64,000 bases of DNA from assembly GCA_006384855.1 (NCBI GenBank), contig VCJN01002282.1, positions 24,637-88,636 on the forward strand, written 5' to 3'. Below the pieces are notes generated by a model. It was not told the DNA's origin. It did no database searches and worked only from the letters and a program-made list of their open reading frames with translations. The position numbers and the translations under genes were made by a program. Source of the DNA: Tetraselmis striata (lineage: Eukaryota > Chlorophyta > Chlorodendrophyceae > Chlorodendrales > Chlorodendraceae). Positions 1 to 64,000 of this stretch are shown here, piece after piece. Positions within the stretch are counted from its first letter, which is position 1. Each line of letters opens with the position of its first letter.

Positions 1-835
1 CCATCAACAAGTACTTCCGCGACCACCAGCGCCAGCCTGTCGCCCTCGGCGAAATGGTGGCCGACGCGCGCCGCGGCGTGGCCATCCAGCAGGAGCGTGC
101 GTCTAGCGGAGGAAGACGTCCGCGTCGCCCTGCCCGCGCCCGTTGCGGCTGACATCCTGGACACCGCGATTAAATCTCGATGAACATTGTGTGGGAACCC
201 GCTAATATTGCGGACATCCGCGCTTTCAGAGCCGCGCTCGCGACGATTACGTGAGTCGTACGTCTTCGTATGCCGCGCGGAATCCGGAATTAGCTGCGAG
301 ACCGGTGATTTAGTGGTCGACCGACCATCCGGAAGCATTTTGTTGTACGTCCGCAAACAGAAAGGCGACCAGCGTACTAGGGTTTCCGCTAAGCCCCTGA
401 TGGCCCATGGCCGCCGTTCCGGACTTCGCTGACCTGCAAGACAAGTAAACCATCAGTCGCGACGCAGCGCCAGCCCGCCGCCCAAGTTTTGGAGCATCTC
501 CCCGCTGGAGTCTTCCGCCACTTGGTCGGTTTCAACCACTCTCACCGAGTGGTTGCGGGAAGCCTACCTGGCGGCAGGCGCCCAACCGCCCACCAGTTTC
601 AAATGGACATCGCACAGTTTACGCAAGGGCGCCGCCTCCGCAGCAGGCTGCGTCGGCGTCCCCTTGCCGGCCATCAGACACATGGGCGACTAGTTGAAGA
701 ACAACGACGTGGTCACATGCCGGGAAGTACATCGACCCGACCATGCGCCCGACTCCCGCGGCCTGGAGGTTCTTCGGCTGGCTCGTCCCCGTCCGGCCGG
801 TGGACTAAGCTACCTGTGCTAGCCTTTGGCTTTCG
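1..835 (+). pseudogene. Decayed tyrosine recombinase (3' part)
   Basis: Broken remains of a tyrosine recombinase related to the ones at 4284 and 12174. The pieces lie in shifting frames. Positions 3-100 match the end of the core-binding domain (SAINKYF-type helix). Positions 102-186 match the linker. Positions about 225-400 match the first arginine and beta-strand region, with an 'LLYVRKQKGDQR' stretch. Positions about 510-790 carry the catalytic C-terminus, with 'TSHSLRKGAA' around 603-635 followed by remnants of the IRHMGD and YIDP segments. Order and spacing agree with the intact copy, but frameshifts and stops break it, so it cannot make an enzyme. The 5' part lies outside the window. It is too diverged to be a recent copy of the other two elements. 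Confidence 0.75.
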
Positions 836-840
836 TCTCT

Positions 841-1165
841 GGCAAACAGTGCCTCCCTGGGTAAATGGTCAGATGTAGTCATCTAGAGGTTTACAATACA
901 GTAGCTATGTTGTACTTCGCACGACCCCCGAGGTCGGCGCACGGACTAAGGCCTGCCGGCCCGCACCAGCGCCACGACCTGAGGGATCCACCCTCGAGCA
1001 CCGGCACTCTCTGCTTTGCGCTCGCCTCAACCGGCTCGTGCACCCACCCACCCTCAGCCATCTTTTTGCGCTAGGAGACACCCATGCCAAGCCTGTGGTT
1101 CTTGTCGTAGCCTTCAATGTAAGTGAGCTGAAATTCTTTGGCAAACAGTGCCTCCCTGGGTAAAT
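841..1165 (+). repeat. 3' end of decayed recombinase element (B1-A2-B2 layout)
   Basis: A perfect 26-bp direct repeat occurs at 841-866 and 1140-1165, both starting GGCAAACAG and ending GTAAAT, just after the decayed recombinase. The interval 867-1139 would be the A2 repeat; its partner A1 is off the left edge. The element at 11790-14990 has the same arrangement. Its B repeats differ in the middle but also start GGCAAA and end AAAT. The element therefore appears to end at 1165. Confidence 0.6.
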
Positions 1166-1166
1166 C

Positions 1167-1825
1167 ATATATATGTTAAGACCCATGTACGAAAATGCCC
1201 TGTGTATACACAGGTCATGGTCAAAATGCCTTGTGTATACACATGGCGTTTGGGTGCCCTGTGTATACACAGAGCATTACCTTGTATGCCCTATGTACAC
1301 ACAGGTCACTTGCATTGACATGTGTACACACATGTCACTTGAAATCGCCATGTGTATACACAGGTCATGGAAAATGACCCAAGTGCGAACATCGCTGCCT
1401 TGTTTGTACACAGGTCATATGACATATGACCCAAGTACATGTTTTCACCCAGACCATTTCACTCATGCCCCATGTGCAAACAAACAAGGTGTCGGGCTTT
1501 AGGTATCATTGGTGACCCGTGTATACACAGGTCGATACCGTTATGACATGTGTGTACACGGGTCATGATCACTTTGACCTGTTTGTACACGGGTCATAAA
1601 AAGTGACCTGTGTGTATACGGGTCAAAGTAAACATGACCCGTGTACACGCAGGTCATTACGGTATCGACCTATGTATACATAGGCAAAATAATGACATGT
1701 GTGTATAAAGGTCAATTAAAAACATGACCTGTGTATACACAGGTCGAATTGATGACATGTGTATACACAGGGCGACATGTGTGTGCACAGAGCATTTTCG
1801 TACCTGGGTCTTAACATATATATAT
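1167..1825. mobile_element. Palindrome array bounded by inverted repeats
   Basis: The ends are a near-perfect inverted repeat: 1167-1198 (ATATATATGTTAAGACCCAT...) against 1792-1825. Between them lie about 17 imperfect palindromes of consensus GACCTGTGTATACACAGGTC, each about 20 bp and spaced 25-50 bp apart by short unrelated spacers. Many single-base changes are balanced by the matching change in the other arm, or keep most of the dyad. No protein is encoded; the open frames here are by-products of the repeat. It could be a foldback or MITE-like element, or a cluster of dyad binding sites. The target-site duplication is unclear because the flanks are AT repeats. Confidence 0.7.
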
Positions 1826-2148
1826 CGGCAGTCGCGTCATAGTCGTCATACTACTCGTGCCCGTCCCCCCCGTAGCAGTTGTACGAGTATGCGCTGCCCA
1901 GACTTCGACACTACGGGTACTCTCGGCGCCCCGGGCCGGTATGGACTCTAAAATTTGTTAAAATTCGCGGCTGAATACGCAATCCTTATCTACTGGATAC
2001 AAATAAAATTTCCCCTTCATTTTAAATACGGGTAGTACAGTGACACTACCCCTATAGTGAATATTCGCCCCCCCCCCCCCCCCCCCCCCCGGCCTCCGTT
2101 CACTATAGGGGTACGGGTAGGTTTGCTATCGGGGTATTCACTGTAGCC

Positions 2149-2335
2149 TGATCTAAACTAGTTTATGGGGTTTCCTCCCTTGACCTAACCGGTTTTCGGC
2201 TACAAGTGCTGCTCAGTGGTACGGGAACTAGGCACTTGTCGTTGCGCCCCTTTTGGGTGCAGCACGGGTAGACATAAAAGCAGCCAGAACAACTGAGCCT
2301 GCCATCTTCCAGCTTTCGCTGCGTTACACGCAGCG
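2149..2335 (+). repeat. A1 repeat of nested recombinase element
   Basis: This 187-bp block matches, in opposite orientation and with scattered differences, both 187-bp A repeats of the element at 11790-14990. It begins TGATCTAAACTAG and ends with the small palindrome GCTGCGTTACACGCAGC. It marks the 5' end of the nested element. No matching B1-A2-B2 end is found near 5720, so the 3' end has been lost. Confidence 0.7.
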
Positions 2336-2448
2336 ATGTTAAAACTGTCTCGTGACATGTTGCGAGCAAGGTCACTCCAGGTTATTCAAGACCACACCCG
2401 GCTCACCACCCGTGTGTGATATTCTCATCCGTACGTCCGTGCGTTACC

Positions 2449-3336
2449 ATGTCAGATGGAGAAGAACACGTCGTTGAGCCGACGCTCGAATCGCTGCACG
2501 CAGACGTGAAGGCCCAGTCTACATTGTTGCGAGAGCTTGCAACAGCGTTGGCCCAATTGACGGCTCGTGCCCGTGTTGTTGATGGAGACGGGGCACATGG
2601 CTCCGGTTCCGGGCAGCGCATTGCGGGACAACCGACAGGCAGCGGGGGAGCCGCAGTGCGCCCCGACTTGCTAGAGCTAGCCCAGAGCGGCCGTTTCGGA
2701 GCGAAATCCGTGAGTGACGAGGATGACTACCTCGCGGTGCCAGAGCTACTGCAACGAGCAGAGTCTGGTTACGAGGCCGCTCGACCGGTCAGCCGAGTGC
2801 ATGGACTCTTCCCCCTGAGCACCGACCTAACGAACGAGTACCGCAAGCATGATGACCGGCGTCTGCCGGCCCATGAGGAGTATCTTTGGATGTCGTGTTT
2901 CGGCGCCCACATGGCCGCCCTTTTCGTAGCTCTCGACGAGCTGCTGCCCTACGTCCCTGCTGCAAATCAAGACTTCACCCCCTACCTCGCACGAGCTCGG
3001 AATCACGCCGAAGCCATCGACACGGCGTTTCGCTTTCGTTTGGTCTTCTTACGGAGGCTTAATGAGGTCAAGCGTGGGCACGGTGATTAAGGTGTTATGG
3101 ACGTGCTGCGAGCCCATCATTTCCAGCCTGCGGCAGAGCATCTGGGTTCTGCGATTTTTGGGGACCTCATGAGGGACTACGAGCGTCGCGTCTTCGAGGC
3201 GACAGTTGCCAGCAGTGCTAAAGCAAATGCTACTGCTGCACCTTCTTCCCATCCACCACAGTGGCTACTGGCTCCATGTTCCGTGGGTGCGTTAAGGAGT
3301 ACAGGCAGCGGGGTCTCATGCAGTCCTTGCAGGTAA
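2449..3336 (+). pseudogene. Gag-like ORF1 with an in-frame stop
   Basis: The ATG at 2449 opens a protein closely matching the intact gag-like ORF at 13836-14690. It has an acidic start (MSDGEE), a short predicted coiled coil, a low-complexity Gly/Ser linker and a conserved helical region containing 'YLWMSCFGAHMAALF'. At 3088-3090 a TAA replaces the CAA Gln of the other copy, a single C-to-T change, and homology resumes immediately in the same frame to about 3235. After that the RG-rich tail of the intact copy is replaced by unrelated sequence. The protein is therefore truncated and probably non-functional. The gag role is inferred from position ahead of the recombinase; no zinc knuckle is visible. 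Confidence 0.65.
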
Positions 3337-4205
3337 CCACACCCCTGACGTACTTGCCTTTGAGCTAGCGGGGCGCTGGCAATCGAACTTAATCGTAACC
3401 GTTCTCGTCTCAAGGAACGCCAAGGTGTCTGTGACTGCCTCTAGCAGGAACGCTGTGCAGTCTTGCGAAAGCCCACGGTCGTGCCGGGTGCCGGCGAGGC
3501 ACACCATCTTGATATCGGTGTCAGCAGGCAGGGAGGGGGTGGTAGTCGGGGGCGTGGGCCTCGATTGCCTCATTCAGCATGTCCGTAGAGTTCTTGTCGC
3601 CCCATTCCTGAGCGCCTAGCTTTATCCATACGTTCCGCACTGCGGTCCTGCCGTCAACGGAAATGCTGACGCACGCCGCCAGTGACGCCAGGAGGGACAT
3701 ACTGGTGCTGCCTGGTGTGGGCGGTGGGTGCTCGTGGTGGTGGGATAGAGTGGAGTGATATCGGATATATGTATGGAAGGCAACGAGTGGGAAGATGGCA
3801 GACGAGATGTTGGTGGCTGTCCTACGTAGCTCCCCGCCCAGGCCCGGCGCAAGGCTCGCGGGCGATATATAAAAGGCAGCCCGCAGGGTACCGGTAAAAA
3901 CCGTTTGAAACCCGAAACATACTGTACGGGTCGCACTAGGACAGTTGACTAGTTCTTGAAACGCCATAAACAGAGCTTAGAGGATGGATCGCGGCGGTTT
4001 TCTCCCCATCAGCCGCTACTGTACCGTACCGGCATCGAGTTAGCTGCGCCGGCGCTGTCGCCTACGACATCGGGGGCATCGACGAAAACTGCTGTTCAAA
4101 GTACTATTAGACTATAAGTTTTTTTTTTCCGGAAAAGGAAGATTCCCCCCCCCCCCCCCCTTTTCCGAGCAAAATCGCCACCAAAGACAACGGATAAAAT
4201 CTTCC
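3237..4205 (-). other. Extra ~970-bp block between ORF1 and recombinase
   Basis: This block is absent from the sister element at 11790-14990, where only about 220 bp separate the two genes. It holds possible minus-strand coding pieces: a frame from an ATG near 3700 reading 'MSLLASLAACVSISVDGRT', then, after a one-base frame change near 3520, 'ADTDIKMVCLAGTRHDRG' and onward to about 3330. The two pieces read naturally as one polypeptide of unknown family. It could be a captured host gene fragment or an ancestral part of the element lost from the other copy. A T run and a 16-base C run (4145-4160) lie near its right end. Confidence 0.4.
3866..3876 (+). promoter_or_regulatory. TATA-box-like sequence
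   Basis: TATATAAAAGG lies about 410 bp upstream of the recombinase ATG at 4284, on the same strand, within the extra block. It is a good consensus TATA box but there is no supporting evidence of a start site. Confidence 0.25.
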
Positions 4206-4283
4206 AGGCCTTAGACCTTCCTCGGTGCGGCGCTTCTTACAACTACAACCGAGTGCGGCTCAACCATCCGCACACATGCACAT

Positions 4284-5722
4284 ATGGCGGCTCAACCAAC
4301 CGCTTCTCGTACCATCTCATCGATGCGTCAGTCGATTGTCACACTTCGTGTTACAACTGGTTCGCAACGACCAAGCATCGCGCGTGTACGTTACGCGCGT
4401 GACAGGCGCTACAAGCGTGAAGGGCGCGCGGGGCGGCCCTCTTACCTGAACCTAGCCCCGCAAACCCGTACTGATGTTGCTGCGAGCCCGTCCAGGAACT
4501 ACCGACCAACCGCCGGGAACCTAACCGCTGCTGTCGAGTACTTTGCTAACAGTAGCCGCCCCCATGTTGCTCTGTCGGCAAAGCGCCGCACTTGCGTAAT
4601 TGACGAGCCCGAAGCTGTCGCCCCTTGGGCTGCTTCACTGCGGTCTCGGCTGCATGACGCGTTCGGCTCAGACGAGTTAGGACAGCGGACACTCGACTTG
4701 CTCTCCAGCTCCCTCACCGCACATACACTCAAGAGTTACGCCGACAGACTCTCCCAGTTCGCGGAGTTCTGCCACGACTCCGAGAACATCCGCCCATTGG
4801 AGGCGACCACTGCTACTGTCGCCGGGGACGCTGCCTGGATTGGTGAGCGGGGGCACATTGGGGCCAAGTCGTTGCAGCCCTACTTGTCCGCAATCAACAC
4901 GTTCTTCGAGCTGCACAACCTCGACCCAATCGCCAAGGACAGCCTGCACCTTACCGCAGCTCGGCGTGGGCTAATGCTACGGCAACGCCGCCTAGAAGCT
5001 GCCCCTTTGCGAGTCCCTGTGCATGTTGATGTCGCCTTCCGCTTCGTCGAGCGTGCAGACTTGATTGTGTCTTCTCCCACCACGGAGTACCAGTACTACT
5101 TCCGAGCCCTCGTGGCCTCGGTTGTCAACTTCATGTTCTTTGCCAAAGGACTTACTGGCGTGTCCTGCCGAGTGCGGGGTGTGCATGTCGACGATTACAA
5201 CATTACCCTCGAGGAGTACCGCGAGAAAGGCCGTGCTAGCCGGCGAGGCCCCGACGACCTGCTGCGGGTGCTGCTCCTTCCAGTGTCAGAGCACCCCCGC
5301 GTTGCACGTCTCCTGCACCACTTCATCGACCACGTGCAGTCTGTCCCCCTGGTTTCTGGTGCCTTGGCCGAGACAAACGTCTGGGCTATCAACCCAAGCG
5401 AGCAGTCCAAATCTTGGACCGCCGCTACAATGTCGGATTGGCTCTCTACAACCGTTCGTCTTGTCTGTGCTGCCCCTCCCGCCGGCACTTCTTGGAGCTC
5501 ACACAGCCTTCGAAAGGGGGCAGCGACTGCCGCTAACTAACGCCATCGGAGCTCCCCTGTCCCACATTCGCTACCAGACGGCTGGGCCACTAACTCTGAC
5601 GTCGTTCTGGACTACATCGACCCCAACGTTCTTCCTTCACCTGGCGCGTGGTTCTTCTTTGGTCACATCGCGCCCCTCCGCCACTTCCAAGTAAAACAAG
5701 ACTCCGTGGCCTTCCCTCATGC
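4284..5722 (+). pseudogene. Tyrosine recombinase, frameshifted near the active site
   Basis: This is a tyrosine recombinase highly similar to the intact one at 12174-13622. The frame is open from the ATG at 4284 through the core-binding domain, the first catalytic arginine segment and 'SHSLRKG'. At about 5537 a 4-base TAAC duplication introduces a stop. A one-base deletion near 5577 would restore the frame for the GGW and YIDP segments, which contain the catalytic tyrosine. As it stands the product ends at 5540 without the nucleophile. Homology to the sister element stops near 5722, where transposase sequence of the surrounding pogo-like element begins. Confidence 0.8.
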
Positions 5723-5724
5723 GC

Positions 5725-6377
5725 CCACTTGGCCATGTTTGGGAGGCTAGTCTTGTCAGCCCCCGAGAAGCCGTCCACGTAGTTGATTGTGTCCACCTTC
5801 TCGCGCACAGCTAAAGAGCCGCGCTTCGATTCCATGGCCTTCTTTCTACCAACCTGACCCCTTGAGGAAGCATGGGGCCCTCCTGCTGGTCCTCGCTCTC
5901 CCCACTGGCGTCCTCCTCTTGTTGCCGCGCTGTCTCACTGGGAGCCGCTGAGTCGCGCTTCTGTTGAAGACAAGGAGACGAGCGAACAGTGTCAGGGCTG
6001 CGCTGCGGTTGGGCGGCGGGATCGCGTCGTGCTTGCGGCTGTGGAGTTTTGAACGCTGCAGGCGAGCTGCTGTCCCGCTGGCTGGGCTGGCCGGCGCCGC
6101 TAGTGACGATAGCGGAGGACTGCGATTCGCGTCGAGGGCTGCGACGAGGAGAGTGATGAATGGGCGTTGGCGAAGGTGCAGAAGCCTTGCCCTTTGCCGC
6201 TCTTGCTAGGCAGAACATGCACAGGTGGCCCATTGGCATATCACTGTACTTCTCGGGAAACTTGGCCTCGTATCCCCCCCGGCACACGTGGTGCAGCATT
6301 GTGGTGCAACCCGCTACACCACACTCCTTTAGCTCAGGCCCGCCGGACTCTCCTCTGGCGGCAACTACGCAGTGCAT
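5725..6377 (-). pseudogene. N-terminal fragment of a pogo-like transposase
   Basis: From the ATG at 6377 the minus strand encodes a Cys/His cluster (residues about 3-58: HC, C-x4-C, HHVC, LCMFCL) that looks like a zinc finger. A Ser/Pro/Gln-rich linker follows. After a frame change near 5865, 'KRGSLAVREKVDTINYV' matches the start of a CENP-B/pogo N-terminal helix-turn-helix. The fragment stops at about 5725 where the nested recombinase element begins. The DDE catalytic domain is absent. Its place inside TA-flanked CAGTG inverted repeats supports the assignment. The frame change could also be a lost intron border. Confidence 0.55.
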
Positions 6378-6557
6378 GCCATAGCAGCAGCGCTGAGCGG
6401 GTTCCCCATGGCGGCGAGGTTTGCGTTGTTATGGTGGCAGCACCGACTGCGCATGCAACGAATATGTGCCGCCAACATTGTGACGGTACAACAGTGAACA
6501 ATAGGGGTGTTCACTATAGGGGTAGTGTCACTGTATTTTACTATTTATGAATATCCC

Positions 6558-6877
6558 CAAGGTACATCCCTTGTCCGCTCGGTTGAGCGGTCGTCTCGTA
6601 CGCGAGAAGTCCTGGGATCGATTCCTGGTCGATGTATTTCGGCAATATCATCCCGGCGTGTCCTGGGTTTACCCGGTTGATGCATTAGCCTTTTTTTCCG
6701 CCCCCGGGACAGGATTGGCACCAGTGAAACCCTTGCAGCGTCTCTACGGGGTTCGGGGTTCGAATGAGGCAATGGTGTACGGGCTATGCCAAACCTTGGG
6801 ACTGCAGTTGGCGCAAGAGATCAGGTGCTGGGCCGGCTTCGGCCGATGTCCCGGGGCGAACTTAACTTTACTTTTAA
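6558..6877 (+). mobile_element. tRNA-derived SINE, long form
   Basis: The head (about 6560-6640) is tRNA-like, with an A-box-like CTCGGTTGAGCGG and a B-box-like GGATCGATTCCTGG. The body ends in the family tail GGCGAACTTAACTTTACTTTTA. Compared with the copy at 8614 it carries about 60 extra bases (about 6688-6748) containing a T run and GTGAAACCCTTGCAGC. A clear target-site duplication was not found; the element abuts the next one at 6880. Confidence 0.7.
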
Positions 6878-6879
6878 TC

Positions 6880-8279
6880 CAGCGAAGCGTCGATTTTTCG
6901 GCGGTGAGCTTTATTGCCGTACGGGTACCCGTATAGTGCAGCGGATCGGGCCTATAGGTGCATGACTAAAACACTTATCTACTGGCATGTACTACTAAGT
7001 ACTATAATCCACCCACCCGCCCACCCACCTACGGTCCTTAATTACACAGCCGTCCGATTACGATCTCACGGTTGGGAGGCTATGAGTACTGGTACTCGCT
7101 ACTCGCTGTTGGTAATGGAAAAAAAACTCGGGTACTTCAAAGCGCTGGCAATGCGAACGCTCGCTGATGGTACTGGTACTCGCTACTCGCTGCTGGAACT
7201 GGTATTGGTACTCGCTACTCGCTGCTGATAATGGAAAAAAAAACTCTGGTACTTCAAAGCGCTGGCAATGGAAACCGCTCGCTGCTGGTACTTCAAAGCG
7301 TTGGCAATGCAATTCATGGAACTGATGGCCAGTGATTCCCCTACCTCTTGGGTGGGTTGAGCGGAGGAAAAGGAGAGCCGCGTCCGAAATCGCCTGGAAT
7401 ACGAGAGAATTGATACCGGTCGCAATACGGTTTTATCACGGATTTTTAGGCGTCCGTCCGTCCGTCCTCCTGTGCTGCGTCTTCGCGTATGAACCGTCAT
7501 ACGTTCGGTGTTTGGTCGTTTGATTTCTAGGCACTGGTCCGACGACGGTAAGGTTCTTAATGGATGCGCGTGTATTCTAGCCCAGGCACGTCATATATTC
7601 GTCTGAAACGCCAAAATAACGCGGTACCGCAGCGCGTTTTTACTGCTGAATCAGCAAGCGAGACTATTCAGCGAATATATTTGCTGTAAAATGATGCTGT
7701 AAAAATGGGTCGCCGCGGTGCGGGGGCAGTCCGCCGACCCGGGGCCCGGCGTCCGTCGACGGACGGGCGACGGTCGAACGACGGCGTCCGGCGTCCGGTG
7801 CCGGTACAGGCGGCGGGCGTGGCGATTCGCGCCGTGCCCGCCCCGTAGACCTGACGACCGGCCCGACCTGCGCGGCCTCGTGCGGGATGCGGGCCGCCTG
7901 TAGGCGGCTTGTACTGTACTGCTGATCTTGCAGTGCTGTTTTTTTTTTTTTTTTTTGGGTAATACAACTTTTAGCGGTGGGTTGGGTACCGGCCTTTTTG
8001 TAATGCACACCAGTAGTCAGCGGCCCGCTTTTACGCGGCTTGCAGATTTAATCTGTTTTACAAAATAAATTACTGACAAATCTAACGCTAAAAGCAGTAT
8101 TACCCGGAAACAACAGTATTACAAGATCAACAGTACAAGCCGGCTAAGAGCCGCCCGCATCCCGCACCAGGCTCAACCCAAGAGGTAGGGGCACCTCCAC
8201 AAATCCCCGGCGCGAAGCGCCGCTTAGTATATATAGAACCACTTATTTTAAAATTTTCTGAAAAATCGACGCATCGCTG
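6880..8279. mobile_element. Inverted-repeat element (about 1.4 kb), no coding capacity
   Basis: The ends are 20-bp inverted repeats with one mismatch: CAGCGAAGCGTCGATTTTTC at 6880-6899 against 8260-8279. Two internal inverted pairs are also present: 7336-7361 with 8168-8190, and 7875-7940 with 8111-8171 (imperfect, about 65 bp). The interior has a tandem repeat (7085-7320), a very GC-rich block (7700-7910) and a 16-base T run near 7940. The open frames in the GC-rich block resemble no known protein. It is probably a non-autonomous DNA transposon or foldback element; the target duplication is not evident. Confidence 0.5.
7085..7320. repeat. Irregular tandem repeat
   Basis: Two modules alternate with small changes: TACTGGTACTCGCTACTCGC (around 7086, 7168 and 7205) and a module with an A run followed by TACTTCAAAGCGCTGGCAAT (around 7133, 7250 and 7288). 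It is non-coding low-order repeat inside the 6880-8279 element. Confidence 0.7.
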
Positions 8280-8613
8280 ATTCAACTGTCAAGTTACTTC
8301 ATACCCCCAAAGAAGAAAATGCCGGTATCCTGAAAGCTATATGTAATGGACTACCGATATCGTCCGAGGAAGGGTAAAACTGCGGGAAGAATAATTGCTT
8401 GTTTTTTTTCCCCGCTCCCGGGACAGGACTGGTACCAGTGAAACCCTTGCTTGCAGCTTGGTAGTATACCAGAAATGATGAAAATAAAGACCTCTAGCAT
8501 GTGCTACGCCGAACTCTGGGATTAGGATTAGGACAATTTTTTACATCAACGTACAGAAAACGTACCGGCACGTGAAAATCTGATGTCATCGCGTGGTAAA
8601 ATACCGTCCCAGT

Positions 8614-8870
8614 ACAAGGTACATCCCTTGTCCGCTCGGTTGAGCGGTCGTCTCGTACGCGAGAGGTACCGGGTTCGATTCCTGGCCGATGTATTTCGGC
8701 AATATCGTCCCGGCGTGTCCTGGGTTTCCCCGGTTGATGCATTAGCCCTTCGGGGTTCGAATGAGGCAATGGTCTATGGGCTATGCCAGACCTACGACTG
8801 CAGTTGGCGCACGAGGTCAAGTGCTGGGGCGGCTTCGGCCGATGTCCCGGGGCGAACTTTACTTTACTTT
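8614..8870 (+). mobile_element. tRNA-derived SINE with 12-bp target-site duplication
   Basis: A full-length copy of about 257 bp. The 12-bp sequence TACCGTCCCAGT is duplicated exactly at 8602-8613 and 8871-8882. The tRNA-like head has an A box (CTCGGTTGAGCGG) and a canonical B box (GGTTCGATTCC). The tail is CGAACTTTACTTTACTTTTA rather than poly(A). These are the hallmarks of a Pol III-transcribed SINE moved by a partner LINE. The flanking sequence 8883-9171 shows no gene. Confidence 0.85.
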
Positions 8871-9171
8871 TACCGTCCCAGTTCGCGTGTCCCAGAAACG
8901 GGTTTGGGACACATCGCGAATCCTAGGATAGTCGTTTAGGATAATGAGATACGGCGTTGCGCGCCTACATCGGGCCCCGGCGCGGGCTGTGTGATCTCCA
9001 CACACAATGCGAGTACCGCACACCGCCACCACCAACCAGCCACGGTGCCGCCCGCGCAGCACCCGCGCATCTTGCCACGCACACGGGGCACTACGACGAA
9101 TGCGGGTTGTTGACTGAGACCCAACCTGCCCCGTCATGACCCCAAGTCTTGCGCCCCGGTAGCCATGCGCG

Positions 9172-11228
9172 ATGGACACCGGAGTAGTTGGTGGCGGCAG
9201 CGCCCCGCCGACAGCCGACGCAGCGGAGGCTGGCGGCGCGCCAGCGAGCGACAACGAGGAACGCGAGGGCGAGGACCATGTAGAGGGGGGCGGCGACGAC
9301 TCGAGCAAGCGTTTCATCATCGCGTGGACAGCGGAGGCGCATAAGGTTTTGCTAGATGCTGCCCTTTTCGTGGGCCAGCCCGAGTATATTAAAAAGCGCA
9401 AGGGTACTGAAGGCTATATAAGAGTGGCGGCTCGCTTCGGGAAGATGCTGGCTCGGAAGAGCGTCCCGCACAAGGGCAAGCCCCAGGGCGACACCATAAA
9501 GAAGAGGCTGAGGAAGCTTATGGACATCTACGGCCCAGGCAAGGCGCGAGACGACAGCTACACTACACCTACAACGCGAGAGACAGCCTTGTCACACGCC
9601 AATCCCAGCCGTGCGCAGGTAGAGTACAGGGGGTATTTCAAACTGTTCGGCAAAGACAAGGACCTGCATGATCTAGCACATACGTACCTCGAGAAATGCA
9701 GCGAGACCAATGAAGCTATGCAGACAAAGAAGGATGCGCGGCAGAAGGCATAGCGTCACATAAAGGAGTCTGCTAGGCGGGGCAAAAAGCTGCAAAAGTA
9801 TGTGCCACACTGCCACCCAAAGATTAGGTTGCGCTACTCTTGTCTACCCTTATGGTGACGCCGTTGCACCGCGTTGATCGCTCACTGGTTGTCACAAGTA
9901 GTTGGAGGATGGCTGCTGCTAGGCGCAGCTCCGTTGGGCGGCCTTGGGCCTGGCGCCGCTGGCCTGGGCTCCCAGCTTGGCTTGGGCGCTAACTTGCTCT
10001 TGAATCTGTTGCCTATATTTCAGGGTGGCCATGGGTTTGTCTTTGTCATCTGCAAATGGCAGTAGGGGGGACGGTTTGTCGTCCTCTTCATAAGGTGGGA
10101 GTCAAGACTGCGTCTCAAGCTACACGGATGGATCCAGCGGCATCTCCTTCAAATCAGTGGAGAGCGGCGGTGGCGAGGGCGAGGATGAGATTATGGACGC
10201 TGTGGAGGTTATCGAGGTTTCCTCTGAAGGGATGGGGGTAATGTGATTTTTATGCATATGCGAAGTAATAACTGGCTTGAAATAATCGGGGATGAGTGTG
10301 ACACAGGTGACCCAAGCCCAGGTGATTGGGAATACATGGAAAAGGAGCAGGAAGTGCTGTGGCGAAGCAACCGAACACTTCTCTACAAGACCGTGTTACC
10401 TATGTGTTGAACCGGCTGGACTATTCCAACATGAGATATGGAGAAAAGGAGACCTGGGACTCCAACGTCATTACTGTGTGGGGAGCTGCTGTCCGGCATG
10501 TATTGTTGCTTGGACCCGAGGAGAAAGCTAAGAAGCTAGACGAGCTCTGCAAACAATGCAAAACAAAGCACACCACTGCCGGCTGGCCATATGCCAGTGT
10601 CTCATCGTCATGGAATGACATGTGGGATGCTATTTTGTTCAGCGCGGAGAAGCAGCAAGCCATGGATGCTGACACCATGACGCAAGTGTTGAAGAATGCT
10701 GTGAGTGTTATGGAGGGTCTTGGCAATAGGTGAGCTCGATTTGGACTGCAATAGATGTATGGCATTGCGGTTCTGGAGCAGCATGGAACATGATGTGTGT
10801 GTTGCTCCGGTGCTTGATGTGATGCAGAGTGGGGAATGAACGCCCCGCGACTGCGGACCGCCGTCCCCGGCTCACTGTAGCTGATTTGGCCAGTGATGAT
10901 GAACCGCCCTCAAAAACGAGGAGCGCGCACGAAGCAACGCTGGCACCAACATGCGGCCCGCGCAGACAAGAAGAACCATGCGGGCCGACGTAAGACAAGA
11001 AATGAAGACCCTATGGCTGGCGTGTTCGCCCTGTTCGCACAGAACCAAAGAAAGAACGATAAAGGCGAGCTGAAGCTGCGGGACAAGGAGCTGAAAGTGC
11101 GCCACATTGAAGCAGAAACGTCACGTAAGCAGGTTGAGAATGATACAGATGCAGCAGCTTAACCAGCAAACCAACATGATGCAAAAAATGTTTGAAATGT
11201 TCCAGCAGCAACAACGTCAGCCAAATCA
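9172..11228 (+). pseudogene. Myb/SANT-like protein of a Harbinger-type transposon, decayed
   Basis: The frame from the ATG at 9172 to 9753 (193 aa) starts acidic and contains a helical, basic, tryptophan-bearing domain ('FIIAWTAEAHKVLL ... IKKRLRKLMDIYG') resembling Myb/SANT-like DNA-binding proteins that accompany PIF/Harbinger transposases. Possible further coding pieces follow in other frames: an acidic stretch near 10120-10240, a helical piece at about 10340-10733, and a basic Gln-rich coiled coil at 10893-11228 whose frame shifts near 11145. Some gaps may be introns, but the frame changes inside the last piece point to decay. It faces a Harbinger-like transposase fragment (11418-11690), which fits the usual two-gene layout of such elements. 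Function is inferred, not shown. Confidence 0.45.
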
Positions 11229-11417
11229 GTAGATATGGAGCTGAGTAGAATGTGGCAGCACTCTTGCCACTGTAACCATCACACCTTGCCCGATGATGTA
11301 ATGCACGTTGTTCCCGGGCGCAAAGACGCCATTGCAGCCCGCATCAACATCATGCGGCTGGCAATATTGTGAACAGAGACACAGGAAACATAATAAGTGA
11401 AAACCATGCAGCATGAA

Positions 11418-11690
11418 TTACATACTGCCCATGAGGTTTTCCTCTAGGGTGGGCGGGGGCAGATGAAAAAAAGAGGAAACCTGATTCCCCTGCTCAAGGC
11501 ATGTGAGGCAGTTTACCAGCATTACACCTGCATTGTAGTACAAGCCGACTGGAGTTACGAGGACCCTCTGCGCATCTTTCTTGGCCAACCACGGGAACGT
11601 CATCTTGACAATACCAAATCCCCATTCCACGGACGTCCGAGGGGCATTCATAGCGGTGCTGTACCAGTCTTGAATAGACCCACGGCGCCG
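11418..11690 (-). pseudogene. C-terminal fragment of a Harbinger/DDE_4-type transposase
   Basis: The minus strand reads 'GSIQDWYSTAMNAPRTSVEW' then 'GFGIVKMTFPWLAKK' and 'NAGVMLVNCLTCLEQGNQ', ending in 'PPPTLEENL'. This is the region round the third catalytic acid (the E of SVEWGFG) and the C-terminus of a common DDE-superfamily transposase of the PIF/Harbinger kind. Upstream, the frame is broken near 11695 and the first two acids are missing, so it is a remnant. The recombinase element at 11790 begins about 100 bp away and may have displaced the rest. Confidence 0.6.
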
Positions 11691-11908
11691 CTCATGACGT
11701 TGAAATCCACATTACAATAGCAGCAGGATACGTGTCCGGACGGACGCCGATGCAGCACTGACTGCGTTAAGTCATCGTTACATTACCGGATTTCAAAGTT
11801 GAGTCTGGTTTTGCCAAAAAGGTCGCGCAGGCTGTTTTACACGGTCAAGAGCCGAAATTGGCAGGATGGTTTAGCGAAAGCGTGGAGGGAAAACGGAGTC
11901 AGGGGGGG

Positions 11909-12095
11909 CGCTGCGTGGAACGCAGCGAAAACTGGAAGATGGCAGGCTCAACTGTTCTGGCTGCTTTTATGTCTACTCGTGCTGCACCCAACAAAGGCGC
12001 AACAACAGTTACTAGTTCCCGTACCACTGCGCAGCACTTGTAGCTACAAAGCGGTTAGGTCAAGGATGGAAACCCCATAAACTAGTTTAGATCAT
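11909..12095 (-). repeat. A2 direct repeat
   Basis: This 187-bp repeat matches 14804-14990 in the same orientation with about one difference seen by eye. One border carries the palindrome CGCTGCGTGGAACGCAGCG, and the other ends TTTAGATCAT. The 27-bp B1 repeat overlaps its last bases (12094-12120) and is repeated at 11790-11816. Confidence 0.85.
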
Positions 12096-12173
12096 TTCAA
12101 AGTTGAGTCTGGTTTTGCCAGTCTTGAGCGAACGTAGAGAGCGGTGGATTGACGGAGAAGGGGTAGCGCCAAG

Positions 12174-13622
12174 TCATGAAGGAGGCACTGGGAAGGCCAC
12201 CGCTGCGGAGTCCTGTTGGACTTGGAAGTGGCGGAGGGGGGCGATGTGTCCAAAGAAGAACCACGCGCCAGGAGAAGGAAGAACGTTGGGGTCGATGTAG
12301 TCCAGAACGACATCAGAGTTAGTGGCCCAACCGCCTTGGTAGCGGATGTGGGACAGTGGCACTCCGATGGCGTTTGCTGCAGAGGCTGCGCCCTTGCGTA
12401 GACTGTGTGAAGTCCAGGAAGTGCCAGCAGGGGGGGCAGCGTTGACTAGGTTGACGGCTGTAGACAGCCAGTCTGACATCGTAGCCGCAGTCCAAGGTTT
12501 CGACTGCTCAGCCACATTGACAGCCCAGAAGTTGGAGGCAGCCAAGCCAACAGAAACCAGGGGAACAGATTGGACGTTGTCGATGAAGTGGTGCAAAAGA
12601 CGTGCCACTCGAGGGTGCTCGGACACCGGAAGGAGAAGTACGCGCAGGTCGTCGGGTCCCCGTCGGCCAGCGCGACCTTTCTCGCGGTACACTTGCAGGG
12701 TGATGTTGTAGTCGTCGACATGCATGTCTCGCACTCGACAGGACACGCCAGTGAGGCCCCTGGCAAAGAACATAAAGTTGACAACCGAGGCCAGGAGGGC
12801 TCGGAAGTTGTGGTGGTACTCTGGGTAGGGAGCAGACACAATCAGCTCGGCCTTTGTGACGAAGCGGTAAGCCACATCCGCAGGCAGAGGGACACGCAAA
12901 GGGGCAGCGTCCAGTCGGCGCTGACGCAGCATCAGCCCACGCCTTGCTGAAGTTAAGTGCATGCTGTCCTTGGCGATTGGGTCGAGGTTGTGCAGCTCGA
13001 AGAACGTGTTGATCGCAGACAGGTAAGGTTGCAGTGACTTAGCGGCGATGTGCCCCCGCTCGCCGATCCAGGCAACGTACCGAACGACAGTCGCAGTAGT
13101 CGCCTCCAGCGGGCTGATGTTCTCGGAGTCGTGGCAGAATTCCGCGAACTGAGACAGCCGGCCGGCATAGCTCTTGAGTGTCTGAGCGCCGAGGGAGCTG
13201 GAGAGTAGGTCGAGCGTCCGCTGGCCCAGCTCGTCTGAGCCGAACGCGTCCTGCAGTCGGGCTCGCAATGAAGCAGCCCAGGGAGCGACAGCTTCGGGCT
13301 CGTCAATTACGTAAGTGCGTTGTTTTACTGACAGAGTTCCACCGGTACGACTACTGCTCGCAAAGTACGCGGCAGCAGCAGTTAGGTTCCCGGCGGTTGG
13401 CCGGTAGCTGCTGGACGGGTTTGTAGTAGCATCGGTACGGGTTTGCGGGGCTAGGTTCAGGTAAGAGGGCCGCCCCGCGCGCCCTTCGCGCTCGTAGCGC
13501 CTGTCTCGCGCGTAACGTACCCGCGCGAAACTTGGTCGTTGCGAACCAGTTGTAACACGTAGTGTAACAACCGACGGACGCAGTGGTGGAATGGTACGGG
13601 AGGCGGTTAGTTGAGCCGCCAT
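12174..13622 (-). CDS. Tyrosine recombinase (YR) of mobile element
   Basis: A 482-aa protein from the first ATG (13622). An upstream open stretch to 13799 has no ATG, and the homologous copy at 4284 begins at the same Met. Residues about 140-235 form a SAM-like core-binding domain ('TLKSYAGRLSQFAEFCHD'). Residues about 260-460 form the catalytic domain with all expected residues: Arg288, Lys315, His406-x-x-Arg409 in 'SHSLRKG', Trp432 in GGWA, and the nucleophile Tyr442 in 'LDYIDP'. It should cut and rejoin DNA through a 3'-phosphotyrosine, integrating circular element DNA. It lies 213 bp downstream of the gag-like ORF. It appears intact, unlike the copies at 1 and 4284. Known DIRS/PAT and Crypton elements carry related enzymes. 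Confidence 0.85.
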   Translation of the reverse strand: MAAQLTASRTIPPLRPSVVTLRVTTGSQRPSFARVRYARDRRYEREGRAGRPSYLNLAPQTRTDATTNPSSSYRPTAGNLTAAAAYFASSSRTGGTLSVKQRTYVIDEPEAVAPWAASLRARLQDAFGSDELGQRTLDLLSSSLGAQTLKSYAGRLSQFAEFCHDSENISPLEATTATVVRYVAWIGERGHIAAKSLQPYLSAINTFFELHNLDPIAKDSMHLTSARRGLMLRQRRLDAAPLRVPLPADVAYRFVTKAELIVSAPYPEYHHNFRALLASVVNFMFFARGLTGVSCRVRDMHVDDYNITLQVYREKGRAGRRGPDDLRVLLLPVSEHPRVARLLHHFIDNVQSVPLVSVGLAASNFWAVNVAEQSKPWTAATMSDWLSTAVNLVNAAPPAGTSWTSHSLRKGAASAANAIGVPLSHIRYQGGWATNSDVVLDYIDPNVLPSPGAWFFFGHIAPLRHFQVQQDSAAVAFPVPPS

Positions 13623-13835
13623 GTGCAGGTGTGCGGATGGTTGAGCCGCACTCGGCTGTAGCTGTGAGAAGCGCCGCACCGAGGAAGGTCTAAAGGAAGT
13701 CTGTAAGGTGGGGGGGTCAGGTCCTGACACAGGGCGCTCATCCCGCCGTTGAGCTGCAAGGGTGCGTCTTGCGGCGGTCACCGAAAGGTGGCCTCGCAAG
13801 GCTCCTGCAGCTCCGACGAAAGGCGCCCCACACCG

Positions 13836-14690
13836 TCACTTGTGCTCACCTTCGCGGCCACGTCCACGTCCGCCGCCACGTCCTCGCCCACGCCCGCGAC
13901 ATGCAGCTGCAGCCGCTACTCGAGAAGTAGCGGTCGCCTTGGCGCTGCTGGCAACGGTCGCTTCGAAGACACGACGCTCGTAGTCCCTCATGAGGTCCCC
14001 AAAAATCGCAGAACCCAGATGCTCCGAAGCAGGCTGGAAATGCTGAGCTCGCAGCACGTCCAGAACACCTTGGTCACCGTGCACACGCTTGATCTCATTT
14101 AGCTTCCGCAGGAAGGCTAGACGAAAACGAAACGCCTTGTCGATGGCCTCGGCGTAATTCCGAGCTCTCGCGAGGTAGGGGGTGAAGTCCTGGTTGGTGG
14201 CGGGGACGTACGGTAGCAGCTCGTCGAGCGCCACGAAAAGGGCGGCCATGTGGGCCCCGAAACACGACATCCACAAGTACTCCTCCTGGGCCGGCAGACG
14301 CCGGTCATCCTGCTTGAGGTACTCGTTCGTTAGGTCGGTGCTCAAAGGGAAAAGTCCAGGCACTCGGCTGACCGGTCGAACGGCCTCGTAACCATACTCT
14401 GCTCTCTGCAGTAGCTCTGGCACCGCGAGGTAATCATCCTCGGCACTCACGGATTTTGCTCCGACACGGCCGCTCTGGGCTAGCTCTAGCAAGTCGGGGC
14501 GCTCTGCGGCTCCCCCGCTGCCTGTCGGCTGTCCCGCGAAGCGCTGCCCTGAGCCGGAGCCATGTGCCCCTTCTCCATCAACAACGCGATCACGAGCCGT
14601 CAATTGTGCCACAGCTGTAGCCAGCGCACGCACATCTGCTTGCAACGACTCCAGCGTCGGCTCGGCGACGGGTTCTTCTCCATCTGGCAT
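13836..14690 (-). CDS. Gag-like ORF1 of recombinase element
   Basis: A 284-aa protein. The ATG at 14690 starts an acidic tail, then a short amphipathic helix (residues about 10-30, 'TLESLQADVRALATAVAQL'), a Gly/Ser linker, a conserved mostly helical domain (about 65-235) and an Arg/Gly-rich C-terminus (about 255-282) suited to nucleic-acid binding. No CCHC knuckle, protease or reverse transcriptase motif is present. It has the size and position of a retroelement gag, placed between repeat A1 and the recombinase. The role in packaging or binding element nucleic acid is inferred. The homologue at 2449-3336 carries a nonsense mutation. Confidence 0.6.
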   Translation of the reverse strand: MPDGEEPVAEPTLESLQADVRALATAVAQLTARDRVVDGEGAHGSGSGQRFAGQPTGSGGAAERPDLLELAQSGRVGAKSVSAEDDYLAVPELLQRAEYGYEAVRPVSRVPGLFPLSTDLTNEYLKQDDRRLPAQEEYLWMSCFGAHMAALFVALDELLPYVPATNQDFTPYLARARNYAEAIDKAFRFRLAFLRKLNEIKRVHGDQGVLDVLRAQHFQPASEHLGSAIFGDLMRDYERRVFEATVASSAKATATSRVAAAAACRGRGRGRGGGRGRGREGEHK

Positions 14691-14803
14691 GGTAACGCAC
14701 GGACGTACGGACGAGAATATCACACTCGGGTGGCGAGCCGGGTGTGGTCTTGAACAACCTGGGGTGACCTTGCTCGCAACTGGTTACGAGACAGTTTTTA
14801 CAT

Positions 14804-14990
14804 CGCTGCGTGGAACGCAGCGAAAACTGGAAGATGGCAGGCTCAGCTGTTCTGGCTGCTTTTATGTCTACTCGTGCTGCACCCAACAAAGGCGCAACAA
14901 CAGTTACTAGTTCCCGTACCACTGCGCAGCACTTGTAGCTACAAAGCGGTTAGGTCAAGGATGGAAACCCCATAAACTAGTTTAGATCAT
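14804..14990 (-). repeat. A1 direct repeat (5' end of element)
   Basis: This is the 187-bp partner of 11909-12095 and the outer 5' end of the recombinase element. Just inside it, 14691-14803 is the likely 5' leader of ORF1. The start-proximal part contains TTTATGTCTACTC and may hold the promoter, but no clear TATA box is seen. Confidence 0.8.
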
Positions 14991-15732
14991 ACTTATCGAT
15001 GGAAATCCACGCGGGTCGACCCTGTGCATTTCAGGTTTGATCAACACACCAAGGCGCCCAGAAGCGGCTTACCGGTACTGGTGTGAATTACAAAAAGGGC
15101 AGTTCCCCTTTTGTACGACCTCGTGTAAGATTGTTCTGCGGAATATACTATTCAGAAAGTACGGGTAACACAATACGAAGGGCGGCAAAACACGGCTACA
15201 GGGCAGGCTCGGCCTGCCGTTATTTCAAGTTAGATTGCCACCCACGCGCCAAAATCCTTAGTACGAGGTAATATAGACACTGTTGGTCGATTTCCCAGTC
15301 GTGCAATCTTGGGTAAACTGGGCGGCGGGGACGGCGGCGGACATCGTCATCACGAGCGACAAAATGACAGCTGCAAGAACTGGTACTGTACCTGTAGCGA
15401 CTAAGCCCGTCGTGCTCTCTCATAAGCACTCAGCTGACCCCGGTAGCCAGCAAGCCCCCGCGGCTGAGGGCTTACCGCCTGCTCGGTAGTTGACGTATTA
15501 CGGTAGCAGACAACGTTACGGATGCGGTAGACAGACCTGGCACGGAGTGGTCTTCACGTACTGCTGACGCGGCCGGAGGGGAGATGCCGGAGGAGCTCCA
15601 CGAATATCAGGCCTACCAGCCGCAGCATTAACTACTGTGGGATACGAGAAAAATACGCGTGTACGAACGGTGCTGTCGTCATCGCGGGGGTTCGTCGCCG
15701 CAGGTGGCGGTGGAGCCACAGCAGATGACACT
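14991..15732 (+). other. Spacer and probable 5' region of the RING-CH gene
   Basis: No gene or recognisable repeat was found. The frame of the RING-CH protein is open from about 15630, after a TAA, but the first ATG is at 15733. The transcript start probably lies in this stretch; no convincing TATA box was seen. Confidence 0.4.
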
Positions 15733-18700
15733 ATGACAGCACCCGGCCACTGCCCCCGTGGCGCTGAGACACTGCTGGATGATGTCAGCCAGACGCGCAT
15801 TGCGGCGGACGTCGATGCTGAGCTGCCTGGAACCGCCCAGCTGGACGCCAGCCGTGAGCAACCGGCTACAACAGCAGCACAACCTGGAGGCGGGCACGAT
15901 GATGTCGGTCATTTTCAGCATGTTGCTGCTAGTCGTACTTTTTATTGCGGCATGGTGAATCATAGTACACGTACTAGTACATCCGTATCGGTGCCACCCT
16001 CAGCAACAGCAACGATAACCACCGCAACACCGACGACATGTTCACCGGCTGCGAGTGGGAGTGCCAGTACTAGTAAGGCCAGCCGGGACGCCTGTGCTAC
16101 CGACGTGGATGATGCCTGCAGAATTTCAGGCAAGGATGGCGGCAGCCAGTCGGTGGAGCTGGCCGAGTGCCGGATATGTATGGACGAGGAGGTCCAGGAC
16201 AGCCTGGTGCGGGCCTGCGCATGCTCAGGCAGCCTCACCTGGGCGCACACCAGCTGTCTGGAGAAATGGATCATGGAGCGCGGCGGTGCTGTCACCTGCG
16301 AGATATGCAAGCAACCTTACAGAGTATGCTACGCCCCCGCGGGAAGCCCCTGGGCTCTATCGCTGCCCCCCCCCCCCCCCCCCCCCCCCGCCCTGTCGCT
16401 CTTGCGCAGCATTGCTACTCAGAATCAGAAGTATGCCGGTAGAAGGGGTGCATGTTCACGCTGCATTTTAAGACCCAGCTATGAGCACTACCCGTATGTA
16501 GTACTCGTACCGCACAGGTATAATGGGTCGATATTTTGACAAGTCTGGCGGTACGAATCAAATGCGCCCAATATGCTGATCATAAATTCCTACATCACCA
16601 CTTGACGCTCGTACGCGCGGAGCGTGCGAGTACTGATATAGTCGCTACTCATTTTTCAGCACCGTCAAAAAATCTGTTAAAAGTAAAAGTAAAGTTCGCG
16701 CCGGGACATCGGCCGAAGCCGCCCCAACAATTGACCTCGTGCGCCAACTGCAGTCGTAGGTCTGGCATAGCCCATAGACCATTGCCTCATTCGAACCCCG
16801 AAGGACTAATGCATCAACCGGGTAAACCCGGGACACGCCGGGCCGATATTGCCGAAATACATCAGCCAGGAATCGAACCCGGGTCTCTCGCATACGAGAC
16901 GACCGCTGCTCTACCGAGCGGACAAGGGATGTACCTTGTCATATCTGTTATCAGCTACAGCAGGGTGCCGGTACAGATATATACGGCGTGAACTCTTTAA
17001 AAAATCGGCGCTCGGAAAGGTGCCGATCGGAGTTGGATGTCATCATCCTCTAGCAACTAAGGCTCGCAGGACATCGTGTCGTTTTTAGACAACCCCAATG
17101 CAAAAAAATGGTTTTCCTACAACCCTAATACAATGGCCTACCGCGCGACTCGCATCCGATAAAATGCGATATAATTGTTGTGTACATGTACTCGCCCCGC
17201 GCGGGAGGATTTTCCCTGCGTAGGGGGCCGTTAGGTTCAGCGCAATAGCAGAATATGAGAGTATTGATGGCCAGCCCCACAACATACCCTGGACGATGCT
17301 CTAGTAGGTGACCATATGGATCCACCCGCTGACTCGGGGCTGCACCCCTGCGCAGTACGGGCTGAAGCCCGGGTGTATCAAAGTGAAAGCGGACATCGGT
17401 TGTAGTTGAGCCGGTTTTGGAGCCGACCTTGTAGTTTTGGCCGTTTTGCGGGAATTGCTCGCTTGCTTGCATCCTGTCGCGGCGGGAAGCGCGCAGATTT
17501 GTGAATGTGTTCCACGATGTTAGACCTAACTCATGGCATGCAGCCGTACACATAGAACGCATATACGTGCTAAACACAAATCACGTCCTCGTGACATTGG
17601 GTTATCAAATCCATTACAAGTCTTGAACAATGACACGTACACATATGGCTCTTAATGCAAGAGGACAACAAACGCCATTCAGGGCTGCCCCCACGCATGT
17701 CTTGATGTCATGCTCACGTGTAGCACATGGAAGGGCGCGGCCGGAAACGAAGGCGAGGGCTGATTATGGGCGCCCAATTATACAATTAGAACCACCCAAT
17801 TTAACAAGGGGGCAAGACTTTTGTGGGCAGGTGTATACCGGTCCGAACCGGGCCGAGGATCACACCACAGGAGCTGTACGAGGTACTGTCCGAACACCCC
17901 TCTTGCTCCCGAGGAGAGGGCGGACCGGAAAATCTGGGTACAGATCCAAGGACAGGAGCCATGAGAGCCTAATTATCCGCACTTGAGGCTTGATGTAGGA
18001 CAATCTTGGGAATTGATGATCGCATCACCGTAAGCTACAAATCGCACTTGCACCAATCATAGCAAAACCCGTGAAATCTTGAAATTTGTGCCTCAAGTGC
18101 GAGTCACGCCCCGGTATTGCCATGCAGGTTCGCCACCTTAGCTCCGAAACCAAAAATATACGACTATTGAGCGCGTGCTCGTACTCGTACGAGGTATATG
18201 CCCCGTACAGGGTACGGAAGTCGTAGTCGTACTAGGCTGTTGTCAGCTAGTGTATACTCAACTAGCATGCAGCATCATGACAGGAAGTAATGAAAAACCG
18301 CAGTCGTGGCGCAGCAGTCGCTAGACAGCCCGGAATGATGAACAAACAGGTTCAGTGTCGATCGGACGTTTGCACGATGCTCGCCCTGGTTGCAGACGGT
18401 AAAACCCGACTTTGTACACTTGTATGAATACGGGGTATGGTACTACGGTACGGTTGTACACTTGCCCCCAGTACCAGCCTGCTGTAGGTGGAGATTCTTT
18501 AAAACAGTCGCATGTACCAGGATATAAATAGTAGTCGCTATCGCTACAATATCTGGAACGGTCCTGCTGGAGGCGTTGATATTGGCAGCCAACGTGGCAA
18601 CAAGAACACTGCGAATAAGAACCTGCCCTGCCTGTTTGAGTTCAAATGTAAACGGAGCTTTCGCGGACCTGTAGCGATTGCTCCTATAGGTTGCATGCAA

Positions 18701-19697
18701 GAGCCAAATTCAAGGCTTACATGTGAAGGGATGTTGTGCGTTCGTCGGCACCCACGGTCAATACACGCTCCAGTAGGACTCGCTACTGTCCCCCGGGTGA
18801 AGCGGCGCCGGTATGGATCCACATACAGTCGCCCATGATGCCGGTCAATGGTCATGAATGGTCAGATATATGGGCGATGATGACGCAGGCGGCCGCGCTC
18901 CCCTGACTCGCGGCCTGGACTCCGCGCCCCCCCCCCCCCCCCTGCAGGAGGACATCATGGCGCGCGTCCGAGAGTCGATGGCCCTGCAGGGCATGCCCTT
19001 CTTCATGGACATCGCGGGGCAGGGACGCTTCATGCAGGGCGGGCAGCACCGCCCCGGGATGGCTGGCGACCGCAACCTGCCGCCCCATGCGCTGGTGGTG
19101 TTTGGCCCCGCTCGGGACTGGGACTCCGAGGCGGCGGGCATCTTCGCACGAAGGCAGCAGCACGAGCAGGTGAGCCGCGGCTCCGCCGCGCCTGCTGGCT
19201 GCACTGCTGAAACACGAAAGATCGCAGAAGGCACAACAGCTTGACAGCACTGCTGATGTTTTGGATGTAACCAACGTGTGTGTGTGTGTGCATGTCTATG
19301 CATCTACATATTTGTGGTGTGTGTATTCCTATATATGTATGTCTATATACAGATTCATATCATGTCTAGTACCTAAAAGGAGAGGAAGAGAGAGAGGGAG
19401 GGAGTAGCCTTACATGGAGCTGTAGGTGGTTCAACGGCATCTCTGGATCCCAATTGCGTAAACTGCTCCGCCCTCCTCGTGGGAGAGGGATGAGGTGTGG
19501 TCCCACGGGTGAGCGACCAGTATGTCGGCGCCTTTGCTATCAGGTATCTGCTAATTGGGCCCGGGGTTCCATGGCCGCTCCCAAAGCGGGCGGCTGACAA
19601 TGCCAGCTCCGGCTGTTGAGGTGCCCCACGCTCTATGTACGCAAACCATTCTTTTTTTATCCCTGTCAAAGTATTGAAATTTGTGACAGCTGAATCG

Positions 19698-19735
<38 letters not shown>

Positions 19736-20437
19736 GCTGCCTTTACCCAGCATCAGGGAAGGGCCCGCCGCTGGCCAACCCGCATAGGCCCCGCTAATCA
19801 AAGCGCGGAGTGTGGTGCCTAACCAATAGCTACTACAACTGGAATCAGTAATGACGAAGTTGCTCTTAGCGGTGTTCCAATTAATTCTTAGTTCTTGCCG
19901 AGTTTGGTGCTCGAATTATCAGCGAGCTGCTAAACAATATCTACCAACCTGTATGCAATCAGAAACTGTGTGCGCGCGCGCGGGCGTGTGTGTGTGTGTG
20001 TGTTTGTGTGTGTGTGGAGGGGCGAGGGGGTTGGTCAACCCCCCCCCCCCCCCCCCCCTTGCCCACACACACCCCACTCCCTTGCCCCTCTCCATATCTC
20101 TTCAGCACTATTCCAAAGTTTCACGAACTCCCTCCCGCCTGGTGGTGACCGGGCTGACATTTGGTGGCCGCTCGTATGCGCGCAGCATGGCGATGTGGAC
20201 GAGCTGATGGAGAGCTACGAGCGCAAGATGCGCATCACCTACTGGCTCAAGACGCTGCTGGTTCTGGTGCTCACCGTCCTGGTCTTGTACCTCATACTCT
20301 TCCTGAGCAGCAAGAGCGATTCCTCCTTCTGGGGGATGGTGCTGCTGCGCGCCATCGCCTTCCTGCTGTCCGTCTACCTCGTGGCGCGCATCATGTCCAC
20401 CTTCCGCCGCCGCCGCATCCGCGGCGCGCAGTGGTAG
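15733..20437 (+). CDS. RING-CH (RINGv/MARCH-type) membrane E3 ubiquitin ligase
   Basis: Three exons proposed: 15733-16323, 18948-19169 and 20186-20437. All are phase 0 with GT-AG borders, giving 354 aa. Residues 146-195 form a C4HC3 RING-CH domain (CRIC, CAC, H-x2-C, CEIC), the E2-binding domain of membrane E3 ligases. The last exon has two hydrophobic segments ('LVLVLTVLVLYLILFL' and 'MVLLRAIAFLLSVYLVA') followed by a basic RRRR tail. This matches the layout of plant RINGv proteins, whose C-terminal domain also has two spans and an Arg-rich end. The protein would sit in an internal membrane with the RING facing the cytosol. The join of exon 1 to exon 2 across a 2.6-kb intron containing a SINE is the weakest link; a small exon may be missing. 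C runs lie at 16366, 18927 (directly before an acceptor) and 20039. Confidence 0.65.
16680..16942 (-). mobile_element. tRNA-derived SINE in intron, 8-bp target duplication
   Basis: A full-length copy in reverse orientation, flanked by ATCTGTTA at 16672-16679 and 16943-16950. Its head is the best preserved of the family (A box CTCGGTAGAGCAGCGG, B box GGTTCGATTCC). It lies antisense in intron 1 of the RING-CH gene. It could be mistaken for a tRNA gene, but the body and tail are those of the SINE family. Confidence 0.85.
19700..19732. repeat. (CT)n microsatellite
   Basis: About 16 CT units within intron 2 of the RING-CH gene. Shorter GT runs occur near 19276 and 19985. Confidence 0.95.
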
Positions 20438-21768
20438 CGGAGACGCATCGGCCTTCGAAGGACGACGTGCCGCCGGCCCATCCAACCCGGTGTGTGTTCA
20501 TCAAGTCAGGTGTTAGGGTTTAGACCCGCAAGACCCCAGCTGGCCGGAGGCGCTGCCCAGGAAAACGTTATATCGAGTCTCAAATTCGGGGTGAGAGTAC
20601 CCGGTGTTGCCAAAGTATAGGAAAGCGGGGGTTTCCCGCCTCAAGCTCAGTCGGAAGTCGCAGCAGCACATGCTGCAGTGGGAAGCGAAAGTAGCACCTT
20701 AGGGTCATAAACGGCATGCATTCGGGCGACGTGTAAATACGGCGTGCTGTTGTACATGCCGGCCCGCCGTGGCGGTGCTGTTACTTTGGCAGGCGGCACT
20801 GGCGGATGGTGATGAGCATATGCACTCTTGCACTCGGAGGCATTCGGACTGTCACCCGGCCACGTGCGCGCCACTAGTAAGGCTGCCCCTGTCTTACGTG
20901 CCGTGCCGTCGGTCTTCGTGTTTCCGCGTGGGGCGCTGTCACCAGGTTCACGGGCGGCCCATCAGACCGGGAGAGCCCATAACCTACCTGGTCAGACAGG
21001 GTTCCATACCCTGGTTTCAATCCCAGGTAGGGCAGCTGCTGGTCGGTTCGGTTTCATGCGCCCGCAGCAGATATGGTAGACGCAACGGCGGCGGTCTTCC
21101 TGCTTAAATACGGCACCGCCCACACCCATCAACATTGGTATCGTTCTACGTTCACTTTGAAGGAGCAGTAACACTTGGTCTGAAACACGCAGAACTGGCT
21201 GTACTCGTGACACCCGGTCGTCGTTTTGCCGCATTGAGGCGAAGTGTCCGTTCAGTATTTGTGATGTATTCTCATCCAAATTAATCGTAGTTTCTGTGTA
21301 TGCGCACCCCCCGGTGTGAGAGGGGGGGGGGGGGGGGGGGGGTGAAGGCCCGAGACATGGTCAGGAGCCCACTGTTGCGGCAGCTGCCCGGACTGGTCAG
21401 GAGCCCACCCTCTAAATGAGTGCGAGACCCGGCTTAGAAGCGCACCTTGGGGTTAGTTGTGCTTGGCGCCCAGCATGGGCACCAGCGAGTCCCAGTACCC
21501 GTCCAGTAAATATTCGACACACACTTTTCACAGGGCTCTAGACGCACACGTTACAGCGCCACCGCACAAAAGACCCCGCTCTGGGCAGAGAGTCTGCACT
21601 TTTAGAGACTTTGCCGGGCGGACAAGCAGGCCTGGGGAGGTGCGCTGCCCTCCCCGACGACACTGCGTTCCAACCATTCACCCTCCCTCCCCCGCCTATC
21701 CCCAAGCGTAGGCACCTCATATGACATGCTGCTACTATTCATTTATATGGTCCAGGGCTCGTGGCTTT
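20438..21768. other. Spacer without recognisable gene
   Basis: This stretch holds the 3' flank of the RING-CH gene, a 21-base G run (21322-21342) and a nested hairpin at 20981-21032 (CCTACCTGG...CCAGGTAGG enclosing CAGGG...CCCTG). No coding sequence with family resemblance was seen. Confidence 0.5.
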
Positions 21769-22004
21769 CAGGGTTTCTAAACATGTTGTAAACCTTATTA
21801 TCTTTGGCATGTTTATTTGGTGCCAGTATACTTAACTATCGTATATTATATATTACGTCCTTTTATCAATATTGTTATTATTATTTCAGGGTTTCTAAAC
21901 ATGTTGTAAACCCTATTATCTTTGGCATGTTTATTAGGCGCGAATATACTTAATTATCGTATGTTATATATTACGTCCTATTATTATCATTATTGTTACT
22001 GTTA
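21769..22004. repeat. 118-bp tandem duplication
   Basis: CAGGGTTTCTAAACATGTTG starts at 21769 and again at 21887. The two AT-rich copies are about 118 bp long and differ at a few positions. They run straight into the microsatellite that follows. Confidence 0.85.
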
Positions 22005-22036
22005 TTATTATTTTCTTATTATTATTATTATTATTG

Positions 22037-22067
<31 letters not shown>

Positions 22068-22129
22068 CATTATCATTATCATTATCATTATCATTATCAT
22101 TATCATTATCATTATCATTATTGTTACTG

Positions 22130-22198
<69 letters not shown>

Positions 22199-22203
22199 CT
22201 ATT
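21993..22203. repeat. (ATTATC)n / (ATT)n microsatellite
   Basis: A hexanucleotide array, mostly ATTATC, with ATT-rich interruptions at both ends and in the middle (22121-22144). Long frames encoding Ile, Ser/Leu or Tyr/His repeats here are artefacts. Confidence 0.95.
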
Positions 22204-22633
22204 ATTTGTTTACATACATACTGTGTGACAGTTGCAGTATGTGTGCGCGAGTGTGTGAGGGAAACTCACCCCGTGTCAGCCTTGGTGTGAACGAGAGGGT
22301 GCGTGGTTGGGAGTGTTGTATTGGGCATGTGATGGCTGCCGCCTGGATGATGCAAAGAGCGCTGTCTTGGGCTGTGGCGAGCTCAACAGCGTCATACATA
22401 TATTTGCAATTGCATGCGCCACCAGGCAGGCCACTGCGCTACAATCACCCCCCACCCCCCCACCTCCACCCCAAAGGAAAAGGTCACTGCGCTACGCATA
22501 GCTATACGGCCACCGCCGGTGACCAGACTACCTGTAGTAATAGTAGTAAATATGGGAGTCTCCGCTCCGTTGCGTTGGTGGGCTGTTCTTCTCGAACACG
22601 GGGCGGGTGGGTGCGCCGCGCCGATCGTGCGTG

Positions 22634-25600
22634 TCAGCAGATGGCGCAGCAGTCCTTCTGGCTCTCTTTCAGCACCTGCTGCGTGGAGTCCGGCAGGAAG
22701 CTGCCCTCCGCGGCCTCCCAGGCACGCACCTCGCCTGCAGCAGCGGCGCGCACGGCGCCCTCGTCAGTGCGACGCCGCAAAGGGAGTGAAAACACATGTC
22801 ATGGCTGAGCGCCGGTGCCTGGTTGCCAGTGGCTTCCCATTCTTCGCCAGCGCCAACGTTCCGTTGTGACTACGCTGCATGTTGCTTCCCTACTCGCTAT
22901 ATTTGAGTCAAGGGTTGCTAAGTATGCCCCTAATCTGTGAACAGCTACAAGGTAACATGGTGCCGGCGCACCTATATTGTTAATTAACCCTTCTCATATA
23001 GGCCTTAAATTGGGCTTGCGTGCATTCGATAGGAACATTCGCTATAGTGACCCAAGTATACCGAAGTGTACACACGTATACCTAAGTGATGTACATAGGT
23101 AACCAGTACCTAAGCAACCTAAGTGTCTATATCCGTAACGTAAGTATACGTGAAAAGTACCGACTACCCAAGTAAACTTAAAAGTACCCGTGCACAAAGG
23201 TAGGACGGAGGGCTAATGGGGGAGGGGAAGGACTGGGTTGAGGTATTCTTGGGGGGTGGCGGGGGGGGGGGGGGGGGGGGGGGGCTCACCCTCTATGGAG
23301 CGCAGCACCTGCACCATATCATTGCACGACGGTCTGCATGCGCCGCACACATACCCCGTCACCTCAGAAGCTCCCATCCAAAGCAGGGCGCGGGGCGCGG
23401 AGCTGGTGGGCAGTAAGCGCCGCGAGGGGGGGGGGGGGGGAGGGAAGGGGGGGGGGGGGGGTTACCGGCGGTCGGGGTCGGTGTGCCAGCCCAGCATCAG
23501 CATCTCCCGCAGCTTGGGCGGCCACGTGCTCGGCATCTGCGGCCGCTTATTCTGCAGCGCGACCGGGGCGGCAAGCGCACAGCGTCAGCAACTTGAGTGG
23601 CCGGTGGCATCACTACACCAATAACAAGTGATCGATGGCGCCGCGCTGCAAATAGCGACAACACCCCTTAAGTGACACCAGCCCCCCCCCCCCCCCCCCT
23701 CCCCTCTGGAAGTGTCATTGGAAAGTGGTGTCATAGAAGGGGCAATGCATTGAATACTACTACTGGGCGCAAAATAACAGGGACAAAGGCACAAATCCGT
23801 GAGAAGGCTGCACATTACATGGAATCGAGTCGCTCCTTGCAGCATGCGGGCTCAACATGATGCACCCTCGGAATAGTTGACCATGCCCCTGGCATGGATG
23901 GGGTGACGTGTGCGCACAAACGGCCAAAAACGCGAACGGCCATGGTGTTGGTGAATCGATTGTATGCGAGATGGCACGCCGCGTTACATGAAACGTACGC
24001 AGTGCACGAGGGTCAGGTAAGTTGTTTATACGCCCTATATATACAGCATGTCGGTCTGTGTGGTGGCTCTCGTACATCACGAGCGCTTGCCCTCGCACGC
24101 TAGCAGCCAACGTATGCGAGTTCAAACGGTCCCTGGTATTTTGATGGGGAAATCGGGACCCCCTGGATAAGGCGGTATTAAAGGGGGTGGTGTCACATGT
24201 AATACAAACATTTCTAGGGTTTTAGGATGTTAAACCTTAAACCCTAAAAACCCTAAACCCGTATGTGGATAATATGTAGGAACGAAAACATGCATGTCAG
24301 TACCACAAGTATCACAAGCATATGTATAAGTGTATAGGTATCCTAAGTATCCCAAGTAACACACGAATGCAAATTATAGTTCAGGCCCGACTCGGGGGAT
24401 GAAAGGGAACAGGTGGTGAACAGGGGGTTGGTACCTGGTACGCGGTGTCGTAAGCGTTCTGCTTCACCCTCTCCAGGTACTCGTCCGTGGTGAGCCCCTC
24501 CTTGGGGTTGCGGTGCATGCGCAGCTGCAGCAGCGCGGCGGCGGCGACATGCGGCGTGTCAGAGGCGGGCGGGCGGCTGCAACGGTAGGGCCAGGGAGGG
24601 CAGGCAGGGGCAGGGGCGGGGGGCGGGGGGGGGCAGGGGGGGGAACTGAGCGGCACCGCTCACCCGGTAGCTGAAGATCTCCCAGATGATTATCGAGACC
24701 GAGAAGACGTCCACCTTTTCGTTGTACTTGTTGTTCTTCAGCACCTCCGGGGCCATGTAGCTGCGGGGCGGCATAAGGGGGGGGGGGGGGGGGGGGGGAT
24801 GAGCACAACGAGAGCAAAACCCCAGACAGCCTACACCAGCCGTCTGTGAGTACACAAGAATACCCAAACAGTATGTGCCAAGCCGTAAGATTTCAAGCGA
24901 GGATTAAAACCCAAAACAAACCCTAGGTTATATCAATTACCCTAAATCCCTGCAATGGCGACTCACGTGAAGGAGCCCGTGCCGCCGGTGAGCTCGTACT
25001 TGTCCGCCAGGTGTCCGTTCTTCTTGGACAGCTTCTTCAGGTCCACGACGCTGCTCAGCCCGAAGTCCGCCAGCTTGGCGTGGCGCGGAGGCTTGGCGGC
25101 TGTTCATGAGCGGGGTGAGCAGTGTCCAAATTGGACAGTCAGAGGTGTCCAATTGGGGCCCCACGGTCGGCATACATAAGTACGAGCGCGTCCAACAACG
25201 TGCAAGTATGGAACGATCGGGAAGCGGAGGGAGGGAGCGTACACCCCCTTGTACGGGTGCAGACAAGACAGTATGACGAGTGTGGGGTACTTCAGACTTT
25301 TGGGGGGGCCACGATAAGTTCGTACTGATTCCGTTTTCAGTCTGTCTGAATTCGGACTGGAAGAGATGGATACTTTCTTGCAAGTAAATTCCTTCATACC
25401 ACGTCGGCACCTGCATTACCTACAATGGCCATACGTATGCTTTTACAGCACTATTATTGAGCTTGAATATGCGGCGATCTACAGTGTTCGAGCCCGTTCG
25501 AAAAGTTCGAAACTCCAAGAGCCGATTGATATTGCATGGAGATCCAAGATGTACGTGCCGGCGCGGCAATGCGAAAGTGTGTTTACATAGAGACTCCGGA

Positions 25601-28600
25601 GAATCCGCGAGACGGAGTTTCTCAACGTCCGCTGCAGCACTGTGAAATATGCCTATTTTCGCCGCACCATCGACTGAAATAAACGGGCACTTTGAGGTAA
25701 AGAATTTCCTGTTGCCGAGCCAGCACCAAAGACTCCAAAAGTACCGCAGTGGGAATTGACGAGGGAAAAGTTGAGACGTTTGATAAAAGTGTGGCGGGCA
25801 GTTGCAGGTGGGAGAGGGAGGGGAAAAAGGGGAAGGGGGGGGGGGGGAGGGGCGCACAGTCCAGCAGCACGTTTTCGGGCTTGAGGTCTCGGTGGATGAC
25901 CTTGGGCATGCAGGAGTGCAGGTATGCGAGGCCCTTGCAGACCTGAATCGCCCAGTTGAGCCCCTCCAGCCTACGCGGGGGTCAGCGGCGGGCCGTTAGC
26001 GCGGGTGGGAGCCTGGGGGCTGGAGGGTAATCAGGGTTTTAAAACCCTAGCATACCGCTGTGTCTAGTTATGCTGAGCGGTAATGGTGCCAGTCCACTGG
26101 TAACCCGCATCGGTCCAATATGGCAAACGCCTGCATGTTTAGGGTTTGGGTTGAAACCCTAGATTGCGGAAAGCCCCACGGGGACGCCCAGACCTGCTGT
26201 ACAGCTTGACGTTGCTGGGGCTGCGCATCTGGTTGATGATGACCTTCCGCAGGGTACCGCCATCCATGCATTCCTGAGCCTGTGAGACAGAGGGTTGGGG
26301 GGGGGGGGGGGGGGCATGTGTCAACGATACATGTGTGGCCCCGATGCAAAGGCCAAGCAGCCGGGCCACATGCTGACTGACTTTATTACGGAATGCCGAA
26401 GCCGCAATCTCTAGGCAGCCGCCAAAACACCCGCATGACCCCCATTCCCGAAGCGAGGGGCGGCGAAACTACATGCTGCTGGTCTGAGTACTCGCATGAG
26501 TACACCAGGCGCCAGGCGGGGCGGGCGACATCGCCGCCGCAGCGTGCACACTTGATGTAATGCATGCACGAGACGGTGAGGCCTAGCGTACGGTGGGTAC
26601 GGTGCGACACGGCAAAGATGCCGCGGCCTGGCAGCTCAGCCGGCCGTGTCCTCACAAGAAACCATAAGACCCTAATGGTCGCCCTGGTGTTCAGTGGTCC
26701 CGTCAACATGATGTATGATGGACGCGCGTCGCAGCGCTGGGGAGACCTGCGTGCCCCCGAGTAGCACACATGCAGAGCGAGGAGCCGCCTGGGGTGTGCA
26801 TGGGGGGTTGTGGGGTGAGGGCCGGGCGGTTGCGCCCTCACCCCACAGCCCCCCATGCTGTGGGGGGCTGTGGGGTTGCGACCCGGCACACTGGTTGAGC
26901 GATGGGGGTGGCGATGTGGGCGGCGCACCACAAAGATGAGCTTCCGGCCATGCTTGTCGTGGAAGGTGCCGAAGCCCTTGTAGTCGACGATGCAGCCGTG
27001 GTCGAGCTGGGAGAACAAACGGGTGGGGGGGGGGGGGGGGGGGGGAGGCTCAGCGGGGCAGACGGATGGAGGGTGAGGAACGGGCAGGAGCTCATGCCCG
27101 CGGTTGGAGGGGGGGGGGGGGGGGGAGGGCAACGCGTGCAGGTGGGGCAGGGCAGGCAGGAGCGCAGCATCCCGCACCTTCTTCATGAGCCGCAGCTCCT
27201 CCAGGAACTCGCGCACCTCCTGCACAACGGCAGCCAGGTGAGGGTGGGCGCGAGGGGCGCCACGTTACTGCGGGTGCCGACGCACCTACGTTAAGAACCC
27301 TTATCGAATGAGCCTGAAACTGCGCCTACATGCAACTTGTAAGAGCGTTCGCTGTAATTTTGCCTACGTTTGACCCTTGGCAGGCAGGGCAGGGTCGTAT
27401 TCGCGGGGTTCTTATAACCGCGTCGGCACTCGCATATGAACGTTCGCTTTGCCTATTGTCCCATCTATATTTCACGGGCAGGGCAGGTTCATACTCATGG
27501 TGCTCACTGTGGTTGACATGCCCGCACCGGAAGCTCCACAGGCGGGCTAAAAGCGACTGTATAAATCCAAATTAAAAGCAGAGCGTAAAACTGCAAAACA
27601 ATCGGTGTATTGAAACTTGGGAGGGGGGGGGGCGCACGCGCGAGTCGCCGCACAGCTCGGGGTTTAGCGTCTTGATGGCAAGGTTGAGATGGTGCTCCTG
27701 GTCCGGGCTCTCTACGTACGAGTACTTGTCCACCACGCCAAAGCTGCCCTCTGCGTAAAGGAGAGGTTCAGCAGAAATCAGCAGAAATCAGCTCGAGGGG
27801 GCTTGCGCCTGGATCCAGGCTGATGTCGCTGGAATTGACGCAATCGGCCCGCATTTCATCACAAGTCAACCGTTGATTCCCGGATGGATCCGAGGCGCAA
27901 CATAGAGGTTACTCTCGTACGGTGAGCACCGTTGCGCAGTTACAGCTTGGCCGGAAATCAGGCTGAATTCAATTTACATCAAGACGTGGTGCTGAATTCA
28001 GGCTAAAATCTGGCGTGAGTTTGGGCTGAATTCAGTACATATAGAGATTTACGATAAACTCAAGCTGAATTCCCACCGAGTTAAGGTTATATCGCAACTT
28101 TGCGCAGAATTCTGGCCTGCATGCGGTTCCGCCAATGTCCGACAAGTCTGCAGCGTGAAATGGACTGTCATTGGACTGGAACTACAACATGTCGAGCTGG
28201 AGTGTCCTGGCCTGGGGGCTCTCAGCTAGAGAGGGGCATGAGAGAGGCAGGGGAGGGGGGCTCACTGCCGAGGCGGCATATTAGCTTGAGCTTGCGCGGG
28301 TCGAGGGTGTGGTTGCCCGTCATGTCGCGCAGCGTGTGGAACCCCATGGAGAAGTCCACAAACGTCATGATCTTCTCCTTCGCGTGCTGCCACAGCTCCT
28401 GGCCGTGCGTGGAGGGCGGGCCGGCGGTGGAGGCGCGCCCGCTGCTGGCGCCGTCCTCCTCGATGCCGCTCCGCGCCAGCAGCATGCGCTCCGCGCCGCC
28501 CGCGCCCGCCTCCATGGACAAGTCCGGCGAAATGCGCCCCGCGCTGCTGCCACCCATGTCGACGAGGACGCCGGAGGTGCACATGCGCGAGGTGTAGCTC

Positions 28601-28653
28601 GAGACGCCCACCAGTGCCTCGCGGCCCTCGTCTCCGGCGGATGCGCGCCGCAT
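22634..28653 (-). CDS. Protein kinase with C-terminal CaaX-like motif
   Basis: Twelve exons in plus coordinates: 28266-28653, 27638-27750, 27178-27219, 26929-27006, 26194-26279, 25858-25970, 24967-25099, 24664-24760, 24435-24524, 23466-23551, 23290-23333 and 22634-22734. Phases fit at every junction, giving 456 aa if the ATG at 28653 is used; the start is uncertain. A low-complexity N-terminus of about 120 residues precedes a complete kinase domain: KGSFGVV (130-136), AIK Lys156, helix-C EELRLMKK, HRD Asp264 with KPEN, DFG Asp285, APE (321-323), and 'DPDRRPSCNDMVQVL' of subdomain XI. Sequence style suggests a TKL-type Ser/Thr kinase. The last five residues are CCAIC, so a farnesyl or geranylgeranyl CaaX box with an adjacent palmitoylatable Cys is possible, implying membrane attachment. 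Poly(C) runs flank several exons. Confidence 0.8.
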
Positions 28654-30882
28654 GGCTGTCCCCCTGCCGCTGCTGCTGCTGCTCACCCCCTCCTGCTGCG
28701 CGTCACGCCCGCCGCGTCCGCAGCTGGAGGGCCAGCTCCTTGCCCACACCGCTACCCACGCCGTGCTTGTGTCCTGGATGGCCAACCGCGGCCAGCAGCG
28801 ATGAGAGGGGTGGGGTCAGAGCGCGCTGGGTGGTGCCGACCCCGGCACACCAGGGAGGATGGCGTCCCGCGGGCGACTTCCCGAGCCGCCGTGAAGCAGG
28901 CAGCAGCCCTTGGAATTGGGGCCGGGTGAGGGATATGTGCCACACGCCTACGGAAAGGTTGCCTAGCCAGGGAAGCGGTGGCGCCTAGAGAAGAGGGTGG
29001 CTGCTCCAGAAGGTCGGGGAGCCAACGCAGGACGCGCTGGCAGGATGTCTGGCAGTTTGCCTAATAATGGGCCTAGTACGAGAGCATATAAAGACTGCAT
29101 CGGAAGCCTATGCAGCAACTCTAGGGAGCGTAGCCAGGAAGGTGCCCAGACAGCGTACGAGTATCGGGGCGCCTAGGTATGCAAGGAGCGTTGGGAGCCC
29201 AGGGAATATGTCAATATGCTGCATCTGAAGTCGACTACGGAGGACGCGCGGACTGGAAGGTGTTGGAAGCCTCGGAAGGAAGCCCGCGGCGGTAGCAGGG
29301 AAGGGAGGAGGCGCGGGGGGGTGGAGGGGAGGGGAACCACCCTCGGCGGTCGGTCCTTGGGCTTGACAACAGATTCACCTCCCCCCCCCCCCCCCCCCCC
29401 CCTTAAACACATACACACACCCCTGTACCTCCGCCCTTACCGCCCCGACAACCGCCGCATTCGACTCGGTGCTCCCAGGCCAGAAGCTGGTCCTGCGCCC
29501 GACGGCTGGCCCCGCGCGAGGGGCACCTCCCCCGGTGCTTGAGACCTGCCCCACCGGCCTGATTAGGCTCGGTATGAGTCGCCAGACGCGTCGCGGATCG
29601 GCAACCCGACGCCACGCAATACTTGGTGTGAGCGCGGTCGCGGTCACGCGACAAATACCGGTACGCACGGTACCCGAAGTGGCCGAATAAAGGAATGTCG
29701 CTACCAGTAGCTCGGTGCTATACGGGATACACGCACTGGAGTGCGGGGGCACCTGCTGCCACCGGCAAGGACTCGAGCGGAGGGGTCGGACGGTAGTCGC
29801 AAGTTGCGCGCTGGCTCCAGTAGCTCGCGACTGCGGGTTGGACAGGAATTTGCAGCGGAAGATTGCGAAGTCGCACGCTGCGCGTTTGCTCAGCTCGGGG
29901 TTGCGCGTACGGGTATGCTGCTGTGTCGCAGCAGGTCTTCTTGGCGGCTGCCTCGGCGCGGGCGGCGGGCGGCGGTGCCACATAAAACAGCATACTGTAA
30001 CTCCAGGTAGTCCTTACTGGTACGGCAGTAGTCGGTACAGGTACCGCCGGTATCTCGTCGGCGGGTGTCATTTTGTCATCCCGCAGCACGTGCTGACGGA
30101 TGACTGGAGTGCTCACCTGCTGGGGTGACGTCACCAGTCGTTAATACTTTATGGCGGTAAATGGACACTTATCGTACGGGTTACGTGAGAACCTGGGATC
30201 TAAAGTACTGGTACTATCGTCGGCCAATAATCCATCAAGAAATTATAGTATTAGGGAATTTAAAAGGATGCATAGTTACCTCATTGTTGGTAGTAGGTAG
30301 GGGAATATAAACCTTTTCGAGAATTCCGGTGAAATATGTTCAGGTCGTCTGACGTGTCTTCTCAGTAGGTACGTTTCGAAATACAGCGATGCTAGTACTA
30401 TACGCTGTACTTCATTAGCGACTATCCACAGAGGTAGTCGTCGACTACGGACGAAAAACTTTATTCATCATCAAAAAATCAAATGCGGCTCACCGCCTCG
30501 CCGTCGGCTCGTCGCGCAAGCGGAGAGCCAGCAGCGCAACCAGCTAACCAGATCAACAGAGCCAGCAGCAAGCAATTTCAGAGCTGTTGTGCTGTCGTCC
30601 TCGCCGCGGGAATGAATTGGCGATCGTCCCCTGCCGCCGACTCCAGCCGAAGTAAATAAGCCGTTCAGCTACCGTTGCCACCAGTCTCTACATCAGCAGG
30701 ATTGCAGGGTGTGTCACGGGGGATTGCCAAGCGACCGTGCTATGGAGCCAGTTTGTCGCTACTCGCAGTAAAGTGCTACTCAGTGCTACACCGGGGTGGT
30801 ATACAGCACCTGCGGCCACGCGAGGGCTGAGCTGACGGGAGCCATCCAGCCTCCATACGCCACATAAGGGAGCACTGCGACG
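28654..30882. other. Spacer between divergent kinase and aminotransferase genes
   Basis: It contains the 5' region of the kinase; an upstream coding exon to about 28785 is possible because the frame stays open without an ATG. A 21-base C run lies at 29382-29402. Purine-rich and GC-rich stretches have no recognised coding. The aminotransferase promoter should lie left of 30883. Confidence 0.4.
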
Positions 30883-33800
30883 ATGCCACGGACGACCTGG
30901 CTGCAGCGCGCGCCAAACGCCACTGGAAGGCGGTGCCGGGGAGCAGCGCGCTGGCCGCCGCGCCGCGTGTCTGCGGCTGCCCACGCCGCGATGGGCTCGC
31001 TGGACGTCGAAGCGGCGCGCCGGGACACGCCGGGCTGCAGCGGCGTGGCACACTTCAACAACGCAGGTGAGGCGGGCGCAGGGCCAGATGTACGAGTGTA
31101 GAGTGCATTGCTTGCAGGTGCGTGGTAGGAATAGTGATGTCGACAAATAGCGACGACGGGTACCAGCAGGAGGGGTCGCGTAGACCTGCAATTTTGCATT
31201 TTGAGGACATACATATCGATACATGGATAAAGAGGCTAACAGAGTTCTAACCTTGGACAATATATCTACACACTGTAGCATACATTCCTAGCATTTAATA
31301 GATACGGCCGGTATACAGGAAGTTATCCTGGAGAGATATAGGGCTGAGCCATATGGGCTAGTTTGGAACAGCCGAGTACAGATCGTGTTCATGGAGCGAG
31401 AAACCATAGCAAAGGAGGAACGCCGGCAAGAGCGATAAAATGGCACTTCATGGCAAATGTGCAGGTGCAGAGAAACATGCATGTATATCTGTAGGTTGTG
31501 TTTACTAAGAAAAGTACATAATCTGCAGCCCGAAAAGGATATGTCTCTGGTTCAGTATGGGTCGCTATTGCGTGTGGACTACTGCAGCTGTGCATGCGGT
31601 GGCTGCAGCTGAGCGTGGTGCCGCAATGGCTGCTGGCTACTGGCGCAGGCTCTTCGCTGCCCTCAGCGCCGGTTGTGGAGGCCGGCAAGGAATGGCTGGA
31701 CCTGGAGGCGGAGATTGGCGGCTACGAGGCAGTGGCGAGGTGAGAGGGGGGGGGGGGGGGGGGGGCAAGGGTATGCATGCTGCACACGTGACAGTGTGGC
31801 GAGCTGCGCAGGACAGGGCGCTATCTGAAGGGGTTGCCTTTGTTATGCGGCATGTAGGCGGCCGGAGGTGCTGCGGAAGCCGTACACATCCATCGCGGAG
31901 CTGGTGAACTGCAGCCCAGATGAGGTGAGCTGATCTGCTACTGAGATGACGGGGGGGACAGCGGGGGGGGAAAGCAGGTGGCATTGGTGCTGCCTGTCTT
32001 CACCGTTCTCCCTGTTCCATGGCAGCGGCATGACCAGCCGGGCGCGGGTCTGCCGCAGGTGGCAGTCGTTACGAGCGCCACAATAGCATGGCAGCAGGTG
32101 TTCTTCGGCATCCCCTTCCAGCCAGGCGACCGCATCCTGACCTCCCAGGCGGAGTATGGCTCCAACTTCATCAACTTTCTGCAGGTTGCGCAGCGCTTTG
32201 GGGCGAAGATCGAAGTCATTCCGGAGGTGGGCGCCATTGCCTGCTGCGGTTCAGCCCCGGCATGGTCACAACATGCCACGGGCGAGTCCTGAATGAGCAG
32301 GGTGCTAGCAGACCCCGGACGGCGACATCGACTCGGAGGCGCTGGCGGCCATGCTGGTGGGCCCAACTCCGCCCCGCCTGGTGGCCATTACGCACGTACC
32401 CACCAGCTCCGGGCGCGTCTACGATGCCGCGGCGGTAGGCGCCGCGACGCGGGCTGCGGGCGTGCCGTTCCTCCTGGACGCCTGCCAGTCGGTGGGGCAG
32501 GTGGGGCATTGCCAATACTAGCAACTACATCCTCGCGTTCATGCTCACGCTCATGCGCCTGTCGTTGATATGGATGCCAACCCTAAGATTGCTGCTGGTG
32601 TGAACGCCAGTCAGACCACATATGCCAAAGGTATACATGCTTGTGATTTAAATTATCATATTGATAATCCTGATGGCGAAGCCAATGCTGCAGCGACTGA
32701 ATGCGAATGCTGTCGATGCTTATGGCCATGTCAATGATGTGATGCTTACATGAAAGGACGGTACTATTGCCAGTCAGAATGTCGATGCCAATGCCAACAA
32801 CGTGTAAACCCTGTCATACGTTTCTGTCCTTGTAGTTAAGGGTGTGGGGTTTCTTCCAGCTGCCCGCCGCTGGCTGCTAGTCCCCTCATCTCCTCGGGCC
32901 AGCTCCGACATGACTGGAGCTGCCGTGCCGCGGCAGATGCCCATCGACGTGCAGCGCATCGGCTGCGACTTTCTCACCGCGACGGGGCGCAAGTACCTGC
33001 GGTGGGAGCCCCGCTTCCTCCCTTCCACCCGCAACTCCCATTGCCCCCCCCCCTCACCTGTCCCCCTGCCAAGATGCCTTCCATTGAGTGGGCGGCGCTG
33101 ACTGCCTGGTTGAGTGGCCACCGTCCAGGGCGCCCCGGGGCTGCGGCTTCCTGTTTGCCTCCAAGTGCGCCCTGCCCCAATCCGCGTGCGCCATCCTCAC
33201 TCTTTGTGGCTCCTCGGGACTGATTTCCCGCACTTATTTGTGGTGGGATGGGACCCGGGTGGGTGTTTGCGTGCGGGGGTCAGGGCGGCTATGCAGCTCT
33301 TCCCGCCCGCGATGCTGGACGTGTGGGGGGCGGAGTGGGAGTCGGCGTCCTCCTTCAGCATGGCCCCCACCGCCCGGCGCTACGAGTCCTACGAGATGAG
33401 CTTTGCCGCCAAGGTGAACCCTGCCCGCATCACGTGACAGGCTGGGGAAACTAACACTCAGAACGCCGAGCTCGCGGGACCTGGGGAGTGGCAACAGATA
33501 ACTTGTGCTTTCTCTGGTGCCACTGTGTGTATCGCTCCAAAACCATATTTCGGAACCTGTATCATTTGTTATATGAGGATTGCCACTGTTTGTACACTTC
33601 TCCAATTCTTAAGCATCCCTTTTGCATGATATATAGTGGCCTTTCTGTCACACCGACCCACTTCTTGTAGATATGCATCCCCTTCGCCATTTCATATTTA
33701 GATACCTGGCAAACGTGTGTCAAGCGGTCTGTGTGCCCCTATGATACATACCATGGCTGAGTGCCGAATCCAAAATGTCCTCTCTGAGCTGTGCGGCAAC

Positions 33801-35285
33801 TCCCATGCTACTGCCCCCTTGTCAGGCCGGCCTGGGCGTGGCGGTGCAGTACGCGCTGGACTTGTCGCTGGAGGTGCAGCGCCACCTCGAGAGTGGCGAG
33901 AGGGAGGACTATGTGGGACCATGGGGTTGACACCGTCACCAAAGCCAAATGCTTCGCGTGGTGCATGGAAGCCAAACCCTAGCTAAATGTATCCCCCCCC
34001 CCCCCCCCCCACCCCCCATCCCGTCCCCTCACCCCCTCACCCCCTCACCCCCTCGGCTTGCTAGAGCATCTGGGAGCGCGTCCAGGCGCTGGCGGACGCG
34101 CTGCGGGCGGGCCTATGCGGTGTCCCGGGCGTTGAGGTGGCTGACAAGGGCCGCACCCTCTGCGGCATCGTCAGCTTCACCAAGGTGACTGCCCCCCCCC
34201 CCCCCTTCCGCGCACAGGCCTCCCATCCTCTTGCCCCTGACAATACAGCACCAAACGCACCACCGCGTTCAACCATCCATTCGTGTACAGAGCTGAACCT
34301 CTTGAGCTGCAGTTGCGCTCCTTCATAAAGCGAATACCACATGGCATGTACAGGTGCCAACACACATTTAAGCCCCAAATTGCATGCGACCTATGGGAAC
34401 ACTACATATAGTCATGCTATCGTTTTGTCCACACTTGACCTCCGGCAGGCCGGGCGGGTTCTCATTCGCAGCGTTATTATTACCGCGTCGGCACCCGTAT
34501 AATGTTTTATTATCTCAAATCAGAGGCCATGGCACATCAATCTAACTTGGAACATTTCATCACAGTGGTAGTTGCCACAGTGTCGTCGCTAACGCTCCGA
34601 GTTCACATCCTAATTGTGTCATGAGCCACGGCCGGGTCAGAGCTGTTTTGCCTGGTCTACGCCGAAAAACCAGTACTAAGGTTTTTGCTATGCGGTAAAC
34701 TTCCAGTTGGACGGATGTGTTCGTATCAAGGGGGGGGGGGGGGGGGGGGCTGATGCTCGGCGGCATGCACATGCAGGAGGAGGTCGCCGCGGAGGCTGTT
34801 CAGAAGGCTCTGGCGGAGTCCGGCATCAACGTGTCGGTGTCACAGCGGCGATCCACCGTGCTGGTGGGGCCGCCATGCCCCCCTCCCATCCCCACCCCAT
34901 CCTGCTCACCATCATTCCACTTTCCAGCCTGACCAGGAGGGCGATAGATGACCTCGCAGGCGCGCTATTGCGACCCTTAACGACGCATGCGATTTTAGTG
35001 CCGGGATGCCTACACGCGAGCAAAACAACTCGAATCATGCGGTTTAGTATCTATGGCCCTCCTGGCCAGGTTGTCATGCGGCCGACCGTCTCAGACCTGC
35101 CGCGACACGTTCCCCTCTCCCTATGGGTGATCCCTCCGTTGTCTGATGCGCTTTTGCTGCTGCCATACATGCGGCAGGATTTTGATGAGCGTAGCCTGCA
35201 GGCTGTCGTGCGGGCCTCGGTGCATTACTACAACACGGAGGAGGAGGTCTCCGCAGTGGTGGCCGCAGTGGCCAACGTCCGCTGA
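30883..35285 (+). CDS. PLP-dependent class-V aminotransferase / cysteine desulfurase-like protein
   Basis: Twelve exons: 30883-31066, 31649-31739, 31858-31924, 32059-32226, 32312-32500, 32937-33001, 33129-33164, 33284-33413, 33826-33873, 34065-34184, 34777-34863 and 35178-35285. All phases fit, giving 430 aa. The start 'HFNNAGSSLPS', the 'GGYEA' segment, 'LLDACQSVG' (Asp226, pyridine-nitrogen partner), 'TATGRKYL' (Lys252, Schiff-base lysine) with APRG after it, and 'SVHYYNTEEEV' near the C-terminus define the fold-type I class-V family (NifS/SufS, isopenicillin-N-epimerase-like). The exact substrate cannot be read. The Arg/Ala-rich first 50 residues could be an organelle transit peptide, or translation could start at Met37 (MGSLDV). 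The exon-4 acceptor was chosen at 32058; one at 32025 also keeps frame and adds 11 residues. Confidence 0.85.
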
Positions 35286-38156
35286 CGCTTCAGGCGGCGT
35301 CGTGGTGTATAATGGTGCGGTGGCGGGACTTTGGAGCTGCCGCTGCTTACCCGTAGTGGACTGTTGTTGGTTCTGACACCCAGTGTTGGACGGGAAAAAT
35401 GACGATGGCAGCCGTTGGCTGGTTTGATGATGAAGCACCAAAGAATCCGTGTTCGCTCCGATATGCATCCTTTGCCAACGAATGGATTGTCACCCGCCTT
35501 GACAGTACTGGGAGGCTGCATCAAGCATCATGCCCTAAAGATCAACAGCAATCATGTTAAGATGGGTAAAGGTCCTAGATCACGATGCGCCCTCGTCTGA
35601 TCTCATTTGTTGTGGCATTTGACGACCGATGCGTATGATATATGGGCTCTTCAAATCAAGATCGTGATCGAGTCTGGATTACCCGCTGAGAATAATCCAG
35701 ACTCAAGGCGTGCTGCAATGGGAAATCAAATCCCGCAATTTCACTACTCTGCCAAATGATTGATACATCTGATAAACAAAGGGGGCCACGCGCACAGTGA
35801 TACTGTAAAAGAATCGGCAAATAAAGATCAACATGCTGTATGATGTTTATGTGCCTTATATGTATATCATATCAGTACTACTTTAGGCGGACCCGCCGTA
35901 CTTTCCATCTTTCGCGATGGAAGTTTCTCACAACGCTATTCCTATCGTTTTTCCCAAGCCACACAGGCATGCTGTCTCTCGCTCCAGCCGCACGGACCCG
36001 CATATGGTCGGTTGCAAAAGCATCGCCCGTAGCGTGCGGCCCTCTCAAGGCCAGTCCCTCAGCCATCGTGCGTAGTACCCGTCGCCTTCGTATTTTCCTT
36101 TTTTGTAAGCCTCCATGTCCGTCCCTAACATGCACGCTAGTCCGCTGTGATGCCAGGGTTTTCTCGAGCCCGCCGACCCTAGACAAACCTGGCCAGTCCC
36201 CTTAATGCGTAGTTGCCACCCGCTGCCATGCCGTTTGCATCGAGAGCCCCCCCCCCAAGTACGCCCCCTCCTCGCCTACCCCTTCCCCACCAGCAGAGCC
36301 TCCGCACTCAGGCTGAGGCAGCCGAGGCGTCCCGCCCGACGTGCAGAGGGCGTTGGGCGGGCGGGCGCGATGGGGGGGGGGGGGGGGGGGGGGGCTCTGC
36401 TAGGGACGCTGTCGTTCTTGCTCTCCCCGACAAGACCCTGACATGGCGTGCATGGAGTGAGATGGGCTCGTCAGCACTCGACGGATCCCAATTTTCATAT
36501 GCGCCGACTGACCTAGGATGGCACAAACAATGTCATCAGCATACACGTGTGCTACAGAGGGTATGGCGGTGTGTGGTGTTGCTGGCGCGGTATTGCCGGC
36601 ACAGACAACATCTATGGCCATTGCAGCCACATGTATCATTGGCAACGACGACGACGATAATTTTCGGGACACTGCGCATGATTTGCAGCCGACGACACGC
36701 TCGGCGTGGCACCTCACTGACATGGGGCTATAGTGCTTGGCACTTAGCGACCATAGAGCTGACGACGGACAAGCTTCAAGCTGCCAACGACTTTCTACCG
36801 GCTGTGCGTAAGCAAGTGAGCGAGTGCGCCACATCGACAAGCATCATACGCTGGAGTGGCAGTGATCTTTGATCCATGGGATGGGCACGGCAACACCGCT
36901 AATGCCCTACAACCCTGTAAAAGAAAGTAATCAACAAATACTTTTATATCCAACCCGACGTATCATACCAAGATGTGCGAGAAACACTGGAGCCTACCGT
37001 ATACACCAGATCGCCAGCAATATAGTGGCAACGATGACGACGACGACAACGCCGCGGGAGGAGAACCCTTGATCATGGTGACCTCCCCGTGGCAGTTTCA
37101 GCTACTTTACCTGGCGCTGCCCATAAGCCAGTTATGGCATTGTGCGCGGACAGTCACCCGTTTCGTGCAAGTACCCATCTTCTACATTGCGGAGGGACGT
37201 TCCCCGTGCATGCAGTGGTTGCGGTGTCTTGGCGATTGTGGGCGACTTATTGCCGGCGACATGCCGCGCAACCGGACCACACGCCGGGCAACGATGTGGC
37301 TGCTGGTTTTCCGCGACAACGCGCGGGGGGAGCGAGAGCTACGACCTGAGCGGCGCCACTCTGTGGCGTCCATTCATTTCTACACCGAGGAGAGCGCTGG
37401 CGATTAGCGTCACTGAGGCGGCGAGCGTACGGGCAGCGGCCGCTCACCTTTTTGGCGACCGACCGTCTGGAGTGTGTGTGGGGGGGGGGGGGGGGGGGGG
37501 GGGGTATTTAGTTGGTGACAGTGCCCCGTGCGGGAATGCGAAGATGCGACGGCGACAACCGTAACATCTACGATATCTGACGGCGCACGACGCCCGACAC
37601 AGCCCAAGACCTATATGTGCATATAGGGTTTTAGCTAGGGCTCATGCCTTGGTTGAAACCTCACAGCATAAGGCACCTTATAATCTACGGGCTCAGTTCG
37701 TAGTCAAAGCCCTGAACATGGCACAATGATACCTACATACAGCCAAGCCTTTTGCGGAAGTTCGTGGCGATGTGTAGGACTTATTGGCGAAGTGTACAGC
37801 CCATTTCTAGGTTGCTGGACTTCGTGGCAAAGTGTACAGCTACGCCCTATACTGGGCGCGGCTGGCTGGACTTGCTTGTGGCGAGGTGTACGGTTGCTTC
37901 GGCAACTGGATTCTGTGGAGAAGTGTATATACTAGCAAGGTGTGCAAGTTTGCGGCGACATCACATTATCGGTAGTGTCGTCATCGCCGCAAGTAGACCC
38001 AAGCAGCCAAGGTGGCGACATCCCTTTCCGACAGGGCTTTCCGTAGTTGGATCGTTGCCTTATCGTCCGTCGTAGAGACGCTGCAAGGGTTTCGCGGTTT
38101 CAATCATGTCCCCGGGCGGAAAAATTACGTATGACATATGTTCATACTATTATAGC
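35286..38156. other. Long spacer without recognisable gene
   Basis: Left end is the 3' flank of the aminotransferase gene. It contains G runs at 36372-36394 and 37480-37504, weak 50-60-bp repeats of the type GGACTTCGTGGCAAAGTGTA at 37745-37930, and near 38072-38126 a reverse copy of the CGTCTCTACG/GGGTTTCA segment also found at 6688-6748. Several open frames exceed 100 codons, but none shows domain or codon character. Confidence 0.4.
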
Positions 38157-38597
38157 CATCACTATCACTATCATTACCACTACCACTACCACGACCACGA
38201 CCACTACCACTACCACTACCACTACCACTACCACGACCACGACCACGACCACTACCACGACCACTACCACTACCACTACCACTACCACTACCACTACCAC
38301 TACCACTACCACTACCACTACCACTACCACTACCACTACCACTACCACTACCACTACCACTACCACTACCACTACCACTACCACTACCACTACCACTACC
38401 ACTACCACTACCACTACCACTACCACTACCACTACCACTACCACTACCACTACCACTACCACTACCACTACCACTACCACTACCACTACCACTACCACTA
38501 CCACTACCACTACCACTACCACTACCACTACCACTACCACTACCACTACCACTACCACTACCACTACCACTACCACTACCACTACCACTACCACTAC
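38157..38597. repeat. (ACTACC)n microsatellite, about 440 bp
   Basis: About 70 units of CACTAC/ACTACC. The first 130 bp carry ACGACC variants and the rest is almost perfect. Frames reading poly-Thr, Tyr-His or poly-Val are artefacts of the repeat. Confidence 0.97.
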
Positions 38598-39985
38598 CTC
38601 ACGATTGCTATCACTATTAATAATGATATTGTTCGGATTGTCCGAGTGTTGGCGGTCACCCCACCCAGCCACCACCGCGGTAGCGGGCCGGGCGATACGT
38701 TCCCGGTGCCGACATAGCGCATGATGATCAGCAGCGGGCCGTGCGTCGTGCGTTCGTGCATTGCGCAAGCGGGGGAATGTCGAACTCTATGCCGAAAATA
38801 CCCGGACCTCGTCTCCATCACGAAACCCATGACGCACAAAACCACGGAACCCGGACGCCGCCACGTGATCGATCCGAATATTCATACTTAGCGCCCAGAT
38901 ATCGATGCACGCCGACATGTCGTCTGCGGCGCTGCCCGCCGTAGCCGCGCCCGCCGACGCTTTTTTTAAAACCGACGACCGCCGACATTCATCCGGGCAC
39001 GATTCCAAATTAACTCGTTTTGGGGCGGCATTTTGTATATATATATCCCATCTTCTACTACATCACGTGTCACAGCATCCCAAGGCCGGACTCTACAGTG
39101 GTCTTCGGCGGAACCTCTAAGTGGGGCCTCTATCGGGGACCCCTTAGGAGTACCACCTACAGAAGAAGACGAACTGTTGTACGGTTGGTTGTAGTTGCAG
39201 GCGGGCGCAAAACTACGCAAAAACCAACGCAAATTTTAGCGTAGTAGCCGCAGCTAATTAGCAGTATAGATAGCATTCCTCCATGTAGTCCTCATGAGAG
39301 TGTTGACAACCACCGGCCACCTCCGTTCCACAATTCCCACATCGCGGGCTGGACCGACCTATGATTTAAATCGAGAAATCGACTCACTATTGTACCGACG
39401 GGGGGGGGGGGGGTACAACGCAATACTTGGCACATCCTTGCACGGTGGCGACTGTAATAAATCCAACCGTGCACATGGCCCAAGAAGCCGCCCTCGCGCG
39501 GTGGCTTCAACCAAAAGCGTGGGGCAGGTGGCTGCCGCGCGACGGGCGATCCGGAACAAGTGTATTGTAAAAGGTATTGTAGAGCACAAGGCCAGCGGTG
39601 CAAGGGGGTGTTTTCCCCGCCTTCGCCTCCGAGCTCCGAGGACTTGCTTGCGGGGACACCGCTGGCAACAACTCAAGGCGGGAGCTGATCTCCACAACGC
39701 GACGGCCGAGGGGGGAAAACACTTATGTACTATGTGATAGTACTTTACACAGTACATAAGACAGCTACAAAAAACTTCTGGAGGGGGGCGGGGGGGTCAG
39801 ATCAGAGGCGGTGGGGGGGGGGGGGGGGGGGGGTACCTAAAACACACTTGCAATTCTTACTGGCCTAACGGAAATCAGCGAACGCATTGTTCGCGGCTAA
39901 CAGAATAATGCTTGCGAATAACGGAAATTAGCCAACGCAATATTGTTATAGCGATTAGCGATTAGCGAACGGAAATCAGCGAAAT
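38598..39985. other. Spacer without recognisable gene
   Basis: No gene was recognised. There are G runs at 39400-39412 and 39813-39832. From about 39860, short repeats built on GCGAACG, AACGGAAAT and TTAGCGA begin and run into the direct repeat at 39986. Confidence 0.4.
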
Positions 39986-40238
39986 TAAAGGATAAGGCGA
40001 TGCGAGTAAGGATTACCGCTTGAACGAACGCGGCATCTACGAGCGCGATCTCTCCAAACGTACAGCGTCGCCATTCGCGACATCACAACACGAGGTAGCG
40101 CTTTGGGTACTCGTACCGGCCTCGTACCGGCATACATGTATCTGCGAACGCAATATTAGCGATTAGCGAACGGGATGTTTTTATTAGCGAACGAAAATTA
40201 GCGAACGCAATGTCCGCGAACGGAAAAGTCGATTTATT
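39986..40238. repeat. 253-bp direct repeat, left copy
   Basis: Matches 42363-42615 in the same orientation with only a handful of substitutions and no length change. Its right part is rich in TTAGCGAACG units. The pair brackets the Harbinger transposase gene. Confidence 0.9.
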
Positions 40239-40460
40239 GCTGAAGGCACTTAAAAATATGCAGAAGCAATATGATGGTGCTGGTAGCTCAGATGCCCTCT
40301 GAATCATGTAATACATTTATGTTTGCTGATGTTGTTTGTTGGTGATGACGTGCCTTGATGTTGCTGCTGCCTGCTATACGGCTACTGATAGTTGTTGCTG
40401 TTGTGTATTTGTATAGGTTAAACACTGCATTGCACTGCCACATAATTATATTACACACCA

Positions 40461-41840
40461 TCACGATAGGAACTTTGATGAGACACCGATCCTGGCGATG
40501 CCCCTTGCACGCAAGCTATCTAGCAACCACTGTCTCTGTAACGGTGGCCAGCATGCAACATCCTTCAGCTCGGCTTCGGTCATGTCGTTAAACATGACTT
40601 CGGGCGCGTCGCCTGGCTGCTCATCTGACATCTCACCGGCTGTGCCACGAAAGCGACTGGAGCTGCCATCCAAGAATCTCTGATGACGACGCATATTCTC
40701 CCCCACTGTGCTGGCATCGGACTCATTCTGATCATCTATGATCATGTTGTGCATGATCATGGTAGCCAACACCATTTTAGTGAAGAGCGAGAGCGCCATA
40801 CCAGATGGGCGGTGGAACACTCCCCAGCGCTTCTTCCAGACTCCAAAGGCGCGCTCAATGGTGATGCGGCAGCGGCTCAAGTAGAAATTGAACGCGGCTT
40901 CAGACTTAGAAAGATTCACACCAGGGAGTGGAGTCACAATCTGCCCGCTGGCCTTGTACGCATCATCACCTGCCAGCCAGTGCTGCTGGGACAAAGGGTG
41001 AGTGTGCAAATACCGCGACAGGCCAGAAGTCTCCCATGCCAAGGCATCATTAGTGTTGCCGGTTGTCTTTGCTGCCGCCCATCGAAACCGCAGGCGTGCA
41101 TCACACATGGCTTGAAATACCACAGCAAAGCAGCACTTGCGGTTTCTCATGTCATTGGTGTTTTCAACCTCACCGTAACGAGGCAACTCGATGGGTAAAA
41201 CTATGCCATCAACACAGCCTATGCACCCGGACATCGTCTCTCCGCTGAGCTCCCAAAACTCCCTGGCCATGGCGTCCAGCTTGTCCGAGTCGTTGAGTGG
41301 GATGGTGATCCACTTGTCTTGGTAATGCTTCAGCAACGCCTTGATGACAAGGGCGACGGAGAGATGCACCGCCCCAGGAGCCACTCCGTGCAAGTCCGCT
41401 ATGTCCAGGTAGTGCCCACCAGCGAAATAGCGCAGCGCCATTGATAGCCGCAACTCTGCGGAAATCACTCCACCGCTGCCACGCCCGCCTTGCTTCTTGT
41501 CACCTGCCTCGACGTCGTCACGAACGGTGGCGACGATCTCGGCGAAGCGGTCTTTAGAGATCTTGTAGCGCCTCTGCCAATCCGCGTCGTCCATGTCCCA
41601 ACGGTCATGCCAGTCCATCCGCCGCCGCTTCTTGTTTGCCTTGCGGCCGACCATCTTGAAGCCGCTGGGCCATAACACGCGCTCAATCAGCCTCACTCTC
41701 GCGTGCTCCAGTTTAAGCACGGACGCAAGTCTGCGTTGGTGGCGGCGACTGGCGAGGACAGCAACGGGCGCCAGGACGTTCACGAAAAAAGCCCGCCGCT
41801 CGGCGACAGCGGCGGCTTCCGTGCGACTGAACGCCACCAT
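40461..41840 (-). CDS. PIF/Harbinger-type DDE transposase
   Basis: An uninterrupted 459-aa frame from the ATG at 41840. A basic N-terminal helical region ('KANKKRRRMDW') is followed by a helix-turn-helix-like segment (about 125-170, 'RYFAGGHYLDIADLHGV'). The DDE_4 endonuclease domain follows with all three acids: Asp211 in 'GCVDGIVLPIELP', Asp292 in 'LAGDDAYKASG' and Glu329 in 'CRITIERAFGVWKKRWG'. It would cut and paste DNA at its own terminal repeats. Clear TIRs with a 3-bp target duplication were not found. No Myb-like partner gene is nearby; a decayed one lies at 9172-11228. A single long intact frame suggests a young or recently active copy, unless it is domesticated. Confidence 0.85.
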   Translation of the reverse strand: MVAFSRTEAAAVAERRAFFVNVLAPVAVLASRRHQRRLASVLKLEHARVRLIERVLWPSGFKMVGRKANKKRRRMDWHDRWDMDDADWQRRYKISKDRFAEIVATVRDDVEAGDKKQGGRGSGGVISAELRLSMALRYFAGGHYLDIADLHGVAPGAVHLSVALVIKALLKHYQDKWITIPLNDSDKLDAMAREFWELSGETMSGCIGCVDGIVLPIELPRYGEVENTNDMRNRKCCFAVVFQAMCDARLRFRWAAAKTTGNTNDALAWETSGLSRYLHTHPLSQQHWLAGDDAYKASGQIVTPLPGVNLSKSEAAFNFYLSRCRITIERAFGVWKKRWGVFHRPSGMALSLFTKMVLATMIMHNMIIDDQNESDASTVGENMRRHQRFLDGSSSRFRGTAGEMSDEQPGDAPEVMFNDMTEAELKDVACWPPLQRQWLLDSLRARGIARIGVSSKFLS

Positions 41841-42150
41841 TGCAGCCCCGGACCGAGTCGGGGTGTTCTTTGCTGGGTGAAAATGGAGGTGCTGCCGTCC
41901 TTGGGTTTGCTTACGCGAGGTTGCGGGTGTGGCTGACGGGAGGTAACGCCGCCGCTGCGCAGAAGGGATGGGCGGCCGCCGGGAGCTGGCGTTCGCAAGA
42001 TCCCCACGCGAGTGGTGGCGGGAGGCCGGTACACCACCCCGCAGTAGATCCAGATGAGCCGTCCGATGGAGTGGGCGCCCTCTGAAACGCGTTGACCGCC
42101 GTCCATTTCGCCCACCGGAAATGTACGTTCCCGCGCAGGGAATAAGGAAA

Positions 42151-42235
42151 GAATAAGCCCTTATTCCTTATTGCGTGTCACGGGGGGCCCGCGGACCCCC
42201 CTGCGTGACACCCAATAAGGAATAAGGGCTTATTC
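42151..42235. repeat. 85-bp near-perfect palindrome
   Basis: GAATAAGCCCTTATTCCTTA on the left pairs with its reverse complement on the right, and inner arms GTGTCACG / CGTGACAC lead into a G/C-rich loop region near 42185-42200. The arms are about 38 bp. It could form a cruciform or strong hairpin. The flanks carry extra half-copies of AATAAGGAA. Confidence 0.9.
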
Positions 42236-42362
42236 ATCCTTATTCATTCCTTATTCATTTAGCGACTACCGGCCGTACGATATACCGTTACAGTGATCGC
42301 ACGGTCGCGATGAAAAGTTCATAACGCGAAGGCAATAAGCAATAAGCGGCGTAGCACCAGTG

Positions 42363-42615
42363 TAAAGGATAAGGCGATGCGAGTAAGGATTACCGCTTGA
42401 ACGAACGCGGCATCTACGAGCGCGATCTCTCCAAACGTACAGTGTCGCCATTCGCGACATCACAACACGAGGTAGCGCTTTGGGTACTCGTACCGGCCTC
42501 GTACCGGCATACATGTACTTGCGAACGCAATATTAGCGATTAGCGAGCGGGATGTTTTTATTAGCGAACGAAAATTAGCGAACGCAATGTCCGCGAACGG
42601 AAAAGTCGATTTATT
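42363..42615. repeat. 253-bp direct repeat, right copy
   Basis: Partner of 39986-40238. Differences seen include AGCG/AGTG near the middle, GTATCTG/GTACTTG, and GAACGGG/GAGCGGG. It could be a long terminal repeat, a tandem MITE pair or a segmental duplication. It does not start TG or end CA. Confidence 0.9.
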
Positions 42616-43577
42616 TCGAAATTGTGGATTTCTCCGGGTTCGGCAGAGGGATTGCACGGGGTTATTCAGACGCTGGCTCCATCGGGAGAAAATTGTCAGG
42701 AAAAAATACCTGCACATAGCGACTACCCTGCCAGTGGACTACGGAGGGCACCCAATAATTCCTTATGATTGACCGAGGCTGCGCGGAGCTTACAGGATTT
42801 TGGTGCTGTATGGTTTTCCTGGCATCATATGGACCGTAAAAGGAAGATCAGAGGGCATGCCGCAAGCAAGGGGGTCAGCCCACGTTACACAAGGTACTGG
42901 TACCCCGCCGCGGGGCGGGAACGGGGGCAGTGACCAAGGCAAAGTACAATGACCATGACCACATGGGACTTCATATCGCATGCAAGATAATTAATTATAA
43001 ATCGCTGTAAAGCTATAATTCGCATACGGGATAGTCCTTAGTTAATTTATATACCCTGTACCTGTGTATAGCTGGTCGCGCTGTTGTACGACATGATGTA
43101 CGACCTGATGGGGCGAACTTTATAGGCATCTAGATAGTCGCTAGATATTTGCGTTCAGCGGTGAGCGTGTAGTCGCCATACGACTTCATTAGTCGCTATA
43201 TATATATATTATTTATTACACGAGTACCGGGTACCCGTACGGCGGGGTACTATACATGTAGGGCGGGACCAGGACTGGTATCTTTCTATCTCGTGGTCGC
43301 TCGTCGCTTTTCGATCCTTGAATTCCACAATCGATATTTGAAATAATTTAATACGTTCGCTGATGCATTTTGGCGCGAAGAAGCGCATGCTTCTGCTGGC
43401 GCCAGCTGCCGTACGTTATCTGATTTTAAGATTTTTCGCGGCAAATGGCGCGTTGCGCCGTGCGGTGATGGCTACCCTCGCTCACCCCCCCCCCCCCCCC
43501 CCCCCCCCCCGCCTGCCGGCGAGTGCCACTGCCACTTATCGGCCACCCAATTCGAGCATTAGCCAGCCAGTATTACG
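42616..43577. other. Spacer and likely promoter of the next gene
   Basis: AT-rich with a TA run near 43200, and a 26-base C run at 43485-43510 ending about 70 bp before the ATG at 43578. No coding sequence was recognised. Confidence 0.4.
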
Positions 43578-46500
43578 ATGGTAAAAATCCGGACGTCTTT
43601 AGCAGCAGGGGCGACACTGCTAATGGCGCTGGCGCTACTTGTGCCGGCGGCAGCAGAGCCCTGGGACCTGGACTCGTACCGGCTCTGCCGGCGTACGACT
43701 CTCCTGGACATCCCCAACGAGGCGAGCGGCGTCACCTACAGCCCTGTCACCAACAGCCTGTGGGTGATCACGCGCCGCCCGCAGGTGGTTGTCGAATACA
43801 GCATGACCGGTCGCAAACTGCGCCAGGTCTCGCACTCCGGCCTGCGGGACCCGGAAGGTGCGCTGCCCGTCGCCCCACTCCTTGGAATCTCCCCTATTCA
43901 CTTGCGAACTGCGCAGACTGTGGGAATGAGACTCGCGCCGGACAGCTCTCAAGCCGTTTTTCACTGCAGCGCCACAACAGGCGGTACCAGGAGGCCGAAA
44001 TAATCTACTCAGTGCCGAGCCGCTCCTAGACTGTGGGGGGGGGGGGGGGGGGGGGGGGTGCTGGGCAGCTCCTGGCTTCTCCATCCCGCTCGCCGCTTGA
44101 GTCCTGATGCAGCAAGTGCCTCCTCCCATGCTGGGTCTGAAATGATCGATGGAATCGTGGCTGGTTAATTTGATTTATGGTCGCTATAAAAAAAGTGAAA
44201 GTAAAATAAAGTTCGCCCCGGGCCGGGTCATTTATGGTCGCTATAGACATCGGACGTTTGTATGGGACACGCGGACTGTACTGCGAACCGCCGGCGCTGA
44301 TGGCTACTGGGCCACTGCTGCGGCGTCATCGCGCGGACGGCGGAGCTCCCAACGTTTGTCGTTGCGGGCGAAGCGTGCGGCATCTCATACTTCGCGAGGT
44401 TTGGATACGCCAGGGGCGCCGGACTGCATGTGGCGGGAGCAGAAGCGTATACTAGTTCTTAGCTGTAAGCTCGTCGGGATGCGTTACTTACGGCTTACGA
44501 ATTATCGACGGTGCACGGTTGTGATATCATCAGCTCAATCGTCCTACCCAGCATTTTTTTCTTTTTGCAATGTTGTCTGCCGAGGCGCGCCGCCCTACTC
44601 CACCACCACGACAGCGTCGTCGAAGTAGGAGGGGAGGGGGAAGGGGGGGGTTAACAAGCGGCCCGCTGCCATGCAGGCATTACGTGGATGCACGGTTACT
44701 TGTTCGCCATCTCCGAAGAGCGGGGTCCGACCATCACAGTGGCGGAGGTCAAACCCTGGCGCCGTGCCGTGCTCGTGCGACAGCGGTACGACCTCCGTTT
44801 CATCCGCTCCGACCGCAACAAGGGCCTCGAGGGCGTCACCTACGACCCCGTCACAGATTCACTGTACACCTGCCAGGAGCAGGACCCGATGAAGGTCTGG
44901 CAGGTGCTGCCCGACGGCCGCGCTCGCCAGATACTGAACGCGCGGACGCGATTCCCGATGCGCGATCTGGCGGGCATGTACTACAACCCCGCGGGCGACG
45001 ATGGGCTGTACATCCTGTCGCAGCAGACCAACGTGGTGCTCAAGTATGGCTTCGATGGAGAGGTGATGGGCGGCCGCGCGAAAGTCGAGGGTCGCCAGCC
45101 GGAGGGAGTCACTTTTACGCCCGACGGGCACCTCATGATCGTGGTGGGCGAGCCCAACCTGATGTGGTTCTACACCAGCACGGGTCGCTGCTCGTGGCAA
45201 CCGGGGCAAGGCGATGCGGACGGCAGCAAGCGCTCGGACCCTGGCGCTGATGCCGCTGCAGAGGCGGAGCCCAAGGTGCAGATCCACGATGAGGTGGAAA
45301 CCGAGGAAGGTTTTGTCGCCGTCGTGGCGCTCGCCTTCAGTGGCCTCATCGAGCGACAGCCGTCGGAGCTGCAGCAGCTGTACTTGCGCAGGGTGAGTTT
45401 GCCCCTCATCGGAGACCGGTTCCCCTTGCATACTGCAATACACTGTACGGTATATTGCATGGCCCCGCTGCTGTTGTCATACTGGGCCCAACGCGGCACG
45501 TCTTTGCATGCAGCAAAGGACATCGGCCAGAGCTGGCTACATCAGCTAGGTACCGTCGCAGTTCTGGAATGCCAAGAGGACAATGAGAGAGTTGCATACA
45601 GGGGATGATGGCGAACAATTCTACCTTGCTAATACTGTTACCTTATTGTGTCACCTTAATTCTACTTCGGTGTCTTTCACAATCATTTTGAGATGGCGTC
45701 CTTTTGCTGTCGACGCAGTCAATCGCAGCGATCGCGTTTGAAGACGCGACAGCGCTGTCGCACGTGCTCCTGAACTCGGTGAAGGCTCACCCAGCGTACA
45801 TTCTGAGCTCGCCCAGCTTCAACGAGGCTGATCCGGAGGACGCGGTGGAGGCTTTGGCAGAGGCGGCAGCGGTAGGGGAGCAGGCTCCATCGCCCGCGTC
45901 GACCTCTGGCGCATTGACAATCACGACCAGTGGTGGTGTCTCGGGAGAAAACAACGCGACAGATACCAACGCCGTCGCGTCGCCGCAGCAGTCACAGCAC
46001 GAGGCTGCACAGGTGCGTCCTAATCACACATAATAGTACTGGAATCATCAGTCATCGTGTCAGGTCATGTTGTCATGTTGTCGTCATGTTGTCATCATGT
46101 TGTCGGTATGTTTAGACAGCATTGATGCGAGCTGGGCCGACAAGTTAGTTCGAAATTTACCTTCACATATATTATAGCCAGGTTCCGCATCGGATCTCTG
46201 CTTATGTTTTGTTCGTTTGTTTGTTGCGGATTTGCAGGAGGGGGCGAAATTGTCGGCCGACGACGATGGCCAGGTGCTCGTAGCGACGTTCGCGCTACTC
46301 GCCGAGTCCGAGGAACACGCCAACGGGCTTATCGATAGGGTGAGTGACGACCTGGAGACCCGCAGGATACAGAAGGTGCTGCGGCGCCGGAAGCTACCAT
46401 ACTGGGGTGATGTCGACATGGTCGGGCGCGCGGTGACCGCGGCGGGCATGCCGCCGGCGAACTTTCCATATTACGAAATCGAGGAGGTCAACATCCGGTC

Positions 46501-47260
46501 GGATGGTGGCGATATTGAAGTCGTCGAAGTCTGGGAGGACAACGGATTGCCGCAGTTTCCTCTCATCATCTGCGGCGCCGTCTTTGGCGTTATCATGGTA
46601 ACCGCTGCCACCGCCGCCGCTGTGGTGCTAGGCAAGCGGCGATTCGATGCCGCTGTTGCAAGGGCGGCCGCCAATGAGGGGGAGCCTGCCACACCAGTGT
46701 GCTTCCGTCCGGGAGCCAAAACATGCAGTAATGAGGTGTTCGGGAGCCCCGTCCATCCGGAGAGCCCCGACCTGAGCGGCTTCAATCCGTGGATGCACCA
46801 CCACCAGCATGAGCGCGGAAACTTTGAGCTAAGCCGCTTCGGCAGCCCCGTCGTCAAGTTCTGGCAGCGCGACGAGGGCGGCGATTCCGACAGCGAAGAG
46901 CGCGAGGAGTTCCTATCCCCCGCGAATGCTGGCAACGACGCATCGAGCGACGACGACGAGTTGCAGCAGCAGGTCGGCGAGCTCGACTCCAACGAGTCCC
47001 CCGTTTGCTCTGCCAGCCGCAAGCTCGACTTATCCCGGCTTGAACCCTCACCGGACTCCGATAGCGACTGCCTGTCGCCTGCCATCGCTACCGCCATCGG
47101 GGATCACCCGTACCCGGATTCGCCCGCACCCTCAAGGAGCAGGCACAGGAGCGTTGTGCCGCGCCCGCTTATGCGGCCCTCTCGCCTGGCCGACCTTGAC
47201 AGCATCAGCGTTGATCTCGATGCCCGCATTTCGTCACCGCGGGGCGAGAGCATGACATGA
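43578..47260 (+). CDS. Type I membrane protein with SdiA-regulated-like ectodomain
   Basis: Four exons: 43578-43857, 44677-45392, 45719-46012 and 46238-47260. Phases fit, giving 770 aa. Residues 1-25 are a signal peptide ('LLMALALLVPAAA'). Residues about 35-290 carry 'NEASGVTYSPVTNSLWVI', 'GLRDPEGITWM', 'GLEGVTYDPVTDSLY' and 'QPEGVTFTPDGHLMIV', the repeated EG-[IV]-T-[YF] blades of the SdiA-regulated (YjiK-like) beta-propeller. A linker leads to one transmembrane span (about 537-562, 'IICGAVFGVIMVTAATAAAVV'). A cytosolic acidic, Ser/Pro-rich tail of about 200 residues follows. The propeller should be outside the cell or in the lumen. A receptor or cell-wall-linked role is inference; no catalytic residues were recognised. 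Intron 1 holds a 24-base G run and a SINE tail. Confidence 0.75.
44189..44229 (-). mobile_element. SINE tail only, 16-bp target duplication
   Basis: This is a 41-bp insert equal to the reverse complement of the SINE 3' end, flanked by a perfect 16-bp duplication, ATTTATGGTCGCTATA, at 44173-44188 and 44230-44245. It is a 5'-truncated retrotransposition product in intron 1 of the membrane-protein gene. Confidence 0.85.
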
Positions 47261-48492
47261 CAGGCGGGCTCTCTCCATGCCCACCGTGGTACATACCATC
47301 AGCAAGAGCGCTCAACCATAATAGTTAAGACGGTCAAACATCGACCGTGTGCTTCACTCCAATGCGAGTCCCGCGATGGTATCATCAGGGGGCAGCGCTG
47401 TGGAGGCGACAGATCAGCAATGGCGAAAAGGCCTTTTCGAGATGCATTCCGGTGTACCCACAAATATATTATATATTAGAAAACACCAGTGGTTTCTGCA
47501 TGCCAACGTTGTCTGCTAGTTGCAGCTCACTGAAGCGGCGGTACATACAGGAAGCTGCTCAAAACACTACATCGTGGCCCAAGATAAACAATCGGTCGCA
47601 ATGGAATATGTAACAGTTATCCCCAGTATTACAGAGCATGGCAATGATCCGTGATGCCACAGCAAGGCGCATCGTCAGAAATATCTTGCAAGCCATCCGG
47701 CATCATTGGTATGTACCTTAGTTGGATGACATGCATGCTTCTTGATCACACCCAGCGAATATAGTGAGATTGGAGATGAGTGTGCTGCTGCCCAAAGGAT
47801 AACCTTAAACATGATAGACTGGCACGATTAAGCTGCCGCAAGTCTTGATTGAGCATGTGCTCTGACAAAGAATGATGCTACAACTTGATGTGTCCCCTCG
47901 TTGCGGGTGCGAACATGTGATGTGGTTGCCACGTGAAGGGCCATAATAAACTCCTTTGCCCAGTATTAGTGTTCCAGCTTTGAGTACACAATGCGGCGTC
48001 ACCTCTGAACATCGCACTGGTTTGCTCAGCGCAATGCATATTAGCCGCTCGGGCGAAATAGCCCTTTATGACAACACTCTGTCTTGCTGCGGACGAGTTG
48101 TCATAACCCTCGCAAACTTCCCAGATGGTTGAGGCGGCATCGGCATGCCAGCATGAGCTATCCGGGGAAGGCAGCCAGTACCTCCGCCGCTGGCAGCAGG
48201 CATCCACGAGACTGAGCGTCCTTCACGAGCGACCTCAGGTCTGCACGGCCGAACATGGGGGTGTTTCTTAGCTGTATGTCCAGCGACATCTCAATTGCTC
48301 TACCTTCAAAATGTTGAGGATCGAATTTTATTTATATTGGAAACCATCACACAATGCTCAATATCCACCGGCAAACCTGTATGAAGTCTTAAAAATTACT
48401 CACAGCGTTGGACTCCTTATCATTTTCGTATCAGGTAGTAGTGAAGGGCGATCTGTGGCAATTGTATTGCCAAGGGGGCGCAGCGGACTCGG
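47261..48492. other. Convergent 3' flanks
   Basis: AT-richer DNA between the stops of two converging genes. It should contain both 3' UTRs. Nothing else was recognised. Confidence 0.45.
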
Positions 48493-51400
48493 TCACTCGC
48501 CTGAGCTGTCAGACCGCAACAGGGTAGAGGCAGATGCGAGGATGTAGCACGCGTGGCGGGCCCTGGTGAGCGCCACATTCAGCCGCTGCCGGTCCTTCAG
48601 GAAGCCCACGCGGCCTGCGGAGTTGCAGCGGCCCATGGATACAATGCAGACGTCCGCCTCGCTGCCCTGCGCGCGTAGCGGCGGCGGTGGGACGGTTGTT
48701 GCTTCAGCTATGCCAACATAATGTCTACAGCTGCAGCATGCACAACACACATGTGCTGTCGTATCTTGCAATGCTTTGCCATCGGAAATCAAAAAGCATT
48801 GCCAACGATGGCGAAGCTAAAAACATGCAGTAGGTGTATACTTGGAAGGAGTCAACTGTCGCAACGGCGCACAGGTGCTTCATGCCGCTGGCCTTTAGAG
48901 CTCGCCGCACTGCTGTAACCTGTGAGGGGGGACAGCGCCACGGCCGCAGAGACCACCTGTTATGTCCACTGTCATTACATATAAAGTGCAAAAGATTGGC
49001 TGATGTTTCCGCAAATTCGGTAGGGGACATTCGTGGGTGGCATGATGTGGTGGGTGACTTTTAGCTGCAGGTTCCATGGACCGGTAAAATCAGGGACACG
49101 TGACATAATGACAGTAAAGAGACGAGACAAGCCGCGACGAGACAAGACGAGGCGGGGTGAGGCAAGGCAAGATGGGATAAGACGAGATGCGGCGTAGTTT
49201 CTGCAGATCCATGGTTTCGGAGCGTCAGGCGCAGCAACAATATTGCCGAGTCCAGCTCAAAAACCTCATATCGATTGTCGCGCGGTCGTGCTCCGAAACC
49301 AGTAAGGATTATAATTCGTAACTCAATTTATAGGGCGTTTCGGTACAATACGCCGAGCCCGGCGAAAAATGTTTGCCATTGCGCACGTGTATATCATGCT
49401 GCCGCTACAGGTAGAGGAAGCACAGCATATATGGCTCCATGTGCTTACCTGCGCCTTGTAAAAGCAAATTATCTGCACCTGTCGAGATACCGCCAAGCCC
49501 AGCCGGCTCGCGAGCATTGTGACGAGAGCTGCGGCCGTGCAGGCCTCCGCCCTGTTCGCGATGCTCGGTAGCGCCTGCTCGGAGCCCACGACGTCCAGCA
49601 GGCAGTACCGGGCGGGCCAGGCGCTGGATGCAGGTATGCGGCTGAAGGCGGTGATGCGGTCGGCGTTGGCGGGCGCGGTCCGGAGGGCACCGTCGTAAAA
49701 GGTGGCGCTTGGAAAGGCTGCGATATCGGGATGCATGCGATACTGCGTGTCCAGCAGCGCCACGGGCGCGCCGCAGTTCATCAAGCGCGCCATGGCGGAG
49801 CGGCTGCGCTGTAGCTTTGCCGCCTCGAGCGACAGCAGAGTGGCCGGCAGCTGCGCGGGGTCACCAACTAGGATGGCACGCCTGCGAAGATATCATGACA
49901 TTGATCAATCCATAATAGCAGTATATATTAAGGATTGAATTAGAATACCTTTTCAGAGGTTACCTAGGACTTGCCAATGCCAAAAATAAATGCCGCGGTG
50001 GAAAGTCATAATCGCAGTCTCGATATCACCTAACTAATAAATTATGAGACTCTGGCGGCTGATCATATTATAGATCAATACCACACCGCTACATGCGGGA
50101 TCGCACCGCGGGTGCGCCGTGAAGGCCAGTACAAGATCGCCCTCTAGCGCCTGCGCCGCCTCGTCCACCAACAGGATGTCCACGGGCGCAGCACGGCGCA
50201 GCAACCCGCCACCGGCACTACCCAGCGTGCAAAACACTGCGGGTGCGCTAGACAGAAGCGCCTCCGCCCATTTCGCCACACGCTCCGGCGGACCTTTCGC
50301 CAATGCATCCCGTAGGACTGAGCCGGCGCGGGCCGCGAGCTGGCCCGCCTTGCCGAGGCGTTCCTGCGTCTCGAGCCGGCGTCGCTCGCAAGGCCAGGGA
50401 GCTGTTAAGACAGCGTCCCACCATGTCCGAGCGGCGCAAAGCTCGGCCGCAGCGGCGGCAAGCGCGGATGCCACCCCGGACGAGTCGGTCTCCCTCGGCG
50501 AGGCGGCATTTAGCGCGCCGATGCAGCACGACGCGGCGGCCAGCGCAGCGTCCACGTCGGCGCATACTGCGGCGCAGCTCTCGGTGTGCGACACCCGTAC
50601 CAGCCGCGCACAGTCTTCGTCGGTGCAAAACCGCACCTCGACAACTCCCGCCATCTCGCTCAGGCGGCTGCCGAGCTCCAGCGCGCGGCTAGCCAGCCGC
50701 TCCGCCTTGCCGTACACGAAAGTGTCAGCCACAAGGTTCGCCAATCCCGGTCGCAGTAGCGGATCGTCGTTGCGCGCCGTCCCGACGTCTTGCGTCGCAG
50801 CCGACTCGCCGGTTGTGGCTGACAGCGCCTCCTCCACGCCAAGCAACGCGAAACCATCGCGATGCTCCGGGGCAGCCTCGGCGCACGCAGCTAGAACGAC
50901 CGCGACGGCCTTATTCGACGGCGCTGCGATAAGTAACCTCGGCGGCTTGTGTCCCCTCACAGCCCCGGGCGGCGACAGCAGCGCTGCAACCGACGCTGAC
51001 AGCCAGTGCGTTTTCCCGCAGCCTGGTGGCCCCTGTACAAGCTCCACGCTGCCTTCCGGCGCGTCAATGCATCGACGTAAAGCGCCAGCCTGCGCGGGGT
51101 TGAGCGGTCGCGCGTAATTCGTATCGCCGACCGAACCGTTTGGACCGGCGGCGTGGTCGGATTCGCTCTCTACGGCATCCGAGTCGGAATCGCTCTCCGA
51201 GCCGCTGCTGCTGTCGAATTTCTGATGCCGTGCCGCCTGACCGCCCAGGAGGCGATACATGAATGGCGTTGTCGGTCGCTCGTATGCTGTCGCGCTCTGC
51301 CGTTGCTGCACGATGACTGACGCCAGTGCAGTGGCCGCCCAGCGGGAGCCTTTGCTCAGCTTCTGCAATGATGAATGTAACGAGGGTTGCTTAGCCATTG

Positions 51401-53372
51401 GACACAGGTGACACGGCGACGGGGCGGCTTCGGCCGATGTCCCGGGGCGAACTTTACTTTACTTTTACGGCGACGGGTGTGTACTCGAACATCCATTTTT
51501 CGCGTAATGTAATATACACCAAAGGAGACATCGATCCTTAGTACTGATGCCTGATGGGGGCAGTATCGTGCGGACCTGCACTCGTCAGTGTCGCCATTCG
51601 CGACAGGCTGCTCCGAAACCATCACCGAGACTGTTTAATATACAGATGAGCCAGCCCGGCACTATCGTTATTGGGCGCTGGCTCCGGCGCTGCTATTGGG
51701 CGCTAGCTCGGGCGCTGCTATGTGCTCAGAAACAATGTATGCTCCATAAAGGTACACATTGTGCAAATGTTGTGTTGCTAAGAGTACGTCAGGTATATCT
51801 ATGATGAAAAATACTACTCAATCAATCCGCAGCAGATATACATTGCCACAAATAAAATGTCACGGGGCTGTAGGCTTTGTGCAGAGCGCGGGGTAGGGCA
51901 GCGCACCTGCGGGTCAAGGAGCCTGTACGGAACCACCACGGACAGCCACACAGCATCGGCATCCACACTGCGGTTCATGACAGACCCCAGCACAGGTGGG
52001 CTGCCCGGCTGCGCGCGTGGCGCCGCGCCACCGGCCCATGTTGACAGCCCGTCCGCGCCGCGCCGCCGCTTGGGCGCGCCTCCCAGCGGAGCGCTGCCTA
52101 CCGCGCTCTGCATGGCCTGTAGGGAGAGGACCCACCCCGGGAGCGAGACCTCGCGCACTCGCTTCTCCCGCAGCGGCGTCGTCAGCCGGAAGCGCACCAC
52201 GCTCAGCTCGGGCAGCTCAAACGCAGACACCTCCTCCACCTGCATAAGCACAGGGGAAGATGACGCGGACAGTATGCGTGAGGGTGCGGATGCGGCAATG
52301 AGGGGGACACTGTGGTAGCCGGGCATGCCTCCAGCTGCAACTGCAGCTCTGGCTGTCTCCGTCCCACTGAGGCCCCATCCTCCTCATCGACGTCGTCATT
52401 GGCGTGCCCCCCTCGCCCGGATGGACCCCGACCTGCAGCAAGGGGCGCAGTGAGAGGCATCCCGGGCGGTCCGGGTTGGGGAGCAGCAGGATGATGGCCT
52501 TTGTTGTTGCCCCGACATGAGGGGAAGCATTTGACCCGGGGGAGGGGGGGCAGGTGGCGCACCCGTCATGGCCTGGTGGAGTGCTGCCCGAGTCTCCTCC
52601 ACCGCTAACTCGTCAATAGCGGCATAGTACGCCTCCGCGCTCGTGTACGTGGCCTGCAGCCCGCCCAGCGGTGGCAAGCCCAGCGACTGCCGCGACGCCA
52701 TCGCCGCCGTGTGCGCCGGCCACTGGAGCACCTGCCACGCCCGCGCAGGTCACCCCTCGGCTTGGCAAGAAATCACGCATCTGCAAAAAGCCGCTCTCGA
52801 CGCGTGCAGACCGTAAGTGCGGTTGCAACCATTCGCACTGACTGAGCGTGTGCTGGTCAAGCAGGGCAACGAGGCGGGCTTGAATTTATAGCGAGTGGAG
52901 ATGGCGCCAAGGGCGGGGTACGCCGCACCGTGCGCAGGAACACCGCGATGCCGCCCGCGTACGTGCGCCCCCTCCGCCGCTTCTTCTTCCCTGAGTGCTT
53001 CCTGCCCACGCCGCCCACATGGCCGCCCGGCTTATGCCCCCCGCTGCGGGCGGCCAGCTGCGTAGGGGTGAGCAGCTGGGGCCGTGGCCGAGCGTGCCCC
53101 GGAGCGTGCGACAGTACGCGTGACGCCTCCCGCTCCGACGCCCTCCGCTCCTCCTCCTCACCCTCCTCATCCTCCTCCCACGATACTTCCCAGTCACCAT
53201 CGACCTCGTCACCCAATCCTTCCGCCCCGCTCCCTGCCTCTCGGTGCGTGCGTGTGGGTAGCCCGCCGAGCGCGACGCTGCATGGGAAGCGCGCCGCCAC
53301 CGCCGCCGACGACTCCCGCCGGAGCTCCTCCCACCCGAAGTCGATTCCCTCCGCCCCAAAGTCCGCCTCCAT
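48493..53372 (-). CDS. SF1 helicase, UPF1/SETX-like
   Basis: Nine exons in plus coordinates: 52922-53372, 52754-52878, 52563-52731, 52311-52432, 51907-52239, 50107-51362, 49449-49881, 48842-48919 and 48493-48666. All phases fit, giving 1046 aa. The N-terminal 170 residues are acidic then basic ('GKKKRRRGR'). Residues about 200-400 resemble the region ahead of the motor in SETX-type helicases ('YTSAEAYYAAIDELAVEETRAAL'). The motor has Walker A GPPGCGKT (511-518), Walker B DEAA (800-803), GDPAQLP (824-830), 'LLDTQYRMHP', 'VATVDSFQGSEAD' and 'RLNVALTRAR'. An unusually long insert of about 270 residues lies between motifs I and II. It should unwind RNA/DNA 5' to 3'. The intron at 52879-52921 is only 43 bp and is the least certain. 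An ATG at 51398 is intronic, so the gene does not start there. Confidence 0.8.
51424..51466 (+). mobile_element. SINE tail only, 11-bp target duplication
   Basis: A 43-bp insert equal to the SINE 3' end (CGAACTTTACTTTACTTTTA at its end), flanked by ACGGCGACGGG at 51413-51423 and 51467-51477. It lies in an intron of the helicase gene, antisense to it. It is a second example of extreme 5' truncation. Confidence 0.85.
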
Positions 53373-54093
53373 TGCAGCCTGCGCTGCCGGAGGTCGCAAG
53401 CTTGCTGGGGCCAGCTGGAGGTTGGATGGTGGTTTGTGTGCCCCAGGAAGCGCACTCACCTCGTCATCGGTCGGCTGTAGCTGTCATCAGCATCTGGCGT
53501 CATCTGCAGCAGCACGCGCGACGACTAGTCGCTACAGAAGGCGGCGCACGGCGCGGTAGCAGTTTTGTCGACGATCCATCATCGAGAGTCGACGACGCGT
53601 CGACGACGGCCTACGGGTACTGCCGTACTAACAGTAGCGACGAAGACCACAACTAGCCACTACGAAGACTATTAGAGTCGCTACTACTAATCCTTGCATG
53701 TGCGGCATCAGCGCATGTGCGGACGGGCGATATTAAACGTGAGCCAGCTGCAAAAGGCGATCAGGAAATCACCCATCAGGAAATGTAGGAAACGTCCTAC
53801 AGCAATTACGAGGCGGAAACAGCACCAGAAGAGGGTGCGGAATGATGGGCGATATCCTACCAGTAATCATTATCTGCTATGAGAGATTTTCCTTATACCG
53901 ATACCAGTACCGACAACATATGTGCTGTAGGAAGTAGTTTCATATATTATGTACAGCGACTGCAAGCTTTCTGTAGGCCGAAGAAACCAATTACTCGCCA
54001 GGCATTCAAATCAACACGCATGGCCTGACAAAATATAGGAACAGATCGCCGAGGCTGGACGTCTTTCGCGGGAGGTGTGCCCGGTGCGAGCCG
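53373..54093. other. Divergent promoter region
   Basis: It separates the helicase and the coiled-coil membrane-protein genes. A possible non-coding first exon of the helicase ends at a GTGAGT donor near 53461; reading upstream of the ATG in frame meets a TGA. No other gene was recognised. Confidence 0.45.
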
Positions 54094-57000
54094 ATGGTGC
54101 GGCACCGATACGTGCCGCCGGTGCGGCGTGCGCCTGGCTCGATCCTAGTCGAGGGGATCAGGAGGCGGGCGGCCCTGCTGCTGGCCCAGGCAGTCGGAAA
54201 GGTGAGCGGCGGCCGGGTGGGTTTGTGCGGAGCTCTCGGAGGTGTCTTGATATAGCGACTGAAATAGCCCGGTGGCGAGCGAGCGCGGCGGTCGACGCGC
54301 CGAGTGCCGGCCCGTGCTGGGACTTCAGTATGGGACGGGGTGGGGGTGGTGCAGGTGAGGGTGCTTCGGCTAGGCGACAGCTGCCTGGTCAGGTGGCTTC
54401 CGTAAAGCAACGCGTACCATTCATTGTCGGTGTTGGTTGTGGGCGTGGTGGTGTGGCGGCCCCAAACAAAGCACCCCCCCCCCCTCCCCCCGCCTTCCCC
54501 CCTTTCATCTCATTCCCCTTTTCTGCCAGCCCTCTCTGCACTCTGCAGCCATAGACAGCAGCGATTCGGCGTCTAAATCATGCGAAGCAGGCGTATGCCC
54601 TAAGAACAGGCTGCTGGCTGCATGGCTATCCGCCAGGCAGGGTGGGGGCGGGGTAGGGGGGGGGGGGGGGGGGCGCATGCAAGCCTCCCAAAGTGGCAAT
54701 CCTTACTTGGACACAAGCAGCGAGTCCGCAACTATCTGTGGACCTGATGCGCGGCTGCTGTTTGTCAGGAGCCTGCGGCAGGGGGCGCTGAGCCACCACG
54801 TCCCACCCCTCCGCCCCCCAGTACGTGCCTCCTTCTCCCCGCCTGGAAAACACTGTCTAGGCTGTCTACGTCTACCGGTATACATTCTGTATGTGTGCAT
54901 ATCTTATCAACCCGAGAATCTGCGCTGAAAGAGACTGGGCACATATTCGACCAGGCGGTACAGAACTCAGGGTGAGCGCGCCAGCGACTACATGGGGCAT
55001 AATTGAACGAAACCGTGTGATGCATGCCGGTGCTTGTGCTGCTCGCATTGGTGCGGTGTGGTCTTACTATCTGGGCATTCTGGGGCTGCATGCATACAGC
55101 AGAGGGAGCCTTGTGCCCCATACGTACCTGTGAGCATGATGGCATTTATGCAGCTCACCGCCCTCCGTGACCCTCCGCCCAGCCGGCTGCCCGGCCGCCC
55201 ACCCTGGGCCGCGACCGCACTCATCTATGCGGTGTAACCCCCAAGCATGCGATGCTTTACTGAACCCGAGTCCGGGTGCCTGTGTTCCCTGAGCAGGCCG
55301 CCCCAGCCCCGGCGCGCTCGTGGTGGAGAAGCTGTGGGAGCACGAGGGGCACATCTTCCTGGCGCTGCTCGGAGTGGGGCTGGCGGCCGTCCTCGCCGAC
55401 GTGTTCATGTCGCGGCGCGAGAAGGATTTGGTCAGGTGAGGCGCAGAATTGAGCGCGGAAATGCAAGTGGGGGGGGGGGGGGGGGGAGCTGGCGGCTTCG
55501 GGCGAGTGACATTCCGCAGCGCACCAGCGTCACAGTCACCACCACCGCCATCCCCGCCATGAATATCGCCATACTCATCATCATCGCCACCATCCCCATC
55601 ACCAGCACCAACATTGTCACCATCATCATCGCCATCAGCAGCATCACCAATCTTCATCGCCATCCCCATCCCCATCACCAGCACCAACATTGTCACCATC
55701 ATCATCACCATCATCACAATCATCCCCACGAACACCGCTTCCATCAGCATCCGCATCACAATCACCACCACACCCATCATCAACCTCACCACACCCATCA
55801 TCACCATCAGCACCACCACCATCATCAGCACAATCAGCACCACCATCATCGCCACCATGAAGCACCATGTCCATTCCCATCACCACCGGTTCACCATCCC
55901 CATCATTATCACAATCATTCCCACCGGCATTATACCTATCATCAGCACCAACACCATCCCCATCACCGCCACCAACACCATCACCATCTCCGCCACCAAC
56001 ACCGCCATCGCCAGCCCCGTCACCATCACCATCACCATCACTGCAACCATCACCATCACCATCATCATTGTCACCATCGCCATCATCATCATCATCACCA
56101 TAATCACTATCTTTACCACTATGGCCATTGACACCATCACAATGCAGCACCGCGATTATCACCATACCATGATTTCCATGCTGCCCAAAACTGTCACATA
56201 CTCCTGCTTTAACCTGATAGGCGCGGAGGGCGGCATACTATATACGCATACACTGGTCCACAAACCTAATTCCACCCACACAGATGACGAGGACCAGTAT
56301 AAACATTGCAATCAAACGATGAGAAATAACCTGATGACAAGACATTTGTAAATTTAGAAGCAACTCATACACTGTTCCACAAGCTTCGTGCAGTTCACCC
56401 CAGCATCAGCCTGTGATGTGCGTCGTTCTGGCAAGTGTTGCTCCTGCTAGCCCCCAGCTTGCTCCGGGCGAACCCGCCTCCCCTGCCCCGCGCTGGGTAG
56501 CCCTGGGCCTGACAAACCCATGGCTGCAGGCGGTACTACGAGCTCCATCACAGCCATCTAGTCCGGAGCTCCGCACAGGCCTCCCTGACCCACGCGCAGG
56601 TGACCTTCGCCGTGGCGTTGCGAGAGCTCCCCTCCTCCCAACTCTTATGCGGCGCCGCCCCCGTCAAGCACCTGACCTCCCTGTCCCGCGCGCTGCCCAC
56701 GGCCGCCAGGCGTCGCACACCTACTGGGAAGACCTGCGGCGGCGGTCGAGCCGGCTGCACGCGGAGCGGGAGGCGCGGCGACGCGAGGCGGCGGCGGCGG
56801 AGGAGCGCCAGCGGCTGCGGCTGCAACAGGCGTGCCCCCATCGATGCCGCCACCTCAGCCCGCACGCTACCCGTACCCCCGACCCCTCTACCCCGTACCC
56901 CGACCCTTTACCCCCCGGTTGCTCTTCTATCCACGCACAATGGGGGCTTCCCGCCCGCATCCAGGTTCACAGTCAACACATCCAGAACACCTCTCGATGC

Positions 57001-60000
57001 ATATCTAATCCATCTAGATATTTGATCCAATTGAAGCTGGCCCAATATCAAATGAATTATACTCCATGTGCAGATACGTCTTGAGAGGAACCAACTGTAC
57101 CTGGAGCTGTGGGTGGTATGAGGGCGTCACGGAATCCCAGTTTGGAAAACAGCTTCGCCTTGTTACGTATTCCGATTTACAATCACAACTCCGGATTCCG
57201 GCCCTATTCTTACCCGCGCCGTGGCATCGCACGTTGAATAGTGGCGGCCACTGCTATGGTGCAGTGTAGTCAGAAATGGGCCTCTATCGGGTCGATTCAT
57301 GGATATCACGATGCACGTGATGAACTCTTTGCCCATCTTTCGATGCGTCAGATTGGTGCCGGCGGACGCGGAATACCACGCAGCGCCGCCGGCAAGCAGT
57401 CCACAAGCGCACCCGCGATTGTCGGCGTTGCCGCGTTCTCGGTGGCAGGCGTTACTGGTGGATCGCTGCTTTGGCCTTTGAGGAACAACATGCGCAATAT
57501 ACTTGCATCTGCGACCCGCTTTATACTTGTGTAAACGTTGATAGTGTGCCACTTCGAGATGATGGCATGGCACCCTCTGACTGCGGGTGCTGAAATGGTT
57601 TCGGTAGGCGGCCGCCCGGCACGGGGAGTGCGGCGCGCGCAAGCAGGGGCGGCCGCCGCTCCCGCTCTGGGTCTACTGGCACCTGCTGGAGCGATGGCAT
57701 GCGCGCCGGGTCGACCGGCTGCAGGTCTGCCTACTCACCCCCCCCCCCCCCCCCCCCACCACCACCACCACCACCCCCATCCGCCACCCCCATCCGCTCT
57801 CATCCCCTTCCGTGCCTCAACTTGGACGAATGGACAGCCGAGGACGTGAACACGGGTCGCGGTGATCGGAATGGATGTTGGCGGCGAGCCTGCATGGCCA
57901 TTCTTGGCAGATGTAGGCTATCTTAACCAACCTGGAGGTTTCCAATGTGTAACTGTTCTTGACCCCCCCCCCCCCCCCCCCCCCACCGCCCGGGTAGGAG
58001 AGAGCTAGCTACATGAATCTGGATATTCATCGGAATACGGAGCCGTATTATGCGGGCGCCGACGCACCGATAAAAAGATCCCTGATTATAATAAGATTGA
58101 AAGAATCGGGCTTGCATGCAACCTATAAGAAGATTTGTTAAAGTTTCATCTATCTTCAGATGATGCAAGTTAACGTTTCCTGAATGTATGGGCATACGCA
58201 ATGAAACAAAGGCCTTTATAGTAGTGCTTCCGAAATCGATTTGCAATACGACTAAAGATACCTGTCAGATTTCCTTCAAGACAGGCAAATTATTAACATT
58301 TTCTATTTCTAACCTATTCATATTCATATTCTATTCTGATTGCCGAACTTGCATCCTAGTAGACTGGTTAGTTTGTATCCGATGTACAGGCAGCCGAGCA
58401 CCAGTGCATGTACTACTATGTACGAGAATCCAAAGGTACAACTACACACCGCGGCGGCCGCAGTGTCGCATGACGCGCCATGCTTGGCACCCCATGCTCA
58501 GGCCGCAACCATCGCTCACTGGCCGATCAGCAACGCGCGGCAGATCCAATAAGTTGTGGCGGCCATTCGCGTGCCTCCTCACGCAAAAAGCCCCCTGAGG
58601 GACTTTATGGCCATGCGGGCAGGCGGACATGACGGCACAGCGCTGCATGTTGGACGACTTGCAGCGATCCGGAGCGCTGTGGGGTGAGATCGAGCAGGCC
58701 AGCGCACAGCAGGCAAGCTCCCCCCCCCCCTCCCCCCCTCCTCTTACCAAGGACACACACGACACACGTACACACAATGAAAGGTGACAGTTGCAATTGA
58801 ATAATGACGTCATAATTGAATAATGACAACCTTTATTGCCCTTCCACCGCCCAAGCCGAATCGCTCTGAGGGCCCACCCGTGGCTGCACTTGTCGACTTG
58901 CTGTTCGCTGATTGCCTGCTGATGCGTCTTCGATCTCCCCCCTCCCCCACCCGTCAACCATCCATGCGAGTTTTCACTAGCGGGTCGTGTCGCTAATAGC
59001 CTACAACACCGGGTGACCGATGCTCATTCCCGACCACCTCAAGGGCCCCGCCACACACTGCAGTATTCCACCAGCTCCCCCACCTCCCCTCCCCACCAGC
59101 CGGCGAAAGACTGCCCTCAACACTGCAAGTTCCCCAAAGACTGTGACACACGGACCCAATGCAAGCACACCCACCTCCCACTCATCCGTCGGCTCATCTC
59201 GCCCCCCCCCCCCCCCCCCCCCCCCCCCTTGTGCCCGTCGCCGCTTGCCAGATGCAGCGGCACGCAGCGCTCTGCGAAGCGGAGGCGGTGCGGGTGAGAC
59301 AAGCGGAGCGGCGCAGCCAGCTGTGGCGGGGCCACCGGACGAGGGAGGTGGCGTGGGCGGTGGAGTGTGCGCCGGGCGGCGCCGTGACAACGAGGGTGAT
59401 ACTAAGGTGGGGGGGCGCTTCCCTCGCACGGGCCGCCCCGACACGCCATTGAGGAACAACCGAACAGCATAGCACCATTTCCCATCGAGGATGGCCACAT
59501 GGGCTCGCCACTGAACACTCCTTCGTCACGGCTTGGGCGGTGTCCACTTTCGCCAGCGCCGTTGGTCTGACAAAACCGGGCAACGTGGCGATGTGCGGTG
59601 AGCAAACTTGATGTGCGCCGGGGTCTGGTACTGACGAATCGACTAGTCACATTCTTCGTGACTGGGCGATCATATCACCCTAATGTCGCCGCCCGCTGTT
59701 TAGAGAATTTGAAGCCATCAAGAGACCATGTCAAAATATATCATTCCAGAAGTATATATAATGTACGCACATTATTACAGACATATAATGTACAGTGTAC
59801 GCGTTGCATATTTTCGCATCTGAAGTGAAGCTATTTTAGCACAGATACTCCGATTATCAGGTCGCACATGTACGTGGGCGCTCTCAGCCTCTGTTTCTAC
59901 GTCGATCTGGATGCCGGGAGGTGGGGTCAACACGGCGGGTGTGATGGTATGCGTTAATGGCACCGGCCTGCACCTGACGCAGGCTGTGGCGCCCCAAGTG

Positions 60001-60139
60001 GGCGTCTGCGCTCTTGTGGCGGCTGAGTAGCGAGGACCCCGACGACTTCCGCTTCATCGAGGATATTGAAAACGCGGGCGATGATGATGATGAGGAGGAG
60101 GAGGACATGGATGCGAAAATGGACGAGCAGGCGGGCTGA
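54094..60139 (+). CDS. Unrecognised single-span coiled-coil protein
   Basis: Twelve exons proposed: 54094-54201, 54530-54641, 54684-54820, 55183-55231, 55297-55435, 56530-56599, 56710-56829, 57074-57112, 57647-57724, 58623-58712, 59252-59406 and 59983-60139. Phases fit, giving 417 aa. One hydrophobic span lies at about 154-174 ('IFLALLGVGLAAVLADVFM'). A charged helix rich in Arg, Glu and Ala follows ('RLHAEREARRREAAAAEERQ'), then more helical pieces, and a strongly acidic C-terminus (DDDDEEEED). Two introns would use GC donors (after 56829 and 58712). The 5' end may extend upstream, since the frame is open without an ATG to about 54000. No family was recognised; a membrane-anchored scaffold is a guess. 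Single small exons could be wrong, although the shared phase across all twelve supports the chain. Confidence 0.55.
55520..56145. repeat. Degenerate (CATCAC)n region, about 620 bp
   Basis: An imperfect mix of CACCATCAT, CATCACCAT and CACCACCAT units within an intron of the coiled-coil gene. A near-duplicate module (CATCACCAGCACCAACATTG) recurs at 55597 and 55673. Long His-, Thr/Ile- or Met/Val-rich frames on either strand are artefacts. Confidence 0.9.
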
Positions 60140-61516
60140 GGCGCATTCGTCCTCGGCTAGCTGCGCGACCTCACGCACCGATCCTCGAAATCGAAGTTGA
60201 AATTGACTTGCCACGTGCCGACTTGGTACTCCCCCACAGCCGAACTGCGCCGAGGGTCCGTCGGGGCTGCCCATAAGGAAATATGATCCCCGTCAAGCTG
60301 TCGGCCGATTCCTCCAGGGTTTACAAGCCCTTCCGGCTATCGAACCTCGGAGTGATCACGTTGGCCGTAGGAGACGGGTACTATGCCCGTACGAATCGGG
60401 ACTTGGCCTTCAGAGGACTACATGCTACGGGCAATGCCGACCCTAGCGAGAGCAGCCGACCCTACGCAGCTTCATTAGTCGGGCCGTATGTATCACGACA
60501 GCGTTGGCCTCTGAGTTCACCCGGGAATAAATTTGCGATTCGAAATTGTAATTTTTGGGGTCGTGTGTGTCGCCGCGACACGAGATGTTCTGCAACTCTC
60601 AATCCTCGGCGGTGCACAGACAACCGATGCACAAGTTTTGCCACGAGGAACAGTTGTACTTGTGAAACCTGCTGATGGACGTGCCAGAAAGGTGAAATAA
60701 AGGTGACAGGCAGCTCGGAGCTGCCGAGCATCAGCGGCTTGTGGCAGCGAGTCGGCGGGCAAAGACGACGGCGCAGCAATTCGGAACACTGCTGCTGTAC
60801 GGCGTATCCATGTGCAGGCCTGCCGGCCAGGTGTCTTACGGCCCGACTTCAGTAGCCCGCATGGGATCGACAGCGCAAAATGTTGTGTGCATCTCGTCCT
60901 TTATAGGCCAGACAACGCTGCTGCACTACTGGCAATGGCAATGTGGCGGCAACAAAGGTGGGGGCGATAACTACGACCGTCGGAAGATATTATAACAGTT
61001 ACATAATGTCGCAATGCCGTCAAGAGAAAGCCTGTAAGCAAGCCAGCATGAAGCGAGTACAAACGGCGACGAAGTACCCGCTGGCCGGCACCAAAATGAA
61101 CGTTCCACAGTGTGACCGCAAATACTTCTCCACCACCAAATTAAGAACGTCTGTTATTATTGTGCGTGCCTGGCAAATGCTCGAATAGCTATTTTTTGGT
61201 TGTCCGGCATATATTTCACCAAGCGAGTAAGTAAACCAGCCCAAAGCGCAAGAGAGATGCCCGCCCATCCACCATCGAAGTTGACAAGCTCAAGCAATGG
61301 CACAAAGTACACGGATGAGGCCGCATCCGACGGCCCTCCAGTCCATCGCAAGAAGAGCAAAATAAGCAACAGAATTAACGCAGCTTAATTGGTAATCTAC
61401 CGATCAGTTCACAATTTTTGAGCTCCGGCTTGCGTCACGATGCTTCAGCGCCAGTAGTCGAGCTCGGAACGAGTATGTGCCACCTCAGCTTTACGAGGCG
61501 ATATTCTGCCTGCCCA
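60140..61516. other. Convergent 3' flanks
   Basis: It lies between the stop codons of the coiled-coil gene and the EF-hand gene. No additional gene was recognised. Confidence 0.45.
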
Positions 61517-62251
61517 TCAGCGCAGGTCCCACACCGGCTCGCACATGCTGACGTCCTGCAGTCGGCGGTCGAAAAGGCCCAGCGCGGCGGGCGCGTTGTC
61601 CTGCGACACCATGCTGGCAAACTCCTCCCACGAGATGAGACCGTCGCCGTTGACGTCAAACTCGCGCAGCATGTGCGCCGCCTGCGGTGGCACCCCGAAC
61701 GGTCAGCCCCGTGCCCGGCAGGCTCAAAGTTTAGGCCCAATTCGATTTAGGTACAATACGCACTGCCTTCGGATGTCGTCAGGCCGTGGCCGCCCTCCGG
61801 AGCGCAGTGATGATTGTTTAGGCTGAGAGTTTCTCCACTGTCGGAAAAATGCCGTTTCCTAACTCCCCGCGCGTGTTGGCCAGTTGATAAAACACTCCAT
61901 TCGACACTCTTGACGAGTATACCCCTCCCCGATGGGAAAAAGGCCCGGACGTGCTTACCACAGCTAAGCACCCTCACCAAAAGTCGATGCGTATCAATGT
62001 ATCAGATGGACCACGATGAAACGATAATTCGGTCGGCGATCATTAATCGACATAATCGATGTCGATAGGGGCAGGATCACATTGAGGCTCAATTCAGCCA
62101 ATAAAGCATCAGGAAGGTGCCCTTGATTTCATGACGCCAACCGGTATGTTTCGACGTATAATAAACGACGAAATATCAGATCAGACGCGACCGAATATAA
62201 TCAATCTATAGATATTTAGACTATAAATCCAGTGGGGGTAGCACACTAGCT

Positions 62252-62302
<51 letters not shown>

Positions 62303-64000
62303 CCGCCAGCATCTCCTCGTCTATCCAGCTGTCTCCGTCCGGCGAGGCGCCCGCCACGCCGTCGCGCAGCGCCGCCGCAATCTCCTCCTCCGATAACAAC
62401 CCGTCCCCGTCGGCGTCCAGGCGGTGGAAGGCGTGCCGCAGCAGGCGGTCCCACGCCTCCGTCTGCTGCACCTCGAACCAGTCCATCAGGCTGCTCGCCA
62501 GGCTGTTGAAGTTCAACCCGCCGTCCGCGTCCGTCCCCTGCGGAGCAGCAATGCCACAGTGACGCCATGGCGATGTCAGTATATAAAGCCATGTCATTTC
62601 TGGCCAGAGAAATTGTTTCAGGACTTTCCAGAAGTAAAACAAACTAACGCAAGAACAGCGCGAGTTAAATCCTTTTAAGTTTGTAAAATAGTAAGAGGGA
62701 ATAATTCCGGGACTTCTGCCAATGTCGATAGTTGCGAATATAAAACGTTGCAATTAATGTCTTGGCAATTAATATGTCATTTCGACCAAAACGCACCGTC
62801 CAAAAGTAATGAATAGAAAATTGGGCGGGCGCGCATCTTTGCCGGGACAGGGTGGTTTAAGGTGTCAATGCAAAACCCTAAAAACCTATAGTAGAGGAAT
62901 GCATCGCGGCGCCGCGCGCACCATGCAGCCCCAGCAGCTGCGAGAGCTCTTCGTCCGTCACCACGTAGCCCGCCTCTGTCAGCGCGTCCTGCGGTGGCAG
63001 GCGGGTGCATGTCGGCAGCTCAGCCGGGCGCTCTGAGCCTCAGCGGCGGCGCACTTGCTGCCTCCCCGCGCGATCGCTGTCCCAGCCACAGCTCGGATCC
63101 CCAGTGACGTATCCCTGCCCACTCTGAGCACAAGCGGTAAGTACAGGTACAATTGCACCTCGTCAACATTTATGCGGGCCGTCAAACAGTCGTCAAAACA
63201 GCGGCTGTGGGGCTCGGCCAGGCAAGAGGGTGGGCTTTCCGCACAGAGCGGCTCCGCACAACGTTTTGCCTCAAAGGATCCCGTGATCGCTTAATCAAGT
63301 CCAATACTCCCCCCCTTAACACACTGCACAAGGGCGCTCCGTCCATGCACAGTCGATGACGGTGCTCGTGACGCCCGCTGCTTGGTGCGTCCGTGGCGGC
63401 ACTTCCCTGAACTCATTTCATGGAAGCTCTAGCGTGTGGCCATGTGGATAGCGCGCCACAGGCCGTGTGAACCGATATAATATTGTCAACAAGCAGATAC
63501 GTCGCTATGGCGAACGGATGAGCTCCGGGACAGACTAAGGCAACGGTGCCATGGGTGCACGAGAAAGGGGGGGAGTGTATCACACCGACAGCGTGAAGAT
63601 AGTTCTGGATGAAATAACATGTGCCGTAAGAGCGAAATGGTTTAAGCGGGAAGTTGCCCGACTGCGTTGGCAGGGAAGGGGGGGGGGGGGGGGGGGGGGA
63701 GTGCCAAAACATGAAGGGTGAGCGATATAAACGTGTGGTGAAACTGCTAAAGCTTAAGATAGGCCACATATCACTTCATTATTAGTGAATGCGGACGCTT
63801 TTAATTCTTTTTGTGGATGCAGAGTCGAGGGGGGGGGGGGGGCACCAGGAGGGCGTCCTTGGGGACGCTGTTGCCCTGGGGGCTGCCGCCAAACAGCTCC
63901 CGCAGGACCTCGAGCGGCGGGAGGCACCCCCCAGCTCGCCCGCCCCCAGCTCCTCCGCGATCATGCCCAGCACCACCCGCTTCAGGTGGCCGCCCACCGC
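61517..64000 (-). CDS. EF-hand calcium-binding protein, CDPK-like C-terminus (partial)
   Basis: Exons seen in plus coordinates: 63846 to beyond the window end, 62922-62988, 62301-62537 and 61517-61681 (stop). Canonical EF-hand loops are 'DADGDGLLSEEE' and 'DVNGDGLISWEE'. A degenerate loop is 'TDADGGLNFNSL', and a further weak hand may include 'GNSVPKDALL'. The series of hands joined by 'ALTEAGYVVTDEELSQLLGL' resembles the calmodulin-like domain of plant and algal calcium-dependent protein kinases, but no kinase domain is in view. Two problems remain: a one-base frame change in a G run near 63920, and a phase mismatch between exons 62922-62988 and 62301-62537. A sequencing slip or a missed micro-exon could explain either. 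Confidence 0.65.
62254..62300. repeat. (AC)n microsatellite at a splice donor
   Basis: About 23 AC units that end exactly where the EF-hand exon 62301-62537 ends. On the gene strand the intron therefore begins GTGTGTGTGT. Confidence 0.9.

Follow-up and report, generated by a model that had tools for sequence, protein, structure and literature searches.

The window, by which we mean the whole 64,000-nucleotide stretch of DNA analysed, contains a 3.2-kb element (positions 11790–14990, minus strand) that consists of split direct repeats, a gag-like ORF and a tyrosine recombinase (YR) gene, with no reverse transcriptase (RT). We propose, with a probability of about two in three, that it is a member of an RT-less lineage within the PAT-like YR retrotransposons, one that has persisted for a long time, retains a gag-like gene and a YR of its own and relies on RT in trans. 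The family has probably lost the RT that its relatives carry and probably spreads by borrowing it from them. The PAT-like assignment is based on the YR, which is related (40% identity, hhalign probability 100) to the YR of elements that share this layout and encode RT. The reading as a whole is supported by the abundance of the family relative to its RT-bearing relatives (about 1,050 versus 257 junctions), the concerted evolution of its A repeats, its empty insertion sites, the pattern of substitutions in its genes, the existence of an old relative of the same structure and the decay of linkage with distance. The initial annotation had suggested a separate RT-less lineage, recently replicated and possibly mobilised in trans; our results support this suggestion, of which the trans-RT step is the part that we infer.

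In minus-strand order, the element is composed of A1, the gag-like ORF, YR, B1, A2, a linker and B2. A1 (14804–14990, 187 nt) is the 5′ end and B2 (11790–11816, 27 nt) is the 3′ end. B1 (12094–12120, 27 nt) is joined to A2 (11909–12095) with a 2-base overlap, forming an internal copy of a circle-type junction, and a 92-nt linker (11817–11908) leads from A2 to B2. The two A repeats are 99% identical over 187 nt and the two B repeats 100% identical over 27 nt. The borders are defined by the repeat layout, by ends shared among copies and by empty sites; written on the plus strand, the termini are TTTCAAAG at the low end and GATCA at the high end, both invariant. The recomputed repeats and frames agree with the A1...B1A2...B2 arrangement and the ORF positions reported in the initial annotation.

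The gag-like ORF extends from its first Met to a UGA (13836–14690, minus strand), within a frame open from 14783. No significant Pfam match was found for it, and a gag function is suggested by its position and its Arg/Gly-rich C-terminus. The UGA (13836–13838) is followed by CGG and by the YR open frame (12174–13835, minus strand, 553 codons), which is in frame with gag, has its first Met at 13622 and contains the YR core at about 13286–12231. The YR matches the Pfam integrase N-terminal SAM-like domain above the cut-off (E = 1.5e-6) and the catalytic domain below it (E = 8.7e-4), and its HxxR region weakly matches Cre. Residues R359, H477, R480, W503 and Y513, numbered along the 553 codons, fit the catalytic pattern of the family. 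AlphaFold models of the two proteins were poor (mean pLDDT 31.8 for YR and 38.8 for gag). Searches of the element gave no match to RT or RNase H, and none to a methyltransferase domain. There is also no space for RT, as had been noted before: the gag frame abuts the YR frame, one UGA codon apart.

Further copies, proposed at the outset as a check, were sought in the 224-Mb genome of the eukaryotic host (2,903 contigs). The 29-nt B1A2 junction occurs about 1,050 times (528 + 522) at up to 2 mismatches, with 100 of these places itemised, and its reversed control 0 times. Among 30 gag loci, one of which is the window copy, gag is followed immediately by YR in 29, and the gag-YR spacing is 39–42 bp in 12 of the 13 pairs among the matches listed. 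At the sole exception among the 30 loci, the part of the interrupting sequence that was read has no RT match; the 13th pair, with a wide gap, consists of two neighbouring copies, again with no RT match in the sequence read. For 20 of the 30 loci the opposite end was also fetched, and the linker, A2, B1 and B2 are present in all 20. Three RT places were located no more than 8 kb from gag or YR among the matches listed; at the one that was read, an RT-bearing element stands separate from an RT-less one, 29 bp apart. The number of junctions and the direct passage of gag into YR indicate a family, not a lone deletion. Two doubts raised with the first description can thus be answered: if this copy were a simple deletion, the others should carry RT between the ORFs, but those examined do not, and the A/B repeats are common to 20/20 copies, which argues against unrelated nested insertions. 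In profile searches, PF00589 returned only 7 places and missed this gag-YR family, and the RVT_1 family search was dominated by frames of a 1,539-aa type resembling LTR elements.

The window contains a second copy of this RT-less family, which is older (2149–5716, plus strand). Its DNA is 83–88% identical to that of the 3.2-kb element, with 90% identity in A1 and, at the amino acid level, 86% in gag and 81% in YR; about 970 bp of unrelated sequence lies between its gag and YR.

Among candidates scored best-first, an order that biases the fractions upward, 128 of 133 gag sequences (of 4,855 candidates) and 64 of 80 YR sequences (of 7,830) are stop-free. Substitutions were counted in 30 copies chosen by gag similarity, which together with the best-first order biases the gag counts upward, and a change present in at least 3 copies was taken as inherited. 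Inherited nonsynonymous and synonymous changes (N:S) number 10:41 in gag, where neutrality predicts about 2.3:1, and 21:70 in the YR core, where it predicts about 2.2:1. Singleton changes are 58:54 in gag and 72:66, plus 3 stops, in the YR core. The predominance of synonymous changes among those inherited indicates that the gag-like protein and the YR are maintained by purifying selection and that both were required as the RT-less family multiplied.

The UGA between gag and YR is found in all 30 gag loci; one locus fetched separately (L047) has a sense codon at this position, which fuses gag and YR into an 842-aa frame. Read-through to a Gag-YR fusion, to which the frames and the UGA context had pointed, is not supported, as the 71 codons from the UGA to the first YR Met are near neutral (inherited N:S 9:5, compared with 2.1:1). 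The following 112 codons are intermediate (17:18). A 45-nt frame-keeping mini-intron across the UGA would have fitting GT..AG ends, but two loci (L020 and L022) have a broken 3′ site.

Insertion of the element is precise. When the two flanks of the window copy are joined, they are found uninterrupted at four places in the genome, with 1, 2, 2 and 3 mismatches over the 30 nt on which the test is based, and a control gave 0. These empty sites, another check proposed earlier, indicate that the target was neither duplicated nor lost, which is what integration of a circle by a YR should give. Among 21 copies, the base before TTTCAAAG is G in 12 and A in 9, the base after GATCA is T in 13, A in 4 and G in 4, and position +2 is A in 15. 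Across the 30 gag loci, GATCA is followed by T in 20, A in 6, G in 4 and C in none. A boundary repeat of at least 3 nt occurs in one of the 21 copies and in none of the other 20.

Intact-looking RT-bearing relatives are present in the same genome. The left edge of the window itself (1–1165, plus strand) is the 3′ part, comprising YR, B1A2, linker and B2, of a broken relative, L071, whose A1 and RT region lie leftward on the same contig. With this part included, L071 has an A1 of 183 bp, pieces of RT, RNase H and methyltransferase (MT), and B1A2...B2, in the same order as the RT-less element, and its YR shows 43%/35% identity to that of the window element. A less damaged copy of the same family, L072, carries a 355-aa gag, an 849-aa frame and a YR frame. 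The 849-aa frame matches RVT_1 at 44.7 bits (cut-off 29.6), with RNase H and Dam/MT below their cut-offs, and more than 40 of the 150 scored RT places lie in an open frame of this length. The YR of L072 is 40% identical to the window YR over 357 columns (hhalign probability 100); for its gag, no homology to the window gag-like ORF was detected (hhalign probability 3). The 14 nt at the gag stop, AAGTGACGGTGTGG, are identical in L072 and the window element. The B repeats of the two families are similar in length and ends (TGGCAAA...AAA|TGRTC). Outside the junction core, the A/B sequences differ, so that an RT from the RT-bearing family would have to work without matching repeats. The junction of the RT-bearing family was counted 257 times genome-wide, making the RT-less family about four times as numerous by junctions, a comparison between different families at the same mismatch limit.

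Other candidates for a partner were considered. An RT-bearing element with exactly the A/B repeats of the RT-less family was not found in the part of the genome read. C69, where an RT-bearing partner seemed to share the B repeat, was rejected, as its Dam match belongs to an element that we take, from integrase-like motifs, to be gypsy-type. At C97 and C199, where the sequence next to B is similar, nothing matched gag, YR or RT. In a second PAT family (L048 and L049), in which Dam is above the cut-off, the YR has no detectable similarity to the window YR.

YR retrotransposons are usually defined by the combination of RT and YR. Split direct repeats in the order A1...B1A2...B2, with internal repeats after YR, constitute the PAT-like or TOC3-like layout described in PMC4157794. 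With these elements of the DIRS order the window element shares the split repeats, a YR without inversion, the absence of target duplication and a homologous YR; unlike them, it has no RT, RNase H or methyltransferase, and its 3.2 kb contain only the gag-like ORF and YR. Ngaro and VIPER have the same repeat order, internal repeats downstream of YR and, like the window element, no methyltransferase (PMC4157794, PMC8547959 and PMC6681497). Both carry RT and RNase H, however, and the window element has neither; these two are among the components (gag, RT, RNase H and YR) by which Ngaro, itself devoid of methyltransferase, is recognised. The weak Dam/MT match in the nearest RT-bearing relative points to PAT rather than Ngaro.

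TOC1 is an RT-less passenger with the ends of a YR retrotransposon. SIRE, the non-autonomous form of VIPER, resembles the window family in being such a passenger, but according to PMC6681497 it consists of ends only, with no genes, whereas the window family codes for two selected proteins. Cryptons resemble the window element in having a YR without RT and in causing no target duplication. The element, however, has split repeats and a second selected ORF, while in Cryptons YR is the sole protein and split repeats are absent. To our knowledge, Cryptons have neither gag nor split repeats. PMC4157794 attributes to them a YR domain only. The initial annotation had placed the element half-way between PAT-like elements and Cryptons. 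This placement is not supported: its YR is homologous to the YR of elements that have this layout together with RT (the 40% over 357 columns given above), which identifies it as a PAT-like element minus RT and not as a link to Cryptons. BARE-2 and other LTR elements that miss one gene borrow the lost function from a relative; in the BARE-2 type it is gag that is missing and supplied in trans, whereas here it is RT. We found no description of a gag-plus-YR lineage without RT in the open-access literature, which is weak evidence of novelty.

Based on these observations, we suggest how such an element may move. Its RNA would be packed by its own gag-like protein and copied by RT supplied in trans from related RT-bearing elements. 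The internal B1A2 stretch would act as a template for restoring both ends and closing a DNA circle, which the element's own YR would recombine into a short purine|T-type target. The RNA stage, the trans supply, the gag function and the circle are the conditional parts of this scheme. The element would then parasitise its RT-bearing relatives while bearing the cost of its own coat and integrase, and the lineage would show which parts are needed in cis (coat, recombinase and repeats) and which one can be borrowed (RT). The presence of natural helpers and passengers in one genome would open the little-tested circle model of YR retrotransposons to experiment.

The A repeats evolve in concert. In 22 elements, A1 and A2 differ at a mean of 2.6 positions within an element and 5.4 between elements (0 of 100,000 permutations); in one of them (C1976), 15 of the 17 differences come from one deletion. 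Private variants common to A1 and A2 occupy eight alignment columns in C225 and one each in C350, C1976, C2595 and C1544. This sharing suggests that new copies begin with matching A1 and A2, as predicted by the internal-template model of YR retrotransposons. Linkage among 105 sites also declines, from a mean r2 of 0.30 below 25 nt to 0.15 at 700–1,499 nt and 0.19 beyond 1,500 nt (0 of 2,000 permutations), indicating that copies recombine. The decay matches what copy-choice during reverse transcription would give; gene conversion could be another source of both patterns.

The strongest rival to the trans-RT reading is multiplication without any RT: YR would excise or copy DNA circles, host replication would multiply them and the circle would reinsert. 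The split repeats would then be footprints of a tandem insertion (A-gag-YR-B beside a short A-linker-B) moving as one unit. RT is indeed absent from every copy examined in full, gag and YR are under selection without it, and precise insertion fits a circle of any origin. Moreover, in C2200 three A1 ends lead directly into the B-YR of the unit that follows; the outer end has its normal form. This is a tandem array joined at B|A with a spacing of 2,918 bp, of which the pieces read cover three joined units, and it shows that DNA-level recombination at the junction also occurs. However, this mode would need gene conversion to account for the private variants shared by A1 and A2, it leaves the keeping of a gag-like gene unexplained, and a homologous YR is found in a family that has such repeats and encodes RT. 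Re-use of either circle junction also predicts permuted insertions (A-linker-BA-gag-YR-B), and there are none among the 20 copies read at both ends. We therefore regard it as possible but doubtful, and give equally tentative standing to a lineage permanently without RT that multiplies its gag-like gene, YR and split repeats in the form of DNA circles. If such a lineage exists, a repeat layout thought to serve reverse transcription works without it. In a milder form, there may be a three-level chain from RT-bearing elements to RT-less gag-YR elements to gene-less elements that share the B|A core of the latter (L070, L073 and L074).

The RT-less layout is old. C1699 is 72% identical to the window element in DNA over 2.3 kb, with 41% identity in the gag protein and 42% in YR; here too, YR comes after gag and no space is left for RT. 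In a YR tree, which is unrooted and comprises 11 rows from this genome, two of them partial, a split with 100/100 support separates the 8 RT-less rows from the 3 RT-bearing ones. The age of the layout, the position of the RT-less rows on one side of the tree and the gag stop context common to both families would also fit an ancestral state, in which gag-YR elements with split repeats are the older form and RT is a later acquisition of the RT-bearing family. We consider this improbable: PAT, Ngaro, Kangaroo, TOC3 and VIPER all have RT and split repeats (PMC4157794 and PMC6681497), which makes loss simpler, and the tree of 11 rows has no root.

Non-autonomous YR elements are already known, and the element might be a dead internal-deletion derivative of an RT-bearing element, passively carried like SIRE or TOC1; the stop-free frames among the best-first matches, the mostly synonymous inherited changes and the age indicated by C1699 make this very unlikely. 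An artefact of assembly or nesting, for which no supporting point was found, is hardly credible, as 20/20 copies on other contigs end alike and empty sites are present.

On contig G000:C2200 of the same genome, A-gag-YR-B units form a tandem array (positions 54400-64000), in which they are joined at B|A, the junction between the two split repeats, with a spacing of 2,918 bp. The B|A core of the RT-less gag-YR family also occurs in old elements with different bodies, found at three loci (L070, ~2046-2440; L073, 4425-4946; L074, ~140-690) and 72-80% alike. No match to gag, YR or RT was observed in the differing body of these elements, which are perhaps gene-less passengers. In the second RT-less copy of the window, gag is separated from YR by an insert of ~970 bp (3237-4211); it is in part 87% identical to sequence of locus L013 and 67% identical to L070 near the B|A junction of the latter.

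The RT-bearing copy in locus L072 lacks B2 and, unlike YR-type insertions, has a ~37-bp direct repeat on either side (459-495 and 5378-5414). This copy may represent cDNA inserted independently of YR. At the left edge of the window, a TGTGTATACACA-like palindrome array (1190-1800) lies immediately beyond B2 of the RT-bearing relative.

L070 contains a Gypsy-like element (3907-6999) with a Dam-type methyltransferase match inside its frame. One copy of the RT-less family adjoins an array of AAAACCCT (4.4 copies; L038, 1179-1213); TTTTAGGG is the Chlamydomonas telomere unit, so the host may belong to the same group of green algae. The RT-less element at 11790..14990 of the window is adjoined by an ORF (15637-16539) in which a RING-CH-like zinc finger was recognized by eye.
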